The notes under the pieces: generated by a model
The model's input: only the letters and a program-made list of their open reading frames with translations
Database searches by the model: none
What the model was told of the DNA's origin: nothing
From: an uncultured Gemmatimonadota bacterium
GTDB taxonomy: Bacteria > Gemmatimonadota > Gemmatimonadetes > Gemmatimonadales > Gemmatimonadaceae
Direction of reading: 5' to 3'
DNA length: 64,000 bases
NCBI GenBank assembly: GCA_902826615.1
Contig: CADEFN010000001.1
Span: forward strand, 558,001-622,000
In this document: in pieces, positions 1 through 64,000 of the stretch
Layout: each line of letters begins with the position of its first letter
Numbering within the stretch: position 1 is the stretch's first letter
Position numbers and translations under genes: made by a program

Positions 1-1
1 C

Positions 2-1495
2 ATGCGCGCGCTGGTCATAGTCTGGCTTCTGGGTCCCCTGGTCATCTCGTTTATTCGGGACTGGCGCCGCTGGATTTGGTGGGGTGGGCCGGTTCCCCGA
101 ACCCCCGACTTCCACGAGCGCCGGGCCGAGCGGATGATCGAGACCCTCGCCAGGCTGGGGCCCTCGTTTGTGAAGATGGCCCAGGTTTTCTCATCCCGGT
201 CTGACCTGATCCCCGAGCCATACGTCGGGGCGCTCTCGTCCCTCACCGACCAGGTGCCACCCGTTCCACTCGCCGCCATCCGGCACGAAGTGGAACACGC
301 CTATGGGTGCCCCCCCGAGCAGCTCTTCGAACGCTTTGAAAACGAGCCCCTCGCCGCGGCCTCACTCGGTCAGGTGCATCGTGCCCGGTACAAGGGGCGC
401 GAGGTGGTCATCAAGGTGCTGCGCCCGGGAGTCGAGGAACTGGTGCGCAAGGATCTCGCGGTCTTCAAACCACTCGTGCGCTGGTTCGAACGCCGCTTCC
501 CCAACCCGCACGTTCGCAATGCACGCACCGTCATCGACGAGTTTGCCAAACGGGTGTGGGAAGAGATGGACTTCATGCAGGAGGCGGCGAATGCCACAGA
601 GATTCGCGCCAACTTCCGTGGCAACCCGCGCATCATCGTGCCCGAGGTGATCCCCGAACTCACCCGGCGTCGCACTCTGGTGCTGGAGTATGTGGAAGGG
701 ACGCGCGTGGATCGCATGCAGCCGCGCCCCGGCGGCCCATCGCACGACCCGGGTGGGGTGGTGAGCCATGTGATGGAGCTGTACCTCAAGATGATGCTGG
801 TCGACGGCTTTTTTCACGCCGATCCGCATCCAGGCAACGTGCTCGTGGCACCTGATGGCCGCATTGTCATCCTCGACTTCGGGATGGTCATTCGCGTGCC
901 CAAACAGCTGCGTGCCGATCTCGTGATGACAGTCTTCGCTGCCATCCGTCGAGACACCGACGGAATTCTGAACGGTTTCCGGGCACTGGGCCTGCTCGAA
1001 GCGGGATCGACCAACGACCAACTGAGGCCGATGGCCGACCGCCTCATGCTGATTGCCTACGACCCCGCCACCATGGCCGAGCGCGTGCAACTCCTGGCCC
1101 AGGAAGTGATCACCACGCTCTACGACTGGCCGGTGCGGCTCTCCGACGAGATGGTCTACTTTGCCCGCACCGCGGCGCTCATCGAAGGACTTGGTGTGCG
1201 GTACGACCCGTACTTCAACGCCATCAACTTTGCGGCGCCCATCGCCATTCGCATGCGCGGCGATATCATGCGTTCACTCGACCTGGAGAACGGCAAGTCA
1301 ATCATCGACTACCCCACGGTGGTAGGCGCTGTACTCGGCAAAGCCGCCCGTGTGGTCGCTGACTGGTGGACGGGCCTGACGAGTCCACGGTCAGTCGTTG
1401 GGAATGGCTCATCCAACGGGCATCATCATGCGCATGGCAACGGCGCCACAACGACGCGCGCGCTGCCGCGTGGCACCCCCGAAGACGTGCCTTGA
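2..1495 (+). CDS. ABC1/UbiB-family atypical protein kinase-like protein, possibly 5'-truncated
   Basis: The 497-residue protein has the atypical-kinase core of the UbiB/ADCK/ABC1 family, linked to isoprenoid-quinone or lipid metabolism at the membrane. A hydrophobic, Trp-rich segment lies at residues 1-28. A KMAQ version of the family KxGQ motif follows at 58-61, the Ala-rich loop at about 118-124 (AAASLGQ), the ATP lysine at K138, the catalytic stretch HADPHPGN at 272-279 and DFG at 292-294. KMAQ instead of KxGQ is a visible variation. The last 40 residues are a low-complexity Gly/Asn/His tail. The first ATG is one base from the window edge, so a longer N-terminus cannot be excluded. The substrate cannot be read from the sequence. 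Confidence 0.88.
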   Translation: MRALVIVWLLGPLVISFIRDWRRWIWWGGPVPRTPDFHERRAERMIETLARLGPSFVKMAQVFSSRSDLIPEPYVGALSSLTDQVPPVPLAAIRHEVEHAYGCPPEQLFERFENEPLAAASLGQVHRARYKGREVVIKVLRPGVEELVRKDLAVFKPLVRWFERRFPNPHVRNARTVIDEFAKRVWEEMDFMQEAANATEIRANFRGNPRIIVPEVIPELTRRRTLVLEYVEGTRVDRMQPRPGGPSHDPGGVVSHVMELYLKMMLVDGFFHADPHPGNVLVAPDGRIVILDFGMVIRVPKQLRADLVMTVFAAIRRDTDGILNGFRALGLLEAGSTNDQLRPMADRLMLIAYDPATMAERVQLLAQEVITTLYDWPVRLSDEMVYFARTAALIEGLGVRYDPYFNAINFAAPIAIRMRGDIMRSLDLENGKSIIDYPTVVGAVLGKAARVVADWWTGLTSPRSVVGNGSSNGHHHAHGNGATTTRALPRGTPEDVP

Positions 1496-1543
1496 CGCCG
1501 TGTGGCGAGGGGGCACTGTTTAGCTGTCCTACAATCCCCCCTC

Positions 1544-2125
1544 ATGACCACAACACGGCGGTCCTTCCTGGGCACCGCAGCAGGTATTGGCAGTGCAGCC
1601 GCACTTGCCGACTGGGCCCTGGTGCACGAGGCCCTGGCTCATGCCGCCGAGGCTGTGGCCCAGCAGCCGCCACCCCGTTTCACACACCTCACAGCTGACG
1701 AGGGACGCGAGCTGGCGGCCATCGCCGAACGCATTGTCCCCACCACGAATACTCCAGGGGCGCGCGAAGCGGGGGCGGTCTTTTTCATGGACAAGGCCTT
1801 CGGCACCTTCGAGAAGGCCGCACTTCCCGTCGTGAAGAAGGGGCTGGCTGAGCTCCCCGCACGGGTGGCCAAACGGCAAAAGGGTGCCAAATCGTTCGCA
1901 GCGCTCCCGGTCGCTGATCAGGACGCCATTCTCATCGACCTCGAGTCGGGCGAGTTCTTCGGTGCCGTGCGATATCTCACCATGGTCGGCGTGTTCGGCA
2001 ACCCGTCCCACGGTGGCAATCGGGGAGGTGTCGGCTGGAAGTTGATCGGGTTCGAGCCCAAACCGAGTCATGCGCCTCCCTTTGGCTACTACGACGCACA
2101 GCTGGTCAAGCGGGGCAAGTCATGA
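1544..2125 (+). CDS. Tat-exported gluconate 2-dehydrogenase subunit 3-like protein
   Basis: This 193-residue protein starts with a twin-arginine signal (TTRRSFLGTAAG) followed by an Ala-rich hydrophobic stretch, so it should be exported folded. The middle and end (residues about 50-190, with VPTTNTPGAREAG near 65-77 and GGNRGGVGW) match the small subunit family that accompanies GMC-type flavoprotein dehydrogenases. The ATG at 1544 is preferred over an upstream GTG because it places the RR motif at the N-terminus. Its stop overlaps the next start by four bases (ATGA), so the two subunits are probably translationally coupled. The flavoprotein partner has no Tat signal of its own and is probably carried out with this subunit (inference from the family). 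Confidence 0.85.
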   Translation: MTTTRRSFLGTAAGIGSAAALADWALVHEALAHAAEAVAQQPPPRFTHLTADEGRELAAIAERIVPTTNTPGAREAGAVFFMDKAFGTFEKAALPVVKKGLAELPARVAKRQKGAKSFAALPVADQDAILIDLESGEFFGAVRYLTMVGVFGNPSHGGNRGGVGWKLIGFEPKPSHAPPFGYYDAQLVKRGKS

Positions 2126-3768
2126 CCCAGACGACGGCACGTTATCCGGTCTCCTCCACGGTCGACTTCGTCATCGTCGGTTCGGGCGCAGCGGGCGGGA
2201 TCATGGCGAAAGAGCTGAGCACGAAGGGCTTCTCCGTGGTTGTCCTCGAGCAGGGGCCGCGGCTGCATCCCTCGCAGTTCGATCACGACGAGTACAAGTT
2301 CTTCTTCCAGAACTACATCAACACCAAACAACCAATTACCTGGCGCGAGACCGCAGCAAACGAGGCGAAGCTCAAGCCCGGGGCGGTCTGGTACGCCCAG
2401 CTGGTGGGTGGGAGCAGTGTGCACTTCACGGCCAATTTCTGGCGCTTCCGTCCCATCGACTTCATCGAACGCAGCAAGATCGGAGCAATCCCCGGCTCGA
2501 CCCTCGTGGATTGGCCCATTCGCTACGAGGAACTGGAGCCGTACTACACCAAGGTCGACTGGGAAATCGGTGTCAGTGGTGCGCCGGGCTGGAATGACGC
2601 ACCACGATCTCGGCCCTATCCCATGCCTCCCCTCCCGGTGAAGTCGTCGGGGGTGCTGTTCGAACAAGGGGCGCGCAAAATGGGCTGGCATCCCTTTCCC
2701 GCCCCCATGGCGATCAACTCGCGAGAGCACAATGGTCGCGCGGCCTGTGCGCAGTGTGGGTACTGCATGGGCTACGGCTGCGAGTACGGCGCCAAGAGCA
2801 CCAGTCTGTCGGCCATGATTCCGCTGGCCGAGCGGACCGGGAAATGTGAGATCCGACCTAACAGTTACGTGCGCAAGGTCGAGGTGGACGCCAAAGGACG
2901 CGCCACCGGGGTGATCTACTTCGATGGAGAACGACGCGAGCAGTTCCAGCGCGCGCGCGCCGTGGTGCTCTGTGGCAACGGGGCGGAGACACCGCGCCTC
3001 CTCCTCATGTCCAAGAGCAATCGCTTCCCCAACGGACTGGCCAACTCGTCAGGCATGGTCGGTCAGAATCTGATGTTCAATGGCGGCACGATTGTGCAGG
3101 GTGTGTACGAACACCCGCTCAACGAGTTCAAGGGTCCGCAGGTGACGCGGATTGCCCTCGACTGGTACGACTCCGACCCCAGGCGCGGATTTTATGGCGG
3201 CGGTGGCATGGACGCCCGCGGCGACATCATGCTGCCGATCATGTTCGCCCTTGCCGGTGGCGACCCCAAAGCAAGAAAGTGGGGCGCGGCGCACAAGCAG
3301 TTTCTGGAGCAGGCCTTCACGCGCAACATGTCAGTGTTCGGTCACTCCACGTCGTTGCCCGTCGCCACCAACACCATCACCCTGGATGCGAAAGAGAAGG
3401 ACGCCTGGGGATTGCCGGCCATCCGTGTGACGTACCGCGATCACGCCGACGACCTCAAGATGATGAAGTTCCTGCAGGATCGTGCGGTGGAGTTGCATCA
3501 GGCGGCCGGAGCAAAGCAGTACTGGACCAATCCCATCCAGGTGTCCGGCGGCACGGCACACTTGTTAGGCACCTGTCGCATGGGCAACGACCCGAAGACC
3601 AGTGTCATCGACAAGTGGCATCGCTCCCACGACGTGAAGAATCTCTTCCTGTGTGATGGCAGCAGTCTGGTGACGAGTGGGCGCGGTCAGCCGACGATGA
3701 CGATCATGGCGCTGGCCTTCCGCGCCGGCGAGAAAATCGCCGAGTTTGCCAAACGAGGTGAGGTGTAA
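2122..3768 (+). CDS. GMC-family FAD-dependent dehydrogenase (gluconate dehydrogenase large-subunit type)
   Basis: A 548-residue flavoprotein of the glucose-methanol-choline oxidoreductase family. The FAD-binding dinucleotide fold is clear at residues 15-30 (GSGAAGG), the second GMC signature at 96-108 (GGSSVHFTANFWR) and the C-terminal domain at about 478-545, with H480 in HLLGTCRMG followed by CDGSSLVTSGRGQPT. Four cysteines at 209, 212, 215 and 220 form a CxxCxxC-x4-C cluster, common in this subgroup. It likely oxidises an alcohol or aldose in the periplasm with its small-subunit partner just upstream. No cytochrome c subunit is encoded nearby, so the electron acceptor is unknown. The actual sugar or alcohol substrate cannot be inferred. 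Confidence 0.9.
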   Translation: MTQTTARYPVSSTVDFVIVGSGAAGGIMAKELSTKGFSVVVLEQGPRLHPSQFDHDEYKFFFQNYINTKQPITWRETAANEAKLKPGAVWYAQLVGGSSVHFTANFWRFRPIDFIERSKIGAIPGSTLVDWPIRYEELEPYYTKVDWEIGVSGAPGWNDAPRSRPYPMPPLPVKSSGVLFEQGARKMGWHPFPAPMAINSREHNGRAACAQCGYCMGYGCEYGAKSTSLSAMIPLAERTGKCEIRPNSYVRKVEVDAKGRATGVIYFDGERREQFQRARAVVLCGNGAETPRLLLMSKSNRFPNGLANSSGMVGQNLMFNGGTIVQGVYEHPLNEFKGPQVTRIALDWYDSDPRRGFYGGGGMDARGDIMLPIMFALAGGDPKARKWGAAHKQFLEQAFTRNMSVFGHSTSLPVATNTITLDAKEKDAWGLPAIRVTYRDHADDLKMMKFLQDRAVELHQAAGAKQYWTNPIQVSGGTAHLLGTCRMGNDPKTSVIDKWHRSHDVKNLFLCDGSSLVTSGRGQPTMTIMALAFRAGEKIAEFAKRGEV

Positions 3769-4285
3769 CCTGGAGGCGCAGGCATTCACCCAGCGTGGCG
3801 CACGCTCGAGTTCCATGCTCGTCGGGCTCAGCATTGCCCTCGTCGTAGAGTCCGTGGCGGTGCACGCCCTCATCGGCAAACGCTGGCCCATCGCGGACCT
3901 CGTCCTGATCGTCACCAACGTGTGGACCCTGTGGTATCTGCGCCGGCATTATCGCGCCGTCGGCGAGAACCCGGTTGTGGTAGACAACGAAGGAATACTC
4001 ATCCGGCACGGACTATCGATCTCGGCGCGGGTTCCCTGGTCGCAGGTGGTCGCGGTAACACGTCCCGAGTGGAAGGATCAGCCCACCGACGCCACCAGGC
4101 ACTTCCTCAAGTTGTCCGGGGGGGATGACCCTAACATCCTCGTGCGTGTGGATCCTCCCGTCGTCACGTCGCTCATGGCGGGTCTCAAGAGGCAGGTGGC
4201 GTTGTTTGGCCTGCGATTGGACGACCCCGCGGGTTTTGTGTCTGCTGTGGACAGGGACTCCCGCATTTCCGGGCGCGACGGCTAG
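3758..4285 (+). CDS. small membrane protein with PH-like C-terminal domain
   Basis: About 175 residues. Two hydrophobic segments (GLSIALVVESVAVHALI and ADLVLIVTNVWTLWYL) are followed by a soluble domain of about 110 residues with the strand pattern and the VPWSQVVAV stretch typical of bacterial PH-like proteins. The start is uncertain: a TTG at 3746, a GTG at 3758 and an ATG at 3815 are all in frame and none has a convincing Shine-Dalgarno sequence. The GTG is used here, giving an 11-base overlap with the GMC gene. It may be co-transcribed with the dehydrogenase, but a functional link is only inferred from position. Confidence 0.6.
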   Translation: MRCNLEAQAFTQRGARSSSMLVGLSIALVVESVAVHALIGKRWPIADLVLIVTNVWTLWYLRRHYRAVGENPVVVDNEGILIRHGLSISARVPWSQVVAVTRPEWKDQPTDATRHFLKLSGGDDPNILVRVDPPVVTSLMAGLKRQVALFGLRLDDPAGFVSAVDRDSRISGRDG

Positions 4286-4288
4286 CGG

Positions 4289-5008
4289 TCACCCCTTCCG
4301 GCGCCGCGGCTCGGCGTCGGGTTCTTCCTTCGGCGCCGGGTAACGCATGCGCCCGAGAATCACCGACGCTCGCCGCGAGGCGATCGATCCCTTCGGTGAC
4401 CAACGTCGAGGTGCAGGCAACACCGCCGCCAGCCGCGCCGCTTCATCGCGCGTGAGCGCCTTCGCCGACTTCCTGAAGTGGGTCTGTGCCGCCATCTCGG
4501 CGCCGAACACCCCATCACCCCATTCGGCAAGATTCAGGTAGAGATCCAGCACGCGTTCCTTGGAGAGGCAGACTTCAAGGACCAGTGTGAGGTACGCCTC
4601 ATACCCCTTCCGGATGAACGAACGTCCTTCCCAGAGGAAGATGTTCTTGGCGACCTGCTGCGTGATGGTCGACGCGCCCCGCAGGCGCTTTCCCCGTTTG
4701 GCCCGCTCCATCGCGTTCTGGATCTCTTCCAGATCGAAGCCGAAGTGCAGGTAGAATCGGTCGTCCTCACTGGCCAGGACAGCCCGACGCAGGTGTGGGG
4801 AGATCTCGTCACGCCCCACCACGTCGCGCTTTGGATAGATGGGTCGCTTGCCTTCGAATAGCCGCTGCCCCGCACGCCGCAACATCACCATGGTGGTGAA
4901 GGGCTGAATGAGATTCATGGGGAGAATCAGCACCCATGGTCCCACCAGCCCCACGACCATGAGGATGACGACAGCGCGCTTGAGTTTACGGAGGAGGCCG
5001 CTTTTCAC
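4289..5008 (-). CDS. mtgA: monofunctional peptidoglycan glycosyltransferase
   Basis: A 239-residue GT51 enzyme that polymerises lipid II into glycan strands. One N-terminal membrane segment (residues 12-32) anchors it in the inner membrane. The catalytic glutamate E81 lies in ASEDDRFYLHFG, and the family motifs GASTITQQVAKN (111-122) and the later LYLNLAEWGDGVFGAEMA stretch are present. There is no transpeptidase domain, so it is MtgA-type rather than a class A PBP. EDDRF replaces the more usual EDQRF. It converges with the gene at 3758-4285 and is divergent from the muramidase gene starting at 5074; the 65-base gap should hold both promoters. Confidence 0.93.
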   Translation of the reverse strand: MKSGLLRKLKRAVVILMVVGLVGPWVLILPMNLIQPFTTMVMLRRAGQRLFEGKRPIYPKRDVVGRDEISPHLRRAVLASEDDRFYLHFGFDLEEIQNAMERAKRGKRLRGASTITQQVAKNIFLWEGRSFIRKGYEAYLTLVLEVCLSKERVLDLYLNLAEWGDGVFGAEMAAQTHFRKSAKALTRDEAARLAAVLPAPRRWSPKGSIASRRASVILGRMRYPAPKEEPDAEPRRRKG

Positions 5009-5073
5009 GCGCGAAAGGTAGGGGACCGGGGTGTGCGGAGGCGAGGTGGCGAGCGGGTGGGTAAGATTGACGC

Positions 5074-6282
5074 ATGACTACACGTCTCCTCGCTCTCTTT
5101 GCCGTGGCGGTGTCGGTACTTGGTGCCGCGCCGGTCCGGGCACAACGCGTCCGCACCGGGCTCGAAGTGCTGCTCACTGACTCGTTGCACCTGATCAAGG
5201 GCAAACGTGTCGGTCTCATCACCAACCACACCGGGGTGGGACCACTGGGGAAAAGCAGTGCCGATCTGCTGCACGCCGCGCCCGGTGTGAAACTCACCGC
5301 TCTCTTTGGTCCCGAACACGGGATTCGTGGCCAGGCGGCCGCCGGCGATCACGTGGCATCCTCCGTCGACTCGGTCACGGGCGTCCCCGTGCATTCGCTC
5401 TACGGCAGCACACGTGTCCCCACCGCCGAGATGCTCAAGGATGTGGATGTGCTGCTCTACGACATTCAGGACGTGGGGGCGCGCTTCTATACCTATCCCT
5501 GGACCATGGCCCTCTCGGCCGAGGCCGCGCAGAAGCCGTTCATCGTCCTCGACCGCCCCAACCTCATTCGCAACGATCGGGTGGACGGGGGCGTGCTCGA
5601 CCCCAAGTTCCGCTCCTTTGTCGGGCAGTACCCGGTGGCCCTCAGGTACGGCCTCACGATTGGCGAACTCGCGCGGTACCTCGTGGGAACGGGACAGGTC
5701 AAGGCGAACATCACGGTTGTCCCCATGCAGAACTACAAGCCGGAGATGTGGTGGAATGAAAACGGCCTGGGCTGGATCAATCCCTCGCCCAACATCCGCT
5801 CGGGCGATGCGGCGCTCCTGTACACCGGCACGGCATTGTTTGAAGGAACGAACCTGTCCGAAGGGCGTGGCACACCGACGCCATTCCAGATGATCGGTGC
5901 AGGGTGGCTGACGGATGCGGGCGCCATTGCGCGCGAGCTCAACAAGAAGGGCATTCCCGGCGTGGTCTTTGACTCCACCAGCCAGCTGGTAGAGAAGGGT
6001 CAGAAGTGGGGTGGCGAGACGATTCCCGTGATCCTGGTGGTGGTGAGCGATCGCGAGAAGGTGAACCCGACGCAGGTCGGCCTCGAGATGCTGCGCGCGA
6101 TTTACGTGCGGCATCGCGCCGACTTCAAGTGGCGAGAGCAGCATATGGACCGGCTCTTCGGTTCTACCCGAGGGCGCAAGGCGGTGGAGAAGAAGGGCGG
6201 CATCGAAGCGCTCCTGCCCATCCTGGCCCGGGAGTCGGCCGCTTTCGCCACGCGCACGGCACCCTACCGACTTTACCGTTAG
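5074..6282 (+). CDS. namZ: DUF1343 / NamZ-type exo-beta-N-acetylmuramidase, secreted
   Basis: A 402-residue protein with a signal peptide (cleavage expected after VRAQ, residue 24) and the DUF1343 fold. Conserved stretches are LITNHTG (48-54), FGPEHGIRG (78-86), DIQDVGARFYTY (130-141), SPNIRS and LFEGTNLSEGRGT (about 243-270). Members of this family remove terminal MurNAc from peptidoglycan fragments, so a role in cell-wall turnover or recycling is likely. The gene faces away from mtgA across a short shared promoter region, pairing a wall-building with a wall-degrading enzyme. The stop codon TAG is embedded in a GTTAGGC heptamer. Confidence 0.87.
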   Translation: MTTRLLALFAVAVSVLGAAPVRAQRVRTGLEVLLTDSLHLIKGKRVGLITNHTGVGPLGKSSADLLHAAPGVKLTALFGPEHGIRGQAAAGDHVASSVDSVTGVPVHSLYGSTRVPTAEMLKDVDVLLYDIQDVGARFYTYPWTMALSAEAAQKPFIVLDRPNLIRNDRVDGGVLDPKFRSFVGQYPVALRYGLTIGELARYLVGTGQVKANITVVPMQNYKPEMWWNENGLGWINPSPNIRSGDAALLYTGTALFEGTNLSEGRGTPTPFQMIGAGWLTDAGAIARELNKKGIPGVVFDSTSQLVEKGQKWGGETIPVILVVVSDREKVNPTQVGLEMLRAIYVRHRADFKWREQHMDRLFGSTRGRKAVEKKGGIEALLPILARESAAFATRTAPYRLYR

Positions 6283-6286
6283 GCTC

Positions 6287-6922
6287 ATGCATCTCGCGCT
6301 GTTTGGCGGCACCGGGCGCACCGGCCGCCGCATTCTTGGGCAGGCACTCGCCAATGGGCATACGGTCGCGGCGCTGGCCCGCGATCCATCGCGGCTGTCG
6401 GCCACCCATTCCTTCACGGTGGTGAGAGGTGACGTCCTGGACGCCGTGGCCGTGGGACGAACGGTGGCGGGCGCCGGTGCGGTCCTGGTGGCTCTTGGTG
6501 GTGGCTCGGTACAGGATCCCGGAACCGCCCGGTCCGAGGGGATGCGGACGATCGTGGCGGCGATGGAGCAGGCGGGGGTGCGTCGTGTCGTCGCGTTAGG
6601 AGGGGCCGGCGTGCTGGATGCCGTGCCGGGGCCAGGGCTACGCCAGGAACAGGCAGGGTACCCCGCGGTGTTCAGCCTCGTGTCGCGCGAACACCGCAAG
6701 GCGTGGGAGGTGCTCGCCGCGTCAGACCTCGATTGGACCTTTGTCTGCCCGCCCGATATTCCGGATGCGGAACCGGTGGGACACTACATCGTCTCAGCAG
6801 ACGTCTTCCCGGAGGGAGGCTCGCGCAGCATCCCCAACGGTGACGTGGCCGCCTTCATGCTGGCAGAGGTGAGCCGGCGGCAATACGTGCGGCGGCGCGT
6901 GGGCATTACGACGCGTCTTTAG
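6287..6922 (+). CDS. NAD(P)-binding NmrA/BVR-B-like atypical short-chain reductase
   Basis: A 211-residue Rossmann protein with the atypical SDR glycine motif GGTGRTGRR at residues 8-16 and the usual alternating strand-helix pattern (ALARDPSRL, VVRGDVLD, VVALGGAGVLD). This fits the SDR_a5/NmrA-like group that includes flavin or biliverdin reductase B. No classical YxxxK pair is visible, which is normal for this group. It starts four bases after the muramidase stop and so is probably in the same transcript; any metabolic link to wall turnover is unclear. Confidence 0.8.
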   Translation: MHLALFGGTGRTGRRILGQALANGHTVAALARDPSRLSATHSFTVVRGDVLDAVAVGRTVAGAGAVLVALGGGSVQDPGTARSEGMRTIVAAMEQAGVRRVVALGGAGVLDAVPGPGLRQEQAGYPAVFSLVSREHRKAWEVLAASDLDWTFVCPPDIPDAEPVGHYIVSADVFPEGGSRSIPNGDVAAFMLAEVSRRQYVRRRVGITTRL

Positions 6923-6930
6923 GGGAGTCC

Positions 6931-6953
6931 GTCCCGCAAGCGCGGGACTCTTT
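6931..6953 (+). terminator. hairpin, putative intrinsic terminator
   Basis: GTCCCGC (6931-6937) and GCGGGAC (6942-6948) form a perfect 7-bp stem with an AAGC loop, followed by TCTTTCC. It lies 9 bases after the stop of the reductase gene and probably ends the namZ transcript. The T tract is short. Confidence 0.5.
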
Positions 6954-6970
6954 CCGAGGGCGCCACGGGA

Positions 6971-6997
6971 GGTCATTCCCGCGAAGACGGGCCCACG
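6971..6997. repeat. REP-like half element
   Basis: This stretch (ATTCCCGCGAAGACGGGCCCA core) resembles one half of the palindromic elements at 26971-27033 and 28103-28200: TTCCC, a short G/C stem with a GAAG loop, then GGGCCCA. It is a single, degenerate copy between two operons. Confidence 0.35.
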
Positions 6998-7048
6998 CGA
7001 CCCCCGGGGCTGAAACCTCCCCCTCCGGGCGGGCGTAGGCCCGTCACC

Positions 7049-8290
7049 ATGTCACTCTTCGAAGGCATCCGCCTCGCCCTGGCTCAGATCCGGGCCCAGA
7101 AGCTCAAAAGCTTCTTCACCCTCCTCGGGGTGACCATCGGCGTGATGTTCCTCATCGCCATCGTGTCCATCGTCAGTGGCATGGGTCGCTTCATGGAAGA
7201 GGACCTCGTGGGGAAGCTCATCCCCAAGAACAGCTTCGAGTTACGCCGCCGCCCCAACATGGTCATGGGTGACGTCGACGAGGCCGAATGGCGTGAATGG
7301 GCGGCCCGGCCCCGACTCCGCGAAGACGACATCAAACCCGTCATCGAACAGCTGCCCGCGTCAGCCACGTGGGCGTACTACTCCGAAGACAACGTCACGG
7401 TTGAGTCCAAGTACGGGCGCCCGAAGTCCATCTCCCTGACTGTCGTAGATGGTGAGTGGTTCGGTCAGAAGAACATGTCGGTCACCTCGGGGCGACTCCC
7501 CTCGTCCCAGGAGCTGGACCTCGGCTCTACAGTCGCGGTGATCGGCGAGGATGTCCGCAATCACTTCTTCCCGGGCATCGATCCGGTTGGTCGCGAACTC
7601 ATCATCGGAGCCATTCCCTATCAGGTGATCGGAGTTGCCGAGTCGCAGGGCAGTGCCTTCGGTATCTCCCTCGACAAGTTCGCCGTGGTACCCTACAAAA
7701 CGGCAGCAAGGCGGCTGGTCAACCCGACTCGCATCATCGACGGCATCATCATCAAGCTCCCCGATGACCAGCAGATGCAGGCGGTCAAGGAAGACATCCG
7801 GGTCTTCATGCGTGCGCATCGGGGTCTGCGGCCGTCACAAAAGGACAACTTCTCGCTGCAAACGGCGGATAGTGCCCTCGAATTCTGGAAGAAGATCCAG
7901 GGCTTTCTGGTGCTCGCCGGCATAGCCCTTCCGGCGATCGGGTTGCTGGTGGGATCGATCGTGATCATGAACATCATGCTGGTGGCGGTCGCCGAACGGA
8001 CGCGTGAGATCGGTGTGCGCAAGGCACTGGGGGCACGCCGGCGGGACATTCTGGCGCAGTTCCTGGTGGAATCCACGACCCTCGCCCTCCTCGGCGCCGC
8101 GTTAGGCATCGCCAGCGGCTTCGGACTCGCCAAACTCATCTCGGCGTTCTCACCATTGCCGGCCACGGTGGAGCTCTGGTCGGTCGTCGTTGGGGTGGTG
8201 GTGGGCTGTACGGTCGGCATCGTGTCGGGCGTCTACCCTGCCAGCCGTGCGTCGCGGCTCGACCCTGTCACCGCGCTGCGGTCGGAGTAA
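7049..8290 (+). CDS. MacB-like ABC transporter permease (MacB_PCD-FtsX)
   Basis: A 413-residue membrane permease. TM1 is near residues 22-45, a periplasmic MacB_PCD domain follows (about 50-285), and three C-terminal helices of the FtsX domain end in YPASRASRLDPVTALR, the typical family finish. The stretch ERTREIGVRKALGA precedes the last helices. MacB-type permeases couple cytoplasmic ATPase action to periplasmic substrate movement. The ATPase is not fused and is not encoded next to this gene. It lies three bases upstream of a paralogous permease, so the two probably form a heterodimer (inference). Confidence 0.87.
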   Translation: MSLFEGIRLALAQIRAQKLKSFFTLLGVTIGVMFLIAIVSIVSGMGRFMEEDLVGKLIPKNSFELRRRPNMVMGDVDEAEWREWAARPRLREDDIKPVIEQLPASATWAYYSEDNVTVESKYGRPKSISLTVVDGEWFGQKNMSVTSGRLPSSQELDLGSTVAVIGEDVRNHFFPGIDPVGRELIIGAIPYQVIGVAESQGSAFGISLDKFAVVPYKTAARRLVNPTRIIDGIIIKLPDDQQMQAVKEDIRVFMRAHRGLRPSQKDNFSLQTADSALEFWKKIQGFLVLAGIALPAIGLLVGSIVIMNIMLVAVAERTREIGVRKALGARRRDILAQFLVESTTLALLGAALGIASGFGLAKLISAFSPLPATVELWSVVVGVVVGCTVGIVSGVYPASRASRLDPVTALRSE

Positions 8291-8293
8291 CTC

Positions 8294-9544
8294 ATGGGAC
8301 TCGGCACACGGCTGTCCAACCTGCTCGAAGGGATCGGCATTGCGGTGGATTCGTTGCGCGCCAATCGCGTGCGCGCTGCCCTCACCATTCTCGGGATCGC
8401 GATCGGGGTATTCGTGGTCGTGGTCATGTCGGCGGCCATCCACGGGATCAATCGCGGGGTCGCGGCCGAGTTCGAAAAGGCGGGCCCCACCACATTCGGT
8501 GTCAATCGCTATCCCATTTCGCTCGAGGCGTGCGACGATTCCGACGACACCTGCAAGTGGCGAAACAACCCGCCGATCAGGCTCTCGGAGGCGGCGGCCA
8601 TCCGACGACTTCCCACCATTCTCGGCGTCAACATCAGCGCCGGCACCAGCGCCGCATTCAAGTTCTACGACCGCCAGCTTTCGGGGGCGCGGATCAACGC
8701 CACCACACCGGATTGGCTGGAGCTGAGTGGTGGCGACATCGTGGAAGGGCGGAACTTCACCGAGGCCGAAGAGGCCAACTCGGCGCGCGTGCTGGTGATC
8801 AACGAGCAGATGAAAGAGCGGCTCTTCGGCGCGGAGGCTGACCCGTTAGGCAAGGTGCTGCAGGTCAACCGGGCGCCCTACGAGGTGATCGGTGTGTTCA
8901 AGGGCGGAGGGGAGTTTCTGGGCACCCCGAGCCCGCGAGCCTACGTCCCGTTCAGCACCGGCAACAAGTACATGAATATCTGGATCGACTGGGTCGAGCT
9001 GTCGGTCAAGCCGCGTCCGGCGGTCACCCGGGACGAAGCCATCGACGACGTGGTGGCCACGTTGCGGGCGCAGCGCGGACTGCGCCCGGCGCAGGACAAC
9101 GACTTTGCCATTCTCACGCAGGAGAAGTTGTTCGAAACGTGGGGCAAGATGACCGGCGTCTTCTTCCTGGTGATGATCACACTCTCGGGCATTGGCCTGA
9201 TTGTCGGTGGCGTGGGCGTGGTGGCCATCATGATGATCTCGGTGACCGAACGGACGCGGGAAATCGGTGTGCGCAAAGCGTTAGGCGCGACCAAGGGCAC
9301 CATCCTGTGGCAGTTCCTGGTGGAGGCCGCGACCCTGACTGCCATCGGGGCGGTGGTCGGATTGGTGGTCGGGTGGGGCGTGGCGGTCGTGATCCGGAAT
9401 GCCACACCGCTGCAGGCCTCGATTCCTCCCGGCGCCATCATTGCGGCGTTAGGTGCGAGTGTCCTGACCGGTGTGTTGTTTGGAATGTTTCCTGCCTCCC
9501 GCGCCGCGCGCCTGGATCCCATCGAGGCCCTGCGCTACGAGTAG
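8294..9544 (+). CDS. MacB-like ABC transporter permease, paralogue of the preceding gene
   Basis: A 416-residue permease with the same architecture: an N-terminal TM helix near residues 27-50, a periplasmic domain containing a Cys pair in EACDDSDDTCKW (about residues 77-88), and the C-terminal FtsX helices with ERTREIGVRKALGA and ending FPASRAARLDPIEALRYE. The Cys pair could form a disulfide in the periplasm. Adjacent and similar to the upstream permease, so a heterodimeric exporter or a duplicated pair is likely. Three GTTAGG heptamers fall in Leu-Gly codon pairs of this gene (8845, 9280, 9448). Confidence 0.87.
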   Translation: MGLGTRLSNLLEGIGIAVDSLRANRVRAALTILGIAIGVFVVVVMSAAIHGINRGVAAEFEKAGPTTFGVNRYPISLEACDDSDDTCKWRNNPPIRLSEAAAIRRLPTILGVNISAGTSAAFKFYDRQLSGARINATTPDWLELSGGDIVEGRNFTEAEEANSARVLVINEQMKERLFGAEADPLGKVLQVNRAPYEVIGVFKGGGEFLGTPSPRAYVPFSTGNKYMNIWIDWVELSVKPRPAVTRDEAIDDVVATLRAQRGLRPAQDNDFAILTQEKLFETWGKMTGVFFLVMITLSGIGLIVGGVGVVAIMMISVTERTREIGVRKALGATKGTILWQFLVEAATLTAIGAVVGLVVGWGVAVVIRNATPLQASIPPGAIIAALGASVLTGVLFGMFPASRAARLDPIEALRYE

Positions 9545-9627
9545 GGCAGGGGAAGGCAGCCCGTCCCCCGGTCTGCCGCCTGCCATCTGACCTCTGCCTT
9601 GACACCACAGCCGTCGCCTGCATAACC

Positions 9628-9648
9628 TACCCTCAACATTTCAGGGTA
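9628..9648. promoter_or_regulatory. inverted repeat, candidate PadR operator
   Basis: TACCCT (9628-9633) and AGGGTA (9643-9648) are a perfect 6-bp inverted repeat with a 9-base spacer, ending seven bases before the PadR ATG. Position and symmetry fit an autoregulatory operator for the PadR protein, though a short RNA hairpin is an alternative. Confidence 0.45.
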
Positions 9649-9654
9649 CGCGTC

Positions 9655-9987
9655 ATGCCGACCTCGCCGCTTCAGCTCCTCCAGGGGACACTCGACGTCC
9701 TCGTTCTCAAGACGCTCACGTGGGGGCCAAACCATGGCTATGGCGTCGCGCGATGGATTCGCGACACCACCGATGATGCCCTCGCCATCGAAGACGGTGC
9801 GCTCTACACGGCGCTGCACCGCATGGAACGACGGGCGTGGATCAGCAGTGAGTGGGGTGTCACGCCCGAAGGCCGGCGCGTCAAGCAGTACGCCCTGACA
9901 CCGGCCGGCCGGCGTGCCCTGAACGCCGAAAGCGCCCAGTGGCAGCGCTACGTCACGGCAGTGGCCAAAGTCCTGCAGCCCGCGTGA
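9655..9987 (+). CDS. PadR-family winged-helix transcriptional regulator
   Basis: A 110-residue PadR regulator: LLQGTLDVLVLKTL (8-21), GPNHGYGVARWI (24-35), DGALYTALHRMERRAWI (47-63) and VKQYALTPAGRRAL (76-89) are the family landmarks of the winged helix and wing. PadR proteins usually repress a neighbouring gene. It sits 8 bases upstream of an ADOP permease, the PadR-ADOP arrangement common in Acidobacteria and Gemmatimonadota. An inverted repeat right upstream is a plausible operator. Confidence 0.92.
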   Translation: MPTSPLQLLQGTLDVLVLKTLTWGPNHGYGVARWIRDTTDDALAIEDGALYTALHRMERRAWISSEWGVTPEGRRVKQYALTPAGRRALNAESAQWQRYVTAVAKVLQPA

Positions 9988-9995
9988 GGTGAGCC

Positions 9996-12722
9996 ATGAA
10001 ACGCCTTCCCGGCTTTCGCCGCACCATCGACCATGCCTCTTCTGCGGCTCGCGTCTCCCGCGACGTGGACGATGAAATTTCCTGGCATCTCGATCGCGTC
10101 ACCGCAGAGTTTGTCGCCAAAGGCATGGACCCCGTGAGCGCCCGGCGTGCGGCCGAGCAGCAATTCGGCAACCTGGACGCGCATCGGCAGGCCTTGCGGC
10201 AGGTGGATGGCGCCACCGCGCGTCAGCGTCGGTGGCGCAGCCTCCTCGCCGACACGGTGGGCGACCTGCGATATGCTGTGCGCGGCCTGTTCCGCGAGCC
10301 GCTCTTCGCGCTGGGCGCGATCTTCACGCTGGCGGTGGGGCTCGCGGCCAACACCACCATGTTCAGCGTCATCGACCGGTTGCTGCTGCAGCCGCCACCG
10401 CACGTGCGCGATGACGGTCGCATGAGCCTCGTCTATTTCCAGAAGCCGGGGCGAGGCGGCACCACCTTCGTCCAGTCGAGTACATCCTATCCGGATTTTG
10501 CCACGCTGCGCGACAGCACGGGTGTGGTGGATCAGGCAGCCGCCTGGTGGGTGGCCGACGCCTCCCTGGGTCGTGGACTGGACTCGCGGCAGATCCGCGT
10601 GGGGCTGGCGTCCGGTGATTTCTTTGCAACGTTAGGCACGCGCGCCGCCATTGGGCGAACCCTCGGGCCCGCCGACGACAGCCGCACCGCCACCGAAACG
10701 CCCATCGTGATTTCGGACGCCCTGTGGCGCGGCACGTATGGCGCAGACCCGACGGTCATCGGCCGTGTCATTCAGGTGAGTCAGCGCCAGCTCACCGTGG
10801 TGGGCGTGCTGCCGCCCGGCTTTCATGGACCCAGCGTTCGGCGTGTGGACGCCTGGGTACCGATGCGTCCGATGGTGGCAGAGTTCCTGGGCAGCGACAA
10901 CTGGGAAACCTCGCGGCAGTGGTTCTGGCTGCGGGTGGTGGCGCATCGACGGCCTGGTGTGACGGCGGAGATGGCGTCCACGCGCGCGACGGCTGTGCAT
11001 CAGGCGGCCAATCGCGCGGCCAAAGAAGACTCCACCAGCAGTGTGGTGTTCGGTCCCATCGAGATCGCGCGCGGGGCCGGGCTCAGCGCCGGATCGGGAC
11101 AAAGTGGGCTCAGCGCGCAGGCGCAGGTGGCGACATGGCTGACCGGAGTCGCCGGTGTGGTGCTCCTCATCGTTTGTGCAAATCTGGCCAACCTCCTGCT
11201 GTCGCGCGCGGCACGTCGCCGACGGGAGATTGCGGTCCGGCTTGCACTCGGCGTTCGTCGCGGGCGACTGGTGCGCCAGTTTCTTGGCGAAACGGCGATT
11301 CTCTGTGCGGTCGCAGTGGGAGTCGCACTGCTCCTGAGTGTGGGCGGGGCGGGACTCATGCGACGCACGCTGCTGGAGGATGTTGCGTGGGAAGGCCCGG
11401 CGCTCACGAGCCGCTTGATCCTGTTCACCCTCGCAGCCGGGCTTGCCACCGCCTTGCTGGCAGGCTGGCTTCCGGCGTGGCTCGCGTCGCGCCAGGACCT
11501 CACCGGTGCACTCAAGGCCTCAGCGCGTGGGGGCGGCCAGCGGCGCACACCGCTGCAGCGGGTCTTGCTGGTGGCACAGGCGGCGCTGAGTGTCCTGCTG
11601 TTGTGCGGCGCAGGCCTGTTTGTGCGATCCCTGCGCAACGTGGCGACGATGCCGCTGGGCTACGATGCCCAAGAGGTGCTCGTTGCCGGCGTCGACCTGG
11701 GTGGCGTGGTGGCCCCCGGCGAGCCGACGCTGCAGTTCTGGCGCGAGGCACAGGATGCGGCCCGGCAGGTCCCCGGTGTGGTGTCAGTGTCGTTAGGCGT
11801 GACCGCGCCCTTTGCGTCGTCGTGGGGCACGGACTTCTTTCTCCCGGGGCGCGACTCGATTCCGGAGATCACCGACGGACCCTACATCAACTCGGTCACC
11901 CCGGAGTGGCTCACCACACTGGGCACTCGTGTGGTCCGAGGTCGCGGATTTCTGCCCACCGACGTGAAGGGCAGTGAGCCGGTCGCCCTGGTGAACGAAC
12001 ACATGGCGCGCGTGTTGTGGCCCAGCGGCAACGCGCTGGGCCAGTGCATCAAGGTGGGTGCGGACACCGCCCCATGCACAACCGTGGTTGGCGTCACCGA
12101 AAACAGTGTGCGCGACAACCTGAAGGAAGAAGTGTCGCCACAGTACCTGGTGTTGCAGAATCAGGGGGTGTTCAGTGCACCCAGCTGGCGCCAGCTATTC
12201 GTTCGCACATCAGGCGATCCTGACCTGGTGATCGCCAGTCTTCGAGAGCGGTTGCATGGTCTGCGCGCCAACCTCCCCTGGATCGAGATCCGGTCAATCG
12301 CCACGCTGATGGACGAGGGGGTACAACCCTGGCGACTGGGTGCGACCATGTTCGGCGTGTTCGGCCTGATTGCGCTGCTCGTCGCGGCGGTGGGCCTCTA
12401 CGCCGTCATCGGGTACGACGTGACGCAACGCTGGCACGAGTTCGGCGTGCGGTCAGCGTTAGGCGCCCGGCCAGCTCACCTGGTGCGGCTTATTGTGAGC
12501 GACGGCGTGCGGCACGCCGGAGTTGGTCTTGTGGTGGGCCTGGTCGCCGCGTGGTTGCTCGCACCACTCGCCAAGGACATGTTGTTCCGGGTCTCGCCAC
12601 GAGATGTGGCCACGCTGGCCTCGGTGTCCGCCGTGCTGCTTGTGGTGTCGCTCGCCGCGTGCTGGCTCCCGGCTCGCCGAGCGTCGCGCCTCGAGCCCAC
12701 CCAGGCCATCAGGGCGGAGTGA
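9996..12722 (+). CDS. ADOP-family ABC transporter permease (duplicated MacB/FtsX permease)
   Basis: A 908-residue protein of the acidobacterial duplicated orphan permease family. A short cytoplasmic prefix domain (residues about 15-70, with SARRAAEQQFGN) precedes TM1 (about 105-127). Then come a periplasmic MacB_PCD domain, an FtsX helix block with RRREIAVRLALGVRRG, a second PCD domain and a final FtsX block with EFGVRSALGARP, ending LPARRASRLEPTQAIRAE. The prefix is typical of ADOP proteins paired with PadR. An AGGTGAG ribosome-binding site precedes the ATG. Its substrate is unknown and no ATPase gene adjoins it. Confidence 0.9.
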   Translation: MKRLPGFRRTIDHASSAARVSRDVDDEISWHLDRVTAEFVAKGMDPVSARRAAEQQFGNLDAHRQALRQVDGATARQRRWRSLLADTVGDLRYAVRGLFREPLFALGAIFTLAVGLAANTTMFSVIDRLLLQPPPHVRDDGRMSLVYFQKPGRGGTTFVQSSTSYPDFATLRDSTGVVDQAAAWWVADASLGRGLDSRQIRVGLASGDFFATLGTRAAIGRTLGPADDSRTATETPIVISDALWRGTYGADPTVIGRVIQVSQRQLTVVGVLPPGFHGPSVRRVDAWVPMRPMVAEFLGSDNWETSRQWFWLRVVAHRRPGVTAEMASTRATAVHQAANRAAKEDSTSSVVFGPIEIARGAGLSAGSGQSGLSAQAQVATWLTGVAGVVLLIVCANLANLLLSRAARRRREIAVRLALGVRRGRLVRQFLGETAILCAVAVGVALLLSVGGAGLMRRTLLEDVAWEGPALTSRLILFTLAAGLATALLAGWLPAWLASRQDLTGALKASARGGGQRRTPLQRVLLVAQAALSVLLLCGAGLFVRSLRNVATMPLGYDAQEVLVAGVDLGGVVAPGEPTLQFWREAQDAARQVPGVVSVSLGVTAPFASSWGTDFFLPGRDSIPEITDGPYINSVTPEWLTTLGTRVVRGRGFLPTDVKGSEPVALVNEHMARVLWPSGNALGQCIKVGADTAPCTTVVGVTENSVRDNLKEEVSPQYLVLQNQGVFSAPSWRQLFVRTSGDPDLVIASLRERLHGLRANLPWIEIRSIATLMDEGVQPWRLGATMFGVFGLIALLVAAVGLYAVIGYDVTQRWHEFGVRSALGARPAHLVRLIVSDGVRHAGVGLVVGLVAAWLLAPLAKDMLFRVSPRDVATLASVSAVLLVVSLAACWLPARRASRLEPTQAIRAE

Positions 12723-12726
12723 GAGT

Positions 12727-12751
12727 GGGGCGGCACGCTGTCTGCCGCCCC
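12727..12751. terminator. hairpin between convergent genes
   Basis: GGGGCGGC (12727-12734) pairs with GCCGCCCC (12744-12751): an 8-bp G/C stem with a 9-base loop between the ADOP gene and the convergent HDOD gene. There is no real T tract on either side, so it may act only as a weak or bidirectional terminator. Confidence 0.4.
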
Positions 12752-12785
12752 GTCTCGTGTTGCGTATGCCGTCTGTTCCCGGAAA

Positions 12786-14006
12786 CTAACTCGCCTTTGC
12801 CACCGCCGGTGACCCGGTCGGCATCTGTTCCGTGGCCCACTGCACGCACTCGGCGTAAATGCCCGGGAGTTTCGCCGGATCGAGACCGATACGTGAGGCG
12901 GCTTCGCCCGCCGACTCCCAGAGGCCGAGTTCGTAGGATTCCACGATCACCAGCGGATCGGCATAGGGACCACTGCGGTCGAGCAGCGCCTGCTTCACGT
13001 CGTCGGCCAGGTTCACACGCTCCAGCACCTCGCTCATCGGCATGCGGAAGACGGCATCGAGGAGGGAGAAGAGTCCCATGAGGAACAGGGTGCCCTTGTC
13101 GAGTCCGGTGCGCGGAAGCGCCAGCTGCTCGCAGAAGCGCGCCCGCTGGACCGTCTGACGAATGAGCTCGTCGTCGGCGCCACGTTTGCCGGTGCGCGAG
13201 GTGGCCGAGGCCAGAGCCAGCCAGCGGATGACGTTGTTCCGACCCACCAGCCGCAACGCGTGCGAGATGGAGGTGATGCCCCGCCCGCCTAACGCCGCCG
13301 AGTTGACGATGCGCAGCAGCTGATAGGTGATGCCCGGGTCCGCCGAGATGACCCGCTCCAGCTCGCGTTCCGGCGTGTTGGGGTCACGCGCCAGCCCCAG
13401 GAGGCGCAGCGCAGCGGCCGTGGATGTGGGGAGTTCGGCGGCCGGGAGCGGTTCAGGCCGCGAGAAATGCGGACCCTGAAAAATTTCAAACCCAAGCTGC
13501 AGACAGGCTTTGTGCAGCTTGGCGTCGATCACATGGTCGGCCACCACCTTCTTGTTCTGCCGCTTGAGCGCCGAGACCATGGCCCCCAGCACCGAGGGCT
13601 CCTGGCAGCGCAGGTCGATGCGGACCATCGACGCGTGCTGCAGCATCTGAAGGATGGGTGCACCAAGGGTTTTGGGGAGCTCGAACTCGTCGAGCACCAC
13701 CCGCACGCCGCGCCGGGCGAGGTCGGCAATGGCGGTCACCATCTCCGCGTCGGCGCCCACCTCGGGTGGCACCAGCAGCACAAGCGCCCGGGGATCAGGA
13801 GTGTCGAAAATCCGGTCGGTGAGCTGCTGACGAGTGCAGCGCACCCACGCCGGCAGCCCCGAACGCAGGAACTCGAACGACCCGCTCATGTAGCTGCGGG
13901 CAAACGGGTCACTGCCGTCGTCCGTGGGACGGAAACGCAACTCATACCCGACCGCAGTATCGGTGCGATCGAAGACGGGTTGCCGGACGAGGAAGATGTC
14001 GGACAT
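12786..14006 (-). CDS. degenerate EAL-HDOD signal-transduction protein (YuxH type)
   Basis: With the ATG at 14006 the protein has 406 residues and begins [14 protein letters not shown], the standard start of the YuxH-like family. The N-terminal half is a degenerate EAL domain (YELRFRP instead of an active EAL motif), and the C-terminal half is an HDOD domain ([20 protein letters not shown], then [17 protein letters not shown]). Such proteins bind partners in c-di-GMP or stress signalling rather than hydrolyse c-di-GMP. An upstream in-frame ATG at 14132 would add 42 residues unlike the family and was not used. It is divergent from the fasciclin gene. Confidence 0.85.
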
Positions 14007-14247
14007 GGTGACCGGAGGGTGCAAGGGACCACTGGTGAGTATCGGCCGGTGGTGTTCGGGACTGCAGTCCCGGAATCCGGTGATGGGGGACACACGCGGA
14101 CTCCGGTCCACATGGACCGGGGTCCGGGACATGCCTAACGAACCCGGCAGCTGTCCACATGTCGCGGGAACATCCCCTCCTGGGGCAAGTATTCACCCGA
14201 TGTATGGGCGACCGTGCCCGTATCCAATCTGGAGAGAGACAAACATC

Positions 14248-14727
14248 ATGAAGAAGTTCATCACGGCCACGAGCCTCGCGCTCGCACTGGCAGCCCCGGC
14301 CGCGCAGGCGCAGGCTCCCAAGGATATCGTCGAGACCGCCGTTGCCGCGGGCTCGTTCAAGACGCTGGCGACCGCGCTTGGCGCTGCGGGTCTCGTCGAA
14401 ACACTCAAGGGCAAGGGACCATTCACCGTGTTCGCGCCAACCGATGAGGCGTTCGCCAAGCTGCCCGCCGGCACCCTCGACAAGCTCCTGGCCGACAAGG
14501 AAGGTCTCAAGCAGATCCTGCTCTACCACGTGGTGGCTGGCGAAGTCACCGCTGCGCAGGCCAGCAAGCTCACCAGCGCCAAGACGGTGCAGGGCGCGGA
14601 CATTTCGATTCATGCAATGAACGGCGGTGTCATGATCAACAACGCCAATGTGTCGAAGGCCGACATCAAGGCGTCCAACGGCGTCATCCATGTGATCGAT
14701 ACGGTCATTCTGCCGCCAAAGAAGTAA
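14248..14727 (+). CDS. secreted single fasciclin (FAS1)-domain protein
   Basis: A 159-residue protein with a signal peptide ([22 protein letters not shown]) and one FAS1 domain. The H1 box [16 protein letters not shown] and the final [20 protein letters not shown] are clear. FAS1 domains mediate adhesion or protein contacts outside the cytoplasm. The ATG at 14248 has a good GGAGAGAG ribosome-binding site and begins the signal peptide. A strong terminator follows, so it is probably monocistronic. Confidence 0.93.
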
Positions 14728-14764
14728 GTACTCCACCGCACTGCGGCGGACACGTTAGTTTGAG

Positions 14765-14799
14765 GGCGCCGCTCTCCGCTTCGGAGGGCGGCGCCTTTA
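14765..14799 (+). terminator. strong intrinsic terminator after the fasciclin gene
   Basis: GGCGCCGC (14765-14772) pairs with GCGGCGCC (14788-14795), with an inner CTCCG/CGGAG stem and a CTT loop, followed by TTTAT. This is a classic Rho-independent terminator. The next gene starts only 18 bases later, so a promoter for it would have to lie in or before the hairpin. Confidence 0.8.
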
Positions 14800-14816
14800 T
14801 CGTCCCGACGCGTGCC

Positions 14817-16565
14817 ATGACTCTGGTTGCACCCACGAATCCGGCTGATCTCAGCAGCGCGACCTGGAAGGACCTCGAGCCCTTGTATGATGAGCTTGCA
14901 ACGGCGCCGATGGAGCCAAACGTGGCGGCCTGGCTCTCGCGCTGGTCGCAGCTCCAGGAGCTGGTGGAGGAAGCGGCGTCGATTGCCATGATCGACTACA
15001 CCTGCGACACCGCAGACCCGCAGAAGGAGGCGGCGAACCTGCGCTGGTCGTCGGAGATCTTTCCGCAGGTCATGGAGCAGCACGTGCGGCTCGCGAAGCG
15101 TTTTGTGGCCGCGGGCGAGGTGCCGGCCGGGATGGAGATGGTGTCTCGTGAGTTTGCCACCGATATCGCCATCTTCCGCGAAGCCAGTGTTCCGTTGTTT
15201 GCCGAAATCGAGGAACTCTCGGCAGCGTACCAGAAAGTGACCGGTGGCCTCGGCGTGGACTTCGAAGGCAAGCGCCTCACGATTCCGCAGCTGCAACCCT
15301 ACCTGCGAGATGCAGATCGGAGTTTGCGCGAACGGGCCTTCCAGGCCATGGCACGTGCCTATCTCGATGTGCGCGAGGAACTGGCGAAGTTGTTCGACCG
15401 GATGTACGCCCTGCGGCAGCAGGTGGCTCAAAACGCCGGCTTTGCCAATCACATGGAGTGGGCCTTCAAGGCCAAGCACCGCTTTGACTACACGCCGGAC
15501 GACTGTGCGCGTTTTCACGACGCCGTCGCGACCACCGTTGTCCCGGTGGTCGAGCGCCTCATGGCGTATCGGCGGAGCGCGCTCGGCGTCGATGCGGTGA
15601 AGCCGTGGGACACCCTGGTACAGCTCGAGGCCCGTGAGCCCGTGACGCCCTTCCGCGATGCGGATGGGCTCGTCGGTCCCGCGCAGCGCATTTTCGACAC
15701 CCTCGACGCCGAGCTGGGCGCGCGCTTCCGTGAAATGCGGGAGGCACACCTCCTCGACCTCACCAGCCGGCAAGGGAAGGCGCCCGGCGGATACTGCACC
15801 AACCTCGCCTACCGCAAACAGCCGTTCATTTTCATGAACGCGGTGGGTGTACCCGACGATGTGAACACTCTCGTGCACGAGGCCGGCCACTGCTTCCACG
15901 ACTTTGCTGCCAACCGGCTGCAATGGATCTGGCAGCGGTCGGCGGGGCACGAAGCGGCTGAGCTGGCATCGATGAGCATGGAGCTCCTCGTCATGCCGCA
16001 CCTCGCACATCCCACGGGCTACTACACGGCCGAAGAATCGCGTGCCGTGGAGATCGAGCAACTCGAGGATATCCTCACAAGCCTGTGCCACATTGCCAGC
16101 GTTGACGCTTTCCAGCGCTGGATCTACACCAGTGGAGAGGGGCACGATGCCGCAGCGCGTGATGCCGCGTGGCTAGGCATCCGGGCACGATTCGAGCGTG
16201 GCGTCGACTGGAGCGGGCTCGATGCCGAGCGTGTCTCACGCTGGTACCGTCAGCTCCACATTTTCGAGCTCCCCTTCTACTACATCGAGTACGGCATTGC
16301 GCAGCTGGGTGCCTTGCAGCTCTGGCGTGACGCGCAGCGCGACCCCGCCGGCACCCTGCAGCGCTACAGGTCCTTCCTCGCGTTAGGCGGCACCCAGCCC
16401 CTGCCGGCACTGTACGCGGCCGCGGGCGCGCGCCTCATTTTCGACGCCGAGGGCATGGGTGAACTGGTCGCCCTCGTCGAATCGCGCTTGCTGGCCTTGC
16501 GGGCCCAGGGGCCTCAGGCCTTGGTGACCGACGACCCCGGATCGCGCTCAACCGCGATCGTGTAG
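14817..16565 (+). CDS. M3-family oligoendopeptidase-like metallopeptidase
   Basis: A 582-residue zinc peptidase. The active site HEAGH is at residues 354-358 in VNTLVHEAGHCFHDFA, and the downstream glutamate ligand lies in GHEAAELASMSMELL. The helical N-terminal half and the catalytic half match PepF/M3 family peptidases, which degrade short peptides in the cytoplasm. The ATG at 14817 is used because an upstream in-frame start would run through the terminator hairpin. Its 3' end overlaps the convergent DUF4342 gene by 52 bases. Confidence 0.88.
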   Translation: MTLVAPTNPADLSSATWKDLEPLYDELATAPMEPNVAAWLSRWSQLQELVEEAASIAMIDYTCDTADPQKEAANLRWSSEIFPQVMEQHVRLAKRFVAAGEVPAGMEMVSREFATDIAIFREASVPLFAEIEELSAAYQKVTGGLGVDFEGKRLTIPQLQPYLRDADRSLRERAFQAMARAYLDVREELAKLFDRMYALRQQVAQNAGFANHMEWAFKAKHRFDYTPDDCARFHDAVATTVVPVVERLMAYRRSALGVDAVKPWDTLVQLEAREPVTPFRDADGLVGPAQRIFDTLDAELGARFREMREAHLLDLTSRQGKAPGGYCTNLAYRKQPFIFMNAVGVPDDVNTLVHEAGHCFHDFAANRLQWIWQRSAGHEAAELASMSMELLVMPHLAHPTGYYTAEESRAVEIEQLEDILTSLCHIASVDAFQRWIYTSGEGHDAAARDAAWLGIRARFERGVDWSGLDAERVSRWYRQLHIFELPFYYIEYGIAQLGALQLWRDAQRDPAGTLQRYRSFLALGGTQPLPALYAAAGARLIFDAEGMGELVALVESRLLALRAQGPQALVTDDPGSRSTAIV

Positions 16566-16768
16566 TCGGTGGCGAGGGCGGCGATGGCGCCAAGCGCCGC
16601 CCACAGGGGAAGGAGAGCAGCGCCCACCACCCCGGCCGACAGGGGCATGTCGATCAGCTGACGTCCTGCCGGGTTGCGCACGATGATGCGACGCACGTTT
16701 CCCTCACGCAGGATGTCCTTGATCTTCTGTTTGAGGTTCGCCCCCGAAACCTTGAACTCTTCCATCAT
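16514..16768 (-). CDS. DUF4342 family small membrane-associated protein
   Basis: An 84-residue protein beginning MMEEFKVSGANLKQKIKD, then EGNVRRIIVRNPAGRQLIDMPL and a hydrophobic segment GVVGAALLPLWAALGAIAAL. This matches the DUF4342 pattern: a short soluble N-terminus and one or two C-terminal hydrophobic stretches. An AAGGAGG ribosome-binding site supports the ATG at 16768 or the next one at 16765. Function unknown. It converges with, and overlaps, the M3 peptidase gene. Confidence 0.8.
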   Translation of the reverse strand: MMEEFKVSGANLKQKIKDILREGNVRRIIVRNPAGRQLIDMPLSAGVVGAALLPLWAALGAIAALATDYTIAVERDPGSSVTKA

Positions 16769-16968
16769 CACATCCTCCTTGGTGTTGCCCGCGCCGGGCC
16801 TGGCTGCAACAAATCGATCCAGTCGCCCGGCCCTCCACCTACGCACCCGTCCGCAGCCCCGTTTCGGCGTGACCCCGACCTCGCGAGAACCGTCCTATCC
16901 TGAACAAGGCGGATAACTACGGCCTCCCGGTCATATCCCGCACTCCCCGACTCGAAACGGAAGTAACC

Positions 16969-17388
16969 ATGGCAGCCAACGCCATTGTAGCGCGATATGC
17001 GGACGGTCGCACCATCAAGGGCATGAGCCTCGACGTGGCGCCCGAACGCCCAACATGTCATGTGCGCACGGAAGATGGGGCGATGGTGGAAGTGGCCATG
17101 CGGGACCTGAAGGCGCTGTTCTTCGTGAAGTCCCTGGATGGGGACCCGAAGCATGTGGAGGGAGGTACTCTTCCCGACGGCGACCCGCGTCTGCGCGGCG
17201 CGCGCCTGGTCGAGGTAACTTTCCACGACAAGGAACGTGTGGTCGGACTCGCCATGCGGTATCCTCCCAACAAGCCCTTCTTTTTCCTCGTACCAGCCGA
17301 TGAGAAGAGCAACAACATGCGGATCCTGGTAAACCGTGATCAGGTCGCCAGCATGGCCCTGGTTACGCCGGTTTCGCCCGCGGCCTGA
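16969..17388 (+). CDS. conserved hypothetical protein with two similar beta-rich halves
   Basis: A 139-residue soluble protein. The first part (IVARYADGRTIKGMSLDV... DLKALFFVKSLDG) and the second (LVEVTFHDKERVVGLAMRY... FFFLVPADEKSNNMRI) look like two related beta-rich modules, each starting with a V-x-F/Y-x-D stretch and a G. I recall this style from uncharacterised domains in Deltaproteobacteria and Gemmatimonadota but cannot assign a function. An ACGGAAG sequence precedes the ATG. The 200-base gap to the divergent DUF4342 gene holds its promoter; I could not identify the elements with confidence. Confidence 0.7.
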   Translation: MAANAIVARYADGRTIKGMSLDVAPERPTCHVRTEDGAMVEVAMRDLKALFFVKSLDGDPKHVEGGTLPDGDPRLRGARLVEVTFHDKERVVGLAMRYPPNKPFFFLVPADEKSNNMRILVNRDQVASMALVTPVSPAA

Positions 17389-17854
17389 TCTCCTCTGGTG
17401 CGCTGCCGGGGGTCTGGCGCTTTTCGCCGGGCGCCTCGAAGGCCAGAAGGTTGAGCCGGTCTCCGTCGGTCGGGCGAGTGCCCAGGTAGCAACGGGTGCC
17501 CTTCTCACCCCCGTCGGGTTCCTCGGCCTGGGTCTCGGTGCCGAACGGCTGGCCGAGAAGTTGGGATGGCCTGAGGAACGCGCCGCACGCGCCGGCTACA
17601 TCGGTGCCTACACTGGTGCCTGGCTTGGCGCCGCCAGCGGACCGATTCTCGTTGGCAAGGACGGCAGGGCGGTCGCCGCCCTGGGGGGCTCGCTGGCGGG
17701 AATGGCGGGAGCGGTCCTGACCTCCAGGCTGGGCAACTGGCGCTACGACGAGGACCGGCACGGCTGTGGTCCCCTCTGCTGGACTCTGGGTGCCGTGACT
17801 ATCGCCCTGCCGAGTATCGGTGCCACGATTGCCTACAACGCCAGCAGGAAATAG
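17336..17854 (+). CDS. hypothetical exported Gly/Ala-rich membrane protein
   Basis: A 172-residue protein from a GTG start. The N-terminus has an Arg-rich n-region and a hydrophobic core (LLWCAAGGLALFAG) resembling a signal peptide, followed by alternating small hydrophobic segments (FLGLGLGAERLAEKL, GYIGAYTGAWLGAASGPI, AALGGSLAGMAGAVLTS, GAVTIALPSIGATIAYN). Two Cys in GCGPLC could be paired. It overlaps the 3' end of the preceding gene by 53 bases, an unusually long overlap, so a later start is possible, but no good one is visible. No family recognised. Confidence 0.55.
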   Translation: MIRSPAWPWLRRFRPRPDLLWCAAGGLALFAGRLEGQKVEPVSVGRASAQVATGALLTPVGFLGLGLGAERLAEKLGWPEERAARAGYIGAYTGAWLGAASGPILVGKDGRAVAALGGSLAGMAGAVLTSRLGNWRYDEDRHGCGPLCWTLGAVTIALPSIGATIAYNASRK

Positions 17855-17859
17855 CTGAC

Positions 17860-17876
17860 CCGGCCGTGCGGGCCGG
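17860..17876. terminator. short G/C hairpin after 17854
   Basis: CCGGCC (17860-17865) and GGCCGG (17871-17876) pair with a five-base loop directly after the stop at 17854. No T tract follows. It could end the small membrane-protein transcript. Confidence 0.35.
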
Positions 17877-17948
17877 CACGCATACTCTCACCGTGGTGTA
17901 ATTTTCCGACAGTCCTCCTGCCATTCCGATCGTCTGCCCCGCCTGCCA

Positions 17949-18440
17949 ATGACCAGACTCACAACTCTTTCCCTCGTCGCGCTGGTCACCGTCGCGACCA
18001 CGGCCTCGGCCCTGGCTGCCCGGGGTGTTCCCCCGGTGGAAGCTGGCGCTGTGGCGCCAAAGCCGATGATGCAGGTGTACAAGTCTGCCACCTGCGGGTG
18101 CTGCAAGTCGTGGGTAGCCAAGATGCAAGCCGCCGGCTTCGACGTCCGGGTGACGGATCTCGAGGAAGATGCCCTGCAGGCCGAGAAGGCCAAACGCGGT
18201 GTGGGCGACAACCTGGCGTCGTGTCACACCGCCCTGGTCAACGGCTACGTGGTGGAAGGGCATGTCCCCGCCGAGGACATTCATCGCCTGCTCAAGGAAA
18301 AGCCCGCCATTGCCGGACTCGCGGCACCTGGTATGCCGCGCGGCAGCCCGGGAATGGAAGTGCCTGGGGGGACGAAGGATGCCTATCAGGTGCTGACGTT
18401 CACGAAGGCCGGCAAGACCACGGTCTTCGCCAAGCACTAA
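17949..18440 (+). CDS. DUF411 family exported metal-binding protein
   Basis: A 163-residue protein with a signal peptide (cleavage near ALAARG). It has the DUF411 hallmarks: Cys49 and Cys51-Cys52 in SATCGCCKSWVAKM, then Cys92-His93 in DNLASCHTALVNGYVVEGHV. This thioredoxin-like fold is found with copper-resistance genes and presumably binds Cu(I) or another soft metal in the periplasm. It is eight bases from a lipoprotein gene and close to a ChrR-like cupin, which may form one operon. No copper ATPase is in view. Confidence 0.85.
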   Translation: MTRLTTLSLVALVTVATTASALAARGVPPVEAGAVAPKPMMQVYKSATCGCCKSWVAKMQAAGFDVRVTDLEEDALQAEKAKRGVGDNLASCHTALVNGYVVEGHVPAEDIHRLLKEKPAIAGLAAPGMPRGSPGMEVPGGTKDAYQVLTFTKAGKTTVFAKH

Positions 18441-18447
18441 CGCTTTA

Positions 18448-18915
18448 GTGCGTCGCTGGCTGGCCGGCACCGTCCTGGTCATGGCTTGCGCCAGCGATCC
18501 GGCCCCGCCCGGGGGAGACAACCCGCTCGTGTGGCGTGACGCACCGGTGTCGGTGGCGCTCGGGAGCGCAACAGCCACGCTCGAGGCCGAGGCGTGGCGC
18601 TCGCTTCAGCCGCCGAGCGGCCCCGGAGGCAATCCCCTGCTTCTCCTGCTTCGGCTCAATACCACCGCGGCGCTGGACGCGGGCACGGTGATCGAGTCGG
18701 TCATCCTGCGGCGCAACGACGACGTATGGGCGGGTGACGCTCGGGAGGAGCATCCCAGGGAAGCCGGGGCCACCCAGGTGGAGTTCATGGTGCGAAATGG
18801 CCCTGATTGGGCGCCTGGCGACAGCGTCGACGTGGTGGCGCGAATCCGGGTGGCGGCGGGCGAAGGCCGCGTCGAGTTGCGGGCGCCTCGGCTGGTCATC
18901 GCCCGCGTCGACTGA
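18448..18915 (+). CDS. putative lipoprotein, function unknown
   Basis: A 155-residue protein from a GTG start at 18448. It begins MRRWLAGTVLVMACASD, a lipoprotein signal with the acylated Cys at residue 14 (VMAC). The mature part is a predicted beta-rich domain (SVALGSATATLEAEAW, PLLLLLRLNTTAAL, DSVDVVARIRV) that could bind a ligand or partner at the periplasmic face of a membrane. No family recognised. It lies between the DUF411 and the cupin genes, ten bases from the next start. Confidence 0.6.
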   Translation: MRRWLAGTVLVMACASDPAPPGGDNPLVWRDAPVSVALGSATATLEAEAWRSLQPPSGPGGNPLLLLLRLNTTAALDAGTVIESVILRRNDDVWAGDAREEHPREAGATQVEFMVRNGPDWAPGDSVDVVARIRVAAGEGRVELRAPRLVIARVD

Positions 18916-18925
18916 GTCTCCTGCC

Positions 18926-19657
18926 GTGTCTGGCGCGCCGCCTGACCCCGAGTGGGACGAGCTCCTCGCCGTTATGGGCGCCGCCGCGCAGCCCCCGCCC
19001 AATACCCTGCGTGACCGTGTCCTGACCGCCAGCACACCGCTGCCATTTGCCTTTGTGCGAGCAGCGCAGGGGATCTGGCTTCCGGTCGGCGAGGGTGCCC
19101 ATGCCAAGGCGCTCTTTCTTGATTCACGCGATCGCTGGTCGACACGGCTGGTACGCCTCAACGACGGAGTGCGACTGACCCCACCGGCGTTAGGCGGGTG
19201 GTGTCTGATGTACGTCATTTCGGGATCGCTGGCATGTGCGGGTGAGGTGCTCGGCGCTGGCGACATGCTGACTGGCGCGGACGAGTGGCGCGCCGCTGGT
19301 GACACGCTGGTCCTCGAACAGTGTTATTCGCAGCGGCCGACCGGATCCCCGCAGCGCATGCCCGCGTCAGCCCTTTCCTGGCAGACCGCGACGGACGGAA
19401 TCCGTGTCGCACCGGTGGGACTCGGGGGGCCGGGCATCGTCCTGGTCGACGCTGAGCCCGATGCGGTCCTGCCCGAACACACACACGAAGGGGTCGAGGA
19501 GCTCTTTGTCCTTCGTGGCAGCTGTGTGGTGGAGGGGGAAGTCATGGAGTCTGGCGATTACCACCGGGCCATTCCCGGATCGACCCACCACCCCACCCGG
19601 GCGGGGTCCGAGGGGTGCCTCCTGCTGACCGCACTTCGAATCGACGCTGCGGCGTGA
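18926..19657 (+). CDS. ChrR-like tandem cupin protein
   Basis: A 243-residue protein, GTG start at 18926. The C-terminal half is a cupin with the metal-site pattern H185, H187 and E191 in PEHTHEGVEELFVLRG, then H221 in GSTHHPT and Cys231 in SEGCLLL. This matches the cupin domain of the anti-sigma factor ChrR and related quercetinase-like proteins. The N-terminal third (residues about 45-140) looks like a second, degenerate cupin. The zinc-binding HxxxCxxC anti-sigma domain of true ChrR is absent and no sigma factor is adjacent, so an anti-sigma role is not supported. Confidence 0.75.
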   Translation: MSGAPPDPEWDELLAVMGAAAQPPPNTLRDRVLTASTPLPFAFVRAAQGIWLPVGEGAHAKALFLDSRDRWSTRLVRLNDGVRLTPPALGGWCLMYVISGSLACAGEVLGAGDMLTGADEWRAAGDTLVLEQCYSQRPTGSPQRMPASALSWQTATDGIRVAPVGLGGPGIVLVDAEPDAVLPEHTHEGVEELFVLRGSCVVEGEVMESGDYHRAIPGSTHHPTRAGSEGCLLLTALRIDAAA

Positions 19658-19701
19658 CGTGAGGCACCGACAATGAGAACGCCGAGCCCGACTGTTGCGG
19701 C

Positions 19702-20106
19702 GTGTCCGTGCGCTCAGTTTCTGTCGCCCTCCTGGCCATTGCATTCGGCGCGTGCCGCGAAAGCGCTGGTGTCGAGCGTGAGGTTCGTCCGCTCACGCTC
19801 TGTATTCCGCCACTGACGGTGATTACCGAGGCGACGTCATCGGGGCCGCGCTTTTCCTGGAGCCCACGCTGCGGTGCCACCTACATCGAGGTGACCTCGC
19901 CGGATTACCAGCAGGTGTTCTGGATTGTGCAGGGGGACACGGGCAAGGTGGCTCCCGGCGTGACGTACGGGGTGAATCCCCCGGCGTACGAGTCGCGCTT
20001 CGGGCCGCATCCCCTGGTGCCCGGGACCCCCTACACCGTGCGGGTGGGTGCCATGGTGGAGGAAAACTCCTTCTTTATCATGGGCGAAGGGAGTTTCACG
20101 CGATAG
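19702..20106 (+). CDS. putative small lipoprotein with fibronectin-like fold
   Basis: A 134-residue protein from a GTG at 19702. A lipoprotein-like signal MSVRSVSVALLAIAFGAC ends at a possible acylated Cys. Three more Cys and the strands ISP-like FSWSPRCGATYIEVTS and GTPYTVRVGAM suggest an Ig or fibronectin type III fold. Function unknown. It is 44 bases downstream of the cupin gene in the same direction. Confidence 0.55.
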   Translation: MSVRSVSVALLAIAFGACRESAGVEREVRPLTLCIPPLTVITEATSSGPRFSWSPRCGATYIEVTSPDYQQVFWIVQGDTGKVAPGVTYGVNPPAYESRFGPHPLVPGTPYTVRVGAMVEENSFFIMGEGSFTR

Positions 20107-20154
20107 GCGCTGCCTAACGCTGGCGTCATCGGGTTTGCGGCGGCACTTTCGGGC

Positions 20155-20976
20155 ATGCCATCCACTACCGGACGTCCCGTGTTGCTCGGTGTCCCATTTG
20201 ACGCCGCCTCCTCCTTTCTGCGCGGGCCGGCCCAGGCCCCTCCCGCCATTCGTGCCGCCTTTCGCAGCGATGTTTCCAACAGCTGGACCGAGCAGCTCAT
20301 TGATCTCGGTGTGCCTGGTGCCTTTGGTGACGCCGGTGACCTGGAGCTGACGGACGCGCCGCATGACGCCATCACGGCTGGCGTCGCCGGCATACTCGCC
20401 AACGGCGAGCGTCCCCTCGTTCTCGGCGGGGATCACTCGATTACCTGGCCCATCCTACGCGCGGTGCGAGCGCGGCATCCGCAGCTTTCGATTCTGCACT
20501 TTGACGCCCACAACGATTTGTACGATCACTACGAGGGTGACCGCACCTCGCACGCCTGTCCTTTTGCGCGCATCATGGAGGAGGGATTGTGCGATCAGCT
20601 GGTGCAGGTAGGGATTCGGGCGATGAGTGGTCATCAGCGTGAGCAGGCCGATCGTTTTGGCGTGGATGTGATCGATATGCGCCGTTGGAGCCTTGGTGTA
20701 CGGCCGCAGATGCGCTTTCCAGTGTACATCTCGCTCGACATCGACGTGCTCGATCCCGCCTTCGCGCCCGGAGTCTCACATCGGGAAAGCGGCGGGCTCG
20801 ACGTGCGCTCGGTTATTACCGAACTGCACCGGCTCGACCAGCCCCTGGTTGGCGCCGATCTGGTAGAGTTCAACCCGGTGACCGACGTCGATGGCCTCAC
20901 CGGGCGCGTGTGCGCAAAACTCCTCAAGGAGTTGCTTGGCGCGATGCTCGCGCCATCTCTGCGCGCGCAGACGTAA
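20155..20976 (+). CDS. ureohydrolase (agmatinase/arginase/formiminoglutamase family)
   Basis: A 273-residue enzyme with the full dimanganese site: H94 in [11 protein letters not shown]117, H119 and D121 in [10 protein letters not shown], and D195 and D197 in [14 protein letters not shown]. The family hydrolyses a guanidino or formimino group to urea or formamide. After AFAPG the sequence reads VSHRESGGL rather than the TGTPEPGGL usual in agmatinases, which points to a different substrate such as formiminoglutamate or an uncharacterised guanidino compound (inference). The upstream 48-base gap contains a GCCTAAC heptamer. Confidence 0.85.
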
Positions 20977-21064
20977 ACTTCGCGCTGCGGATTTCGGGTC
21001 GGCGGTTTCCCTTTGCTTGCTACAGCCCAACCGGCGGCTTGCGCCGTCTTACGGAGGTGTCGTC

Positions 21065-21397
21065 ATGCTGGCGTCCATGGTCACGATGTCGCAGGTCCTC
21101 GAGGGGCATCAGATCGAGGAAACACTAGGCGTGGTGCGGGGCATCATTGTCCGGTCGCGATCGGTGTTCGGAACGATCGGCGCCGCGCTGCAGACCATCA
21201 GGGGAGGCAACATCTCGCTCCTCACCGAGCTCTGCGAGCGGGTGCGGTCGGAAGCCTTTGCCGAGATGATCGCCCACGCCGAGGCGCTGGGCGCAAATGC
21301 CGTGATTTGTGTGCGGTACGACGCCACCGAAATCATGCAAGGGGTCTCCGAAGTCCTGTGTTATGGCACCGCCGTCCGGGTGCGCCGGCTCCCGTAA
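21065..21397 (+). CDS. YbjQ/UPF0145 family protein
   Basis: A 110-residue protein starting [19 protein letters not shown], with the family core [20 protein letters not shown] and [34 protein letters not shown]0145 proteins form small oligomeric rings and are sometimes labelled heavy-metal binding; the role is not established. A strong GGAGGTG ribosome-binding site precedes the ATG at 21065. Confidence 0.92.
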
Positions 21398-21494
21398 CTT
21401 CCGGGGCCGGGGTGCCGCTCGCCATGGCGGCGTTCTGCCGGTACATTCGACCCCGCCCCTCCCGCACTTCCTGCCTGCTGGTAATCGTTAGGCC

Positions 21495-22262
21495 ATGCCC
21501 CCACGACGTGACGTACCCGCGCGAAAATCAGGCGCGCGCCTCAGTGAGGCGCGTTTCCTTGGTGCCGCACGCCGCTGGGAGTCGGCGCTGGTCAGTGACG
21601 CGTTGCGGGCACATCCGGAGCTGGCCCGGGTCACGGACCGGTCCGGGCGAACGGCGCTGCATCTGTGCGCCTCCACCAGTGCCGACAAGGCCAGCCGCCC
21701 GGCCTCGGCGGCGGTGGCCACTGCCCGGGCGCTCCTGGCAGGCGGGGCCAGTCTCGATGCCGTGCACGAGATTGCCGACGGGGGCGACCGCTTTCCCGCG
21801 CGTGCGCTCTGGCATGCCATCGCCCGCGGCAACAACCGGCCGCTCGCGCGCTTCCTGTTGCGCGAGGGAGCCAATCCTGATTTCTGCTATTGGGCTGTAG
21901 TGTGGAATGACGATGTGGTCACGGCGCGTCTGCTGCACACGCATGGCGCCAATGTGAACCTCACGTTTCATGGGGAGTCGCCGCTGATGTATGCCACCAG
22001 GCTGCGGCGCACCCGCATGGTCAAGTGGCTGCTCCGTCATGGGGCCGACGCCAACCTTGGCGACAACGACGGGCGCACACCACTCGCCCTTGCCGTCCGT
22101 CGTCGCTACTCCCCCGCCGAAATCGCGGAGCTGCTGTCGTATGGGGCCAATCCCGACGCTGCGGCCCACGATGGCTCCTCGCCGCGTTCCCTGGTCTCGC
22201 GCCGCACACCAGCCATCATGCAGCTCTTTGATCGCCTGCGGCCGCCGGTGGCCGGCGACTGA
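21495..22262 (+). CDS. ankyrin-repeat protein
   Basis: A 255-residue soluble protein with about six ankyrin repeats. Landmarks are DRSGRTALHLCAS (48-60), ARALWHAIARGNNRPLARFLLREGAN, DDVVTARLLHTHGANVN, GESPLMYATRLRRTRMVKWLL, DNDGRTPLALAV and SYGANPDAAAHDGSSP. Ankyrin repeats serve protein-protein contacts; no enzyme domain is attached and no signal peptide is seen, so it is probably cytoplasmic. A GTTAGGC heptamer lies two bases before its ATG. Confidence 0.85.
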   Translation: MPPRRDVPARKSGARLSEARFLGAARRWESALVSDALRAHPELARVTDRSGRTALHLCASTSADKASRPASAAVATARALLAGGASLDAVHEIADGGDRFPARALWHAIARGNNRPLARFLLREGANPDFCYWAVVWNDDVVTARLLHTHGANVNLTFHGESPLMYATRLRRTRMVKWLLRHGADANLGDNDGRTPLALAVRRRYSPAEIAELLSYGANPDAAAHDGSSPRSLVSRRTPAIMQLFDRLRPPVAGD

Positions 22263-22267
22263 CACCA

Positions 22268-22798
22268 GTGCGAATTGTCACGCCGCGACTGGCCTTGCGA
22301 CCCCTGGTGGTACGGGACCTCGCATGGTTGACCGGGTTGGATGCGCTGCCTGAGGTGCGACGATATCTGTTCGACGATCGTGCGCTGACGTCCGAGGAAA
22401 CGGCTGAGCTCATCACCGGCCCCAACGCGAGGTTGTGGGAGGAGGAGGGCCTGGGACTCTTTGTGGTGGAGCACGAAGCGGCCGCGATTGGCTGGGCGGG
22501 TTTCTGGTATTTCCATGAACCCCGGGTGCGCGAAGTGGCGTACGCCCTGCACCCGTCGGCGTGGGGGAGAGGTTTTGCCGGTGAGTCCGCGCGAGGGGTG
22601 ATGGCCTTCGGCATGGCCCGGCTGAACGACCTGGAGTTTCGGGCCAGCACCGACGCACCTAACGTGGCGTCGATCCGGGTGCTCGAGCGGCTCGGGTTCA
22701 CCGAAACTCGCCGTTCACCCGGGCCTGCCCACGAAACCGTGCACTTCTCGCGGCCGGCAAACCTGGCACTTGCCGACGGCATACGGATCGACGATTGA
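22268..22798 (+). CDS. GNAT acetyltransferase (RimJ/RimL type)
   Basis: A 176-residue protein from a GTG at 22268, five bases after the ankyrin gene. It starts with the RimJ-like TPRLALRPLVVRDL and has YALHPSAWGRGFAGESARGV, the acetyl-CoA-binding loop of the GNAT fold, then NVASIRVLERLGF, the usual closing motif. It likely acetylates a protein N-terminus or a small amine; the substrate is unknown. Confidence 0.88.
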   Translation: MRIVTPRLALRPLVVRDLAWLTGLDALPEVRRYLFDDRALTSEETAELITGPNARLWEEEGLGLFVVEHEAAAIGWAGFWYFHEPRVREVAYALHPSAWGRGFAGESARGVMAFGMARLNDLEFRASTDAPNVASIRVLERLGFTETRRSPGPAHETVHFSRPANLALADGIRIDD

Positions 22799-22833
22799 AC
22801 CCATCCGGGGCCCTCGCCCGGGCGTAGCCATGC

Positions 22834-22854
22834 AGGGCAGTACCCCGCTGCCCT
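22834..22854 (+). terminator. hairpin after the GNAT gene
   Basis: AGGGCAG (22834-22840) and CTGCCCT (22848-22854) form a perfect 7-bp stem with a 7-base loop, followed by CATCCTTTC. Likely a weak intrinsic terminator. Confidence 0.4.
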
Positions 22855-22900
22855 CATCCTTTCATCATCGGACTCGTGTCCAAACCCGTGGCTGCGCTCC

Positions 22901-23260
22901 GTGCCTGACGAGTCCTGGCAATCCCTTGCCGATGAACGCTGGTGGCGCGCGGCACCTCCCGCGCCACGTTTCCATTTCGACCGGCGGAACCGGGCACAAC
23001 GTGGCGCAGCGACCCTCGGGGTCCCGGTGGTTGTGCTGTCGATCGCCCTGTTTACGGTGACCGAGGGGCCGTTGACCGGCTGGTTAGGCTGGGCGTGGGG
23101 CCAGGGCGCCGCCGTGTGGCTGGCCGCCTGGCCGTTGGGAACGTGGCTCGCGCGTCTGCAGGCAGGCACGACCGGGTGGCGCGCGTGGAAAAGTGGCGGC
23201 TTGTTTGCTTTCGCGAGTGCGGCCCTGTACGTGTGGATGTTTGCCGGCGGATGGGTCTAA
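22901..23260 (+). CDS. small membrane protein, function unknown
   Basis: A 119-residue protein from a GTG at 22901. A charged N-terminal part (residues 1-35) is followed by three hydrophobic segments: TLGVPVVVLSIALFTV, GAAVWLAAWPLGTWLA and GLFAFASAALYVWMFAGG. No family recognised. It is Trp-rich. The 3' end runs into the heptamer-rich spacer at 23280-23489. Confidence 0.6.
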   Translation: MPDESWQSLADERWWRAAPPAPRFHFDRRNRAQRGAATLGVPVVVLSIALFTVTEGPLTGWLGWAWGQGAAVWLAAWPLGTWLARLQAGTTGWRAWKSGGLFAFASAALYVWMFAGGWV

Positions 23261-23279
23261 CGACCCCGGGCAAATACTC

Positions 23280-23489
23280 GTAAGGCCTAACCACTCGACA
23301 AGTGCGCGACTGCCTGACAAGTTAGTGACGCACGCGGCCTAACGGGCGTCTCTGCCTTACGAGACTCGCTGGGACACCGGACCGCCGCGGCACGCGTCAG
23401 GCAGGCACCGTTACCAGGCACCCGTCATCGCGTTGCGTTCGTCCGGTCAGTAACCTCCACCTCGTCGTCAGGCGCCCGGAACGCCTGAC
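23280..23489. repeat. cluster of GTNAGGC heptamers in an intergenic spacer
   Basis: The 249-base spacer 23261-23509 contains eight exact GTNAGGC heptamers in 210 bases: 23280 (+), 23285 (-), 23312 (-), 23337 (-), 23354 (-), 23396 (+), 23467 (+) and 23483 (-), plus near-matches at 23255 and 23321. CTCGTAAGGC (23277-23286) and GCCTTACGAG (23354-23363) form a perfect 10-bp inverted repeat. This does not look like coding sequence or a known riboswitch. It could be a regulatory array or a structured leader for the downstream Lys-rich gene. Confidence 0.6.
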
Positions 23490-23492
23490 GAC
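23464..23492 (+). promoter_or_regulatory. perfect hairpin in the leader of the histone-like gene
   Basis: GTCGTCAGGCG (23464-23474) pairs perfectly with CGCCTGACGAC (23482-23492): an 11-bp stem with a 7-base loop, 17 bases before the ATG at 23510. There is no T tract after it, so it is more likely a leader structure or protein-binding palindrome than a terminator. Confidence 0.55.
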
Positions 23493-23509
23493 CCAAGCCC
23501 GAGAGACCC

Positions 23510-23776
23510 ATGGCAGCCCGCAAGAAGGCAGCGAAGAAGACGGTGAAGAAGGCCGCGAAAAAGAGCCGCAGCGCCTCGTCGTCCGTTCCCGGTGTAAGCC
23601 GCATCGACCAGGAGTCCACGCGTACCCACGGCTACTTCGTCCGTGTTGGCTACCATCGGACCAAGGAAGGCGCCTGGCGCCCGAAGCACCGCGCCTTCTT
23701 CGGCGATGCGTCGCACGGCGGCAAGGACAAGGCCTTCAAGGCCGCGGTGAAGTGGCTCAAGTCCAAGCAGAGCTGA
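23510..23776 (+). CDS. Lys/Ala-rich histone H1-like tail fused to an AP2-like domain
   Basis: An 88-residue basic protein. Residues 1-25 are AAKK/VKK repeats like bacterial histone H1-like proteins. Residues 29-86 (GVSRIDQESTRTHGYFVRV, RPKHRAFFGD, GGKDKAFKAAVKWLKS) match the bacterial AP2-like/integrase-arm fold, a three-stranded sheet plus helix that binds DNA in plant AP2 factors and in tyrosine-recombinase arms. It probably binds DNA through both parts (inference). No recombinase domain is present. It is preceded by a perfect hairpin and followed by a strong stem-loop, so it is likely a single, well-expressed gene. Confidence 0.75.
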   Translation: MAARKKAAKKTVKKAAKKSRSASSSVPGVSRIDQESTRTHGYFVRVGYHRTKEGAWRPKHRAFFGDASHGGKDKAFKAAVKWLKSKQS

Positions 23777-23798
23777 TTGGCTGATTCCCGGAACGCCC

Positions 23799-23845
23799 AC
23801 GCTCACGGCGCACCCCTCACCGGGTCCCGTGAGCGTTGGTGTTTC
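23799..23845 (+). terminator. stem-loop terminator after the histone-like gene
   Basis: ACGCTCACGG (23799-23808) pairs perfectly with CCGTGAGCGT (23827-23836), an 10-bp stem with an 18-base loop, followed by TGGTGTTTCC. Position 22 bases after the stop supports termination, though the T tract is interrupted. Confidence 0.55.
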
Positions 23846-23872
23846 CGGGCCTAACGATCGTCCCGCGCGTCC

Positions 23873-24184
23873 GTGAGCGCGACACCGGATGACCGCCTCC
23901 TCGGGTCATGGCGCCTCCTCCGCGCCGATCCCGCCCTCGACTTTGCCCCCGGGGTCCGGATGACCTTCCGACAGGGCGGACGTCTCGAGTACAGCTTTGA
24001 GAGCGGTGCCACCCGTCAGCTGCTGCAGCTGGTCTATCGCACCGAGGGGACCATCCTGCATACCGAGGTCCCGGGGACTGGCCATGAGGTCGCCGCCCAT
24101 TATGAATTCGGGGCCGGGGACGCCCTGATTTTCGACTTCGCCGGTGCCAAAGCCTTTTTTGTACGCGAGGTGCGGGCGCTCTGA
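23873..24184 (+). CDS. hypothetical small protein with lipocalin-like strands
   Basis: A 103-residue protein from a GTG at 23873. The start LLGSWRLLRADPAL and the strand pattern (VRMTFRQGGRLEYSF, QLLQLVYRTEGTILHTE, ALIFDFAGAKAFFVREV) resemble lipocalin-like or DUF4923-style beta-barrel domains. Small and soluble, no signal. Function unknown. It stands alone before the MOSC gene, 33 bases away. Confidence 0.55.
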   Translation: MSATPDDRLLGSWRLLRADPALDFAPGVRMTFRQGGRLEYSFESGATRQLLQLVYRTEGTILHTEVPGTGHEVAAHYEFGAGDALIFDFAGAKAFFVREVRAL

Positions 24185-24217
24185 ACCGCATCACTGTTCC
24201 CCTCACCACCGACTCCC

Positions 24218-24661
24218 GTGGGCACCCTCGAACAGATCTGGATCAAACGTGTGACACGCGGCCCCATGGATGCCGTGGCCGAGGCGCAGCTCGACGAGGG
24301 GAAGGGTCTGGCCGGCAATGCCAATCGCGGGGGCAAACGGCAGGTCACCATCCTCGAACGTGAAGCCTGGGAGTCGCACATGGCCGCCACCGGGGGATCG
24401 CTCGATCCGGTGCGACGTCGCGCCAACCTGCTCGTGAGTGGCTGCGATCTGAAAAACAGCCGCGGCCGCGTGCTCCGTGTCGGAGAGTGCCGTATCCGCA
24501 TCTGGGGGGAGACCAAACCATGCGAGCAGATGGAGGAGGCACTCCCCGGGCTGCGCGCCGTCATGGCTGACAATTGGGGGGGCGGGGCCTTTGGCGAAGT
24601 CCTGACGGGTGGCACTATTCGGCGCGGAGATGCCGTCTTGCTCGAGCCTGCCGAATCCTGA
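24218..24661 (+). CDS. MOSC-domain protein
   Basis: A 147-residue MOSC domain from a GTG at 24218. The molybdenum-cofactor-associated Cys is C102 in WGETKPCEQM, and the family stretches ANRGGKRQVTILER and RRRANLLVSG are present. MOSC domains carry or transfer sulfur to the molybdenum cofactor or reduce N-hydroxylated compounds. It is a stand-alone domain. It lies three bases from the zinc-ribbon gene and may be co-transcribed with it and the AlaX gene. Confidence 0.85.
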   Translation: MGTLEQIWIKRVTRGPMDAVAEAQLDEGKGLAGNANRGGKRQVTILEREAWESHMAATGGSLDPVRRRANLLVSGCDLKNSRGRVLRVGECRIRIWGETKPCEQMEEALPGLRAVMADNWGGGAFGEVLTGGTIRRGDAVLLEPAES

Positions 24662-24664
24662 GCC

Positions 24665-24889
24665 ATGCCTTTTTTCCGGCCCTCGATCTTTCGAACCGAG
24701 TGTGAGCAGTGTGATCGCCAGTTTCCGGTGAACACCGGGGGCGTGTGCGATCAGTGCAAGCGCATTCTCTGCTCCGAACACCTGCATGGGAGTATCACCC
24801 GGCGCATCGCCATTGCCCTCGGCGCTCCCATGCGCTGTGTGAAGTGCCGAGCGGGGCAGCCGGTCGATGTGGTGAAGGCTGGCCGATGA
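24665..24889 (+). CDS. small double zinc-ribbon/B-box-like protein
   Basis: A 74-residue protein with Cys13-x2-Cys16, Cys28-x2-Cys31, Cys36 with His39, and Cys58-x2-Cys61, enough for two zinc sites of a B-box or AN1-like type. No other domain. It may be a protein or RNA contact module. Its TGA overlaps the AlaX start by four bases, so the two are translationally coupled and a partnership with the editing enzyme is plausible (inference). Confidence 0.7.
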   Translation: MPFFRPSIFRTECEQCDRQFPVNTGGVCDQCKRILCSEHLHGSITRRIAIALGAPMRCVKCRAGQPVDVVKAGR

Positions 24890-26061
24890 CCGAACGCCTC
24901 TACTACACCGACGCACGGCTCACGCACTTCTCGGCCCATGTCCTGGATCGGGCAAACGACGGACTGCGTGTGTATCTCGACCGATCGGCCTTTTACCCCA
25001 CCTCGGGGGGGCAGCCCCACGATACCGGCCTGCTCGGCGGGGTGGAGGTGCTCGACGTGGTGGATGAGGACGACCGTGTGGCACATGTCATGGCTGCGCC
25101 GGTTTTGTCCGATGCAGTCGAGGGGGAGGTCAACTGGGGGCGTCGCTGGGACTTCATGCAGCAACACACCGGTCAGCACCTGCTGTCGGCGGTGTTTGCC
25201 GACCGGTTTGGCTACGAGACCGTGAGTGTGCACTTCGGCCCTGACTACGCCACGCTCGATCTCTCGGTGGATGTGGTGCCGGCAGACAAACTCCGCGAAG
25301 CGATTCTCGTGGCCAACACCATTGTGACCGAGAATCGCGCGGTCTCGGTGTCGTTCGAAGAGGCGGCGTCGGCCATGGGTTTGCGCAAAGCCACAGCACG
25401 CGACGGCACACTGCGGATTGTGACCATCGCCGACTGTGATCGAAGCGCCTGCGGTGGGACCCATGTGAACGCCACCGGAGAAATCGGTCCCATCCTGCTG
25501 CGTCGGCAGGAGAAGATGAAGAAAAGCGCGCGGATCGAGTTTCTCTGCGGGATGCGGGCGGTGCACCGGGCCACGGTCGACTATGAGGTGCTCCAGCGGC
25601 TGGCTTCCGGGCTGTCCGCGGCCATCGATGAGCTGCCCACCCTCATTCCTGCGCAGGCCGAACAGCTCAAGGCCACCGAGAATGCCCGTCGCAAACTCGA
25701 GGAAGAGGTGGCGGGCACACGAGCGCGGGCCGCGTGGGAGGCCGCCACCCCCGATGCCAACGGGGTGCGCTGGCTGGTCGAGCGGCGGTCATCGGGCAAA
25801 CCTGACGACGCTCGCATCATGGCGCTGGCGTTCGCGGCACTCCCACGTGCAGCTTTTGTGTCGCGAATTGCCGACGCACCCGGGCTTCTGTTTGCGGCGT
25901 CTGCCGACTCCGGGCTCGACGCGGGCAAGCAACTGAAAGAGGCGCTGGCCGCGGCTGGTGGCCGTGGTGGCGGCTCGCCGCGGCTGGCACAGGGCACCAC
26001 CCCCGATGCACGGTCCCTCGATCAGGTGCTGGCCGCGTTAGGTATGCCCGTCACGGAGTAG
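24886..26061 (+). CDS. AlaX-type alanyl-tRNA editing protein with DHHA1 domain
   Basis: A 391-residue free-standing editing protein that should hydrolyse Ser- or Gly-charged tRNA-Ala. The zinc site is complete: H94 and H98 in QQHTGQHLLSAVF and C189 and H193 in DRSACGGTHV. The AlaX N-terminus DRSAFYPTSGGQPHDTG is present (32-48). A coiled-coil region (about 245-290) and a DHHA1 domain rich in Gly and Ala (AAAGGRGGGSPRLAQG) follow, so it is the long AlaX-L form. The start ATG overlaps the zinc-ribbon stop. Confidence 0.92.
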   Translation: MTERLYYTDARLTHFSAHVLDRANDGLRVYLDRSAFYPTSGGQPHDTGLLGGVEVLDVVDEDDRVAHVMAAPVLSDAVEGEVNWGRRWDFMQQHTGQHLLSAVFADRFGYETVSVHFGPDYATLDLSVDVVPADKLREAILVANTIVTENRAVSVSFEEAASAMGLRKATARDGTLRIVTIADCDRSACGGTHVNATGEIGPILLRRQEKMKKSARIEFLCGMRAVHRATVDYEVLQRLASGLSAAIDELPTLIPAQAEQLKATENARRKLEEEVAGTRARAAWEAATPDANGVRWLVERRSSGKPDDARIMALAFAALPRAAFVSRIADAPGLLFAASADSGLDAGKQLKEALAAAGGRGGGSPRLAQGTTPDARSLDQVLAALGMPVTE

Positions 26062-26064
26062 TTC

Positions 26065-26532
26065 ATGAACCTGCCCGCTCGTCTCGAACGACATACCATT
26101 GTTCCCGCCCACTCGGTACGACCGAGAGCGGGGGTATTGTCGGTGTTCAGCGGGCAGGTGCGGCGCGGCCCGTGGGAAATGCCGCAGCATCTCCGCCTCG
26201 CGGCGGTGATGGGGTCAGTGGAGGTCGACCTGCGTGAGGCGCTCATTCCCGAGGGGGACTCCGAGATCGAGGTGTTCTGCCTTTTCGGCTCCGTCGAGCT
26301 GGTCCTGCCCCCTGGGGTGATCATCGAGTTCGACGGCGACGCCTTTGCCGGCTCCTTCGAGTTCACTCCCGACTCCATGTATGCGCCTCCGGTTGGTGCC
26401 CCCCGTATTCGCGTGACCGGGAGTGCGACCTTCGGTTCGGTGGAGTGCGAGGTGCGGATCGCGGGGGAGAGCGCGTCGGAAGCCAAGCGGCGCCGCAAGC
26501 GCCCCGAGAAGTGGCTTCAGTCCGGGCTCTAG
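26065..26532 (+). CDS. LiaF C-terminal-domain-like protein
   Basis: A 155-residue soluble protein whose core (LSVFSGQVRRGPWEMPQHLRL, MGSVEVDLREALIPEG, VFCLFGSVELVLPPGV, SATFGSVECEVRI) matches the C-terminal beta-helix-like domain of LiaF/YvqF envelope-stress proteins. The membrane-spanning N-terminal part of LiaF is missing. Free-standing versions are common and their role is unknown. It starts three bases after the AlaX gene. The C-terminus is Arg/Lys-rich. Confidence 0.75.
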   Translation: MNLPARLERHTIVPAHSVRPRAGVLSVFSGQVRRGPWEMPQHLRLAAVMGSVEVDLREALIPEGDSEIEVFCLFGSVELVLPPGVIIEFDGDAFAGSFEFTPDSMYAPPVGAPRIRVTGSATFGSVECEVRIAGESASEAKRRRKRPEKWLQSGL

Positions 26533-26609
26533 TCGGCCTTCTCCCCTCGCGCACCACGCGGTCTGGTCGTATCGTAGCGCTTTCGCTGGTTCCCCCAACC
26601 AGGAACGCG

Positions 26610-26927
26610 ATGGCTTCGGCATTGTTTGAGGGACTTGGGACGTTGGGCGCGACCGCCTTCCGCTGGTCGCTGCTCGCCTTTGTGATCATGAACGGCTTTG
26701 CGATCGCCGCCGTGGTAGTGACCAAGGACCGATCGCTGGTGAATCGGTGGACGAGCCGACTACTGGGTGCCAATCTGTTGCTGGCAGCCACGGGACTCGG
26801 GATTCCGCTTGTGGCCACGGTGTCACGTCTTGCGGTCGCCCTGGCAATGCCGAGTGCCACCCAGGCAATGCCTCGTATCGTGCCTGGGGACGAGGCCCTG
26901 CCGGTCGTCGTGGCGCCCGAGCGTTAG
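26610..26927 (+). CDS. small two-TM membrane protein, function unknown
   Basis: A 105-residue protein with two hydrophobic segments (FRWSLLAFVIMNGFAIAAVVV and LLGANLLLAATGLGIPLVATV), a short charged loop between them, and a Pro/Val-rich tail. An AGGAACG sequence precedes the ATG at 26610. No family recognised. Confidence 0.6.
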   Translation: MASALFEGLGTLGATAFRWSLLAFVIMNGFAIAAVVVTKDRSLVNRWTSRLLGANLLLAATGLGIPLVATVSRLAVALAMPSATQAMPRIVPGDEALPVVVAPER

Positions 26928-26970
26928 AGGCGGCGCCGGCGCAGACTCTCCGGCGCGCGTTTTCCCAAGA

Positions 26971-27033
26971 CGCTGGACCCCGGAGCAAGTCCGGGGAACG
27001 TTGACGTCGTTCCCCGGCGAAAGCCGGGGCCCA
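26971..27033. repeat. modular palindromic (REP-like) element, copy A
   Basis: Two perfect hairpins stand side by side: CCCCGGA/TCCGGGG (26978-26996) and CCCCGGC/GCCGGGG with a GAAA loop (27012-27029). The outer arms CTGGACCCCGG and CCGGGGCCCAG are themselves complementary in 10 of 11 positions, so the whole element can fold as a cruciform. It is related to copy B at 28103-28200, which has the two halves in swapped order. Confidence 0.65.
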
Positions 27034-27047
27034 GGGTCGTCCGGATC

Positions 27048-27443
27048 CTAGCGGCGCCGATCGCGACGGCTTTCCTTTCGATCGCGCACATCCTCGCGCC
27101 GGTCGCGGCGATCCTCTTTGCGATCCCGCACGTCTTCGCGCCGGTCACGGCGGTCTTCTGCACGATCCAGCTTGTCCTCGACGCGATCGCGACGACCACC
27201 GTCGTGGCGGGCATCCCGTACATCTTCGCGGCGATCACGGACGTCTTCGCGCCGATCGAACCGGTCTTCCTTGCGATCGCGCACATCTTCGCGCCGGTCT
27301 CGGCGGTTCTCGCGACGGTCACGCACATCCTCCACCCGGTCACATGGCCCATTGGCGCAGCGGGGCGGGGCGCTCTGGGCTTCGACACCCGTAACGGCGA
27401 GGGTGAGCAGGAGAGCAGGAGTGAGCAGGACGGTGGGACGCAT
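27048..27443 (-). CDS. secreted Arg/Asp/Glu-rich repeat protein
   Basis: A 131-residue protein. A signal peptide (MRPTVLLTPALLLTLAVTGVEAQ) is followed by a short Cys pair (RCANGPC, residues 29-34) and then about 95 residues of charged repeats built on DRREDVRDRKED, with Arg, Asp and Glu making up most of the residues. The sequence looks like an extended, highly charged helix or disordered rod in the periplasm or outside. The ATG at 27443 has a GGAGG ribosome-binding site and begins the signal peptide. Proteins of this kind are known only as uncharacterised repeats; ion or RNA binding would be a guess. Divergent from the next gene. Confidence 0.7.
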   Translation of the reverse strand: MRPTVLLTPALLLTLAVTGVEAQSAPPRCANGPCDRVEDVRDRRENRRDRREDVRDRKEDRFDRREDVRDRREDVRDARHDGGRRDRVEDKLDRAEDRRDRREDVRDRKEDRRDRREDVRDRKESRRDRRR

Positions 27444-27573
27444 GACAACCTCCGAGTGTATAGTTGCAGGTGGAATCCGTGGTGCCTTCCCCCTGTCAGA
27501 CGGCGGGCGCCAGCGGGTGTTAAGAACGCGATATCGGTCACCCTGTCCCATCACGTTTCACGATCATTTACCC

Positions 27574-28071
27574 ATGCCTAACGCGAAGACTTTCCGGTGG
27601 TGTCATCTGGCCGTCTGTCTGGCCACGCTCCTGACCACTCGCGGTGCCGACGCACAAGCTGCTGATCCCAAACGTGAGGTGATGACAACCATTCAGCAGC
27701 TGTTCGATGGCATGCGCGCGGGTGACAGCGCCGCACTGCGGCGTGTGCTGCATCCCTCGGTGCGTATGCTCACCTCATCGATGGGGCCGGATGGCAAGCC
27801 ACGCCTCACTATCGAGTCGAGTGCGGACGGTTGGGTGAAGGCCGTCGGGACACCGCGTCCCCAGCCACTCGACGAGCGCATCTGGAACGAAAAGGTCGAG
27901 ATTGACGGCGCGCTGGCGTCGGTGTGGGTGGACTATGCGTTGTACATCGGGCCCACCTTTTTGCACTGCGGTGTCGATCACTTCCTTCTCGCGCGCAACG
28001 ACGCCGGGGCGTGGAAGATTGTGGAGGTAGCGGACACGCGTCGCACCGAGCGGTGCGAGGGGAGAAAGTAG
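27574..28071 (+). CDS. secreted SnoaL/NTF2-like (DUF4440 or lumazine-binding type) protein
   Basis: A 165-residue protein with a signal peptide (cleavage after GADAQA) and an NTF2-like cone fold: EVMTTIQQLFDGMRAGDSAALRRVLHPS, VWVDYALYIGPTFLHCGVDHFLLAR and WKIVEVADTRR are typical. Similar proteins are annotated as putative lumazine-binding or DUF4440; enzymatic activity is uncertain. The start MPNA lies on a GCCTAAC heptamer. It shares a 130-base promoter region with the divergent charged-repeat gene. Confidence 0.8.
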   Translation: MPNAKTFRWCHLAVCLATLLTTRGADAQAADPKREVMTTIQQLFDGMRAGDSAALRRVLHPSVRMLTSSMGPDGKPRLTIESSADGWVKAVGTPRPQPLDERIWNEKVEIDGALASVWVDYALYIGPTFLHCGVDHFLLARNDAGAWKIVEVADTRRTERCEGRK

Positions 28072-28102
28072 GAGACGCGAGAGGCACTACTCGATACACC
28101 AT

Positions 28103-28200
28103 ACGTTCCCTGACGAAAGTCAGGGCCCAGTGTCGCCGGTAATGCAGGACGCTGGGCCCCGGATCAGCGGTCGCTCTCGCTCCCTTGTCCGGGGAACGTG
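28103..28200. repeat. modular palindromic (REP-like) element, copy B
   Basis: The first half contains CCCTGAC/GTCAGGG with a GAAA loop (28108-28125) followed by GGCCCAG. The second half has CTGGGCCCCGG (28152-28162) and CCGGGGAACG (28189-28198). The ends ACGTTCCC and GGGAACGT are inverted. The halves match copy A at 26971-27033 but in swapped order. It lies between two genes and has no coding potential I can support. Confidence 0.6.
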
Positions 28201-28234
28201 CCGTGCGGGCAGTTCAGATACACGGAACCGCTTT

Positions 28235-29219
28235 CTACGGCAATGTCACCCTCGCCAGCGTATTCGCGTCGGTCCCGAACCACAGCGACCTGGTCGGCTT
28301 GTGGTAAATCACGTGGCGCACGGTCTGGCCCCCACTCGGAATATCGATCCCCGGAGCAAACGACCGGGAGCGGGGATCATAGCCCACAATCCTGTTCGGC
28401 TTGTTCGGCGTGTTCTCCGAGTACCAGAGCCGGTCCTTGTCGTCGACGGTGAGTGCGTAGGGCAGGGAGTTGGGACCGCCGGGTGACGCGACTTCGTCCA
28501 CCTTCCCTGTCGCCGGGTCAAGCCGGCCGAGGTAACCGCGGGTGTAGTCGACATACCACACGATGTCGTCGGAGGTGACGGCGATCCGGCGGCCACGGGC
28601 TCGTTCGTCCGGCAGCGTGTACTCCTTGAGCTGCATTGTCTTTGGATCGATGGTGCCGATCTTGTTGGTGCCGAAGAGATTGAACCAGGGATGATCCTTC
28701 GAGTTCATCATGATGCCGTAGGGTCGTGTGCCGGTGCCCGGCATTTTCACGAGATCCACCTTGCCGCTTTTGGTGTTGAGGTGTCCAACGAACCCTCCGT
28801 TCTGCACCGTGAACCAGATGTTGCCGGCCCGGTCGAAGGTGAGGGTGTGCGGGTCCCTGGCGGCAGGGTCGGGCATGGGAAACCGGGTGATGCTCCCCGT
28901 CTTCGGGTCGAGTTTGCCGATGTGCGCGTTCACGTTCCCCGAGTACCAGATGAACCCTTCCCTGTCGATGATCAGGTTGTGCGGGTTGGTGTTCTCCGAC
29001 AGTTCATACCGCTTGAAGTCGCCACTCTTGGGATCGAGCACCGCGATGTAGTTGCCGGCCTGGCCGCAGAACCAGATGCGTCCATCGGCGGCGACGTACG
29101 GGTCACGGGGTCTTTTCCCATGGCACCTTCCATTCCCGGATCTGGATGGAGTCGAGCGCGGTGGCTGGCGCAGCAGCCGGGGCCGCTGACAAGGCGAGGA
29201 GGGTGAGGGCGAGGTACAT
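28235..29219 (-). pseudogene. virginiamycin B lyase-like beta-propeller gene, frame broken near 29103
   Basis: From the ATG at 29219 (AGGGGG ribosome-binding site) a signal peptide MYLALTLLALSAAPAAA leads into IREWKVPWEKTP and then TGA at 29105-29103. In the +1 frame the protein continues without a break as RDPYVAADGRIWFCGQ to the end, with the blades of a Vgb-like propeller (HNLIIDREGFIWYSGN, HTLTFDRAGNIWFTVQ, RRIAVTSDDIVWYVDY, TVRHVIYHKPTRSLWFGTD). Joined, it would be about 327 residues and match secreted streptogramin-lyase-like proteins throughout. The break is at an AAAAGACCCCGTGAC stretch. It may be a real mutation, an assembly error or recoding. If the downstream frame is translated alone from 29041, it would lack the signal peptide. 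Confidence 0.75.
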
Positions 29220-29393
29220 GGGCGTCCCCCTGATCAGGTGTGGAGTGTCTGCAGGAAGATACGTATCGATGACGGGGCCCGCTGTGAATTCGAGGGTCAC
29301 TCCCGCTTCGGAGTGTACGATGGTTGACCATTGCAGGGAACGAAACGCTGCGCCGCCATGACCGTAGATTCGTACAGCCCGCCACCCGAGATC

Positions 29394-30086
29394 ATGAACC
29401 TCTCCACACGCATCCTGACCCTGTCCGTCATCACCGCTGCTCCCCTGCTCTCGCAGGAGGCTGCACGATTCGACCCGGCGCGACTTGTGCCCCGCTCCGA
29501 CTCGTTTGTGGTGATTGTGCAGGGTCGCGCCATCGGTGGAGCACGCGAGTCGATTGAGCGTGCCGGAGCCGGCTACCGCCTGACGAGTTCACAACAGATG
29601 GCGGGGATGAGCCAGAGCACGGTGGTCGAGTTTTCGCGGACGCTCGCCATGACCAGTATCAAGCAGACTGGTCAGGCCCGCGGGCAGAACATGAACATCG
29701 ACGTGGCCTATGCCGCCGGCCGCGCCAAGGGCTCGGCCACCACACCCGGGGCGCAGGGCATGAAAACCATTACCGTCGATGCGGCGGTGCCGGCGGGCGT
29801 GGTTGACGACAATGCCATGCAATCACTTCTCCCGGCCCTTCCGCTTGCCGAAGGGAAGGTGTTCAGCATTCCCGTGTTTGCCTCCGGGCAGGGGGTGGTC
29901 AAAACGCTGACCGCGACGGTGGCTGGTGTGGAACGGGTGACGGTTCCGGCGGGTACCTTCGACGCATGGAAGCTCACTATCACCGGCGCTGAAGTGCCGG
30001 TGACCTTCTGGATCAGCAAGGAAACGCCGAAGGTGGTCAAACTTGGCTTTGCCGGGGCGCCGATGTCGTTCGAACTGGTGAAGTAG
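29394..30086 (+). CDS. exported DUF3108-like beta-rich protein
   Basis: A 230-residue protein from the ATG at 29394, with a signal peptide (MNLSTRILTLSVITAAPLLSQ). The mature part has the long strands of a lipoprotein-localisation-like or DUF3108 fold: DSFVVIVQGRAIGGARESIERAG, STVVEFSRTLAMTSIKQTG, TLTATVAGVERVTVPAGTFDAWKLTITG and VTFWISKETPKVVKLGFAG. The stretch VTVPAGTFDAWKL is a landmark of this group. Probably periplasmic; the ligand is unknown. It is divergent from the broken Vgb-like gene. Confidence 0.7.
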   Translation: MNLSTRILTLSVITAAPLLSQEAARFDPARLVPRSDSFVVIVQGRAIGGARESIERAGAGYRLTSSQQMAGMSQSTVVEFSRTLAMTSIKQTGQARGQNMNIDVAYAAGRAKGSATTPGAQGMKTITVDAAVPAGVVDDNAMQSLLPALPLAEGKVFSIPVFASGQGVVKTLTATVAGVERVTVPAGTFDAWKLTITGAEVPVTFWISKETPKVVKLGFAGAPMSFELVK

Positions 30087-30566
30087 GGAGCGTCGTACGG
30101 AGTAAGGGCGTAAATGTGCGAGGGAGCGATCCCGCCCTGTTGACCTTCCCGTGGCCGTTGCTGATATTGCCAGGGACAGGCAAGCCCTTCACGTCCACCC
30201 TGCATGCGAGGAGGTGATCCATTGTCTCATAGAACTGGTACGGCGCGGATCGCTGGGAGCCGCTAAGGCAGCGTCAACTGCCTGACCGGCGCATCGCGCC
30301 GACCGGACAGCTGCAATCGGGGTTCTTCTCGCGTTAGGGCGCGAGGGGGACCCCGAGTTCGTTCAAGGGCAGGCGGGCTTCAATCGCTTCCTCACGACGT
30401 AGAGCCTGCCCGTGTGCGCTTCATGGCCCAGTGCTACGACAAGCGAGCTCTGCCGGTGGCGCGTGCACCCGAATCGTTCGGTAATTGTGACCTGCGTTGC
30501 GCTCGGTAGTTAGGCTAGTGTGCTAGCATGAACGCTGGACTCTGCACCAACAGCCCGGACGCACCC
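30087..30566. other. 480-base spacer before the polysaccharide region
   Basis: No supported gene. It contains two small hairpins, CGGCGC/GCGCCG (30287-30301) and CTCGCG/CGCGAG (30328-30345) with TTAGGG in the loop, and a GTTAGGC at 30509. Base use is more mixed than in flanking genes and I see short fragments only, so a decayed gene or an integrated remnant is possible but unproven. The promoter of the 30567 gene should lie at its right end. Confidence 0.4.
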
Positions 30567-32012
30567 ATGCTGGCCCGCCTGCTTCTTCTTTTTGCCCTCC
30601 CTGTCTCGCTCAGTAGTTGCCGCGCGACCGATCCTCAGTCCGCCAGCGCTCGAGAGCCTCCAGCGACCACGATTCTTCAAGCTCGCGCGTTCCCCGGCGC
30701 GAGCCTGGCCGACCGCATCAGCGCGGCGATCAGCGCACTGCCGTCAGCCGGTGGAATTGTCGACGCGTCGGACTTTGGCGGCCTCGAGCGAGTGGCCCGC
30801 ACCATTGTGGTGGGTTCGGCCACGCAACCGGTCGAGCTGCGGCTGGGCAACACGACGTTTGTCGGCATAGCGATTCCCTTTCACCTGCGAGGACAGTCAA
30901 AACTCGTCGGTAACGGGAGGACCCTGATCACCCAGGATAGCGCGGCGAATCTCCCATCACTGATCAGTGCCCAAGACGTCGATCGGTGTGAAATGACCGG
31001 CGTGATTGTCGACGGCAATCGCTCAGGTAACACCGCTGCCGGCACCGGGATTTCGCTGACAGGGGCCCGCAGCTGCCGGCTTCATCATCTGGTGGTTCGG
31101 AATACCGTGGGTCGCTTCCATCCAGGCATCGCCTTCTTCGGGCCCGACAACCGCGACAACACCATCGACCACACGAGCATCGAGGACATCGGCACCCTGC
31201 AAGACTATGCGGATGGCATTTACGTGTCCGGGTCCGGGAACCTGGTGACACACAACCGCATTCGCGGCGCGACGGACTTTGCGATCGTCGCGGAGATCTG
31301 CTCTGCTTGTGTTGTCAGCGATAACATCATCGAGGCCTCGGCGGCGGGGATCGCTGTGGGCAGCGGGATCAGCGGGTACCAGGCCGCGGCCAACGTCGTG
31401 GAGGGCAACACCATTTCCGGCGGAAACACCACGACCTGGGGCGTGATCACGATCTACCGCACCAACGGTGCCTCGCCCGTCTCCACCATCGTGCGAGGCA
31501 ATGTGATTCGGGACGTCGCGCTCGGACACGGCATCTTCGTGAACGGTGCGACTCAGGTGTCGCTGGATGGGAACCTGCTCCGGAACATCGGCGCGGAACA
31601 CGCCAGCTATGGCATCTACATCAAAGACAGCGAGGACGTGACACTGCACGACGGCGGCATCGACCAGACCGGCAGTTTCGGGATCGGCATCGGGAACAGC
31701 GGCAGTATCCGGATCGACGGCGTGATGGTGACCGACGCGGGGCGGTCAGGGAATGGTGCGGCGGGGATCGGTCTCGATGTGAGTGCCGCGCGAAGCAGTT
31801 CGGTGAGCATCACACGGGTGACCGTCTTTGATCGCAATCCCCGGCCCGACGACAAGCGCATGCCCTGGTGCATCGACTTTGGACAGGGAGGCACAACCGA
31901 CGGCGTGCTCCTGGCCGACATCCTCTTCGACGATGGCGTCAACGCCGTCGGGTGCCGCGACGGCAACGTGAACTTCCAGGGGGCCACGCGGGTCACCTCG
32001 CGAGAGGAGTGA
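30567..32012 (+). CDS. right-handed beta-helix lipoprotein, polysaccharide-associated
   Basis: A 481-residue protein from the ATG at 30567 (an ATG at 30528 is also in frame). The signal ends in LSSC, a lipobox. The rest is a parallel beta-helix: many short turns with N/D/G at regular intervals (GVIVDGNRSGNT, NTIDHTSIEDIG, NLVTHNRIRGAT, CVVSDNIIEASAAG, VVEGNTISGG, STIVRGNVIRDV). Such folds are typical of pectate-lyase-like polysaccharide lyases, epimerases or tailspike-like enzymes. It opens the polysaccharide region, so processing of the exported polymer is likely (inference). No catalytic residues can be named with confidence. Confidence 0.75.
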   Translation: MLARLLLLFALPVSLSSCRATDPQSASAREPPATTILQARAFPGASLADRISAAISALPSAGGIVDASDFGGLERVARTIVVGSATQPVELRLGNTTFVGIAIPFHLRGQSKLVGNGRTLITQDSAANLPSLISAQDVDRCEMTGVIVDGNRSGNTAAGTGISLTGARSCRLHHLVVRNTVGRFHPGIAFFGPDNRDNTIDHTSIEDIGTLQDYADGIYVSGSGNLVTHNRIRGATDFAIVAEICSACVVSDNIIEASAAGIAVGSGISGYQAAANVVEGNTISGGNTTTWGVITIYRTNGASPVSTIVRGNVIRDVALGHGIFVNGATQVSLDGNLLRNIGAEHASYGIYIKDSEDVTLHDGGIDQTGSFGIGIGNSGSIRIDGVMVTDAGRSGNGAAGIGLDVSAARSSSVSITRVTVFDRNPRPDDKRMPWCIDFGQGGTTDGVLLADILFDDGVNAVGCRDGNVNFQGATRVTSREE

Positions 32013-32015
32013 GCC

Positions 32016-33083
32016 CTAACGACCCGTCAGCACCTCGCGGATGATGGCGCCGAGGGCCTGCCGCCGGGTGTCCAACCCGAACACGCTGGTCGCGCGCGCA
32101 CGACCCCGGGCCGACAGATCGGCCGCGTGGTGGGGATCCTGCATCACCCGGAGCACCGAGGTGGAGATGGCCTCTGCCGTGTTGGCTGCCACCAGTTCGG
32201 CACAGGTGCCGACGACCTGCGGGACCGAGCCGGTGGCCGTGGTCACGACGGGCGCACCGCAACTCATGGCTTCGAGTATCGCGGCGCCGAAGCCCTCGAA
32301 GTGCGTCGGCTGCAGGTAGGCAGCGCAGGTCTGCATGCGGCGAATCTTCTCTGATTCGTCGATCACCCCGATGAAGTCCACGGCGTCCGCAATGCCCAGA
32401 CGGCGCGCCAGTTCGGCAAACACGGGGTAGCCGTCCGCGCGCTCTCCCGCGATGGTGAGGCGGGCCTCAGGCACCTCCGAGCGGATGCGCACCATGGCTT
32501 CCAGCATCTCCGGCACACACTTGCGCTCGCCGTTGCCGCGCGTCATCCAAACCACCGTAAACAACTCATGGGCCGAACGTGGAAGACTCCCCGGGGTGTA
32601 GCGTCCGGTGTCCACCACCAGTGGGACATGGCGAGGATGCCGGACATCGATCATGGCGGTGCAGTCCGCCATCTCTGACTCGGAGATGAACAGATTCGTG
32701 GAGGCGTGCCGGAACGCGAACTCGATGAGCCGCCGCTCGACGACGGGACGTTCGGCAAACTGGTGCGCGTGCAGCGCGCCCGTGACAATGATGGGTCGCC
32801 GCAGCAGGTGCGCGAGCAGCATCGGCTGGAAGGCCCACGTCCACCACCACACGAAGTACACGTCTGCCGGCCTCAGTTCGATGGCCCGTGTTGCGATGTG
32901 CACATCGCAACCAAGCTCCCGCAGCAGGCGGATGTCGTTGGCAAAGTGCGACACATACGTCAGCTGCTGACGATCCTTGACGCGATTGTAGAAGCAGACG
33001 CGGACCCCGGCGAGTGGGCGCGGATGGGCGGGCGTTTCACTCGCGTCCGTACCAGGCGCGGCGATCGCTGATGGTGCAGGCAT
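32016..33083 (-). CDS. GT4 family glycosyltransferase
   Basis: A 355-residue GT-B enzyme. The C-terminal nucleotide-sugar site is clear in THFEGFGAAILEAMSCGAPVV (E-x7-E pattern around residues 270-290), with VVWMTRGNGERK and LTIAGERADGYP before it. It has no signal or TM segment and should act at the cytoplasmic face, adding a sugar to the lipid-linked repeat unit. The stop TAG lies in a CCCTAAC heptamer. It ends the three-gene minus-strand operon 36157-32016. Confidence 0.88.
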   Translation of the reverse strand: MPAPSAIAAPGTDASETPAHPRPLAGVRVCFYNRVKDRQQLTYVSHFANDIRLLRELGCDVHIATRAIELRPADVYFVWWWTWAFQPMLLAHLLRRPIIVTGALHAHQFAERPVVERRLIEFAFRHASTNLFISESEMADCTAMIDVRHPRHVPLVVDTGRYTPGSLPRSAHELFTVVWMTRGNGERKCVPEMLEAMVRIRSEVPEARLTIAGERADGYPVFAELARRLGIADAVDFIGVIDESEKIRRMQTCAAYLQPTHFEGFGAAILEAMSCGAPVVTTATGSVPQVVGTCAELVAANTAEAISTSVLRVMQDPHHAADLSARGRARATSVFGLDTRRQALGAIIREVLTGR

Positions 33084-33091
33084 GCCGAGTG

Positions 33092-33955
33092 CTACTTGGT
33101 GACGCGCACAGTCAGCACGGTACCGAAGCGATGGCCAAGCACCGACCGGACAAACCAGCGAGGATAGAACCGAAAAACCGCCCGCCAGAAGGGTCCCTGA
33201 TACTTCGCGGACGGGATCTGCGTGAGCAGGTCTCCAGCGCCAAGGAACGTGCTGAGCTCAACCGGTCGGCCCGGAAACGCACTCCCGATGAGGCGCCGGG
33301 TGTCATCCATGGTCACGACCTGGGTACCCGGGCTCTCCACGTTATCGGCCACCGCCTGCCGGAGCGTGAGCAGGCGCCCACCGAGCAAGCCGTATCGCAG
33401 CCACACGAGGAACGAACCGACACTGCGCGCATGGTACAGCATGATGCGCAATTCGCCCCCCGGTTTGAGGACGCGCTGTGCCTCGGCGATCGCCTTGGGC
33501 ATGTCGGGGGTGTGATGCAACACGCCCCACGAGTAGTAGACGTCGAAGTGGTTGTCGGGGTAGGGGAGGGCTTCGGCGTCGCCAACACGGGGATGGCCAT
33601 TCAGTCCGTACAGCTCGAGGCGCTCATTGACATAGGCGATCGAAGCCTCGGTGAGATCGACGCCGTGGATCTCGGCGCCGGCACGCGCCCACTGGATGAA
33701 GTCCGTGCCGGTCCCGAGGCCGACTTCCAGCACCCGTTTTCCCTTCGCCGAATCGAAGCGGGCAAAGTCGCGCAGCATGTAGTCCTGCTCGTACCGCGTA
33801 CGCTCGATCTGCTCGAAGAATGCCAAACGATCTGCCACATCGCCACCATACCGGGCGCCGCAGGTATCGCCCTCCCAATGCAGCCGCACGCGCTCCTTGA
33901 GGGAGAGCGGTGGCGCCCCGGTGGTTGTCGTGACGTCGGCAGCGGTGTCGATCAC
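33092..33955 (-). CDS. class I SAM-dependent methyltransferase
   Basis: A 287-residue protein from a GTG at 33955. Motif I is VLEVGLGTGTDFIQWA (about residues 75-90), followed by GVDLTEASIAYV and the motif SWGVLHHTPDMPKAI of Methyltransf_11 enzymes. The C-terminal 100 residues are variable and partly hydrophobic. Located between a dehydratase and a glycosyltransferase gene, it probably methylates a sugar of the surface polysaccharide, though a lipid or small-molecule target is not excluded. Confidence 0.83.
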   Translation of the reverse strand: MIDTAADVTTTTGAPPLSLKERVRLHWEGDTCGARYGGDVADRLAFFEQIERTRYEQDYMLRDFARFDSAKGKRVLEVGLGTGTDFIQWARAGAEIHGVDLTEASIAYVNERLELYGLNGHPRVGDAEALPYPDNHFDVYYSWGVLHHTPDMPKAIAEAQRVLKPGGELRIMLYHARSVGSFLVWLRYGLLGGRLLTLRQAVADNVESPGTQVVTMDDTRRLIGSAFPGRPVELSTFLGAGDLLTQIPSAKYQGPFWRAVFRFYPRWFVRSVLGHRFGTVLTVRVTK

Positions 33956-34090
33956 GCGGTAGCAGGCAGCAGGTGGTCCTCGAAATGTATCAGCGACAGG
34001 GATCGGTCTGTGCGCCTGCCAGAGGGCGCAACCGCGGCGGCGGGGCGAGACGTGGTGCAGATCACAACGGAACGGAGGTCCATGACGTGG

Positions 34091-36157
34091 TCAGCTTGCC
34101 CGCCGGTCTCCAGCCGGAGTCACGACACTCTGGGTGCCGAAGCCCTCGCCCGCAGCATGCGTGGCGAACTCGACGCTGAGCACCGGCTTTGCACCGTTGG
34201 TGTGTGCGGTGGAGTCCACCGCGGGGCGGTCCCAGCGTGGTGGAGCATAGGTCGGCACCAGTTCGGTGAGCAGGGTGCGGATCACGGCATCGCTGCCGTG
34301 CTGCGCCGCGGCGTCAATGATGCGCGCAACGCCTTCTTCCGTCCCGGCGCGTACCTCGGCGTGTTTGACCCGCAGGACCTTGGGGTGCTGTGTGGCCGTG
34401 ACTTCCTCCCCGGAGAGGAACACTTCCTCGAAGAGTTTTTCACCGGGCCGTGGTCCGGTGAACTGGATTTTGACGTCGATATCCTCGCGCAGACCGGACA
34501 GCCGGATGAGATCACGCGCCAGGTCCACAATGCGCACCGGCTCGCCCATGTCGAGCACAAACACCTCACCCCCGGTGCCTAACGCGCCGGCCTGCAGCAC
34601 CAGCTGCACCGCCTCGGGAATGGTCATGAAGTAGCGGGTCATTTCCGGGTGGGTCACCTTCACCGGCCCGCCGGCACGGATCTGCCGCAGGAAGGTGGGC
34701 ACCACACTTCCGCGGCTGCCTAACACATTGCCGAAGCGGACGGCCACAAACGAGAGCCCGCTCCGCTCCGCCTCGATCTGGACCACTTGCTCCGCGATGC
34801 GTTTGGTGGCGCCCATGACGGATGTGGGTTGCACCGCCTTGTCGCTCGAGATCAGCACAAAGTGGCAGGTCCCAACGCCGGCGGCGGCACGGACCACATT
34901 CAGCGTGCCCACGACGTTGTTGGTGATCGCTTCGATGACGTTGGCTTCCATCAGCGGCACATGCTTGTGCGCCGCGGCATGAAAGACCACGTCCGGCCGG
35001 ATCCGCTCGAACACACGTCCGATGCGTTCTACGTCGCGAATGTCGGCGATCACTGGCTCAATGCACGCCTCGGGCTGGCTGTGACCCAGCTCTTCGGCAA
35101 TCTCGAAAATCGAGTTCTCACCATGTCCCAGCAGCACCAGACGCGAGGGTGCGAGCCGTGCCACCTGCCGGCAGAGCTCACTCCCGATGGAGCCCCCGGC
35201 ACCTGTCACCATGACCACGCGATTCGACACCAGCGCGCGCACGGCCTCGAGGTCGGTCTGAACCGGTGAACGGCGCAGCAGATCCTCGATCTGGATTTCG
35301 CGGAACTGCGTGACAGAGACACTCCCCGTCAGGATGTCGTGTAATGCAGGGACAGTGCGCGCCGTGATGCCGGCATCGAGTGCGGCGCGCACGACACCCC
35401 GGACGACATCGCCAGAGACGGATGGCATTGCCACCACGACTTCGCTGATCGAGTGGCTCTCGAGCACACCCGCAATGCTGGCGAGGGGGCCGAGCACCGG
35501 GATGTCATGGATCTTGTGCCCATGTTTCGTCGAGTCGTCGTCAACAAAGGCAACCGGCAGCATGCCGAGTCTTGGGCTGGCCAGCATCGAACGGACGGCA
35601 AGCTGTCCTGCTTCTCCGGCGCCCACGATCAACGCTCGACGCCCGGCGCGCGCGCTGTTGCGCTGCCGACGCCACCAGCGCAATCGCTGGGCAAAGCGCG
35701 GGACGGCAATTGCTGCTCCCACAAAAAGCGAATCGATGGCCAGCACGCCGAGGGGAATGCGTGAGGGGATCGCTCCCGTAAGGGGAAGCACCACGATTCC
35801 AATGAAGGCACTACCCAATGCAGCAAGCGCCCCGGCAACAAGGACACGCTCCATCTCCACCACGCTGGCCAGATGCCAGAGCCGTCGATACATGCCGGCC
35901 GAGTAGAAGAAGGCCAGGCGAAGCGGGATGGTGGCAAGCATGTACGCCAGCGCACTCCGACCAAACGCATCGATCCAGGAGAGCCCTTCGAATCGCAGGG
36001 TGTAGGCGAGGGTCGCCGACACCACGAGCAGCAGGGCGTCAAGCGCGAGATGCACCCGGTTGCGCGTTCGACGGAACGCGGCAAAGGGCTCGACGTGAGG
36101 CTGCTCGGGCGAGGTGGGTGTCAACACTCGAAGGAGGCGTGAAGTCCGTGTAGACAC
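34091..36157 (-). CDS. WbpM/CapD-type membrane nucleotide-sugar 4,6-dehydratase
   Basis: A 688-residue protein. Four N-terminal TM helices (about 35-150) are followed by a CoA-binding-like Rossmann domain (GAGEAG at 179-184) and the SDR catalytic domain with GAGGSIG at 319-325. The catalytic region reads SSDKAVQPTSVMGATKR, with Met448 replacing Tyr and Lys452, the mark of the WbpM/FlaA1 dehydratase group. It should convert UDP-GlcNAc to UDP-4-keto-6-deoxy-GlcNAc (QuiNAc or FucNAc-type precursors). It begins a minus-strand operon with a methyltransferase and a GT4. The start is a GTG with no clear ribosome-binding site, so the N-terminus is uncertain by some residues. Confidence 0.9.
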   Translation of the reverse strand: MSTRTSRLLRVLTPTSPEQPHVEPFAAFRRTRNRVHLALDALLLVVSATLAYTLRFEGLSWIDAFGRSALAYMLATIPLRLAFFYSAGMYRRLWHLASVVEMERVLVAGALAALGSAFIGIVVLPLTGAIPSRIPLGVLAIDSLFVGAAIAVPRFAQRLRWWRRQRNSARAGRRALIVGAGEAGQLAVRSMLASPRLGMLPVAFVDDDSTKHGHKIHDIPVLGPLASIAGVLESHSISEVVVAMPSVSGDVVRGVVRAALDAGITARTVPALHDILTGSVSVTQFREIQIEDLLRRSPVQTDLEAVRALVSNRVVMVTGAGGSIGSELCRQVARLAPSRLVLLGHGENSIFEIAEELGHSQPEACIEPVIADIRDVERIGRVFERIRPDVVFHAAAHKHVPLMEANVIEAITNNVVGTLNVVRAAAGVGTCHFVLISSDKAVQPTSVMGATKRIAEQVVQIEAERSGLSFVAVRFGNVLGSRGSVVPTFLRQIRAGGPVKVTHPEMTRYFMTIPEAVQLVLQAGALGTGGEVFVLDMGEPVRIVDLARDLIRLSGLREDIDVKIQFTGPRPGEKLFEEVFLSGEEVTATQHPKVLRVKHAEVRAGTEEGVARIIDAAAQHGSDAVIRTLLTELVPTYAPPRWDRPAVDSTAHTNGAKPVLSVEFATHAAGEGFGTQSVVTPAGDRRAS

Positions 36158-36357
36158 ACCCCGCGAAAGGTGCGGCCGGTCACAGCGCTCTTCCTGGCAA
36201 AAGAAGAGCAGGCTTGTGGTCGCGAAATCCCTTGAGGGAACGTCGAGTAGCTTGCGTGTCCACGGGTGGTTAACCTATCCGGCAGAAGGGGCATTTGCTA
36301 TCGCAGCGAAGTGGCCGGGCGCGTGTCGGGGCCCGGTGAAACCTGAGCCGGGACTAC
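36158..36357. promoter_or_regulatory. divergent promoter region with hairpin, WbpM-like / wecB
   Basis: The 200-base gap between divergent polysaccharide genes holds GCTCTTC (36187-36193) paired with GAAGAGC (36203-36209). No JUMPstart/ops motif is visible. It should contain promoters for both operons, but I cannot place -35/-10 boxes with confidence. Confidence 0.45.
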
Positions 36358-37419
36358 GTGAAGCTTCTCCACGTCGCGGGTGCCAGACCCAACTTTCCCA
36401 AGCTTGCCCCGGTGCATCGGGCGGCGGCCGCGCGGGGACTCGAGCAGATCATCGTCCATACGGGCCAGCACTACGACGATGCCCTCTCGGCCTCCTTTCT
36501 TCGCGAGCTCGAGATTCCGGAACCCGACGTGAACCTCGGGGTTGGCAGCGGCTCCCATGCACAGCAGACCGCCCGTGTCATGACCGGGCTGGAGCCGGTG
36601 ATGGTCGAGGCAGCCCCCGACTGGGTGGTGGTGTACGGCGACGTGAACTCCACCCTTGCCGCAGCGGTGGTGGCGTCCAAGCTGGGGATACGGTTGGCGC
36701 ATGTGGAGGCGGGCCTTCGGAGCCACGACCGGAGCATGCCCGAGGAGATCAATCGTCTGGTCACGGACCGGCTTGCGAACCTCCTGCTCACGCCCTCGCG
36801 CGATGCCGGTGAGGAGTTGCGGCGCGAGGGTGAGCCTGACGACGAGATCGTGTTTGTCGGCAACGTGATGATTGACTCGCTGATGGCGGCCCGCGACAAG
36901 GCCATGCGCGAGGATGTGGGCGCCCGTGTGGGGATGAACAGCCAGACGGTGGTGGTCACGCTGCATCGTCCCTCCAATGTCGACGATGGACCGCGGCTGC
37001 ACCGGATTGCCCGCGCGCTCTCGGAGATTGCGCGCGAGCGGCCTGTGCTGTTTCCGGCCCATCCCCGCACTCGAGCTCGCCTGCAGTCTTTTAGTGTCGA
37101 CATGCCGGGCGTGCAGATCATCGAACCGCTGCGGTATCTCGAAATGGTGGCGGTCACCCATCAGGCGTATGCCGTGGTCACGGATTCCGGGGGAGTGCAG
37201 GAGGAGTCGACCGCGCTCGGGGTGCCCTGCTTCACCATTCGCCCCAACACCGAGCGGCCGGTGACGGTGACAGAAGGGACAAACACACTCGTGCCTGACC
37301 CTGACGATCTCCCCGGTCACGTGCGACGTGCCACACGACCGGACACCCCTCGGCGGCCCGAAGGCTGGGATGGGCGGGCGGCGGAACGTGTGGTGGAGGC
37401 GCTGGTGCACCGTGGGTGA
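36358..37419 (+). CDS. wecB: UDP-N-acetylglucosamine 2-epimerase (non-hydrolysing)
   Basis: A 353-residue enzyme that interconverts UDP-GlcNAc and UDP-ManNAc. Signatures: GARPNFPKLAPV (8-19), HTGQHYDDA (34-42), VYGDVNSTLAA (92-102), HVEAGLRSHDRSMPEEINR (115-133), NVMIDSL, HRPSNVDD and TDSGGVQEES near 275. The GTG at 36358 is the start. It leads a long plus-strand polysaccharide operon. No UDP-ManNAc dehydrogenase (WecC) follows, so UDP-ManNAc itself or another modification is the likely product. Confidence 0.93.
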   Translation: MKLLHVAGARPNFPKLAPVHRAAAARGLEQIIVHTGQHYDDALSASFLRELEIPEPDVNLGVGSGSHAQQTARVMTGLEPVMVEAAPDWVVVYGDVNSTLAAAVVASKLGIRLAHVEAGLRSHDRSMPEEINRLVTDRLANLLLTPSRDAGEELRREGEPDDEIVFVGNVMIDSLMAARDKAMREDVGARVGMNSQTVVVTLHRPSNVDDGPRLHRIARALSEIARERPVLFPAHPRTRARLQSFSVDMPGVQIIEPLRYLEMVAVTHQAYAVVTDSGGVQEESTALGVPCFTIRPNTERPVTVTEGTNTLVPDPDDLPGHVRRATRPDTPRRPEGWDGRAAERVVEALVHRG

Positions 37420-37522
37420 CCCGGTGGGAGTGCGGCGCAACCTACATGCGCACGGCAGCCATGGTGGGTGCGCTGCATCACGCCTGGTCGCATGAGGCAC
37501 GGTGGTCCCACCGGTACCGGCC

Positions 37523-38788
37523 ATGGCTGTGTCTGCTGAGGCTGCCCGGCCCACGGCCCTGGTGGCGCGGGGCGACGCGGCCTACTACATGCTCTCGCTT
37601 GCCGCGGTGCAGGGGTCCGCGTTTTTCATCCAACTATTGGTTGCAGCGGCCCTCCGTCCGTCGGATTTTGCCGTGGTGCGAACGGTCGAGGCGTGGCTGA
37701 GCCCGCTGCTCGTCGTCGCGGCCGCCGGACTGCCGTCGCTGGCCATGGCATGGGTACCGGCGCGCGCCGGAGGGGCCCGGGATGCCCTCGCCCGGCAGCT
37801 GCGTGGCGTGAGCCTGGTGACAGGCGCGATCACGGCCGCCCTCACGGCGGCGGCGGCACTGCTCTTCCTGCCCCCTCCAACCGGGAGGTATCTCGCGCTG
37901 GCCGCGGGGCTGCTGGCCCTTGGTGCGCTCTCTCGCACGATGACCAACCTCATGCTCGCCGCGGGACGTGTGCGAGCGACGGCCCTCGCAACAGCCGCCG
38001 TGTCGCTGGTGGCTATCCCCGTGGCCGCCTACGGGGCCCGGCACTACGGCATCACCGGGTGGATGGGCGCTCGGTACCTCAGCGAGGCGGCGCTCCTCCT
38101 GGTGGTGTTAACCGCCAGTCGCGGCGTCTTTCCGGGGACCGCCGAGGTGCGCGAGCACCCGCGCCAGATTGTGCGCGTCGGTGGGATGTTGTCGGCATCG
38201 CTGCTGGTGCGTTCGGTGGCCGACAACCTTGGCCCCATCGCGGCCGCGCGCTTCGGGTTTGGGGGCGTCGATATTGGGGCATTTGCTCTCGCGACCGTTG
38301 GGGTCGCCGCGATTCTGCTCGCGCCAGGTGCGATCGGAAATCTGGCGATCCGCCGCTTTGCGGTGACTGCCACGCAGCCGGGTGAACTCCGCGCCGCCAT
38401 TCGTCAGGGCATCCTGTTCATGCTGGTGCCGAGTGTGCTCCCGTGCGTGGTATTCGCGCTCGCGGGCGAGCTCGTGCTCCGGACGTTTTTCCCGCAATAC
38501 CAGGGCACGGCAGCCCTGATGTCGGTTGTTCTCTGGTCTGCCCCGTGCCGTGCCGTCACGGCGCTCATGGGCGGTGTGCTGGTGGCCGTGCATCGCTCGA
38601 GTGACACGCTGCGGCTCAATCTGGTTTGTCTTGCCGTGGCCGTAGCACTCCAATGGAGCCTGAGCTCCGTCTGGGGAGTGTGGGGCAGTGCCTGGGCCGT
38701 CCTGCTGACCGACATCGTGACGGTGTTGCTGTACCTGCTGGCGGTACGGTGGCGGATTGCCGGCTCTCCCGTGCCGGTCGCGCCATGA
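37523..38788 (+). CDS. wzx: Wzx-type polysaccharide flippase
   Basis: About 421 residues with 12 or so TM helices and little else, typical of MATE/MVF-fold oligosaccharide flippases. Landmarks are AAYYMLSLAAVQGSAFFIQL, LALGALSRTMTNLMLAAGRV and the central SASLLVRSVADNLG. It would move the lipid-linked repeat unit across the inner membrane. The ATG at 37523 is preferred to the GTG at 37502. It overlaps the polymerase gene by four bases, a common Wzx-Wzy arrangement. Confidence 0.82.
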   Translation: MAVSAEAARPTALVARGDAAYYMLSLAAVQGSAFFIQLLVAAALRPSDFAVVRTVEAWLSPLLVVAAAGLPSLAMAWVPARAGGARDALARQLRGVSLVTGAITAALTAAAALLFLPPPTGRYLALAAGLLALGALSRTMTNLMLAAGRVRATALATAAVSLVAIPVAAYGARHYGITGWMGARYLSEAALLLVVLTASRGVFPGTAEVREHPRQIVRVGGMLSASLLVRSVADNLGPIAAARFGFGGVDIGAFALATVGVAAILLAPGAIGNLAIRRFAVTATQPGELRAAIRQGILFMLVPSVLPCVVFALAGELVLRTFFPQYQGTAALMSVVLWSAPCRAVTALMGGVLVAVHRSSDTLRLNLVCLAVAVALQWSLSSVWGVWGSAWAVLLTDIVTVLLYLLAVRWRIAGSPVPVAP

Positions 38789-40152
38789 ACGGACTTCTCG
38801 CGCTCGTCGCGCTGGCGCTGTTGGCCATGGCCGGGCCACCGATCGTGCACGCGATGCGCCGGCGTCGGCTCGACCTGCTGTCCGCGCCCTGGATCGTGGC
38901 GGTGATGCTCATTGGGGGCTACATCCTTCCGCTTCCCGGGGTTCTCGATGGCACCGATGGCTTCTTCACACTGTTTCCCGGCCGGCTCGCGGACGAGGCG
39001 GGCGCGGTGCGGAGCGCCCTTGCCATCGCCAGCCTGGGTGCGCTCGGGTTCCATGCCGGCTATTTCCTGGTAGGGCGTGCAGGCCCTGTTCGTACAAGCC
39101 AGACGCCCGCACGCTGGAACCTGCCGATGTTGCGCTCTCTCTCGGTTGTCTACGTGGTCCTCGGCAGTGCGCTTTTTGCCGGCGCGGTGATGATCATTGG
39201 TGGGCCCGCGGCGCTCCTGTCCAGTCTGGGCGATCGCATTCGTCTGACCGCCGGCCTGAACTACCTCTTCCAGGCCGTGAACCTTCTGCTGGTGGTCGCC
39301 ATGCTCTGGTGGGTGCAGAGTCTCCTCGCGCGAACCACCCGCGGGATCATGTTCTGGTCGTTCGCGGCCGTGGCAGGCGCGGGGGTGGCACTGCAGGGGA
39401 GCAAGTCCATCCTCTTCATTGGCGTGGTGTGGGCAGCGTTGCTGTGGCACCGGCTCGAGCGGCGGATACCCAACCGGGTGATCATCACCGGGGGCGTCGT
39501 CGCCTTTCTGGTCCTCGGTGCCTATGCGCTGGTGCTGCGCGAGTACTTCGCCATTGGGCAGTTTGTCACCATCGACCCGCAGTTCGTGACACCCGAAGCA
39601 CTCTGGTTGCTCGTCAAGCGCGAACTGGGGGGCAACTTCATTCAGCTGCAGACCCTCAGTGTACTGGTCGATCGCATGCCGGCGGATCTCGACTTTCAGT
39701 ACGGCCAGACCTACCTCGCCACCCTTGCCCTGCCCGTGCCCCGAGGCCTCTGGCCGGGCAAGCCACTTCCGTCGACCGGTGTGTTCACCACCGCGTTCTG
39801 GCCCGACAGCTGGTTCGAAGCTGGCACCTCGCTCCCTCCGGGCTTCATCGGTGAGCTCTACATGAATTTCCACATCGTGGGCGTCTTCTTCGGCATGCTG
39901 GCCCTCGGAGCGCTGATCCGCCGGATTGAACGCGCCGGCTTCGGGGAGCAGCCCGCACCCCTGGCCGCCTGCCTGTCGACGCTACTGGTGGCCTGCCTCC
40001 CGCACTACATCCGGGGCGATTTTGCGGTCACGGCCATTGTCTTGATTCTCTTCCTTCCGCTCTGGGCCGCGCTCGGCCTGGTTACCAGCGCAGCGCCGAG
40101 GGCTCGAACCCCCCAGCGAGCGCCGGCGCAGACCCTCGCGCCGGGAGGGTGA
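38785..40152 (+). CDS. wzy: Wzy-type O-antigen/EPS polymerase
   Basis: A 455-residue membrane protein from the ATG at 38785, with 10-12 TM helices and a large extracytoplasmic loop (about residues 270-370: FVTIDPQFVTPEALWLL, GNFIQLQTLSV, YGQTYLATLALPVPRGLWPG). Wzy proteins share little sequence; topology, the big loop and the neighbour Wzx support the call. The PVPRGLWPGKP stretch is typical of WzyE/oligosaccharide repeat-unit polymerases. Confidence 0.8.
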   Translation: MNGLLALVALALLAMAGPPIVHAMRRRRLDLLSAPWIVAVMLIGGYILPLPGVLDGTDGFFTLFPGRLADEAGAVRSALAIASLGALGFHAGYFLVGRAGPVRTSQTPARWNLPMLRSLSVVYVVLGSALFAGAVMIIGGPAALLSSLGDRIRLTAGLNYLFQAVNLLLVVAMLWWVQSLLARTTRGIMFWSFAAVAGAGVALQGSKSILFIGVVWAALLWHRLERRIPNRVIITGGVVAFLVLGAYALVLREYFAIGQFVTIDPQFVTPEALWLLVKRELGGNFIQLQTLSVLVDRMPADLDFQYGQTYLATLALPVPRGLWPGKPLPSTGVFTTAFWPDSWFEAGTSLPPGFIGELYMNFHIVGVFFGMLALGALIRRIERAGFGEQPAPLAACLSTLLVACLPHYIRGDFAVTAIVLILFLPLWAALGLVTSAAPRARTPQRAPAQTLAPGG

Positions 40153-40294
40153 ACGGCTCCCGGCTGGGGTCGGTTAAACCCTTGTGGGCGCTGCAAATGG
40201 ACCCCTCCGGCTGTTAAGGTTATTACGCGCTCTCGGGCACCCCCAAAGCCCGCTGAATGTTCACTCATCCGTCTCCACCGCTCACCCTGGGCAC

Positions 40295-41308
40295 ATGTCG
40301 CTGAAGGGTTCTGATGTCGTTGTTACAGGTGGTGCCGGTGCCATCGGGACACGAGTCGTGGCGCGGGCGCTGGCAAGCTCAGCCAGACGGGTGGTGGTGG
40401 TCGACGATTTGTCGTCGGGATACGAGTGGCTCATTCCACGCGACCCTCGCGTGCACTTCGTTCACAACTCCGTTACGCGAATTGGGGAGCTGAACCTCGG
40501 GCCGCTTGAACAGCCGCTGGTGTTCCATCTGGCGGCCTTTTTTGCCAACCAGAACAGCGTCGATCACCCGCAGGCCGACCTGGAGACAAACGGCAAAGGG
40601 ACGCTGGCGGTGCTCGAGTGGGGCGCACGGGTGGGCGCACGGCGGGTGGTGTATGCCTCGGCCGGGTGTTCCATCGCCGGGCATGGCATCGATGCGCCGA
40701 TTCGCGAGGACATGCCGGTCTCGCTCTTCCTCGATACGCCGTACCAGATCACCAAGGCGTTAGGCGAGTTCTACTGCAACTACTACTTGAGCTCGCTGAG
40801 CACCGTGCGGTGCCGGTTTTTCAATTCGTACGGGCCGGGCGAGGTCCCGGGTGTCTACCGGAACGTGATCCCCAACTTCATCTGGCGTGCGATGCACGAT
40901 GCGCCCTTGGTGATCACGGGCACAGGCCGCGAGACGCGCGACTTTATCTTCGTCGATGATCTCGTGGAGGGGTTGGTGCGGTCCGCCGAGGTGGCAGAGG
41001 CCCACGGCCAGGCCATCAACCTCGGAACCGGGATCCAGACGCACATCGACGACCTCGCTCACATGATTATTGCCGCCACCGGATCGCGCAGCGCGATCGA
41101 GTTTGCCCCGCGCCGTACGTGGGACAAAAGTGTGCATCGCCAGGCCGACATCTCGCTCGCGCGGGAACGGCTCGGCCTCGCGCCGTCGGTGGCCATGCCC
41201 GAGGGTTTGCGGCGCACGGTGGAGTGGTTCCAGGCCCACCGCGAACAGATTGCCGCCAGTGCGGGCTCGGCCATTCCGGGTGTGCCCACGACGACGAGCG
41301 CCGCATGA
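40295..41308 (+). CDS. NAD-dependent epimerase/dehydratase (extended SDR) 1
   Basis: A 337-residue extended SDR: GGAGAIG at 12-18, a VFHLAAFFANQ NAD-site stretch at 77-86 region, and Tyr150-x3-Lys154 in DTPYQITKALGEF. SAGCSIAG at 122-129 holds the catalytic Ser. It resembles UDP-glucose 4-epimerase-like and dTDP/GDP-sugar epimerases; product unknown. The 142-base gap before it is the only larger spacer in the operon and may hold an extra promoter. Its stop overlaps the next SDR by four bases. Confidence 0.87.
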   Translation: MSLKGSDVVVTGGAGAIGTRVVARALASSARRVVVVDDLSSGYEWLIPRDPRVHFVHNSVTRIGELNLGPLEQPLVFHLAAFFANQNSVDHPQADLETNGKGTLAVLEWGARVGARRVVYASAGCSIAGHGIDAPIREDMPVSLFLDTPYQITKALGEFYCNYYLSSLSTVRCRFFNSYGPGEVPGVYRNVIPNFIWRAMHDAPLVITGTGRETRDFIFVDDLVEGLVRSAEVAEAHGQAINLGTGIQTHIDDLAHMIIAATGSRSAIEFAPRRTWDKSVHRQADISLARERLGLAPSVAMPEGLRRTVEWFQAHREQIAASAGSAIPGVPTTTSAA

Positions 41309-42354
41309 AGGTTCTTGTCACCGGTGGGGCCGGCTTTATCGGGTCGCATATTGTCGACGCGTTACGCGCGCGTCACGTGGATGTGGTGGTGGTCGACTCA
41401 CTCGATCCGGGTGTGCACCGTTTTCCGCCGGCCTACCTGCGGAAAGATGTCGACTACCAGTTTGCCGATCTGCGCTGGTGGCGTCCCGATGCGAGCGCGC
41501 TCGAGTGTACGGCCATTATCCACCTCGCGGCGTTAGGTGGTGTGTCGCGGGCGGCGGCGGAGCGCGAGAATGTGCTGGGAGCCAATGCCTGGGGCACGGC
41601 GCGGCTCACCGAAATCGCCCAGCAGATGCCGCGGCTGCGAACGGTCGTGCATGCCAGCTCGTTCAGTGTGTATGGCGCCGGCTATCGCTATCGCTGTGTG
41701 AGCTGCGGGGCCGAGCGCGATGGAACCCGCGCCGAATCGCAGCTGGCGCGCGGGGACTTCGAGGTGCGATGTGCCGCCTGTAGTGGCGTCACCCGCATCC
41801 TTCCCATCACCGAAGCCGCGCCGTGCGACCCGCTGGAGCCCTATGGAGCGTCCAAGCTGATGCAGGAGCTCTGCTGGCGTGGGTTCACACATGCGCCGAT
41901 ACACACGATGCGTTTTTCTTCGGTGTACGGGCCGCGTCTCCGCACACACGATGGCGAAGCCACCATCATAGCCAAACTCATTGGCTGGATCGATCTGGGC
42001 AGACGCCCGCAGCTTTTCGAAGATGGGCAGCAGCTGCGCGACTGGGTGCATGTCACCGACGTCGTCGACACGGCGCTGCAGCTCCTCGAAACATCGGAGC
42101 CTCCGCGGCTGGTGAACGTCTGCTCCGGGGTGCCGACGTCGCTCTTTGCTGCCTGTGAGGCAATTGCCGAGGCCCTGGGTCGCGATACGGTGCCTGAGGT
42201 GGTGGGGGGATACCGGGTGGGGGACATGCGGCATTGTCTGGGCGACGCGTCGACGATGATGGCGCTCATCGGCCGTCCTCCGGTGTCGTTAGGCGACGGG
42301 ATGCGGCGCACCCTGGCATCGGCCAGTGGGCGGCCGACGCTGACCACCGCCTGA
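41305..42354 (+). CDS. NAD-dependent epimerase/dehydratase 2 with inserted zinc ribbon
   Basis: A 349-residue extended SDR with GGAGFIG at 7-13 and Tyr180-x3-Lys184 in LEPYGASKLMQEL. Between the catalytic serine (ASSFSVYG, 118-124) and the Tyr there is an insertion with Cys131-x2-Cys134 and Cys156-x2-Cys159, a zinc-ribbon pattern of about 40 residues. Some uncharacterised nucleotide-sugar epimerases have such a ribbon near the substrate pocket. The role is unknown. It overlaps the preceding SDR by four bases, so a paired or sequential reaction is plausible. Confidence 0.85.
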   Translation: MKVLVTGGAGFIGSHIVDALRARHVDVVVVDSLDPGVHRFPPAYLRKDVDYQFADLRWWRPDASALECTAIIHLAALGGVSRAAAERENVLGANAWGTARLTEIAQQMPRLRTVVHASSFSVYGAGYRYRCVSCGAERDGTRAESQLARGDFEVRCAACSGVTRILPITEAAPCDPLEPYGASKLMQELCWRGFTHAPIHTMRFSSVYGPRLRTHDGEATIIAKLIGWIDLGRRPQLFEDGQQLRDWVHVTDVVDTALQLLETSEPPRLVNVCSGVPTSLFAACEAIAEALGRDTVPEVVGGYRVGDMRHCLGDASTMMALIGRPPVSLGDGMRRTLASASGRPTLTTA

Positions 42355-42369
42355 CGAGGACCCGGCACC

Positions 42370-44106
42370 ATGTGCGGCATCCTGGTTGTGGCTGGGGCAG
42401 ATCGTCCTGTGCATCATCGGCTGCTGGCGGCCCTGCGCCGCCGCGGGCCCGATGGCATCGGCTTCTGGTCGGACGCGGCGGTGACGATGGCGCACACCCG
42501 CCTGGCCATCCTTGGCCTCGATGAGCGCTCCGAGCAGCCGCTGGAGAACGCCACGCATGTGCTGGCCTACAACGGCGAGATCTACAACTTCCATGACGTG
42601 CATCGTCGGCATCTGGCCGCTCGTGCCGGCGCGGGGACCACGCCCTTTACCGACGGGCGCGTGCTCCTGGATCTGTGGAGTCAGAAGGGGTCGTCGATTC
42701 TCCGTGAGCTGACCGGCTTCTGGGCGTTTGTCATATACGACAAGACGCGCCGGACACTCACTCTGGTGCGTGACCAGCTCGGAGTCAAACCGCTTTACTA
42801 CTCGACCGAGGGCGGGCGGGTGGTGGTGGGCTCGACCATCCGGGCCATTCTCGACGCCGCGCCTGACCTGCGCAGCCTCGACTACGAGGCCATGTCGGAG
42901 TATGCCCGGTATCAGTTCACCTTTGGCGACAAGACCTTTCTTCGCTCGGTGAAGAAGGTGCTCCCCGGACACCTGGTGGAGATTTCGCTCGACACGGGTG
43001 CGGTGCGCACCGAGTGTTACGAGGACATCCTCGCCGCCGATTCCGAGCGCCGGGCAATCGACGACGCCTGGATCGACGAAACACGAGCCCTCGTGCAGCG
43101 GTGTGTTGAGGCGTCGACGATCAGCGATACGAGTTTCACCACGTTCTGCAGTGGCGGCATCGACTCCTCGCTGATCACTCGGCTGGCCCAGCCCGAGATC
43201 GCCTACCACGGGAATTTTTCCGACGCCGAGTGCAACGAGACCCACTTTGCGCAGGAAGTGGTGCGTGGCACCCCGATCCGCCTCTTTGTGGTGAACGCCC
43301 AGGAGGACTTCAACCTCGTGCACCGGCTGCGTGACATCGTCAACGACTTTGACGAACTCACGATCGGATCGGTGATCCTGCCCCTGGACGATGTGCTGTC
43401 GCAGGTGAAACGCCGCTACAAGGTGATTCTCACCGGCACGGGTGGCGACGAACTCTTTGCCGGGTATGTGCGGTACCAGCTGGCGTTAGGCGAGTGTTAC
43501 CAGGACTCGTATCGCGCCCTCTTTGCGCGGATGTCGCGTCTCGAGAAGCCGAGTGACCGGTTCGAGATGACCCATGCCAAGGGTGACTCGCATCTGTACA
43601 AGTTCTACGACGACAGCACGCGCACCCGCTTTGATGACGCGTACGAGGCGTGCCGCGCCGATGGCGACGAACTGACGGCGATGCTGCGATTCGACCGTCG
43701 CTACTTCCTGCAGGGGCTGCTCAATATTGACGATCGCATGGGCGGACGTCACTCCCTGGAGTCGCGGCCGTCCCTCCTGCACCAGGATCTCGTGCGTCAT
43801 CTGCAGCAGGTGGACGAACGCGCGCTTCTCGCCAATGGCACACTCAAGCCGGTGATGCGCAAGATCGGTATGGGGACGCTGCCCAAATCTGTGCTGCATC
43901 GCAGTGACAAGATGGGGTTCACCACCCCGATCGGTGCCTTCGTGAACCACTCTGCGGGACATATTCGCGAGCAGATTCTCGAATCGCGGTTCCGCGACCT
44001 GTACGACCTCAAGCGGCTGTCGTTCACGGCGGAGACCAAGTTCTCGCGTGAGGTGTTCGGCTTGCTGATGCTGGATCTCTGGCTGAACCGGTATGCCTGC
44101 ACCTGA
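42370..44106 (+). CDS. asparagine synthase-like glutamine amidotransferase
   Basis: A 578-residue AsnB-family protein. Cys2 is the N-terminal nucleophile (MCGILVV), with AHTRLAILGL and YNGEIYNF in the glutaminase domain. The synthetase domain has the PP-loop SGGIDSS at 261-267 and LTGTGGDELFAGY near 355-370. In polysaccharide clusters such proteins amidate uronic acid carboxyls (WbpS-like), so amidation of a sugar acid is more likely than asparagine supply (inference). Overlaps the next GT gene by 14 bases. Confidence 0.9.
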   Translation: MCGILVVAGADRPVHHRLLAALRRRGPDGIGFWSDAAVTMAHTRLAILGLDERSEQPLENATHVLAYNGEIYNFHDVHRRHLAARAGAGTTPFTDGRVLLDLWSQKGSSILRELTGFWAFVIYDKTRRTLTLVRDQLGVKPLYYSTEGGRVVVGSTIRAILDAAPDLRSLDYEAMSEYARYQFTFGDKTFLRSVKKVLPGHLVEISLDTGAVRTECYEDILAADSERRAIDDAWIDETRALVQRCVEASTISDTSFTTFCSGGIDSSLITRLAQPEIAYHGNFSDAECNETHFAQEVVRGTPIRLFVVNAQEDFNLVHRLRDIVNDFDELTIGSVILPLDDVLSQVKRRYKVILTGTGGDELFAGYVRYQLALGECYQDSYRALFARMSRLEKPSDRFEMTHAKGDSHLYKFYDDSTRTRFDDAYEACRADGDELTAMLRFDRRYFLQGLLNIDDRMGGRHSLESRPSLLHQDLVRHLQQVDERALLANGTLKPVMRKIGMGTLPKSVLHRSDKMGFTTPIGAFVNHSAGHIREQILESRFRDLYDLKRLSFTAETKFSREVFGLLMLDLWLNRYACT

Positions 44107-45394
44107 CGACGCCCGGCTCCAGACGCTCTTCATCACGCAATGGTTTGACCCGGAACCCGGGGCCTTGCGTGGTCTGCCACTGGCGCGCTGGCTCATGCGT
44201 CGCGGGCATGACGTCGAGGTGCTGACGGGTTTTCCGAATTATCCCGGTGGGCGTGTGTACGACGGCTACCGGCAGCAGTTCCGTCAGCGTGAGGTGATGG
44301 ATGGCGTGCCGGTGGTGCGGGTGCCGCTGTACCCCAGTCATGATCGCAACCCGCTGGCCCGGGTGGCCAACTATGCGGGATTCGCGCTGTCGGCGTCGAC
44401 CATCGGACTGGCGAGTGTGAAACGGGCCGATGTGGCCTTTGTCTATCATCCGCCGGCAACAATCGGTTTGCCTGCCGTGGTGCTGCGTGCACTGCGCGGC
44501 ACGCCGTATGTGCTGCATATCGCCGACATGTGGCCCGAGTCGGTGGTGGAGTCGGGCATGGCGGGTGGCAGCCGGGCACGGAAGTGGCTCGAGCGCGCCA
44601 TTGCCGGGTGGTGCAACGTGATCTATCGCCAGGCGTCGGCCATCACGGTGTTGTCGCCGGGCTTTCAGCGTTTGCTGGTGGAACGCGGCGTGCCCGAGGA
44701 GAAGATCCACATCGTCTACAATTGGACCGATGAGGAAATCTTCCGTCCCGTCGCCCGCGACGAGGCCCTGGCAGCCAAACTTGGTGTAGCGGGCAAGTTT
44801 GTGGTGTGTTACGCGGGTAACCTGGGGCAGTTCCAGGCCATCGACACCGTGCTGGACGCCGCCGCCCTGGTGGCCGATCAGGAGGACATCGTGGTGCTCA
44901 TTGCCGGGACGGGGCAGGCCGAGGGCGACCTGCGTGCCCGGGCCGAACGCATGGGGCTCCGCAATGTGGTGTTCACCGGGCGTCTCCCCACCAATGAAAT
45001 GCCGGCGGTGAACGCGCTGGCCGATGTGCAGCTGGTGCACCTGCGCGACCTGCCCTTCTTTGCCGCGACGGTGCCGAGCAAAACCCAGGTCGCGCTGGCA
45101 AGCGGGCGCCCGGTGCTGATGTGTGTGGCGGGTGACGCGGCCACCATTATCCAGCATGCGGGGGCGGGGCTCACGGCACCACCCGAGAACGCCGAAGCGA
45201 TGGCGGCCGCCATCCGGCAGCTGCATAACGAGAGTCCCGAGGCCCGCGCGGCCATGGGGGAGCGGGGCCGCCGGTACTATCTGGACCACATGGGGCTCGA
45301 TACCGGCGGGCACCAGATGGACCAGTTGCTGCGCCGTGTGGCCCGGGGCACTTCGGCGGTCCCCGCGCAGGGGTATCGCCCAATGAACTCGTGA
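44093..45394 (+). CDS. WbuB-like GT4 glycosyltransferase
   Basis: A 433-residue GT-B enzyme. N-terminal landmarks FITQWFDPEPGALRG and TGFPNYPGGRVYDGY are typical of WbuB/WcaI-like transferases, and HIADMWPESVVESG and VPSKTQVALASGRPVLM mark the acceptor and donor domains. These transferases often add FucNAc or a related 6-deoxy-HexNAc, which fits the WbpM and epimerase genes here. Starts inside the end of the AsnB-like gene; translational coupling likely. Confidence 0.9.
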   Translation: MPAPDDARLQTLFITQWFDPEPGALRGLPLARWLMRRGHDVEVLTGFPNYPGGRVYDGYRQQFRQREVMDGVPVVRVPLYPSHDRNPLARVANYAGFALSASTIGLASVKRADVAFVYHPPATIGLPAVVLRALRGTPYVLHIADMWPESVVESGMAGGSRARKWLERAIAGWCNVIYRQASAITVLSPGFQRLLVERGVPEEKIHIVYNWTDEEIFRPVARDEALAAKLGVAGKFVVCYAGNLGQFQAIDTVLDAAALVADQEDIVVLIAGTGQAEGDLRARAERMGLRNVVFTGRLPTNEMPAVNALADVQLVHLRDLPFFAATVPSKTQVALASGRPVLMCVAGDAATIIQHAGAGLTAPPENAEAMAAAIRQLHNESPEARAAMGERGRRYYLDHMGLDTGGHQMDQLLRRVARGTSAVPAQGYRPMNS

Positions 45395-45924
45395 GCATTC
45401 TGTTCTTCCAGGACGGAGCGGAGGCACACGGCCGGAGTCCGGCACCACCCGAAGGGTACTCGTGGACACTGTGGCGTCCCGGGCTCACCCGCGTGTGGCC
45501 TGTGCCCGATGCACCGCTGCGGTATCTCGTGTGGTGGCTGCTGCACCAGGCACGCCTGTTCGGCAATAGAGACTACGCCGTGTTTGTCATTTCGCACGGC
45601 GCGCAGGCGGTCCACCGCTCGGCGGTCTTTCCACGCTGGCTCAGGTCTCCCTTCATGGCCGCGCGCGACTTGCAAATTGGCGACACCTGGACAGCGCCCG
45701 AACATCGCGGGCGTGGGTTGGCGACTCTGGCGTTGCAGGGCATCACACACCAGATGGCGGCGCCCGCGCGAAGGTTCTGGTATCTCGTGGAGCGTGACAA
45801 CGAGGCGTCGGTGCGCGCGGTGCGACGCGCAGGGTTCACGCTCACCGGTGAAGGCGCGCGGCAACCGAGGTTTGGTATTTCCGCCCTTGGTGCCTACCGC
45901 CTCCACTCCCGAGCCGGGACCTGA
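45391..45924 (+). CDS. GNAT-family acetyltransferase, polysaccharide-associated
   Basis: A 177-residue protein from a GTG overlapping the GT by four bases. The GNAT core is WTAPEHRGRGLATLALQGI and FWYLVERDNEASVRAVRRAGF. A DegT aminotransferase is encoded nearby, so this enzyme may acylate the amino sugar formed by it (inference). The N-terminal 70 residues are unusual and Trp-rich (YSWTLWRPGLTRVWPV). Confidence 0.75.
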   Translation: MSILFFQDGAEAHGRSPAPPEGYSWTLWRPGLTRVWPVPDAPLRYLVWWLLHQARLFGNRDYAVFVISHGAQAVHRSAVFPRWLRSPFMAARDLQIGDTWTAPEHRGRGLATLALQGITHQMAAPARRFWYLVERDNEASVRAVRRAGFTLTGEGARQPRFGISALGAYRLHSRAGT

Positions 45925-45926
45925 CC

Positions 45927-46532
45927 ATGTATCCCCTGCTCAAGCGGACCTTCGACCTGATGGCGGCTACTGCCGGGCTGCTGGTGCTCGGGCTGCCCAT
46001 GCTGGTGATTGCGGCGCTGATCAAGGCTCATGATCGCGGGCCTGTGCTGTACTCGGGCAAACGCATCGGGAAGGGCGGCGCGCCGTTCAAGATGCACAAG
46101 TTCCGCACGATGGTGATGAATGCGGACAAGATCGGTGGTTCGTCGACACCCGAGGACGATCCGCGCATCACACCGACCGGAAAATTCCTCCGCCGCTACA
46201 AACTCGATGAACTGCCTCAACTCCTGAACGTGCTGTCCGGCGAGATGAGTCTCGTGGGCCCGCGTCCGCAGGTGGCCTGGGCGGTCGAGCAATACTCACC
46301 GGAAGAACGACTGGTGCTCACCGTGCCACCTGGCGTGACCGATCCCGCATCCCTTGCGTTCCACAACGAAGGGGAGATTCTTCGGGGAGCGGCCGATCCT
46401 GATCAGGCGTACATGGAGTTGATTCACCCGCACAAGATGCGCTTGAGCCTCGAATACGTTCGCACACGATCCATGCGGCAGGACATCGCCATCATCCTGA
46501 AGACCCTCGGCGCGATCGCCGGTCACCGATGA
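45927..46532 (+). CDS. initiating sugar transferase (PglC/WecP-type small PGT)
   Basis: A 201-residue monotopic phosphoglycosyl transferase. One N-terminal hydrophobic segment (residues 9-32), RIGKGGAPFKMHKFRTM (about 48-64), RRYKLDELPQLLNVLSGEMS and LVGPRPQV are the catalytic landmarks. It transfers a sugar phosphate to undecaprenyl phosphate to start each repeat unit. The long N-terminal membrane domain of WcaJ/WbaP enzymes is absent. Next gene overlaps by four bases. Confidence 0.93.
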   Translation: MYPLLKRTFDLMAATAGLLVLGLPMLVIAALIKAHDRGPVLYSGKRIGKGGAPFKMHKFRTMVMNADKIGGSSTPEDDPRITPTGKFLRRYKLDELPQLLNVLSGEMSLVGPRPQVAWAVEQYSPEERLVLTVPPGVTDPASLAFHNEGEILRGAADPDQAYMELIHPHKMRLSLEYVRTRSMRQDIAIILKTLGAIAGHR

Positions 46533-47263
46533 AGAAATTCCGCACTGAAGCCGAGCAAGCCGTGGGTCCTGCCATCGCCCGAATTTTCGAGGCGTCGGCT
46601 GACTCTACCGAAGCGAAGCTGGAAACCTTTCCGCGGTATGTGCGCCGTCAGCAGCTCAAGCGTTTTCTCGCCCTATACGAGATTTTCAAGCGGGTGCTGC
46701 CGGTGAAAGGCTCCGTGGTCGAGTGCGGAGTGTTTCGCGGATTCGGTGTGATGTCGTGGGCCAAACTCAGCGCGATGCTGGAGCCCGAAAACCTCACGCG
46801 GCGCATCTACGGGTTCGACACCTTTGACGGATTCCCGTCGTACTCCCCCGCCGACGCCAATGCCGTCGCCGCACCGGAGGTGGGAGGCCTCAAGGCCAAC
46901 TCGTACGAGGAACTGCAGCAACTCATTGCGGAGTTCGACAAGGATCGCTTTCTGGGGCACGTCGACAAGGTGCATCTGGTGAAAGGCGATCTCGCCGAAA
47001 CGGTCCCGCGCTTTGTGCAGGAGCATCCGCACCTGATGGTGAGTCTGCTCTTTCTGGATGTTGACCTGTACGAGCCGACCAAGGTGGCCATCGACCATTT
47101 CGTGCCGCGCATGCCTCGCGGTGCCGTGATTGCATTTGACGAGCTGGACAATCCCATGTGGCCGGGAGAAACGCTGGCGTTGCTCGAGACCGTTGGCATC
47201 CGCAACCTGCGTCTCGAACGGATGCCATGGGATCCCTACATCGGTTTTGCTGTCATCGAGTAA
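46529..47263 (+). CDS. TylF/MycF-type SAM-dependent O-methyltransferase
   Basis: A 244-residue methyltransferase of the TylF group, which O-methylates deoxysugars on macrolides. Landmarks are VVECGVFRGFGVMSWAKL (motif I region, 70-87), YGFDTFDGFPSY, LVKGDLAETVP and LLFLDVDLYEPTKVAID (metal-binding DVD). In a polysaccharide cluster it likely methylates a repeat-unit or capping sugar. Its product could make the sugar a chain-terminating cap (inference). Confidence 0.88.
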   Translation: MKKFRTEAEQAVGPAIARIFEASADSTEAKLETFPRYVRRQQLKRFLALYEIFKRVLPVKGSVVECGVFRGFGVMSWAKLSAMLEPENLTRRIYGFDTFDGFPSYSPADANAVAAPEVGGLKANSYEELQQLIAEFDKDRFLGHVDKVHLVKGDLAETVPRFVQEHPHLMVSLLFLDVDLYEPTKVAIDHFVPRMPRGAVIAFDELDNPMWPGETLALLETVGIRNLRLERMPWDPYIGFAVIE

Positions 47264-47296
47264 CGGCGCGTTTCTGCGCGCAGCGAGGAGAAGGTC

Positions 47297-48418
47297 ATGA
47301 CTGTCAGTGCTATCCGAACCATCCCGTTCTTCAACTACCGGGCCGCCTTTGCGGCCGACGAGGCGGAATACCTCCGGATTGTCAGTGATGTGATCCAGCG
47401 GGGGGCCTTTATCCAGCAGAAGGACCTCGCCGAGTTCGAGGCGCGGCTGGCGGCGTACGTTGGCGTGGGTCACGCGTTAGGCGTGGGCAACGCCACCGAT
47501 GGCCTGATGATGGGCTTCAAGGCGCTGGGTATTGGTCCCGGTGACGAGGTCATTGCCCCGTCACATACCATGGTGGCGACCGTGGCGGCGGCGGCGCACG
47601 CCGGAGCCACGCCGGTGCTGGTGGACATGGGGGACGACCACCTCATCGATCCCGCGGCCGTGGAAGCGGCGGTGACGTCGCGAACACGGGCCATCGTTCC
47701 CGTCCACCTGAACGGCCGCACCTGCGCCATGGGTCCCCTCCTGGCGATTGCGGCCCGGCACGGCCTGCACATCGTGGAGGATGCGGCACAGGGACTCGGC
47801 TCGTCGTGGCAGGGGAAACGCGCCGGAAGTTTCGGCGCGGTCGCTGCATTTTCGTTTTACCCCGCCAAGATCCTGGGCTGCATGGGTGACGGGGGCGCGG
47901 TGACCACATCACGTGCTGACCTCGCGCGGGTGCTCCACGTGCTGCGCGATCATGGACGGAATGAAGCAGGCGACGTGGAGACCTGGGGTTTCAACTCCCG
48001 CCTCGACAACCTGCAAGCCGCCATCCTCGACACGCAATTCAAGCGCTACGACACCATCGTCAGCAGGCGTCGCGTTATTGCCCACCGCTACAATGACCGG
48101 CTCCGCGACCTTGCTGCTCTCGTTTTGCCCGCAGCGCCCGATAGCCAGCCCGATCACTTCGATGTCTTCCAGAACTACGAGATCGAGGCCGATCGTCGTG
48201 ACGATCTCAAGGCACACCTGACAGCCCATGGCATCGGAACACTCCTGCAGTGGGGCGGCAAGGGCGTGCATCAGTTCGGAGGACTCGGCTTCAAGGTGTC
48301 ACTGCCACGCACCGAGCGTTTCTTCACGCGCTGTATCATGCTCCCCATGAACATGATGGTGAGCGATGATGATGTGGACTACATCTGCGAAGCCATTCGT
48401 GCGTTCTACGGCGAGTAA
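47297..48418 (+). CDS. DegT/DnrJ/EryC1/StrS sugar aminotransferase
   Basis: A 373-residue PLP enzyme. The N-terminus has IRTIPFFNYRAAF, followed by GVGNATDGLMMGFKALGIG and VIAPSHTMVATVAAAAHAG. The PLP lysine is K191 in FSFYPAKILGCMGDGGAV. It converts a keto-nucleotide sugar to an amino sugar, consistent with the 4-keto product of the WbpM-type dehydratase. It is followed after three bases by a split transketolase, a less common pairing. A good AGGAGAAGG ribosome-binding site precedes the ATG. Confidence 0.9.
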   Translation: MTVSAIRTIPFFNYRAAFAADEAEYLRIVSDVIQRGAFIQQKDLAEFEARLAAYVGVGHALGVGNATDGLMMGFKALGIGPGDEVIAPSHTMVATVAAAAHAGATPVLVDMGDDHLIDPAAVEAAVTSRTRAIVPVHLNGRTCAMGPLLAIAARHGLHIVEDAAQGLGSSWQGKRAGSFGAVAAFSFYPAKILGCMGDGGAVTTSRADLARVLHVLRDHGRNEAGDVETWGFNSRLDNLQAAILDTQFKRYDTIVSRRRVIAHRYNDRLRDLAALVLPAAPDSQPDHFDVFQNYEIEADRRDDLKAHLTAHGIGTLLQWGGKGVHQFGGLGFKVSLPRTERFFTRCIMLPMNMMVSDDDVDYICEAIRAFYGE

Positions 48419-48421
48419 GGA

Positions 48422-49231
48422 GTGACCACACGCGACCTCGCGCGCCGCGTGCGCCTGCACGCGCTCGACATGACCAGTCGCGGCGGCAGTTCCCATATCG
48501 GCTCCATCCTCTCGATCGCGGACATTCTCGCCATGCTCTACGGCGAAGTGCTCGCGGTCGATCCCGCCAACCCGCGCTGGCCCGAGCGCGATCGCTTTAT
48601 CCTCAGCAAGGGGCACGCGGGGGCCGGGGTCTATGCGACGCTCGCCGAGTGCGGCTTTTTCCCCACCGAACGCCTGAAGGACCACTACCAGGATGGATCC
48701 GACCTCAGCGGGCATGTTTCCCACAAGGGCATTCCCGGTGTCGAGGTCTCGACCGGATCGTTAGGCCATGGGTTGTCCATTGCGGCTGGCATGGCGTACG
48801 CCGGGATGCTGGCCGGAAAGTCGCATCGGGTGGTTTGCCTGCTCAGTGATGGCGAGTGCGACGAGGGCTCCAACTGGGAAGCCATTCTCTTTGCCGCGCA
48901 CCACAAACTCGGCAACCTCACGGCCATCATCGACTACAACAAGATTCAGAGCCTGACGACGGTTGCCGACACGATTGCACTCGAACCCTTCGCTGACAAA
49001 TGGCGTGCCTTTGGCTGGCGCGTGCTGGAGACCGATGGCCACGACCACGACAGGCTACGTACCGCCCTGGGCGATGAAGCGCGGGTGGGTGAAGCCCCAA
49101 CCTGTGTGATTGCCCACACCACCAAGGGAAAGGGTGTGTCGTTCATGGAGTCGTCGGTGTTGTGGCACTACCGCACCGCAAAAGGCGAGGAGTTCGAGGC
49201 GGCAAAACGTGAACTGCAGGGTGACGCATGA
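48422..49231 (+). CDS. transketolase N-terminal subunit
   Basis: A 269-residue split transketolase subunit from a GTG at 48422. The thiamine-diphosphate half has GGSSHIGSILSIADIL, FILSKGHAGAGVYATL, TGSLGHGLSIAAGMA and the cofactor motif LSDGECDEGSNWEA... with DYNK (about 138-178). It pairs with the C-terminal subunit gene, which overlaps it by four bases. Split transketolases in secondary or polysaccharide clusters usually make an unusual keto sugar rather than serve the pentose phosphate pathway (inference). Confidence 0.9.
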   Translation: MTTRDLARRVRLHALDMTSRGGSSHIGSILSIADILAMLYGEVLAVDPANPRWPERDRFILSKGHAGAGVYATLAECGFFPTERLKDHYQDGSDLSGHVSHKGIPGVEVSTGSLGHGLSIAAGMAYAGMLAGKSHRVVCLLSDGECDEGSNWEAILFAAHHKLGNLTAIIDYNKIQSLTTVADTIALEPFADKWRAFGWRVLETDGHDHDRLRTALGDEARVGEAPTCVIAHTTKGKGVSFMESSVLWHYRTAKGEEFEAAKRELQGDA

Positions 49232-50151
49232 GAGACGCCTTTGTCGCGCGGCTCACGGCGCTCGCCGAAGATGACCCGCGCCTCATGCTCATCACCGGCG
49301 ACCTGGGCTTTGGCGTACTCACGAAGTTCGCCGAACGTTTCCCGCGGCAGTTTATCAACGCCGGGGTGGCCGAACAGAACATGATGGGACTCGCCACCGG
49401 GCTGGCCATGGAAGGGCATGTGGTCTTCACGTACTCCATCGCCAACTTCGGCACCTTGCGCTGCCTGGAGCAGATCCGCAACGACGCGGCCTACCACGAC
49501 GCGAATGTGAAGGTGGTCGCGGTTGGTGGTGGGTTCAGCTACGGGGCGCTAGGCATTTCACACCACGCCACGGAAGACCTGGCCATTCTGCGGGCGCTCC
49601 CGGCCATGACTGTGGTAGCCCCCGGTGACGACTGGGAGGCTGCCGAGGCGACGGAAGCGCTGGTGAACACGCCGGGCACAGCCTACCTGCGACTCGATCG
49701 CAGCTCGATGGATCGCGCGCCTGAACAGGGAGAGCGGTTCGCGCTTGGTGCCTCCCGCAGGGTAAAGGAGGGTGCAGCCGCGACGATCATTTCCACGGGC
49801 GGTATGCTCGGTGAAGCGCTCGCCGCCCATGAGACGCTCGCGTCGGAGGGTCTGCTGACCCGGGTGCTGAGCCTTCACACGCTTTCGCCTATCGACAGTC
49901 CGGCCGTCATCGACGCCTGCCGCACCACCGGCGGCCTTGTGACGGTGGAGGAACACTCGGTAGTCGGAGGACTCGGCAGTGCCGTCGCCGAGGTGTGCGC
50001 CGACGCCGAGGTGTTTCCGAGGGCCTTCAAACGCATCGGGCTCCGGGCCGGCTTCTCGTCAATTGTGGGGGGACAGCAGTATCTTCGCACACGCTACGGC
50101 ATAGACGCTGCGGCAATTGTAGCGGCGGTGCGCTCGATTGCCGGCGCGTAG
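49228..50151 (+). CDS. transketolase C-terminal subunit
   Basis: A 307-residue partner of the preceding gene. It has the pyrimidine-binding domain with the ThDP glutamate in FINAGVAEQNMMGLATGLA (about residues 45-63), GFSYGALGISHHATEDLAIL and a C-terminal regulatory-type domain (TVEEHSVVGGLGSAVAEV). Both subunits are needed for a functional two-carbon transfer enzyme. Confidence 0.9.
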   Translation: MRDAFVARLTALAEDDPRLMLITGDLGFGVLTKFAERFPRQFINAGVAEQNMMGLATGLAMEGHVVFTYSIANFGTLRCLEQIRNDAAYHDANVKVVAVGGGFSYGALGISHHATEDLAILRALPAMTVVAPGDDWEAAEATEALVNTPGTAYLRLDRSSMDRAPEQGERFALGASRRVKEGAAATIISTGGMLGEALAAHETLASEGLLTRVLSLHTLSPIDSPAVIDACRTTGGLVTVEEHSVVGGLGSAVAEVCADAEVFPRAFKRIGLRAGFSSIVGGQQYLRTRYGIDAAAIVAAVRSIAGA

Positions 50152-50181
50152 ATTCCCCGAACGACCCCTGCACCAAACCGC

Positions 50182-51285
50182 ATGACACTCCCGGACCGCG
50201 GCGCGGCCCATACCACATGGCAGGACGAGCCACCACTCAGTGTGCTCGGCACGATGTTGTTCCTGCTGCGGTATCGGCGAACGATCCTGCTGACGGGACT
50301 TTCGGCGGTCGCGGTGATGGTGGCGGTAACACTGTCCCGGCCCCGGACGTGGACCACGCGCGCCTCGTTTGCGCCGCAGGCTGGTGCCAAATCGCAGTCG
50401 CTGTCGGGGCTCGCCGCGCAGCTGGGGGTGAGTGTTCCGGGGAGCGAGGCAGCGCAGTCACCGGCGTTTTATGTGGACGTGCTCCGCTCGCGCGAGCTCC
50501 TGGCCGAAGTGGCCTACAAGCCGTACACAGTTGGTGGCGCCGAGCCGGCGCGCACCACGTATGTCGAGCTGGTGAAGGCCAGGGGCAACGATTCAGCGCA
50601 GCGGCGCGACGACGCGATTGGCAAGCTGCTCAAGCAGGTGTCGGCCAGCGTGACGCAGAAGACGGGTGTGGTGAACATGGCGGTCCGCACCAACTCCCCC
50701 GAACTCTCGCTGCAGCTCTCCGATCAGCTGCTGGCGGCGCTCAACCGCTTCAACCTCGAGCGGCGCCGGTCACAGGCCTCGGAGGAACGGCGTTTTACGC
50801 AGACACGGCTGGACGAACTGCGCGGCGAACTGCGTGAAGCGGAAAATCGTCTGCAGTTCTTTCTGCAGCGCAACCGCGACTTCCGCAATTCTCCGGAGCT
50901 CACGTTTCAGCATGATCGATTGACGCGGGATGTCCGGCTGCGGGAGCAGGTCTACAGCTCTCTTGCGCAGAGCTTTGAGCAGGCGCGCATTGACGAGGTG
51001 CGCGATACGCCAGTGATCACCGTGGTGGAGAAGCCCGACCTGGCGGTTCGCCCTGATGGGCGGCAGCTGGTGGCGCGTGGTCTCGCGGCGCTGATTGCCG
51101 GTCTGGTGATTGGGACGCTGCTGGCGCTCTGGCGCAGTCGGTTGCGCGGTGACGCCGACGCGAGCACGGACGAGGCAGCGGAGTATGCGCGGCTACGACG
51201 GGAGTTCTGGCGGGACCTTCGGGCACCCTGGCGGCTCTTCCTGCGAGAAGCACGGGAGGCACGGGAGGCACGCGAAGCACGTTAG
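50182..51285 (+). CDS. Wzz/GNVR-type polysaccharide co-polymerase without kinase domain
   Basis: A 367-residue inner-membrane protein. TM1 (about 37-52) and TM2 (about 295-315, GLAALIAGLVIGTLLALW) frame a periplasmic coiled-coil domain with the GNVR-like part and DLAVRPDGRQLVARG, the Pro/Gly-rich region before TM2. It should control chain length with Wzy. No tyrosine-kinase domain follows TM2. The cytoplasmic tail ends in four EAR tripeptides encoded by a 9-base tandem repeat, with the stop codon in the fifth unit. Confidence 0.85.
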   Translation: MTLPDRGAAHTTWQDEPPLSVLGTMLFLLRYRRTILLTGLSAVAVMVAVTLSRPRTWTTRASFAPQAGAKSQSLSGLAAQLGVSVPGSEAAQSPAFYVDVLRSRELLAEVAYKPYTVGGAEPARTTYVELVKARGNDSAQRRDDAIGKLLKQVSASVTQKTGVVNMAVRTNSPELSLQLSDQLLAALNRFNLERRRSQASEERRFTQTRLDELRGELREAENRLQFFLQRNRDFRNSPELTFQHDRLTRDVRLREQVYSSLAQSFEQARIDEVRDTPVITVVEKPDLAVRPDGRQLVARGLAALIAGLVIGTLLALWRSRLRGDADASTDEAAEYARLRREFWRDLRAPWRLFLREAREAREAREAR

Positions 51286-51300
51286 GCACGCTCGGCACGG
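51247..51300 (+). repeat. 9-bp tandem repeat spanning the Wzz stop codon
   Basis: Six consecutive 9-base units close to GAGGCACGG run from 51247 to 51300. The first four encode Glu-Ala-Arg; the fifth is TAGGCACGC and provides the stop; a sixth, TCGGCACGG, follows in the 3' region. One unit also forms a GTTAGGC heptamer. Unit gain or loss would change the C-terminus by whole tripeptides. Confidence 0.8.
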
Positions 51301-51346
51301 CGGGGCCTTGAGTCGGGCGGGCCCCGGGTTGCTGCGGGATTCCTAA

Positions 51347-53833
51347 CTATCTCGTTGCTACTGCCACCACCGCCACTAGTGACGCCAGCACCTGGGCCAG
51401 GTTGCCGGCGATCTGCAGCCAGTCCCTTCTGTCATTCGGGTCACGCTCGGGCACCGTGACAGCGGCACCGGCGCGGGGTTGTGGATCACGCGAGAACATC
51501 AGCCACTTCGCGCGAGACTGAACCGAGCCATTGGGCTGCGTGACGAAGGCGCGCCGGAGATCGGCAAGACGTGATCCCCCGCCTGCTGCACTGATGTAGT
51601 AGTCGAGCGATTTTCCCTGGACATAGGCCACCGCCACCGGCGCGTTGACCGCGCCGGTCACCGTGACCACGGGGCTGTAGTTCGGGACGAAAATCGAGTC
51701 ACCGTCCTGCAGCGCCACGTTGTCCCGTGTGGAAGGGTCGCGGAGCACCCGCTCAAGGTCGAGACCCACGCGCCCGATGGCCCCGCGCCGCCGGAAGAAT
51801 CGCATCCCGTCCGCGTATCCCTCGGATGTGAGACCGCCGGCGCGCTGGATGAGATCACTCAGGCGCTCACTCTTGCTCTTGAGCGAGTAACTCCCGGGAT
51901 AACGCACCTCGCCCACAATGGCCACGATTCGCTGAATCTCCCAGTCCGGCTGGCGGAGGATGAGCACATTGTCAAAGGCCTTGATACCAAACTCGGGTGA
52001 GCCGCTCCCCGGCGCCGCCACGCCCGGTGGGCCCGGGTACGGGCGGTTGAGTACGCGATCGAAGACGTAGGTGGAATCGAGTGGGGTACGCAGGGTAGTG
52101 GCAAGGGTTCCACCGGCCCTGTTCTCGGGCATACGTGCCACCTCGGCTTCGGTGAGCAACGCACTCTGTTCCAGTCCGCCCGCCAGCAGCACCAGATCGC
52201 GCAGCGTCATTCCCTCGCGGTACGGGAAACGCCCCGGGTTCCGCACTGCACCTCCAATCACCACATGCCGGTCGGGGCGGAACTCTGTAAGGGAGAAGAT
52301 CCGGATCTCGTCGTCTTCGGCCAGCGCCACTTCCTGAACGGGCGTGCCCGTAGTATCACGCAGGGCCGCCCGGATAACCGACCGCGAGGAGTCAGGCCCG
52401 AGCCGAGAGATGAGCACCGTGCCGAGATACGTATCAGGCTTGGCTCCCCCGACACGACGGAGGGCCTCGCCTAACGTAAGACCGGTGGTGAAGCCCACGG
52501 GGCCCGGCGTCCACACGTTGCCGGTGATGGTCACGCGATTGCGAACGCGCTCGCTCACACCGAACACACGCACCACGTCGCCCGGCTCGACGTTTACCCG
52601 CGGACTCCCCGCACTGGCGAGCGCATCTCCGGTGACATCGAGCACCACCCGCTCCCGGCCCGGTGCACGTGTGGCCGGATTGGCAATCCGTTCGATCTGT
52701 ACGCGTGATCGGCCGGCTTCGGCGGCAAACCCGCCGGCTGCCGCAAGAACACTGGCCAATCCTTCGTCGGGCGTGACTTCGTAAATCCCGGGCCGAATCA
52801 CCCGCCCTTCGACACGAACGCGCGGCCCGTGCACGGGGACAAAGAGCACATCCCCGTTCTCCAGACGCGGATCGCGTGAGGCGTCGCCGCGAAGGAGGTA
52901 GTCGTAGAAATCAACGGTGCGCGCCGGTCCGCTGCCGCGCCGCAGCTCGAGGCGGCGCAGCGAGCCGACATCGCTAGGTCCACCGGCTGCATACAACGCG
53001 GTGAGCGCCGTGCCCAGACTCGACACGCGATAACTCCCAGGTCGGCGCACATCACCCACGACGTAGACCTGAATGCTGCGCAGTCGCGCGAGACTCACTG
53101 AAAAGCGCGTGGTGGCATCGCTGCCACGCCGCACCCCGGAGTACACACGACCGAGCCGCTGATAGAGCTGATCGTTGAGCTGTGCCAGCGTGAGGTTGGC
53201 TACCGGGAGTTGCCCAACGGCCGGCACCACCACAAAACCTTCACGGGTGACATCGAGTGTGTAGGCCTCTTCGACATCACCGGTGAGGATGAGCACCAGC
53301 TGATCGCCGGGGCCAAGGCGATACGACGGATCAACCGGGCCCGCCAGGTTGGCGTCGAACTGGGTGGTGGCTGCGCCCCGAAAGAGATCGAGCCCAAAGA
53401 TGCGCAGCGTGTCCCGTTCGGCAGCCTTGCCAGGCAGCACACGCGTGGTGTCTGGCTCGACTGTAAACGGCAGCGGCGGCGTGACCTCGGTTGCCAGCTG
53501 CGAAAAGGTGGCGAACTCGGTGGAATCCACCAGACCGAGCCGACGCATGGCCGTGAGCACGTTGTTCGACGGCGCTGCGGAATCGGTGGCCGTGCCAGTC
53601 GCGAGGAACTGATCCAGAAGCGAAGAGGGATACCCGGCTGCCGTCAGACGAGCACGGAGCTGTTCGGGCGTAAGCCCACTGGTCTGGACCCGCTGCCGAA
53701 CCTGGGCTGCCAGATCAGAGCGCGACTTGAGAAGTCGCTGCGCTTCTTCGGCCGACGGGATCCGCTGGGCCTGCAGGACGCCGGCCGAAGCGGCAAAGGA
53801 GCCGTGTAGGAGCAACCGCCAAACGAGGCGCAT
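51347..53833 (-). CDS. multi-SLBB polysaccharide export protein (Wza-like)
   Basis: About 828 residues from the ATG at 53833, where a signal peptide MRLVWRLLLHGSFAASAGVLQAQ begins (a TTG at 53893 is also in frame). A poly-export domain (PSYRLGPGDQLVLILTGDV) is followed by about six SLBB domains, each with a V-x-G-x-V-x-x-P-G-x-Y turn (VYVVGDVRRPGSYRVSS, VRVEGRVIRPGIYEV, VTITGNVWTPGPVGF, VVIGGAVRNPGRFPYREG, VAIVGEVRYPGSYSLKS, VTVTGAVNAPVAVAYVQG). A C-terminal hydrophobic segment (LAQVLASLVAVVAVA) may span a membrane. It is far longer than E. coli Wza and resembles the long export proteins of exosortase-type EPS systems. Convergent with the Wzz gene. Confidence 0.88.
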   Translation of the reverse strand: MRLVWRLLLHGSFAASAGVLQAQRIPSAEEAQRLLKSRSDLAAQVRQRVQTSGLTPEQLRARLTAAGYPSSLLDQFLATGTATDSAAPSNNVLTAMRRLGLVDSTEFATFSQLATEVTPPLPFTVEPDTTRVLPGKAAERDTLRIFGLDLFRGAATTQFDANLAGPVDPSYRLGPGDQLVLILTGDVEEAYTLDVTREGFVVVPAVGQLPVANLTLAQLNDQLYQRLGRVYSGVRRGSDATTRFSVSLARLRSIQVYVVGDVRRPGSYRVSSLGTALTALYAAGGPSDVGSLRRLELRRGSGPARTVDFYDYLLRGDASRDPRLENGDVLFVPVHGPRVRVEGRVIRPGIYEVTPDEGLASVLAAAGGFAAEAGRSRVQIERIANPATRAPGRERVVLDVTGDALASAGSPRVNVEPGDVVRVFGVSERVRNRVTITGNVWTPGPVGFTTGLTLGEALRRVGGAKPDTYLGTVLISRLGPDSSRSVIRAALRDTTGTPVQEVALAEDDEIRIFSLTEFRPDRHVVIGGAVRNPGRFPYREGMTLRDLVLLAGGLEQSALLTEAEVARMPENRAGGTLATTLRTPLDSTYVFDRVLNRPYPGPPGVAAPGSGSPEFGIKAFDNVLILRQPDWEIQRIVAIVGEVRYPGSYSLKSKSERLSDLIQRAGGLTSEGYADGMRFFRRRGAIGRVGLDLERVLRDPSTRDNVALQDGDSIFVPNYSPVVTVTGAVNAPVAVAYVQGKSLDYYISAAGGGSRLADLRRAFVTQPNGSVQSRAKWLMFSRDPQPRAGAAVTVPERDPNDRRDWLQIAGNLAQVLASLVAVVAVATR

Positions 53834-53962
53834 CACGAATCGGAAAGGGGCCGGAGCAAGGGATACGCAACTCTGCATCCCTGTGGCATTCAACGACTTG
53901 CCGTCGTGTTGACGGCACTCCGGGAATCGTAACGTCGCCCTGTGTGACGGGGTAGAGCAGGG

Positions 53963-54003
53963 CCGAAAAGAGACGGGGTGGGACCCGAAGGCCCCACCCC
54001 GTC
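53963..54003 (-). terminator. intrinsic terminator after the PEP-CTERM gene (minus strand)
   Basis: GACGGGGTGGG (53972-53982) pairs perfectly with CCCACCCCGTC (53993-54003), an 11-bp stem. Read on the minus strand it is followed by TCTTTTC. It lies 25 bases after the stop of the PEP-CTERM gene and should end its transcript. Confidence 0.8.
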
Positions 54004-54027
54004 AGCGCCGAGAAACTCGGGGGAAAG

Positions 54028-54642
54028 TCAGCTCTCGGTGCTCTTGCGACGGCGCTTGAATGCGCCGGCGCCACCAACACCGGCGAGGCCGGTCGCGAGG
54101 AGTGCCATCGTTACGGGCTCCGGGGCGGCATGCGCCGCGCTCAGGATTTCCACGTCGTCGATGTAGTACTCGGCGCCCGACGAGCTGAAGCGGACTTCGT
54201 CGATGAGGCCGTTATCCTGCGCACCATTCAGGTCCACTTTCGTGGCGCCGGTCATCTGGCCGTTCAGGTTGCGAACCCACTGCTGCTGACCACCACGATA
54301 CCCGGCGATCGTGAGCGGGTAGTTGTTGTACCACCCCGACCCGATGTAGAGCGAACCGAGGAAGAACTCGGTCGAGGAACGGAAGCCGGACTGCCCACGA
54401 GAGAAGGCCACCATGTCGCCAGAGACAGCGTCATAACCGCCTCCGTACGTGTTGGTGAACGACGTAGCGTTGAGTCCCCAGAAGCTCGAGAAGTCGAGGC
54501 CGAGGTAGTTGCCGATCGTCGGGTACATCGCGCTGGTCGCAAAGAAGCCCTCGAAGTCGACGACCGTGGACTGCGCCTGTGCCGGCTGAGTGATCGCGAG
54601 GGAAAGGGCGATCGCCGTTCCGAACTTCGTGAAACTCTTCAT
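54028..54642 (-). CDS. PEP-CTERM sorting-domain protein
   Basis: A 204-residue exported protein. A signal peptide (MKSFTKFGTAIALSLAITQPAQAQ) is followed by a beta-rich domain with many Gly/Ser/Tyr/Asn (FEGFFATSAMYPTIGNYLG, SGWYNNYPLTIAGYRGG, DEVRFSSSGAEYYIDDVEI). The C-terminus is a PEP-CTERM signal: APEPVTM, a hydrophobic helix LLATGLAGVGGAGA, and the basic tail FKRRRKSTES. An exosortase would process this, but none is in the window. PEP-CTERM proteins are associated with EPS or biofilm matrix, which suits the location. Low lysine and high Gly/Ser suggest a matrix protein. A perfect CRP-type palindrome is 41 bases upstream of the start. Confidence 0.93.
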   Translation of the reverse strand: MKSFTKFGTAIALSLAITQPAQAQSTVVDFEGFFATSAMYPTIGNYLGLDFSSFWGLNATSFTNTYGGGYDAVSGDMVAFSRGQSGFRSSTEFFLGSLYIGSGWYNNYPLTIAGYRGGQQQWVRNLNGQMTGATKVDLNGAQDNGLIDEVRFSSSGAEYYIDDVEILSAAHAAPEPVTMALLATGLAGVGGAGAFKRRRKSTES

Positions 54643-54682
54643 AGTTGTGGACTCCGTGTAGGTCGCGCCGACGGCAGGACAT

Positions 54683-54698
54683 TGTGACCCATATCACA
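54683..54698. promoter_or_regulatory. perfect CRP/FNR-family palindrome (TGTGA-N6-TCACA)
   Basis: TGTGA (54683-54687), six bases CCCATA, then TCACA (54694-54698): the full consensus half-sites of CRP-type regulators with the right spacing, 41-56 bases upstream of the PEP-CTERM ATG. No CRP gene is in the window, so the regulator is inferred only from the site. Confidence 0.6.
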
Positions 54699-54882
54699 TC
54701 CCCGTCTCTGCCACTGACTAAGGCAAGCCGCGTACCAGACCCAACGCGCCCGACAACCATCACTTTTTCACAAGCTGACTGGAGGATCCTCGACACTCCG
54801 CAGCGACTTCGCAGCACTCAGGACGATCTGGCAGTATGAATTCGGCCACAATGGCCGCTCCGCGGTGTCCGCGGGCCAAATC

Positions 54883-56610
54883 CTAGGGCGCGCTCACTGT
54901 TCGAGCAGCGGACTCCGCCTCTCGGGAGAGCCAAATCGCGTTGGGCTCCCGCCAGAAGATCCCCGTAAGGTCAGAAACCCATAGCCGGAACTCGGGAGTC
55001 CTTCGACCGGTCGGGTTCGCCGGAAGCCCGATCTCAAGACGCAGGCTCTGCCGCGAACCGGCCGGCAAGGCGGCGATAAGGGCGGCCCCAACCCCGTAGC
55101 GCCATCGCGTCCCCACACCGTAAGGCGCATCGCCCGCCCAAATCCGCCCGGCTTCGGCCAGGCCGGCGACGGCAAGCTCTACTCGCTCCACGGGTGAGGG
55201 AATGCGATGACGCTCCTCGAAGCGCGCCACCACACGCTCCGCGCCGCCAACGTCGCTCCCGCGAAAGCCCACCAGGCCACCAGTGAGATCGCGAAAATCC
55301 ACCTGCCGCGGCACCCGCGATCGGCTGCTCAGCGCCGCATCGGCTGACACGGTGGTGAGATGGCCTTCGCTGAGCTTGCCAAACCAGGCGACACGTCCGC
55401 TGCCAGTGAACTGCCGCGAGACGCCTGAGTCATTGGCAGATCGCCACTCCGAACTCCAGGTGAAGCGCCAGAGGGAACGCGCACTTCCGGCCGCCGCGGT
55501 GGCGGCCACCACGCCCACGCGATCGGTGGGCGCCCGCTGCAACGCACCCACTCCATGGAGGCCGAGCACAAAGAGCTGTGCTCCAATGGGTACGTCTTCC
55601 GGCGCACTCAGCGCAGCGAGCCCTCGCACAGGGAGAAAGCGAACGCGGCGCACGCCGGCGGCGAGTCCGGCACGGACCGCCTCGAATTTTCCGTAGCGCG
55701 CAAGTTCTGGAGGCGACGCGACGGGCACGGCACCGCTCGAGCCAAAGCGCACGGTGCGCACTCTGTTGGCGAGCTCACCCGTCATGACCGCACCAAGGTT
55801 GGCGCCGCGATTCACACCGCCAAAGCGGTGCACACCACCCACCTGCCAGCGACGACGATAGTACTCGAGCGAGATCTCGCGAATGTCGGGATCACGGAAC
55901 GTGAAAAACCGCTGCTCCTCTCCGAAGCCGAACTGCCATGCCGTCTGCTGGAAGTTTGTCAGAAAGGGGCGTTGCAGCGAGAGCGACCAGTAATCGGTCA
56001 AGGGGCGCTGCCCGGCGCGGGCGTCGAGCACGAGTGTTCGGCCCAGGGCCTGGTAGTCCGTGTACCGCACGCCCCAGCCGACGTCGTTTCCCCGTCCGAG
56101 TTCTACCAGGCCTCGCAGCCCGCGCGCGGCGCCTCCCAGATTGGCGGTGCCCAGCTCGAGCCCGGCAGGTATCTCGCGGGTGCCACCCCAGATTTCGGCG
56201 CCGAGCACAAACTCATCGATCGTTTCCACTTCCAGCCGCACCTCGCCGGGTGCTACGGGTCGTACGCGGATGACGGCGTCGCTGATGAATGGCTGGGCTC
56301 GCAGTACACGCTCCGATTCACTGCGGCGCTGCTCGAGGCAGGTGTCTCCCGGTTTGAGCAGGAGATACCGCCGCACCACACTCACTCGTGTGGCGGGCTG
56401 AAGGGCGAGCAGCGCCCGATTGAGCAGAACCCCAGCCCCTCCCAGCTCCCTGCCGACCAGGTCTCGGCGTGCGCCGCGGAATGTGACGTCGACGATACGT
56501 TCGCCACCGCAGCGTTGGTCCGCGCCGGCGGCTTCGAGGCGCTGCGCCTCACCGCGCTCGGGGAGAGCGGCGAGGAACAACCCGAGCAGCCAGGGGCGGG
56601 AGCGTATCAC
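54883..56610 (-). CDS. BamA/TamA-like outer-membrane beta-barrel protein with POTRA-like domain
   Basis: About 575 residues from a GTG at 56610 that begins a signal peptide (IRSRPWLLGLFLAALPERGEAQ); an upstream TTG at 56634 is also in frame. Residues about 40-140 (RIVDVTFRGARRD, LKPGDTCLEQRRSESERVLRAQPFISDAVIRVRP) look like one POTRA-type domain. The rest has the alternating aromatic/polar strands of an outer-membrane barrel, ending near the C-terminus without the usual terminal Phe. It is shorter than BamA. A role in outer-membrane protein or polysaccharide assembly is likely. Divergent from the GT2 gene. Confidence 0.7.
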   Translation of the reverse strand: MIRSRPWLLGLFLAALPERGEAQRLEAAGADQRCGGERIVDVTFRGARRDLVGRELGGAGVLLNRALLALQPATRVSVVRRYLLLKPGDTCLEQRRSESERVLRAQPFISDAVIRVRPVAPGEVRLEVETIDEFVLGAEIWGGTREIPAGLELGTANLGGAARGLRGLVELGRGNDVGWGVRYTDYQALGRTLVLDARAGQRPLTDYWSLSLQRPFLTNFQQTAWQFGFGEEQRFFTFRDPDIREISLEYYRRRWQVGGVHRFGGVNRGANLGAVMTGELANRVRTVRFGSSGAVPVASPPELARYGKFEAVRAGLAAGVRRVRFLPVRGLAALSAPEDVPIGAQLFVLGLHGVGALQRAPTDRVGVVAATAAAGSARSLWRFTWSSEWRSANDSGVSRQFTGSGRVAWFGKLSEGHLTTVSADAALSSRSRVPRQVDFRDLTGGLVGFRGSDVGGAERVVARFEERHRIPSPVERVELAVAGLAEAGRIWAGDAPYGVGTRWRYGVGAALIAALPAGSRQSLRLEIGLPANPTGRRTPEFRLWVSDLTGIFWREPNAIWLSREAESAARTVSAP

Positions 56611-56727
56611 GCGCCAATGTAGTGTGCCGATCAAGTGTCAGAGATACCCGATCGGACGCGCTCCGCGCAGTGAATACGAACACACACCGCTTGGCCCCGG
56701 GGTGCCTGTCCCACTACACTAGCCCGT

Positions 56728-58233
56728 GTGACGGCGGAATCCATTACTGGCGCGCTGACCTCCGCAACGGGGGCATGGTTCGCCCTCGCGGTGCACATCG
56801 CTGGCGTACTTGGCTGTGTGGCGTACGGCATCGGACAGGCGCATCTCGCCTGGTATCTCTGGCGTCGTCCACCGCGCGCGGCGCCGCCGGCTCTCCCGCC
56901 TGACGACGAGCTGCCGTTCGTCACCGTTCAGGTGCCGATGTACAACGAGCGGTATGTCGCGGCGGCTGTGATTGACGCCTGTGCCCAGCTCGACTGGCCG
57001 CGGCATCGCTTCGAGCTCCAGCTGCTCGACGACTCTGTAGATGAGACCAAGGCTATCGTGGATGAGCGGGCCGCGTACTGGCGCGCTCATGGAGTCGACG
57101 TAACGGTCGTCAGGCGCACGGTTCGCACCGGGTACAAGGCCGGCGCCCTGGCCCATGCGGCAACGAGCGCACGTGGCGAATTTCACGCGCTCTTTGATGC
57201 AGACTTTCGCCCCGAGCGCGACTTCTTGCGGCGTACGATGGGCTGGTTCGCCGACGAACGTGTCGGCGCCGTGCAGGCTCGCTGGGGGCACCTGAATCGC
57301 GAGTGGTCCTGGCTCACACGGGCGCAGTCTGTGGTGATCGACGCCTTTTTTGTGGGCGAGCAGGAAGCACGTGATCGGGCCGGCTTTTTTGTACGCTTCA
57401 ATGGGTCGGCGGGTATCTGGCGGGCGCGCGCGATCGCGTCGTCGGGGGGATGGCTCGCCGACACCCTGGCCGAGGATCTCGATCTGGCCTATCGCGCCCA
57501 GCTCGGTGGATGGCGCATTGTGTTCACGCGCGATGTGGTTGCGCCTGCTGAGCTGCCGGTCACGGTGCACGACTACAAGGTGCAGCAGACGCGGTGGGCG
57601 CGCGGACGCGGTCAGGTCATCCGCAAACTGCTTCCAGCTGTTTGGCGGGCGCCCATTCCGCGTCTCGTGAAAGCGCATGCGATGTTCGACTTGCTGAACA
57701 TCGTTGTCGCACCCGCGGTGCTGCTCTTGCTCATCGGCAGTGCCTGGCTTGTGCTCGCGCTCGATTCGCAGCCCGCGGCGCGTCCCCTGGCGCGCTGGGT
57801 GGGCCTTGCGCAGCTGCCGACCAATATCGGCATCCTGCCACTCTATCTGGTGTTTGCCTTGCGTCCCTATGCCCGGACGTTGTGGGCATTTGCCGGCGAG
57901 GCGTTGCGCTGTGTGCCGCCATTTTTCGCCCTCATCATGGGGGTCAACGCCGTGCTGTTCACCCAGGTGATCGCCGGGCTGCGTGGTGGCGTGGCGCCCT
58001 TCCATCGTACGAGCAAGTACAATGTCGACGCAGGGCGTGGTGGGTGGCGCTCCAAACTCTACAAACCGACAGAGATTTCGGGGGTGACCTGGCTCGAGGG
58101 TGCCCTGGCGGCCGCGGGGGCGGCATCCCTCATCGTCGATGTGACCATGAGTGCCTGGTTCTGGATCCCATTCCATCTGGTCACGATCTGGGGCTTTGGC
58201 GCGCTCTTCACGCTTTCACTTGTCCGCCGATAG
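56728..58233 (+). CDS. processive GT2 membrane glycosyltransferase (cellulose-synthase/glucosylceramide-synthase-like)
   Basis: A 501-residue protein from a GTG at 56728. It has one N-terminal TM helix, a GT-A domain with VTVQVPMYNERYVAAAVIDA, LLDDSVDET, FDADFRPERDFL (DxD), AEDLDLAYRAQL and QQTRWARGRGQV (QxxRW, the processive signature), then about four C-terminal TM helices. It resembles bacterial beta-glucan or mannan synthases. It lies alone between two predicted outer-membrane barrels and no cyclic-di-GMP PilZ domain is fused, so the product is a separate glycan or a lipid-linked sugar (inference). Confidence 0.87.
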   Translation: MTAESITGALTSATGAWFALAVHIAGVLGCVAYGIGQAHLAWYLWRRPPRAAPPALPPDDELPFVTVQVPMYNERYVAAAVIDACAQLDWPRHRFELQLLDDSVDETKAIVDERAAYWRAHGVDVTVVRRTVRTGYKAGALAHAATSARGEFHALFDADFRPERDFLRRTMGWFADERVGAVQARWGHLNREWSWLTRAQSVVIDAFFVGEQEARDRAGFFVRFNGSAGIWRARAIASSGGWLADTLAEDLDLAYRAQLGGWRIVFTRDVVAPAELPVTVHDYKVQQTRWARGRGQVIRKLLPAVWRAPIPRLVKAHAMFDLLNIVVAPAVLLLLIGSAWLVLALDSQPAARPLARWVGLAQLPTNIGILPLYLVFALRPYARTLWAFAGEALRCVPPFFALIMGVNAVLFTQVIAGLRGGVAPFHRTSKYNVDAGRGGWRSKLYKPTEISGVTWLEGALAAAGAASLIVDVTMSAWFWIPFHLVTIWGFGALFTLSLVRR

Positions 58234-58245
58234 CGGTAGACGTGC

Positions 58246-59859
58246 CTAACGCAGGCCCCGGACTGTGAGGAGTGCCAGTACGTTGTGCCGTGCGCCAGGC
58301 TTGAAGTCGAAGCCGCCGACCCGTTCGTATCCGCCGCGCACACCAACCTCCAGACCCTGCCATCCGCGAAACTGCAGGTAATCGGCGGTCACACGCTGCC
58401 GCCGTTCCTCGGGGCCGTTCCGAATGCGGAACCAGTCGAAATCCCAGAACCCGCCACCGGCAATCCGTCGCAAGGCGTAGTAGTCGCTGGTGTAGTCTTC
58501 GAGCGCGACGCTAATGCGCAGTCGTGACTGTGTGGCGGTCCAGGTGCCTTCGAAGAGAAGACCGCTCGAGTTCGGGCCGAGGGCATCACCCAGCACACGC
58601 CGGTCGAGTGTGATACCTGATGTGAATTGGTAGTGTGTATGTGGCACCGGACCGGTGTGACGTGCTTCGACGCGGAGATCGAGGCGTCCTTCGGTTCCAA
58701 GTCCATGACGCTCGGCGCCCACCACCCAGATGGCGTCTTCCCAGTAACCACCGGCCGGCTGCCGAAAACGACCCCGATCGTCGGTGGTGAGGAAGTTGGC
58801 GTACAGTGCCAGCTGCGCTGACGGCACCGATACTCGAACGTCGGCACCCACGGCTTTGTCAGACAAGTTGTAGAAGCCGCCATTCTTCCAGAAGAGGAAG
58901 AGGTCGTACCAGCGTTCACCCGCTGTGCCCGCGGGCGCCCCCTCGCCACCCTGCACATTCATGTAGTTGAGCCCGAACTCAACGAAGCGTGATGGCTGAT
59001 TGCTGAGGCGCGCCACCAAAATGCCGGACCCCGGCTGATCCCGGTTGCGACCAAGGGTGCCTGCCGAGAGAACACCTTGCCAGGCACCAGCGTGACGGAG
59101 AATGCCGGGAAGGCGCACGGGCCGCTCGGCACGCACTCGGATGAGATCGAGTGGGCGGGCATTGTCGCTCAACATGGCACCGCCGTGTACCCCAAAGCCC
59201 TGCAGCATTGGTGTTCGTCCCACATCAATCGCCAGCGGACCGGCCACCGCACGCACGTAGCCGGTGAGAAGGTGTACATCACCCGCCCCTTTCTCGATGC
59301 GGTCCAGACCGCCATGGCCACGTGCCGTGAGCTCGGCGGCAAATCGCCCGCGCTCGAAGGCACCACCGCCCTCCACTGCGAGTGTGAGCCCGTCAAAGAG
59401 GACACGTCCCGCATTTCGCTGCAACAACGGATTCAGGTCGGCATCGATGACATCGGGTTCGTAACCTGATTGCATGGCCCGAGATGGACTGCGTGCCATC
59501 GACAGTGTCGCGGAGAACGGCGCAAGTCGTACAGACTTCGAAGAATCTGAGTCCTTACGAAAGCGCGATTGCAAGCGCTCGAGCGCTTCGCGAATACGCG
59601 GTGTCGAAGTGCTCGCACCAGCCAGGCTGTCAGCCTGCCGGACAAAACGAGTGAACGCAGCCCGTGAGTAGGGCCGATCGCCGACCATGACCGTGGTGAC
59701 GAGGCCATGTGCGATGAGCACGCCGAGATCGTCGTAGGCGGGGTCGAGGATCGGCACATACACCGATCCCTGCGCGCGTATTGCCCCTGCCGACGTCAGG
59801 CAGACGCACGCAAGGCACCATCGGACAGCGACCAGCAGTTTCACGCGGCGCAGAAACAC
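58246..59859 (-). CDS. Wzi-like capsule assembly outer-membrane protein
   Basis: About 537 residues if the GTG at 59859, preceded by AGAGGAG, is used (a GTG at 59916 is also in frame). The signal MFLRRVKLLVAVRWCLACV ends at AIRAQ. The remainder matches the capsule assembly Wzi family: a short N-terminal helical plug (YVPILDPAYDDLGVLIAHG, FTRFVRQAD), then repeated membrane strands (RFAAELTARGHGGLD, LAIDVGRTPMLQGFG, ALEDYTSDYYALRRIAGG). Wzi anchors capsule polysaccharide to the cell surface. Its stop TAG is embedded in a GCCTAAC heptamer. Convergent with the GT2 gene. Confidence 0.82.
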   Translation of the reverse strand: MFLRRVKLLVAVRWCLACVCLTSAGAIRAQGSVYVPILDPAYDDLGVLIAHGLVTTVMVGDRPYSRAAFTRFVRQADSLAGASTSTPRIREALERLQSRFRKDSDSSKSVRLAPFSATLSMARSPSRAMQSGYEPDVIDADLNPLLQRNAGRVLFDGLTLAVEGGGAFERGRFAAELTARGHGGLDRIEKGAGDVHLLTGYVRAVAGPLAIDVGRTPMLQGFGVHGGAMLSDNARPLDLIRVRAERPVRLPGILRHAGAWQGVLSAGTLGRNRDQPGSGILVARLSNQPSRFVEFGLNYMNVQGGEGAPAGTAGERWYDLFLFWKNGGFYNLSDKAVGADVRVSVPSAQLALYANFLTTDDRGRFRQPAGGYWEDAIWVVGAERHGLGTEGRLDLRVEARHTGPVPHTHYQFTSGITLDRRVLGDALGPNSSGLLFEGTWTATQSRLRISVALEDYTSDYYALRRIAGGGFWDFDWFRIRNGPEERRQRVTADYLQFRGWQGLEVGVRGGYERVGGFDFKPGARHNVLALLTVRGLR

Positions 59860-59976
59860 CTCAAGCGAGACTCCTCTCACCAAAGACACCAACGAATCAA
59901 AAAGGTAATCCCACACCCGCAGCTGATGCGTCGTGTGTGCCGCATTACAAATCGGCTGCTCTCTCCATGAGGTCCG

Positions 59977-60690
59977 TCACGCGGTCGCGTCGAAGAGCTG
60001 TTGAGCTCGGACGAGGTCGGCAGGAAAGTCGATTTCCGTCCACGGCTCGCCATTGGTGGGGATGCTCGCCACGACGTGTGTGTCGAGGAGTGAGGCGAGC
60101 GCATCCTCATAGCCGGTGGCCGTCATGCCTGCGGACGTCTGACGAGTGACCAGCAGTGACAAATCGGAAACTGCAGCCGCGGACAGCAGGGCGAAGCCCA
60201 CCCATTCTCCTTCGGCGTCGTGCCCCGGCACCGGTCCCCGTTTGAGCGCACGGACTCGGTCCTCCACGACGCCCGCCATGTACTGCTCGTCGGTGAACCT
60301 CGAGCTGAAGTCGATGAGGAGCCTGCACGGTGCCGGCGTCGGTGAAGACAGAAAGGCGCGGAGCAGCGGCTCACCGAAGGCCACGTCTCCATCCATAAGA
60401 AGGAGGTCTCCCACGACGCCAGCCAGCCCGCACTGCAACGACACGATACTCCCCAGCTGGTAGTCCGGATTGAACACGAGGGTGGGTGGATGCTTGCGGG
60501 TGCTCACCATCGCGGCAACGTGTTCTGCCCCATGCCCCACCACGATAGTTGCCGGCATCTCGATGGCATCGAGGGCGTCGAGGTATCGTGTGATGAGGGT
60601 TCGTCCACCGACGGAGGCGAGGCACTTGGGCTGGCCATCGGGCAGGCCGAGCCGGGTGCCGCGGCCCGCGGCGAGGATCAAAGCATGCAC
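59977..60690 (-). CDS. NTP-transferase-like nucleotidyltransferase (LicC/IPCT/PntC type)
   Basis: A 237-residue protein from a GTG at 60690. HALILAAGRGTRLG at 2-15 with Lys22 in GQPKCL, then DGDVAFGEP and GEPWTEIDFPADL at the end, are marks of MobA-like/CTP-dependent nucleotidyltransferases that activate phosphocholine, phosphoethanolamine, inositol phosphate or aminoethylphosphonate. Its divergent neighbour is a CDP-alcohol phosphotransferase, so CDP-activation of an alcohol phosphate is likely (inference). No phosphonate gene (pepM) is in view. Confidence 0.8.
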   Translation of the reverse strand: MHALILAAGRGTRLGLPDGQPKCLASVGGRTLITRYLDALDAIEMPATIVVGHGAEHVAAMVSTRKHPPTLVFNPDYQLGSIVSLQCGLAGVVGDLLLMDGDVAFGEPLLRAFLSSPTPAPCRLLIDFSSRFTDEQYMAGVVEDRVRALKRGPVPGHDAEGEWVGFALLSAAAVSDLSLLVTRQTSAGMTATGYEDALASLLDTHVVASIPTNGEPWTEIDFPADLVRAQQLFDATA

Positions 60691-60755
60691 GACAGAGGGT
60701 GTGTCGGGTGGATCTGAACGACAGATTGAGGGATGCGACCAATCTACCACATCTC

Positions 60756-61763
60756 ATGACCGAGCCCCCCAACACGTATCGCTTCACCGATGCGTCGGTC
60801 TGGCGTCCATGGGTGACGCGGGTGTGGTTCGAACGACTCTTTCCCCTGCTGCCGCGGTGGCTGGCGGCGAACCTCATTACCCTGCTCAGCACCGGCGCGC
60901 TGCTGCTGGTCTTTGGACTGGCACTGGCACCTGAGGGCGTACCGCCGAGCGTCTTTGCATTTGTGCTGCTGCTGGTCATTCAGTTCTACGTGGCCGGGGA
61001 TCATCTGGACGGCATGCAGGCCAAGGCGACCGGCACCACCTCGCCGTTAGGTGACTTTCTCGATCATCACTGCGACTTGTGGGCGGGGTGTATCCTGGTC
61101 TTTGCGTACTGCGCTCTCACGGGGACGGTGGCGTCGTGGCAGCTCCCGGTGATGACGCTCCTGATGGGGGCCGGGTTCGCCGTCACCTACACCGAACGTG
61201 CCGAATTTCGCCGTCTGCACTTTACCTCGTGGGGGACACTCGAGGCCATTGTCATTGTCTCGGTGTTCTTTGCCAGCTGGATGGTGCCGCCCCTCGCCCG
61301 CTGGTGGGGTCGTCCCCTGTGGGACGGAAGCGTTCTCGCGCGGCACCTTGTGGTCACGGTGCTCGGCTGCGTCATGTGCGTGGGAGCGATGGCCGTCATC
61401 ATCCGGCGGATGCGAGGGATCAGCTGGCGCCTCGGCCTTCACCTGCTGACCACTGGTGCTGTGGCGAGCTGGTGCCAGGTGCACGCACTGGACGCATGGA
61501 TCGGCTGGTTGATGACGGTGCTGATCAGCGCGGAGTTTGTCGCTCGGCTCATGCAGGCGCACACGCGTGATGGACATCGTCCACGTCCGGCCTGGGGCGC
61601 GGCGGTCGGTGCAGGTGCGCTCTGGCTGGCACCACCCTCGACGTGGCTACCCAAACTTGTCCTTGCCTGGCTTGTGCTGGTCTACCTGCAGACGATGTGG
61701 CGCGTTCTGTGGCCCTGGCGATCGCACTGGCGGTGGGTCAACACGGCCCCCTCCGGCCGCTGA
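60756..61763 (+). CDS. CDP-alcohol phosphotransferase of the CEPT/EPT type
   Basis: A 335-residue membrane enzyme from the ATG at 60756. The family site is complete: D82, D85, G86, A89, G99, D103 and D107 in DHLDGMQAK followed by SPLGDFLDHHCD. The SPLG-x-x-x-DHxCD part and AK in place of AR resemble eukaryotic choline/ethanolamine phosphotransferases more than bacterial PgsA. About ten TM helices follow. It would transfer a phospho-alcohol from a CDP-derivative to a lipid acceptor. The nucleotidyltransferase gene lies 65 bases away on the other strand. Confidence 0.85.
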   Translation: MTEPPNTYRFTDASVWRPWVTRVWFERLFPLLPRWLAANLITLLSTGALLLVFGLALAPEGVPPSVFAFVLLLVIQFYVAGDHLDGMQAKATGTTSPLGDFLDHHCDLWAGCILVFAYCALTGTVASWQLPVMTLLMGAGFAVTYTERAEFRRLHFTSWGTLEAIVIVSVFFASWMVPPLARWWGRPLWDGSVLARHLVVTVLGCVMCVGAMAVIIRRMRGISWRLGLHLLTTGAVASWCQVHALDAWIGWLMTVLISAEFVARLMQAHTRDGHRPRPAWGAAVGAGALWLAPPSTWLPKLVLAWLVLVYLQTMWRVLWPWRSHWRWVNTAPSGR

Positions 61764-61785
61764 GGGACGCAGCCGTTCGCCAGTC

Positions 61786-63720
61786 TCAGGCGGGTGAGGG
61801 CGACGCTGTATCCGTGGCGGTGTTCCGGAGTCGGTCCCATGTCGCGATGGCCAGCACGTACGTGGTTAGATACGCGCCCTGCTCAGCGAGTGGCCAGATC
61901 TCTGCCGTGGGCGAACCGGCAAGGCGCATGATCCAGAGGCTCCCGAAACGCAGCGCGCTCATGAGCAGCACGACCTGCATCAGCTCGCGTGTGACCGTTT
62001 GTCGCGCGATGACCAGTGCGGTCAGGAGCAGTAGCGGAATCTTCGCGAGGATAATGGGCAGGAACCGCTGCACCTCGAGTTCCACCTGATGCGCGGGAAA
62101 GAAGTCGTAGAGAAAGCCCCACTCCAGTGAGCCGGCAAGCCAGCTCGACGTGATGGTGAAGCTGCCCACCACGAGAAGGGCGTGCAGGAGGGTGCGGCGC
62201 GAAGCGCTGGTGAGGCGAGCCTGGTTCCCGAAATGATAGGCCAGCAGAAAGAAAATGTCGGCAATCGCAAAGAGGTACAGCGGAAGCCGCAGTGTGTAGT
62301 ACAGCAGCGTCTGCAGTGCCGCGATGAGCGCGATGCGTCGTGCCCATGGGGCAGGGTGCCGCCAGGCCAGCACTCCCCAAACGCCCGCCAGCGACAACAC
62401 GAGGATGGGGTGGGCCAGGACGGAGAACTCCACGAGGACAATCAGTGTGTTCACGCCAGCCGCTCCCCACCATGGCGTGGCCCCCCGGTCGCGCAGTGTG
62501 ACGAGTTTGGCGACAATCCCGACCGCGTAGAGCACCACCACACCGCTCAGGGGTCCCGGCCGCAGCAGCGCACCGAGCGCCGCCAATGCGTCGCGCATAA
62601 CGAGTTCGGGGATAAACACCGCCAGCGCCACCAGCCAGCCTGTGGCGGTCAGTGAGGCTCCCGTGGTTCCCAGCACCAGCCACCAGGCAAGGGCGATGCC
62701 CGCCGCCAGGACGACCGCGGCATACAGGTAGTCGGTGGGGACCTTGGTCCATCGCCGCGTCAGGCTATCGGAAGGCAGGGAATCGGTAGGTGTCGTGGTC
62801 ACCGGTATGACGCGCGCCAGCTCCGAGATGGCGTACCGAGCGGGGCGGAGTGTCAGCCCCATGGAGTGACTGACGAGATACCGAATGTTGGTCGTCTCCA
62901 GCTGCGCGGTCTCCGACCCGGGCACGACCTCGGGGCCAAGCAGGAGAGCAAAGGTGGGGATGTCGAAACCCGTTTTGTGTTCGCCGCGTTCATTGTGGCC
63001 ATGATCGCCGAGGACCAGCACGTAATCGCTGGAGTCGGCGAGTGCGGCCACCTGGGCGATCAGCGAGTCGGCATGTTTGGCGGAGGCGAAATAGCGCGGG
63101 TGTTTGATGCCGACCTCGTGCGCTACCCAGTCAAACGCCTCGTGGTGCAGCACGACGATGTCAAAGGCGCCGCTGCGCCACCCGCTGATGGCGATGTCAG
63201 GCCGTTGGGCGTCCAGCGCGTACTGGTCCAGACGTCCCTGCGGATAACGCTGCTCAAAGACGGGACCGAACTGGATGAACGGCTCACGAGCCACCACCAG
63301 CGTGCGCTTACCGAGCCCGTGTACGTCGCGAAAGAAGGACTCGATAGGCAGGGCATTGAAGCGGAAGTTCTGCACCACATTCACGAGCTGCGTTTCAGCA
63401 TATCCGCTGAAGGCCGCGCGCACCGCCGGAATGGTGAAGCCTTCGTAGACCGTGGAGAGGGGAATGGATGCGCCGCGAGTGCGCAGCGCAGCCAGCTGCG
63501 GAAAGAGCGTGGAATCCAGGGCCGACTCCTGCCGCCAGCTGTCGACGAGAAGAATGAAGAGCCGCCCATGCCGGGTCGTGTCGATCGAGGCAATGCCGGG
63601 GTCCAGCGGCCGCGGCGGACGATGGATCTGGTCGGCGGCAAGGAGAGCGACCACCGCCGCGGCCAGAACCAACAGCGTCAGTGCAGCTACGCCAACGATT
63701 CGCCTGAGCTGACCAATCAC
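61786..63720 (-). CDS. GPI ethanolamine-phosphate-transferase-like membrane phosphotransferase
   Basis: A 644-residue protein from a GTG at 63720. The N-terminal half is an alkaline-phosphatase-superfamily domain with the full metal site: D60 in FILLVDSWRQ, T96 in EGFTIPAVR as nucleophile, D197 and H201 in FDWVAHEVG, D239-H240 and H248 in LGDHGHNERGEHKTG. The C-terminal half has about 10 TM helices. This layout is that of PIG-N/PIG-O/PIG-G proteins, which move ethanolamine phosphate from phosphatidylethanolamine to a glycan. It is the third gene of a probable module with the two preceding genes. Overlaps the TPR gene by four bases. Confidence 0.75.
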   Translation of the reverse strand: MIGQLRRIVGVAALTLLVLAAAVVALLAADQIHRPPRPLDPGIASIDTTRHGRLFILLVDSWRQESALDSTLFPQLAALRTRGASIPLSTVYEGFTIPAVRAAFSGYAETQLVNVVQNFRFNALPIESFFRDVHGLGKRTLVVAREPFIQFGPVFEQRYPQGRLDQYALDAQRPDIAISGWRSGAFDIVVLHHEAFDWVAHEVGIKHPRYFASAKHADSLIAQVAALADSSDYVLVLGDHGHNERGEHKTGFDIPTFALLLGPEVVPGSETAQLETTNIRYLVSHSMGLTLRPARYAISELARVIPVTTTPTDSLPSDSLTRRWTKVPTDYLYAAVVLAAGIALAWWLVLGTTGASLTATGWLVALAVFIPELVMRDALAALGALLRPGPLSGVVVLYAVGIVAKLVTLRDRGATPWWGAAGVNTLIVLVEFSVLAHPILVLSLAGVWGVLAWRHPAPWARRIALIAALQTLLYYTLRLPLYLFAIADIFFLLAYHFGNQARLTSASRRTLLHALLVVGSFTITSSWLAGSLEWGFLYDFFPAHQVELEVQRFLPIILAKIPLLLLTALVIARQTVTRELMQVVLLMSALRFGSLWIMRLAGSPTAEIWPLAEQGAYLTTYVLAIATWDRLRNTATDTASPSPA

Positions 63721-64000
63721 TGGGCGGCGACCTTGCGTGCGAGCTGCTTCTCCAAATCATCGCGCAGCCAGTCGTCGATGGGTGTGCGCGCGGGCAGGGC
63801 GCGCAGACGCTGCATCACCTGCTGTGGATCAGTCAGGCGCCCGCGTCGCAACGCGAGGCGGGCCAGATCGACCTGTGGCGCGACGGAGAGCGAGTCGAAC
63901 CGTATGGCACGCTGGTAGTGCTGCTCCGCCGCTTCGAATGTCGCACCACGTGCCATGGTAAAGCCGCTGAAGGTGGCGATCATGGCACGCACAAACCATG
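63717..64000 (-). CDS. TPR-like protein, C-terminal part (runs off the window)
   Basis: The frame is open to the window edge. The visible part has the helical repeat AEQHYQRAIRFDSLSVAPQVDLARLALRRG, typical of a tetratricopeptide repeat, then a final helical region (DPQQVMQRLRALP, DWLRDDLEKQL). A GTG at 63992 or an upstream start outside the window could be used. Its TGA overlaps the GTG of the phosphotransferase gene by four bases, so the two are probably coupled. Confidence 0.6.
   Translation of the reverse strand, partial: WFVRAMIATFSGFTMARGATFEAAEQHYQRAIRFDSLSVAPQVDLARLALRRGRLTDPQQVMQRLRALPARTPIDDWLRDDLEKQLARKVAAQ

Follow-up and report, generated by a model that had tools for sequence, protein, structure and literature searches.

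A split transketolase with an altered acceptor pocket, coupled to a DegT aminotransferase, and its candidate role in carbon-extended amino sugar biosynthesis in a Gemmatimonadota polysaccharide cluster

The analysed window, 64,000 nucleotides of the genome of an uncultured Gemmatimonadota bacterium, contains a polysaccharide cluster with a cassette of four genes (46529-50151) encoding a TylF-type methyltransferase, a DegT aminotransferase, and the N- and C-terminal halves of a transketolase (TK). Judging by its residues, this TK keeps the cofactor and catalytic machinery, whereas its acceptor pocket for sugar phosphates is gone. From the gene set, its conservation, the exchange of DegT for an aldo/keto reductase (AKR) in related loci and the active-site changes, we infer every substrate and product of the scheme proposed below, in which TK, DegT, a GNAT acyltransferase and the TylF-like enzyme, acting on a nucleotide-sugar, would make a carbon-extended amino sugar; we rate the chances of this as even. 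A broader reading, given slightly less than even credence, is an undescribed, phylum-spanning and horizontally moved pathway, in which a split TK with a rebuilt pocket would add a two-carbon ketol branch to keto nucleotide-sugars and a swappable DegT or AKR would set the choice between amine and alcohol.

The cassette genes lie on the forward strand with junctions of 33, 3 and -4 bases: DegT ends 3 bases before the TK N-half, the TK halves overlap by 4 bases, and the first 4 bases of the TylF gene overlap the 3' end of the preceding Bac_transf gene. Gene calls, Pfam domains and junctions confirm the split TK with DegT and TylF in a polysaccharide operon that had been claimed from the sequence alone. 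The first protein (46529..47263) belongs to the TylF/CalS11 family of O-methyltransferases (PF05711, 48.5 bits, cut-off 23); its closest solved relative is CalS11, a TDP-rhamnose 3'-O-methyltransferase (E 1.5e-43), and it is 66-76% identical to its counterparts in four other cassettes. The second (47297..48418; PF01041, 330 bits) is a DegT aminotransferase of a TK-linked subfamily with DesV as the best phmmer match; its AlphaFold2 model (pLDDT 93.7) has 7b0d and DesV as top Foldseek matches, Fic25 with a DADH adduct (8gyj, by PDB title) also being among the matches. The TK N-half, with the ThDP/Mg domain (48422..49231; PF00456, 152 bits), and the C-half (49228..50151; PF02779 and PF02780) are closest among solved structures to 6yak, the N-chain of a split TK (E 4.8e-75), and to 6yaj (E 7.9e-59), respectively. 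The C-half model (pLDDT 88.3) also has 6yaj as its top Foldseek match (TM 0.88-0.90); since a rebuilt loop within residues 102-112 has pLDDT below 50, the models back the folds only and carry no argument on pocket geometry.

Directly upstream, on the same strand, are genes for a GNAT acyltransferase (45391..45924; PF00583, 32.7 bits), probably the N-acyltransferase for the DegT product, and for a small PglC-like phosphoglycosyl transferase (Bac_transf, 45927..46532; PF02397, 186 bits), the likely enzyme for attaching the sugar to undecaprenyl phosphate. The forward strand also encodes two SDR epimerases/dehydratases (40295..42354; PF01370), an asparagine-synthase-like amidotransferase (42370..44106; TIGR01536, 296.1 bits, above the cut-off of 267.1), a GT4 glycosyltransferase (44093..45394; PF13579, PF13692) and a Wzz/Wzc-like chain-length protein (50182..51285; PF13807, 24.6 bits, below cut-off; BexC/CtrB/KpsE model, E 4.6e-8); Poly_export/SLBB and Wzi genes are further neighbors. 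A PglF/WbpM-type UDP-HexNAc 4,6-dehydratase on the reverse strand (34091..36157; PF02719, 385.7 bits; PseB model 176 bits, below its cut-off of 407.75) is a candidate source of a 4-keto acceptor. The sequence-only reading had described a Wzx/Wzy cluster, of which the polysaccharide cluster stands; the name Wzx for 37502-38788 is a guess from appearance, as this gene had no Pfam match, and the Wzy-like polymerase (38785..40152, forward strand) is a weak assignment (PF14296, 26.2 bits, slightly below the cut-off of 26.6).

The four-gene block was found in identical order in five of 298 genomes of the phylum, with 63-75% identity in the four others, and it is conserved while its surroundings vary; such recurrence argues against a chance arrangement. 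Close relatives of the cassette sit in polysaccharide clusters across many bacterial phyla; cultured carriers include Brevundimonas denitrificans and Roseisolibacter. The 80 top-ranking relatives from other genomes, a non-random sample since they were picked as best matches to the window TK, have a TK module with DegT or, instead, AKR, usually adjoined by a phosphoglycosyl transferase. The latter lies within -4.0/+4.5 kb of TK in 60 of 83 module loci. In one Methylocystis locus (L131) the neighboring genes do not look like polysaccharide genes. A plasmid search with DegT as the query gave no match at E <= 1e-70.

All ThDP/Mg and catalytic residues (E. coli TktA numbering throughout) are present in the window TK: H26, H66, H100, D155, N185, H261, E411, F437 and H473; the N-half also keeps G114. 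These cofactor and catalytic residues are near-invariant over the 85 N-half and 84 C-half module rows (83 and 82 distinct), and residues and fold alike place the protein in the TK (ThDP) superfamily. In contrast, S385, H461, D469 and R91, which we take, partly on the basis of PMC5073344, to form the acceptor-phosphate pocket of pentose-phosphate TKs, are G, G, L and Y in the window, and the C-half further carries F434I and L466Y. Over the module, H461 is replaced by G (84/84 rows), F434 by I (83/83), L466 by Y (84/84) and I189 by S (79/85); D469 is lost in all 83 readable rows (L 76, V 5, F 1, Q 1), S385 in 80 of 83, and R91 in at least 84 of 85. Among 20-21 further split TKs from the phylum, most retain the pocket residues (H461 14/20, D469 15/20, S385 17/20, R91 14/21). 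R358 is kept in 80 of 83 module rows, with K in the remainder, and R/K520 is kept, which may leave the enzyme some capacity to bind phosphate, perhaps that of the donor. Passages of one study report that S385 of TktA touches the substrate phosphate, and that S385Y/D469T/R520Q shifts TktA from phosphorylated to aromatic aldehydes (PMC5073344).

The genes around TK vary in a correlated manner. Among 83 module loci, 60 have DegT only, nine AKR only, two both and 12 neither (5/54 when only well-flanked loci are counted). AKR-for-DegT exchange requires eight changes on the TK tree. In the sister loci L103 (GNAT and DegT) and L099 (AKR), WecB and GT4 are common and the TK halves are 88% (N) and 86% (C) identical, while the GNAT and DegT of L103 have no counterpart in L099. 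Genes for N-modifiers occur in 38 of 60 DegT loci vs none of 11 loci with AKR; they are GNAT (16/60 vs 0/11) or MT7 (22), never together, and the GNAT protein cluster sits immediately before DegT in L103, L106 and other loci. When the tree is taken into account, six independent pairs underlie the gene-exchange associations; none runs against them, and the median p is 0.125. The earlier proposal of a chain-altered or branched amino sugar, methylated or acylated, gains support from the block conservation, the pocket loss and the DegT/AKR exchange, as well as from acyltransferase and methyltransferase genes that go with DegT and are absent with AKR.

DegT aminotransferases, CalS11-like enzymes and phosphoglycosyl transferases work on nucleotide-sugars. 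In the proposed scheme, the split TK (48422 and 49228) would use ThDP to take a two-carbon hydroxyacetyl (ketol) unit from a donor, either hydroxypyruvate or a ketose phosphate, and attach it to a carbonyl group on a keto nucleotide-sugar. The C4 ketone formed by the PglF-type dehydratase is the likeliest acceptor. The product would be a C2-branched sugar whose side chain bears a ketone, and DegT would aminate this ketone; GNAT would acylate the resulting amine, the TylF/CalS11-like enzyme would O-methylate the sugar, and the small phosphoglycosyl transferase would put it on undecaprenyl phosphate as the start of the repeat unit. With AKR in place of DegT, as in the sister loci, the same ketone would become an alcohol. 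That TK makes the ketone aminated by DegT, on a nucleotide-sugar, we consider probable; the C4-branch of UDP-HexNAc in particular is a tentative suggestion, and a UDP-4-keto acceptor is not universally in reach, as a PglF homolog lies near TK in only 26 of 83 module loci and anywhere in the fetched locus in only 35. Natural swap pairs such as L103/L099 make the order of reactions testable.

Transketolases normally use aldehydes. We regard as unlikely a chain extension in which the TK adds its C2 unit to an aldehyde, either a dialdo-nucleotide-sugar or some other carrier-bound compound, and DegT then aminates the product as in azinomycin/ficellomycin DADH formation. Precedent exists in azinomycin DADH, where TK followed by an aminotransferase is reported (PMC9570651): in the azinomycin (AziC5/C6 with AziC1/C7) and ficellomycin (Fic25) systems, a split TK adds two carbons, after which the ketone is aminated by an aminotransferase, which in Fic25 is of the DegT type. 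There, however, the acceptor is an amino-acid aldehyde, with LysW/ArgB/ArgC-type partners and no polysaccharide genes; around the cassette, where the split TK likewise adjoins an aminotransferase, no ArgB/ArgC/LysW or N-acetylglutamate genes were found among the genes scanned (window 34-60 kb). Streptomyces CL7 has adjacent DegT-TK-N-TK-C genes in a LysW/ArgB/ArgC/NRPS cluster, but its TK keeps H461 and has no I-G-Y pocket, unlike that of the cassette. Moreover, no gene forming a sugar aldehyde was recognized beside the module, and a close case adjoining rfbFGH, described below, implies a ketone.

It is also rather improbable that DegT or AKR acts on the PglF ring 4-ketone, so that a starter sugar resembling bacillosamine or QuiNAc is made together with GNAT and the phosphoglycosyl transferase, while TK makes another residue. 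The cluster does encode PglF-, aminotransferase-, acyltransferase- and PglC-like proteins, and the DegT/AKR exchange would fit amination vs reduction of a ring ketone as well. However, the acyltransferase is of the GNAT and not the PglD type, the aminotransferase is not PglE-like, and phmmer places DegT far nearer to DesV (E 7e-80) than to 1o61 and 4ztc (E about 1e-21), presumably PglE structures. The window DegT shares the fold and PLP lysine (K191, invariant in 23 rows) of DesV, QdtB and WbpE, but has L-N-G-R and Q-W-G-G in place of their LYG and HYP motifs, which we read as substrate-region motifs and which some TK-unlinked DegTs of the same loci keep. DegT also lies within 150 bases of the TK N-half in 34 of the 48 loci having DegT within 1 kb upstream.

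Finally, that the TK halves are ordinary pentose-phosphate enzymes supplying precursors (E4P, heptose) is hardly credible in spite of the retained R358 and R/K520, since the module TK has its acceptor-pocket residues uniformly replaced and is tied by the exchange pattern to DegT/AKR, and since a housekeeping role is ruled out by a full-length TK encoded elsewhere in the genome (contig C1, about 688.6-690.1 kb), canonical at every site checked, including all pocket positions replaced in the module; the split pair is therefore not the sole TK, the absence of another having been named beforehand as the observation that would make these genes housekeeping.

Among known systems, the split TK of Carboxydothermus (6yaj/6yak) has the same two-chain architecture, but alignments show equivalents of H461 and D469, which the cassette TK lacks. 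Aminoshikimate formation, cited in the sequence-only reading, is a poorer precedent than azinomycin/ficellomycin-type TK and aminotransferase pairs and YerE-type branching; no AHBA-synthase or aminoDHQ-type gene was recognized among the scanned cluster genes. That reading knew of no polysaccharide pathway with this gene set, but the Wzx/Wzy cluster wps-2 of Actinoplanes missouriensis contains a methyltransferase, TK-N, TK-C, DegT and a phosphoglycosyl transferase, listed as domains and with no sugar proposed in the source passages; its deletion leaves sporangia normal (PMC13390465). According to passages of a 2025 review (PMC12247030), in vitro use of a ketone acceptor has yet to be demonstrated for any TK, and the 13 candidates so far are all from Streptomycetes; for the split TKs of the Streptomyces antibiotics miharamycin and amipurimycin, hydroxyacetyl transfer onto a keto sugar is also proposed, with in vitro activity never shown and no DegT/AKR and phosphoglycosyl transferase module in its section 2.3. 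The module described here adds a large candidate set from many phyla, in which gene context predicts acceptor class and product. A further parallel is YerE/ErwE, a ThDP enzyme that branches a keto nucleotide-sugar (for YerE, CDP-4-keto-3,6-dideoxyglucose) for surface polysaccharide (PMC12247030). YerE belongs to the decarboxylase superfamily and uses 2-keto acids, whereas the cassette enzyme has TK-type Pfam domains and is expected to move a ketol unit; the split TK may nevertheless function like YerE. On a Methylovirgula plasmid, in the order rfbF-rfbG-oxidoreductase-rfbH-TK-N-TK-C, a split TK with the same I-G-Y pocket occupies the place beside rfbF-rfbG-rfbH where a ketone-branching YerE would be expected, which implies a ketone acceptor. 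If our reading is true, the split TKs would be the TK counterpart of YerE and new C-C bond-forming biocatalysts for tertiary alcohols; they would predict that bacterial surface glycans contain a whole class of branched octoses not seen so far, and many environmental bacteria would carry a coat of branched C8-type sugars that escape routine sugar analysis.

In its 5.9-Mb source genome, the window lies at positions 558001-622000 of contig C1, and the cassette within it consists of exactly four genes, encoding a TylF-like methyltransferase (46529-47263), a DegT aminotransferase (47297-48418) and the N- and C-halves of a split transketolase (TK-N, 48422-49231, and TK-C, 49228-50151; + strand), with junctions of +33, +3 and -4 bases in gene order. 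The family assignments bear out those proposed for these genes by the sequence-only reading. The most likely role of the cassette is to form a C2-branched amino sugar on the scaffold of a keto nucleotide-sugar, where we infer the substrate, donor, branch position and product. Just 5' of the cassette are genes for a small phosphoglycosyl transferase, GNAT, GT4, an AsnB-like amidotransferase, and two SDRs; a PglF/WbpM-type 4,6-dehydratase is encoded on the opposite strand, and export genes flank the cluster. The asparagine-synthase-like protein inside the sugar operon (42370-44106, + strand; above the TIGR01536 cut-off) perhaps amidates a uronic acid in the repeat. The capsule assembly protein Wzi (58246-59916, - strand; PF14052, E 5.5e-29) is encoded downstream of the cluster. 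A 204-aa protein (54028-54642, - strand), adjoining a polysaccharide export gene and without a match in the Pfam search, starts with a signal-like segment and ends in a PEP-V-transmembrane-RRR tail similar to a PEP-CTERM sorting signal.

Residues (E. coli TktA numbering) were surveyed in 85 TK-N and 84 TK-C rows of the TK module described below. Cofactor and catalytic residues are kept, and the acceptor side is replaced: H461, an acceptor-pocket position, is G in 84/84 TK-C rows, F434 is I in 83/83, and L466 is Y in 84/84, while D469 is lost in all 83 readable rows and S385 in 80 of 83. In the TK-N rows, I189 is replaced by S in 79 of 85 and R91 is lost in at least 84 of 85. R358 stays unchanged in 80 of 83 rows and is K in the other three; position 520 carries either K or R. 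In TktA, S385 contacts the substrate phosphate, D469 pairs with R91, and the S385Y/D469T/R520Q replacement moved the preference from phosphorylated to aromatic aldehydes (PMC5073344). The source genome contains eight PF02779 matches, among them a full-length TK in a 765-codon frame (35% identity to the window TK-N) with the TktA residue at every site checked. The absence of a normal TK elsewhere would, on the sequence-only reading, have made the split genes housekeeping; such a TK is present, so the cassette pair is not the sole one.

TK-N matches (E <= 1e-60) were found in 25 of 298 genomes of the phylum, at 26 places, five of which have the order TylF-DegT-TKN-TKC (the window and L036-L039, the latter four at 63-75% identity). 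The 21 places without this order formed the contrast set; DegT occurs in one of them (36%), and a TylF or phosphoglycosyl transferase homolog (E <= 1e-12) in none. Scanning one genome per species yielded at least 553 TK relatives, the best 80 of which come from Planctomycetota, Acidobacteriota, Armatimonadota, Pseudomonadota, Myxococcota, Bdellovibrionota, Bacteroidota, Nitrospirota, Verrucomicrobiota and others. These 80, minus duplicates and plus the window and two phylum loci, gave a module set of 83 loci, with TK-C nearby in 82, phosphoglycosyl transferase in 60, and a TylF-like enzyme in 43. In 60 loci DegT occurs without an aldo/keto reductase (AKR), in nine AKR occurs without DegT, and in two both are present; 12 have neither. 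Where at least 3 kb was available on each side (54 loci), the counts in this order were 43, four, two and five (Fisher p 0.005 for DegT versus AKR). DegT lies within 1 kb upstream of TK-N in 48 loci and within 150 bases in 34; TylF alone stands in between in five. A Methylocystis locus has a module-type TK (TK-N 62% and TK-C 59% to the window), and no polysaccharide-looking or DegT/AKR gene was seen within about 5 kb of it. A class I aminotransferase accompanies a second DegT type in eight module loci (L081, L084, L090, L092, L094, L117, L123, and L125).

In a 107-row tree built on the concatenated TK halves, exchange between AKR and DegT requires eight changes; the AKR label alone also requires eight (seven forced by well-supported branches) vs a shuffle average of 9.8. 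The sister loci L103 and L099 have in common WecB (73%), GT4 (61%), TK-N (88%), TK-C (86%) and four more upstream genes (36-70%), GNAT and DegT in L103 standing at the place of AKR in L099. This exchange beside the same TK suggests that the TK product can pass to an aminotransferase in one case and to a reductase in the other, which would fit a ketone product. Among the 60 DegT loci, GNAT (two clusters) occurs in 16, the SAM methyltransferase MT7 in 22, neither in 22, and both together in none (Fisher p 1.5e-4, kinship ignored). GNAT or MT7 is present in 38 of these 60 vs none of the 11 loci with AKR (p 7.6e-5, kinship ignored), and MT7 in one of the 12 loci with neither DegT nor AKR. A tree-based check gave six independent pairs for each association, none contrary, with median p 0.125. 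Our guess is that MT7 methylates the amine.

The module pattern I-G-Y (positions 434, 461, and 466) recurs in three of 20 split TKs found elsewhere in the phylum, where neighbors identified by eye are DegT (L041), SDR and a polysaccharide ABC ATPase (L043), or SDR, methyltransferases and GT2 (L053), and in two of five plasmid TKs. One of these, in Azospirillum, occurs with SDR, AKR, TylF, and glycosyltransferase. The other, in Methylovirgula, comes after rfbF-rfbG-oxidoreductase-rfbH; the rfbF/G/H products lead to CDP-4-keto-3,6-dideoxyglucose, and no YerE-like gene is among the annotations of this stretch. That nucleotide sugar is the substrate used by YerE (PMC12247030). A further split-TK subfamily (L143, L144, and L044) has an A-S-Y pocket. 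Within it, the Deinococcus plasmid TK, without I-G-Y, adjoins sugar kinase and sugar ABC genes; because of these neighbors, the A-S-Y subfamily is probably catabolic, with a non-standard substrate. On a Streptomyces sp. CL7 plasmid, DegT-TK-N-TK-C (L146, 6655-9808) lies inside a LysW/ArgB/ArgC/NRPS cluster, probably a DADH-type natural-product pathway.

Among the literature found, the gene set of the cassette is in print once, listed by domain in Actinoplanes wps-2, whose deletion had no sporangium phenotype (PMC13390465); in the literature searched, no paper was recognized that puts forward such a pathway in polysaccharide synthesis. In its predicted structure, the window DegT shares the fold of DesV, QdtB and WbpE but differs from them in having LNG for LYG and QWGG for HYP. 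Of 67 DegT ORFs of the main cluster, 41 have QWG(G), four have HYP (L136, L140, L135, and L125; none directly before TK), and 22 have neither, including TK-linked second-type DegTs and six variants adjoining TK. The 50 best fold matches of the window DegT include Fic25, whose structure was determined with a DADH adduct. Shewanellose is a natural C4-branched 6-deoxy-HexNAc with a three-carbon branch (PMC4052302); no account of how this branch is made was found in the literature searched. For azinomycin, the reported chemistry has a split TK acting before an aminotransferase (PMC9570651).

Follow-up and report, generated by a model that had tools for sequence, protein, structure and literature searches.

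A three-gene module beside a ceramide cluster in Gemmatimonadota and its possible role in adding a CDP-activated head group to sphingolipids

Three genes of an uncultured Gemmatimonadota bacterium belong, on the balance of probability, to a bacterial cluster for sphingolipid (ceramide) synthesis as its head-group branch, in which a CDP-activated ethanolamine-type head group would be put on ceramide. The homology and gene linkage behind this reading are observed, and the substrates are predicted from sequence. The genes lie in a stretch of 64,000 nucleotides of contig CADEFN010000001.1 (hereafter the window; Table 1). They encode a CTP-type nucleotidyltransferase, a CDP-alcohol phosphotransferase with an SPLG-x3-DHxCD site and a membrane phosphatase-like protein with a complete metal site, all of which an earlier note on this DNA had described and all of which are present in the sequence at the positions it gave, as open reading frames with intact catalytic residues. 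The strands of the three genes alternate (-, +, -), so the module is not an operon. The shorter nucleotidyltransferase frame, 59977-60690, is the likelier gene because its orthologues begin at the equivalent of 60690.

Table 1. Genes of the module and two weakly linked genes, in positions of the window
Feature	Coordinates	Strand	Family or basis
Nucleotidyltransferase, LicC/PntC type	59977..60690	-	PF12804; GTG start at 60690 preferred, longest ORF from 60750
CEPT/EPT-type CDP-alcohol phosphotransferase	60756..61763	+	PF01066; ATG at 60756
Membrane alkaline-phosphatase-superfamily enzyme, NPP-type core	61786..63720	-	PF01663
Family-2 membrane glycosyltransferase, weakly linked to module	56728..58233	+	PF13632/PF00535
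Probable outer-membrane beta-barrel protein, weakly linked to module	54883..56634	-	Sequence appearance

The earlier note had treated the three genes as a module, naming a lack of joint conservation in related genomes as a refuting finding, and they are indeed conserved together. The full set occurs in only 5 of 395 Gemmatimonadota genomes, the window genome counted, and the genes co-occur pairwise with p = 1.6e-9 to 7.7e-11 (about 1e-9 to 1e-10; Fisher test across the 395 genomes, treated as independent), or 5e-9 to 8e-8 once the window genome is left out; grouping by chance is excluded. The phosphatase-like protein accompanies the CDP-alcohol enzyme in five of the six genomes that have this enzyme. 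Neither protein was found in the 60 nearest relatives of the window genome, which hinted at a lone acquisition, an idea rejected once the wider phylum sample revealed the linked family. No relative of the CDP-alcohol enzyme was found on viral contigs, and a search for an island signal gave no G+C contrast within 20 kb around the module. The two weakly linked genes of Table 1 have homologues at a single locus of another genome (G279, locus L052), where that of the glycosyltransferase (60% identical) lies beside a phosphatase-like gene and a second glycosyltransferase, and that of the beta-barrel-like protein, which matched no Pfam family, is 45% identical and adjoins that glycosyltransferase homologue and the phosphatase-like gene.

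The CDP-alcohol enzyme scores 27.8 bits against PF01066 (cut-off 22) and carries the motif D82-x2-D85-G86-x2-A89-K90-x8-G99-x3-D103-x3-D107. The superfamily consensus is D-x2-D-G-x2-A-R-x8-G-x3-D-x3-D; the usual Arg is here a Lys (K90), which is invariant among close relatives. In a sequence search of the PDB its only relatives, apart from one chance match, were CEPT1 and CHPT1, and a sequence-profile search returned CHPT/CEPT only (E 1.7e-17). The AF2 model (pLDDT 93.9) aligns to CHPT1/CEPT1 in Foldseek at TM 0.74-0.77, against about 0.4 for PIPS/PgsA; as modelled, the enzyme has the full choline/ethanolamine-phosphotransferase fold and is of the CEPT/CHPT/EPT type. The earlier note had named a standard phosphatidylinositol or phosphatidylglycerophosphate synthase as the identity that would undo its reading. 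We reject this identity, with scores far below the equivalog cut-offs (25.9 against 170 bits for PIPSynth, 20.6 against 109 bits for pgsA) and a CEPT-type fold. The note's order of events is supported: activation of CTP type comes first, then transfer to a lipid by an enzyme of CEPT/EPT type. The eukaryotic CEPT1, CHPT1 and EPT1 have the whole fold and the CDP-alcohol motif in common with the window enzyme, which differs in being bacterial, in its low identity to CEPT1/CHPT1 (16-19% over the structural alignment), in the Lys of its motif and in its linkage to genes for ceramide and 2-aminoethylphosphonate (AEP) synthesis. The insect CPE synthase is a ceramide-using member of the choline/ethanolamine phosphotransferases. 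A bacterial enzyme with the same type of reaction as that proposed here is the 1,2-diacylglycerol cholinephosphotransferase of Treponema denticola, which acts in a CDP-choline pathway fed by LicC-type activation and uses choline and diacylglycerol (PMC6805115); a Treponema putidum homologue, which belongs to the family, is 19% identical to the window enzyme, and its surroundings revealed neither ceramide nor AEP genes. In a tree, the window enzyme is nested within an AEP-linked clade and groups with that of genome G112 with support 0.99.

The nucleotidyltransferase matches PF12804 (profile search, E=2.7e-15) and is 47-56% identical to the standalone, orthologous nucleotidyltransferases of four AEP-encoding genomes. 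It retains the GRGTRL loop, the Lys of the PK pair and a D100/D102/E195/D196 site, and so has a LicC-like PF12804 fold with an intact GxGTRL loop and catalytic Lys, as expected of a PntC. The PntC enzymes Tde1415 of T. denticola and Ari1348 of A. rimae are LicC-like PF12804 cytidylyltransferases of AEP pathways, and the amine site is formed by Glu104 and Glu196 in Tde-PntC and by an Asp pair in LicC (PMC6697681). The corresponding residues of the window enzyme, D100 and E195, are a mixture of the two patterns that is invariant in the AEP-linked orthologues; it thus differs from Tde-PntC in having Asp in place of Glu104, and also in a host genome that lacks PEP mutase. The standalone enzyme of G300, a genome with a more distant CDP-alcohol enzyme, matches Tde-PntC with E 3e-34.

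The phosphatase-like protein has an above-cut-off match to PF01663 and possesses D60, T96, D197, H201, D239, H240 and H248. Across seven aligned sequences the six metal residues do not vary, and a distant Opitutaceae relative has them as well; the position of T96 is held by Thr or Ser. An N-terminal helix is followed by an NPP-type core (about residues 50-310) and roughly ten C-terminal helices, and a fold search aligns residues 49-310 of the core with NPP, ENPP6 and ENPP7 chains at Z 19-21. With six metal ligands, a Thr/Ser nucleophile and the NPP fold, the protein is an NPP-type member of the alkaline-phosphatase superfamily. The mean pLDDT of the whole model is 58 and its membrane half is poorly modelled, so the membrane topology is reduced to a rough helix count. 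PIG-N, PIG-O and PIG-G are built likewise, with an N-terminal helix, a core of the phosphodiesterase superfamily and a large domain in the membrane. The window protein differs from them in matching no solved structure by sequence (PDB search, alone and as a profile) and in a fold ranking that points to NPP/ENPP; PIG proteins are absent from its fold matches, which excludes nothing, and the sequence match to the PIG type is at superfamily level only (PF01663). As modelled, the NPP-type core would suit a head-group hydrolase no less than a transferase of PIG-N type. To our knowledge, no GPI pathway is to be expected in bacteria.

The ceramide genes start 0.8 kb beyond the last module gene, outside the window, and encode an FA_hydroxylase, a GT2 protein, a CerR-like epimerase-fold reductase, a CerS-like GNAT protein and an AMP-ligase/ACP/SPT-like fusion, the CerR-like and CerS-like labels being given from domain type and context. 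By domain content and order, acyl-ACP ligase, ACP, SPT-like, CerR-like and CerS-like functions stand together (G000:C1:624351-629967), and this linkage to the module is repeated in genomes G112, G117, G251 and G382. The SPT-like domain scores 207-280 bits with SPT models (cut-offs 500-670) and, nearer to the mark, 359 bits with bioF (cut-off 426); its SPT-like identity rests on context because it falls below the SPT equivalog cut-offs. Genomes with a CerS-like gene mostly lack the module (210 against 6 of 395). In the phosphosphingolipid locus of Caulobacter, acyl-ACP synthetase, ACP, SPT, CerR and CerS are clustered with head-group genes (PMC11324152). There the product is a ceramide phosphoglycerate whose synthesis starts with ceramide kinase, whereas a CDP-activated head group is proposed for the window locus, where ligase, ACP and SPT-like domain are moreover fused in one protein. 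The earlier note had an alcohol phosphate activated and attached to a lipid; that chemistry stands, with the lipid now most likely ceramide because the ceramide cluster is the conserved neighbour, and with a change of substrate in the relatives.

All four other genomes with the three genes also encode AEP synthesis; the genes concerned adjoin the module in G112, G117 and G382, whereas G251 has them on a separate contig. Their AEP genes specify a PEP mutase with the EDKxxxxxNS motif, a phosphonopyruvate decarboxylase (Ppd; above the TIGR03297 cut-off in G382, the only one scored) and an AEP aminotransferase (AEPT). This set stands with a CDP-alcohol enzyme as an AEP phosphonolipid cluster at the locus itself in G112, G117, G382 and G300. 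In the relatives, PEP mutase is fused to a nucleotidyltransferase domain that has degenerated, with its catalytic Lys lost and its glycine loop altered; the active cytidylyltransferase is therefore likely to be the standalone orthologue of the window gene. The compound activated in these relatives would most likely be AEP, rather than only the phosphoethanolamine of the earlier note. Clusters predicted to make AEP phosphonolipids in Nostoc and Burkholderia similarly unite PEP mutase, Ppd, AEPT, an NTP transferase and a CDP-alcohol transferase, and their description mentions no link with ceramide synthesis or with a membrane enzyme of NPP type (PMC5987646). The window genome differs from them in lacking the phosphonate part: no PEP mutase, orthologous Ppd or close AEPT was found in it. 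Its single PF13714 match is PrpB-like without the EDKxxxxxNS motif, its best Ppd match is a split pair of short genes laid out like sulfopyruvate-decarboxylase subunits, away from any phosphonate gene, and its best AEPT match is 28% identical. A PF01633 ethanolamine/choline kinase, as a source of the precursor, was found in none of the five genomes, the window genome included.

We propose that the nucleotidyltransferase would couple CTP to AEP, or to its isostere phosphoethanolamine, giving CMP-AEP or CDP-ethanolamine; the family is clear and the substrate predicted. The CEPT-type enzyme would then move the head group onto the primary hydroxyl of a ceramide supplied by the adjacent SPT-, CerS- and CerR-like genes, releasing CMP. 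Finally, outside the cytoplasm, the NPP-type enzyme may act like PIG-N and pass the head group from this lipid to a further acceptor, for instance the sugar of a glycosylceramide, or may cleave it off. For the close relatives, AEP is the predicted head group; for the window genome, where the AEP genes are missing, the prediction is phosphoethanolamine or scavenged AEP.

The acceptor might instead be diacylglycerol, the module being of Kennedy type and making a glycerophosphonolipid or providing a second route to phosphatidylethanolamine (PE), with the ceramide cluster merely adjacent. Diacylglycerol is the acceptor of CEPT/CHPT and of the Treponema enzyme (PMC6805115), the Nostoc AEP cluster with its CDP-alcohol enzyme has been interpreted as phosphonolipid synthesis (PMC5987646), and G300 has an AEP cluster and a more distant CDP-alcohol enzyme but lacks a listed CerS match, which makes diacylglycerol a possible acceptor in the wider family. 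Yet the close relatives with the same enzyme clade all have the ceramide cluster nearby, and in the window genome Psd adjoins the gene for another CDP-alcohol enzyme, likely of the PssA type, so that ordinary PE synthesis should not need the module's enzyme; we regard the glycerolipid reading as unlikely. For the last step alone, and compatibly with the first two, it is quite conceivable, if short of probable, that the NPP-type protein is a head-group phosphodiesterase serving sphingomyelinase-like recycling, rather than a glycan-decorating transferase. Its fold matches include ENPP7, an alkaline sphingomyelinase, and ENPP6, a choline phosphodiesterase, whose structures were both determined with phosphocholine. 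Against this, the protein has a long membrane domain of many helices, which sets it apart from the soluble ENPP core and brings it closer to PIG-N or EptA-type transferases, and at several related loci the module is accompanied by another membrane protein of this superfamily, of LtaS/YejM-like kind, which suggests transfer chemistry; neither point is decisive.

The earlier note had suggested a possible link of the module to the polysaccharide cluster inside the window, and Wzi, a Wza-type SLBB protein and a glycosyltransferase do lie directly upstream. Decoration of a capsule or exopolysaccharide is nevertheless very improbable, as no relative's locus contains a match to Wzi while the ceramide genes travel with the module. 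We give as little credence to a decaying remnant, left without substrate by loss of the AEP genes: the window genome alone lacks these genes, but its three frames are open, their catalytic residues are intact, and departures from columns invariant in the other four genomes are few (6 of 80 in the nucleotidyltransferase; 11 of 99 in the CDP-alcohol enzyme, counted without G300), none of them at a known catalytic position.

The module is a variant of already known lipid head-group chemistry. The chemistry of Bacteriovorax (Bdellovibrio) stolpii has long been known to include a lipid of ceramide type that bears a phosphonate head group, and the available text of the papers concerned names no head-group genes (PMC6148460; PMC5648825). 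Nor did we find, in literature consisting mostly of non-subscription papers, a description of PntC, a CDP-alcohol enzyme and a sphingolipid in combination. The present loci offer candidate genes for such genetically unexplained phosphono-sphingolipids of bacteria, namely a cytidylyltransferase, a CEPT-type transferase and an NPP-type membrane enzyme, with genes of both ceramide and AEP synthesis in physical linkage. The window genome, its phosphonate source missing, is a natural comparison. A bolder and rather doubtful idea is that its lineage converted a pathway for phosphonate sphingolipids to the use of phosphate, with the PntC-type enzyme acting on phosphoethanolamine, the CEPT-type enzyme making ceramide phosphoethanolamine and the PIG-N-like enzyme decorating glycosylceramide. 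We know of no bacterium with a Kennedy-like route to ceramide phosphoethanolamine, and such a conversion, if true, would be a bacterial counterpart, on a sphingolipid, of the decoration of GPI with ethanolamine phosphate. If the ceramide reading is true, bacteria would use eukaryote-style CDP-activated head-group transfer onto sphingolipids.

The three module genes of the window are present as the earlier note described them, with all of the reported catalytic residues found. We put the start of the nucleotidyltransferase at 60690, not 60750, because its orthologues start at the equivalent of 60690. The nucleotidyltransferase and CDP-alcohol genes are divergent, whereas the CDP-alcohol and phosphatase-like genes are convergent, hence the module is not a single transcript.

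Features of the module and of associated loci (window coordinates unless a locus or contig is named)
Feature	Position	Strand	Remarks
Nucleotidyltransferase	59977-60690 (ORF extendable to 60750)	-	PF12804 member (profile search)
CDP-alcohol enzyme	60756-61763	+	CEPT1/CHPT1 type by PDB matches and model
Phosphatase-like membrane protein	61786-63720	-	NPP-type catalytic core
Polysaccharide export genes	51347-59916		Wza-type protein bearing multiple SLBB domains; Wzi
Short secreted protein ending PEPVTMALLATGLAGVGGAGAFKRRRKSTES	54028-54642	-	within exopolysaccharide region
Fusion protein, 1159 residues	L007 14488-17967 (C1:626488-629967)		acyl-AMP ligase, acyl carrier and alpha-oxoamine-synthase (SPT-like) domains
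Second membrane protein, sulfatase/LtaS/YejM sort	L046 2702-4669; L050 13277-15397; L083 1-1958		beside module
Decarboxylase-like gene pair	L122 4839-5977 (C3:528839-529977)		two short adjacent genes

No equivalog model, IPCT and GlmU included, gives the nucleotidyltransferase a score close to its cut-off, and sequence comparison with enzymes linked to 2-aminoethylphosphonate (AEP) places it with the LicC/PntC sort (PntC being AEP cytidylyltransferase). Searched against the PDB by sequence, the CDP-alcohol enzyme matches only CEPT1/CHPT1, one chance match aside, and as a profile it matches them more strongly (E 1.7e-17). Its model (pLDDT 93.9) aligns with CHPT1/CEPT1 over the whole length (TM 0.74-0.77), with phosphatidylinositol and phosphatidylglycerophosphate synthases far behind at about 0.4. 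These sequence and fold matches rule out a standard synthase of either kind, the identity that the earlier note had set against its own reading. The phosphatase-like protein, whose membrane half is poorly modelled, has an NPP-type catalytic core; its best structural matches are those of a bacterial phosphodiesterase of the NPP family, ENPP1/3, ENPP7 (alkaline sphingomyelinase) and ENPP6. Its metal ligands are invariant across seven aligned sequences and are kept even at 30% identity, in a relative from the Verrucomicrobiota; its nucleophile position is Thr or Ser among aligned relatives.

Outside the window genome, neither the CDP-alcohol enzyme nor the phosphatase-like protein turned up in the set of its 60 nearest relatives. 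Across the phylum, sampled evenly with 395 genomes, six genomes have a strong match to the CDP-alcohol enzyme, seven have one to the phosphatase-like protein, and five have a nucleotidyltransferase match of at least 47% identity. The window genome, G112, G117, G251 and G382 carry all three, and those of the relatives that have named records are uncultured Gemmatimonadota; the genes are thus kept together in five genomes, as the earlier note's reading required. Fisher tests of pairwise co-occurrence gave 1.6e-9, 7.7e-11 and 2.7e-10, or 5e-9 to 8e-8 when the window genome was left out; these values overstate the strength of association because genomes are taken as independent, but the five genomes come from five genera. 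Gene order and strands in G251 are exactly those of the window, at 39-47% identity. An Opitutaceae genome (L083) carries a distant CDP-alcohol/phosphatase-like pair side by side, and nucleotidyltransferase/CDP-alcohol pairs also occur in Myxococcales, one Verrucomicrobia and one Deltaproteobacteria genome. At five Myxococcales loci (L092, L093, L096, L097 and L107) the order nucleotidyltransferase, CDP-alcohol enzyme, protein of ~300 residues is conserved, the last being 79-84% identical to that of L107; phosphonate genes are absent from the flanks analysed at these loci.

In G112, G117 and G382, three genes lie between the nucleotidyltransferase and the CDP-alcohol enzyme, encoding a PEP mutase with a nucleotidyltransferase-like domain fused to it, a phosphonopyruvate decarboxylase (the G382 protein scores above the TIGR03297 cut-off) and an AEP aminotransferase (best matched by TIGR03301, though below its cut-off). 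G251 has these genes on a contig separate from the module, and the same set surrounds more distant CDP-alcohol enzymes in G300 and several Opitutae. The EDKxxxxxNS motif, diagnostic of PEP mutase, is present in the relatives' enzymes. In the four Gemmatimonadota G112, G117, G251 and G382 (PEP mutase genes of L071, L072, L073 and L123) the fused domain no longer has the catalytic Lys (PK to PL) or a normal glycine loop, so the separate, intact nucleotidyltransferase of each genome, orthologous to the window gene, is probably the working cytidylyltransferase. The separate enzyme of G300 is clearly related to the characterised PntC of T. denticola (E 3e-34). In the tree, the window's CDP-alcohol enzyme falls inside the AEP-linked clade (support 0.99 with G112). 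A search of the window genome found no PEP mutase, orthologous phosphonopyruvate decarboxylase or close AEP aminotransferase; the assembly is rated 99% complete, and a gap may lie behind the missing genes. The two short genes of L122 resemble halves of a phosphonopyruvate/sulfopyruvate decarboxylase.

The window stops 280 bases past the phosphatase-like gene, so that the ceramide genes beyond were invisible to the earlier note, made from the window sequence. Locus L007 (genome position = 612,000 + locus position) continues with a fatty-acid hydroxylase, a glycosyltransferase of family 2, a reductase with an epimerase fold, an acyltransferase of the GNAT type and the fusion protein. The ceramide pathway of Caulobacter is built from components of these types, namely acyl-ACP synthetase, AcpR, Spt, CerR and CerS (PMC11324152); whereas ligase, carrier and serine palmitoyltransferase (SPT) are separate genes there, in the window genome a single polypeptide carries the ligase, carrier and SPT-like domains. 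The oxoamine-synthase domain scores below the SPT model cut-offs, so its SPT label rests on the neighbouring genes. In G117, G251 and G382 too, the ligase part stands next to the SPT-like part, in unchanged order. Ceramide genes adjoin the module in G117 and G251, lie within about 6 kb of it in G112, and in G382 are split across two contigs that both hold module genes. CerS-like genes in general are widespread in the phylum, being present in 210 of the 395 genomes, but none was found in the three congeners in that sample.

Conservation of the phosphatase-like protein along with the CDP-alcohol enzyme, an NPP fold common to choline-head-group phosphodiesterases, and a second, LtaS/YejM-like membrane protein from this superfamily adjoining the module in G117, G382 and L083 together suggest that the third enzyme does head-group chemistry. 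It may transfer or hydrolyse the head group, both being compatible with the present evidence, and the PIG-N-like transfer of the earlier note is possible. The neighbouring capsule as target is unsupported, as Wzi does not accompany the module in relatives. The second membrane proteins of L046, L050 and L083 are 47-60% identical to one another; in L088, L089 and L094 the CDP-alcohol enzyme has another kind of LtaS-like protein as its neighbour. The PEPVTMALLATGLAGVGGAGAFKRRRKSTES end of the secreted protein resembles a PEP-CTERM sorting signal.

Parts of such a pathway have precedents: in Treponema denticola, LicC-type activation feeds a cholinephosphotransferase for phosphatidylcholine (PMC6805115), AEP cytidylyltransferases are known (PMC6697681), predicted AEP phosphonolipid clusters of Nostoc include a CDP-alcohol enzyme (PMC5987646), and Bacteriovorax stolpii sphingophosphonolipids are known chemically (PMC6148460 and PMC5648825). 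In the literature searched, mostly outside subscription journals, we met no account of these parts combined with a ceramide cluster or with an NPP-type enzyme.

Activation plus lipid attachment, the core of the earlier note's proposal, is supported by a CEPT1/CHPT1-type fold and a LicC/PntC-type enzyme conserved together; the analysis shows directly which families and folds the proteins belong to, that their active sites are conserved, and that the genes co-occur and are linked, and we infer the substrates, the acceptor and the third enzyme's reaction. The nucleotidyltransferase would activate a head-group compound with CTP, presumably AEP in the relatives and phosphoethanolamine or scavenged AEP in the window genome. 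A profile search of five genomes, the window genome among them, found no PF01633 (ethanolamine/choline) kinase as a source of phosphoethanolamine. The CMP conjugate would then donate the head group to the hydroxyl of a lipid, and a further step would follow outside the cytoplasm. The window genome has a Psd gene beside another CDP-alcohol enzyme gene, so phosphatidylethanolamine should not depend on the module enzyme; for this reason, and because ceramide genes are linked to the module, ceramide rather than diacylglycerol would be the acceptor lipid.
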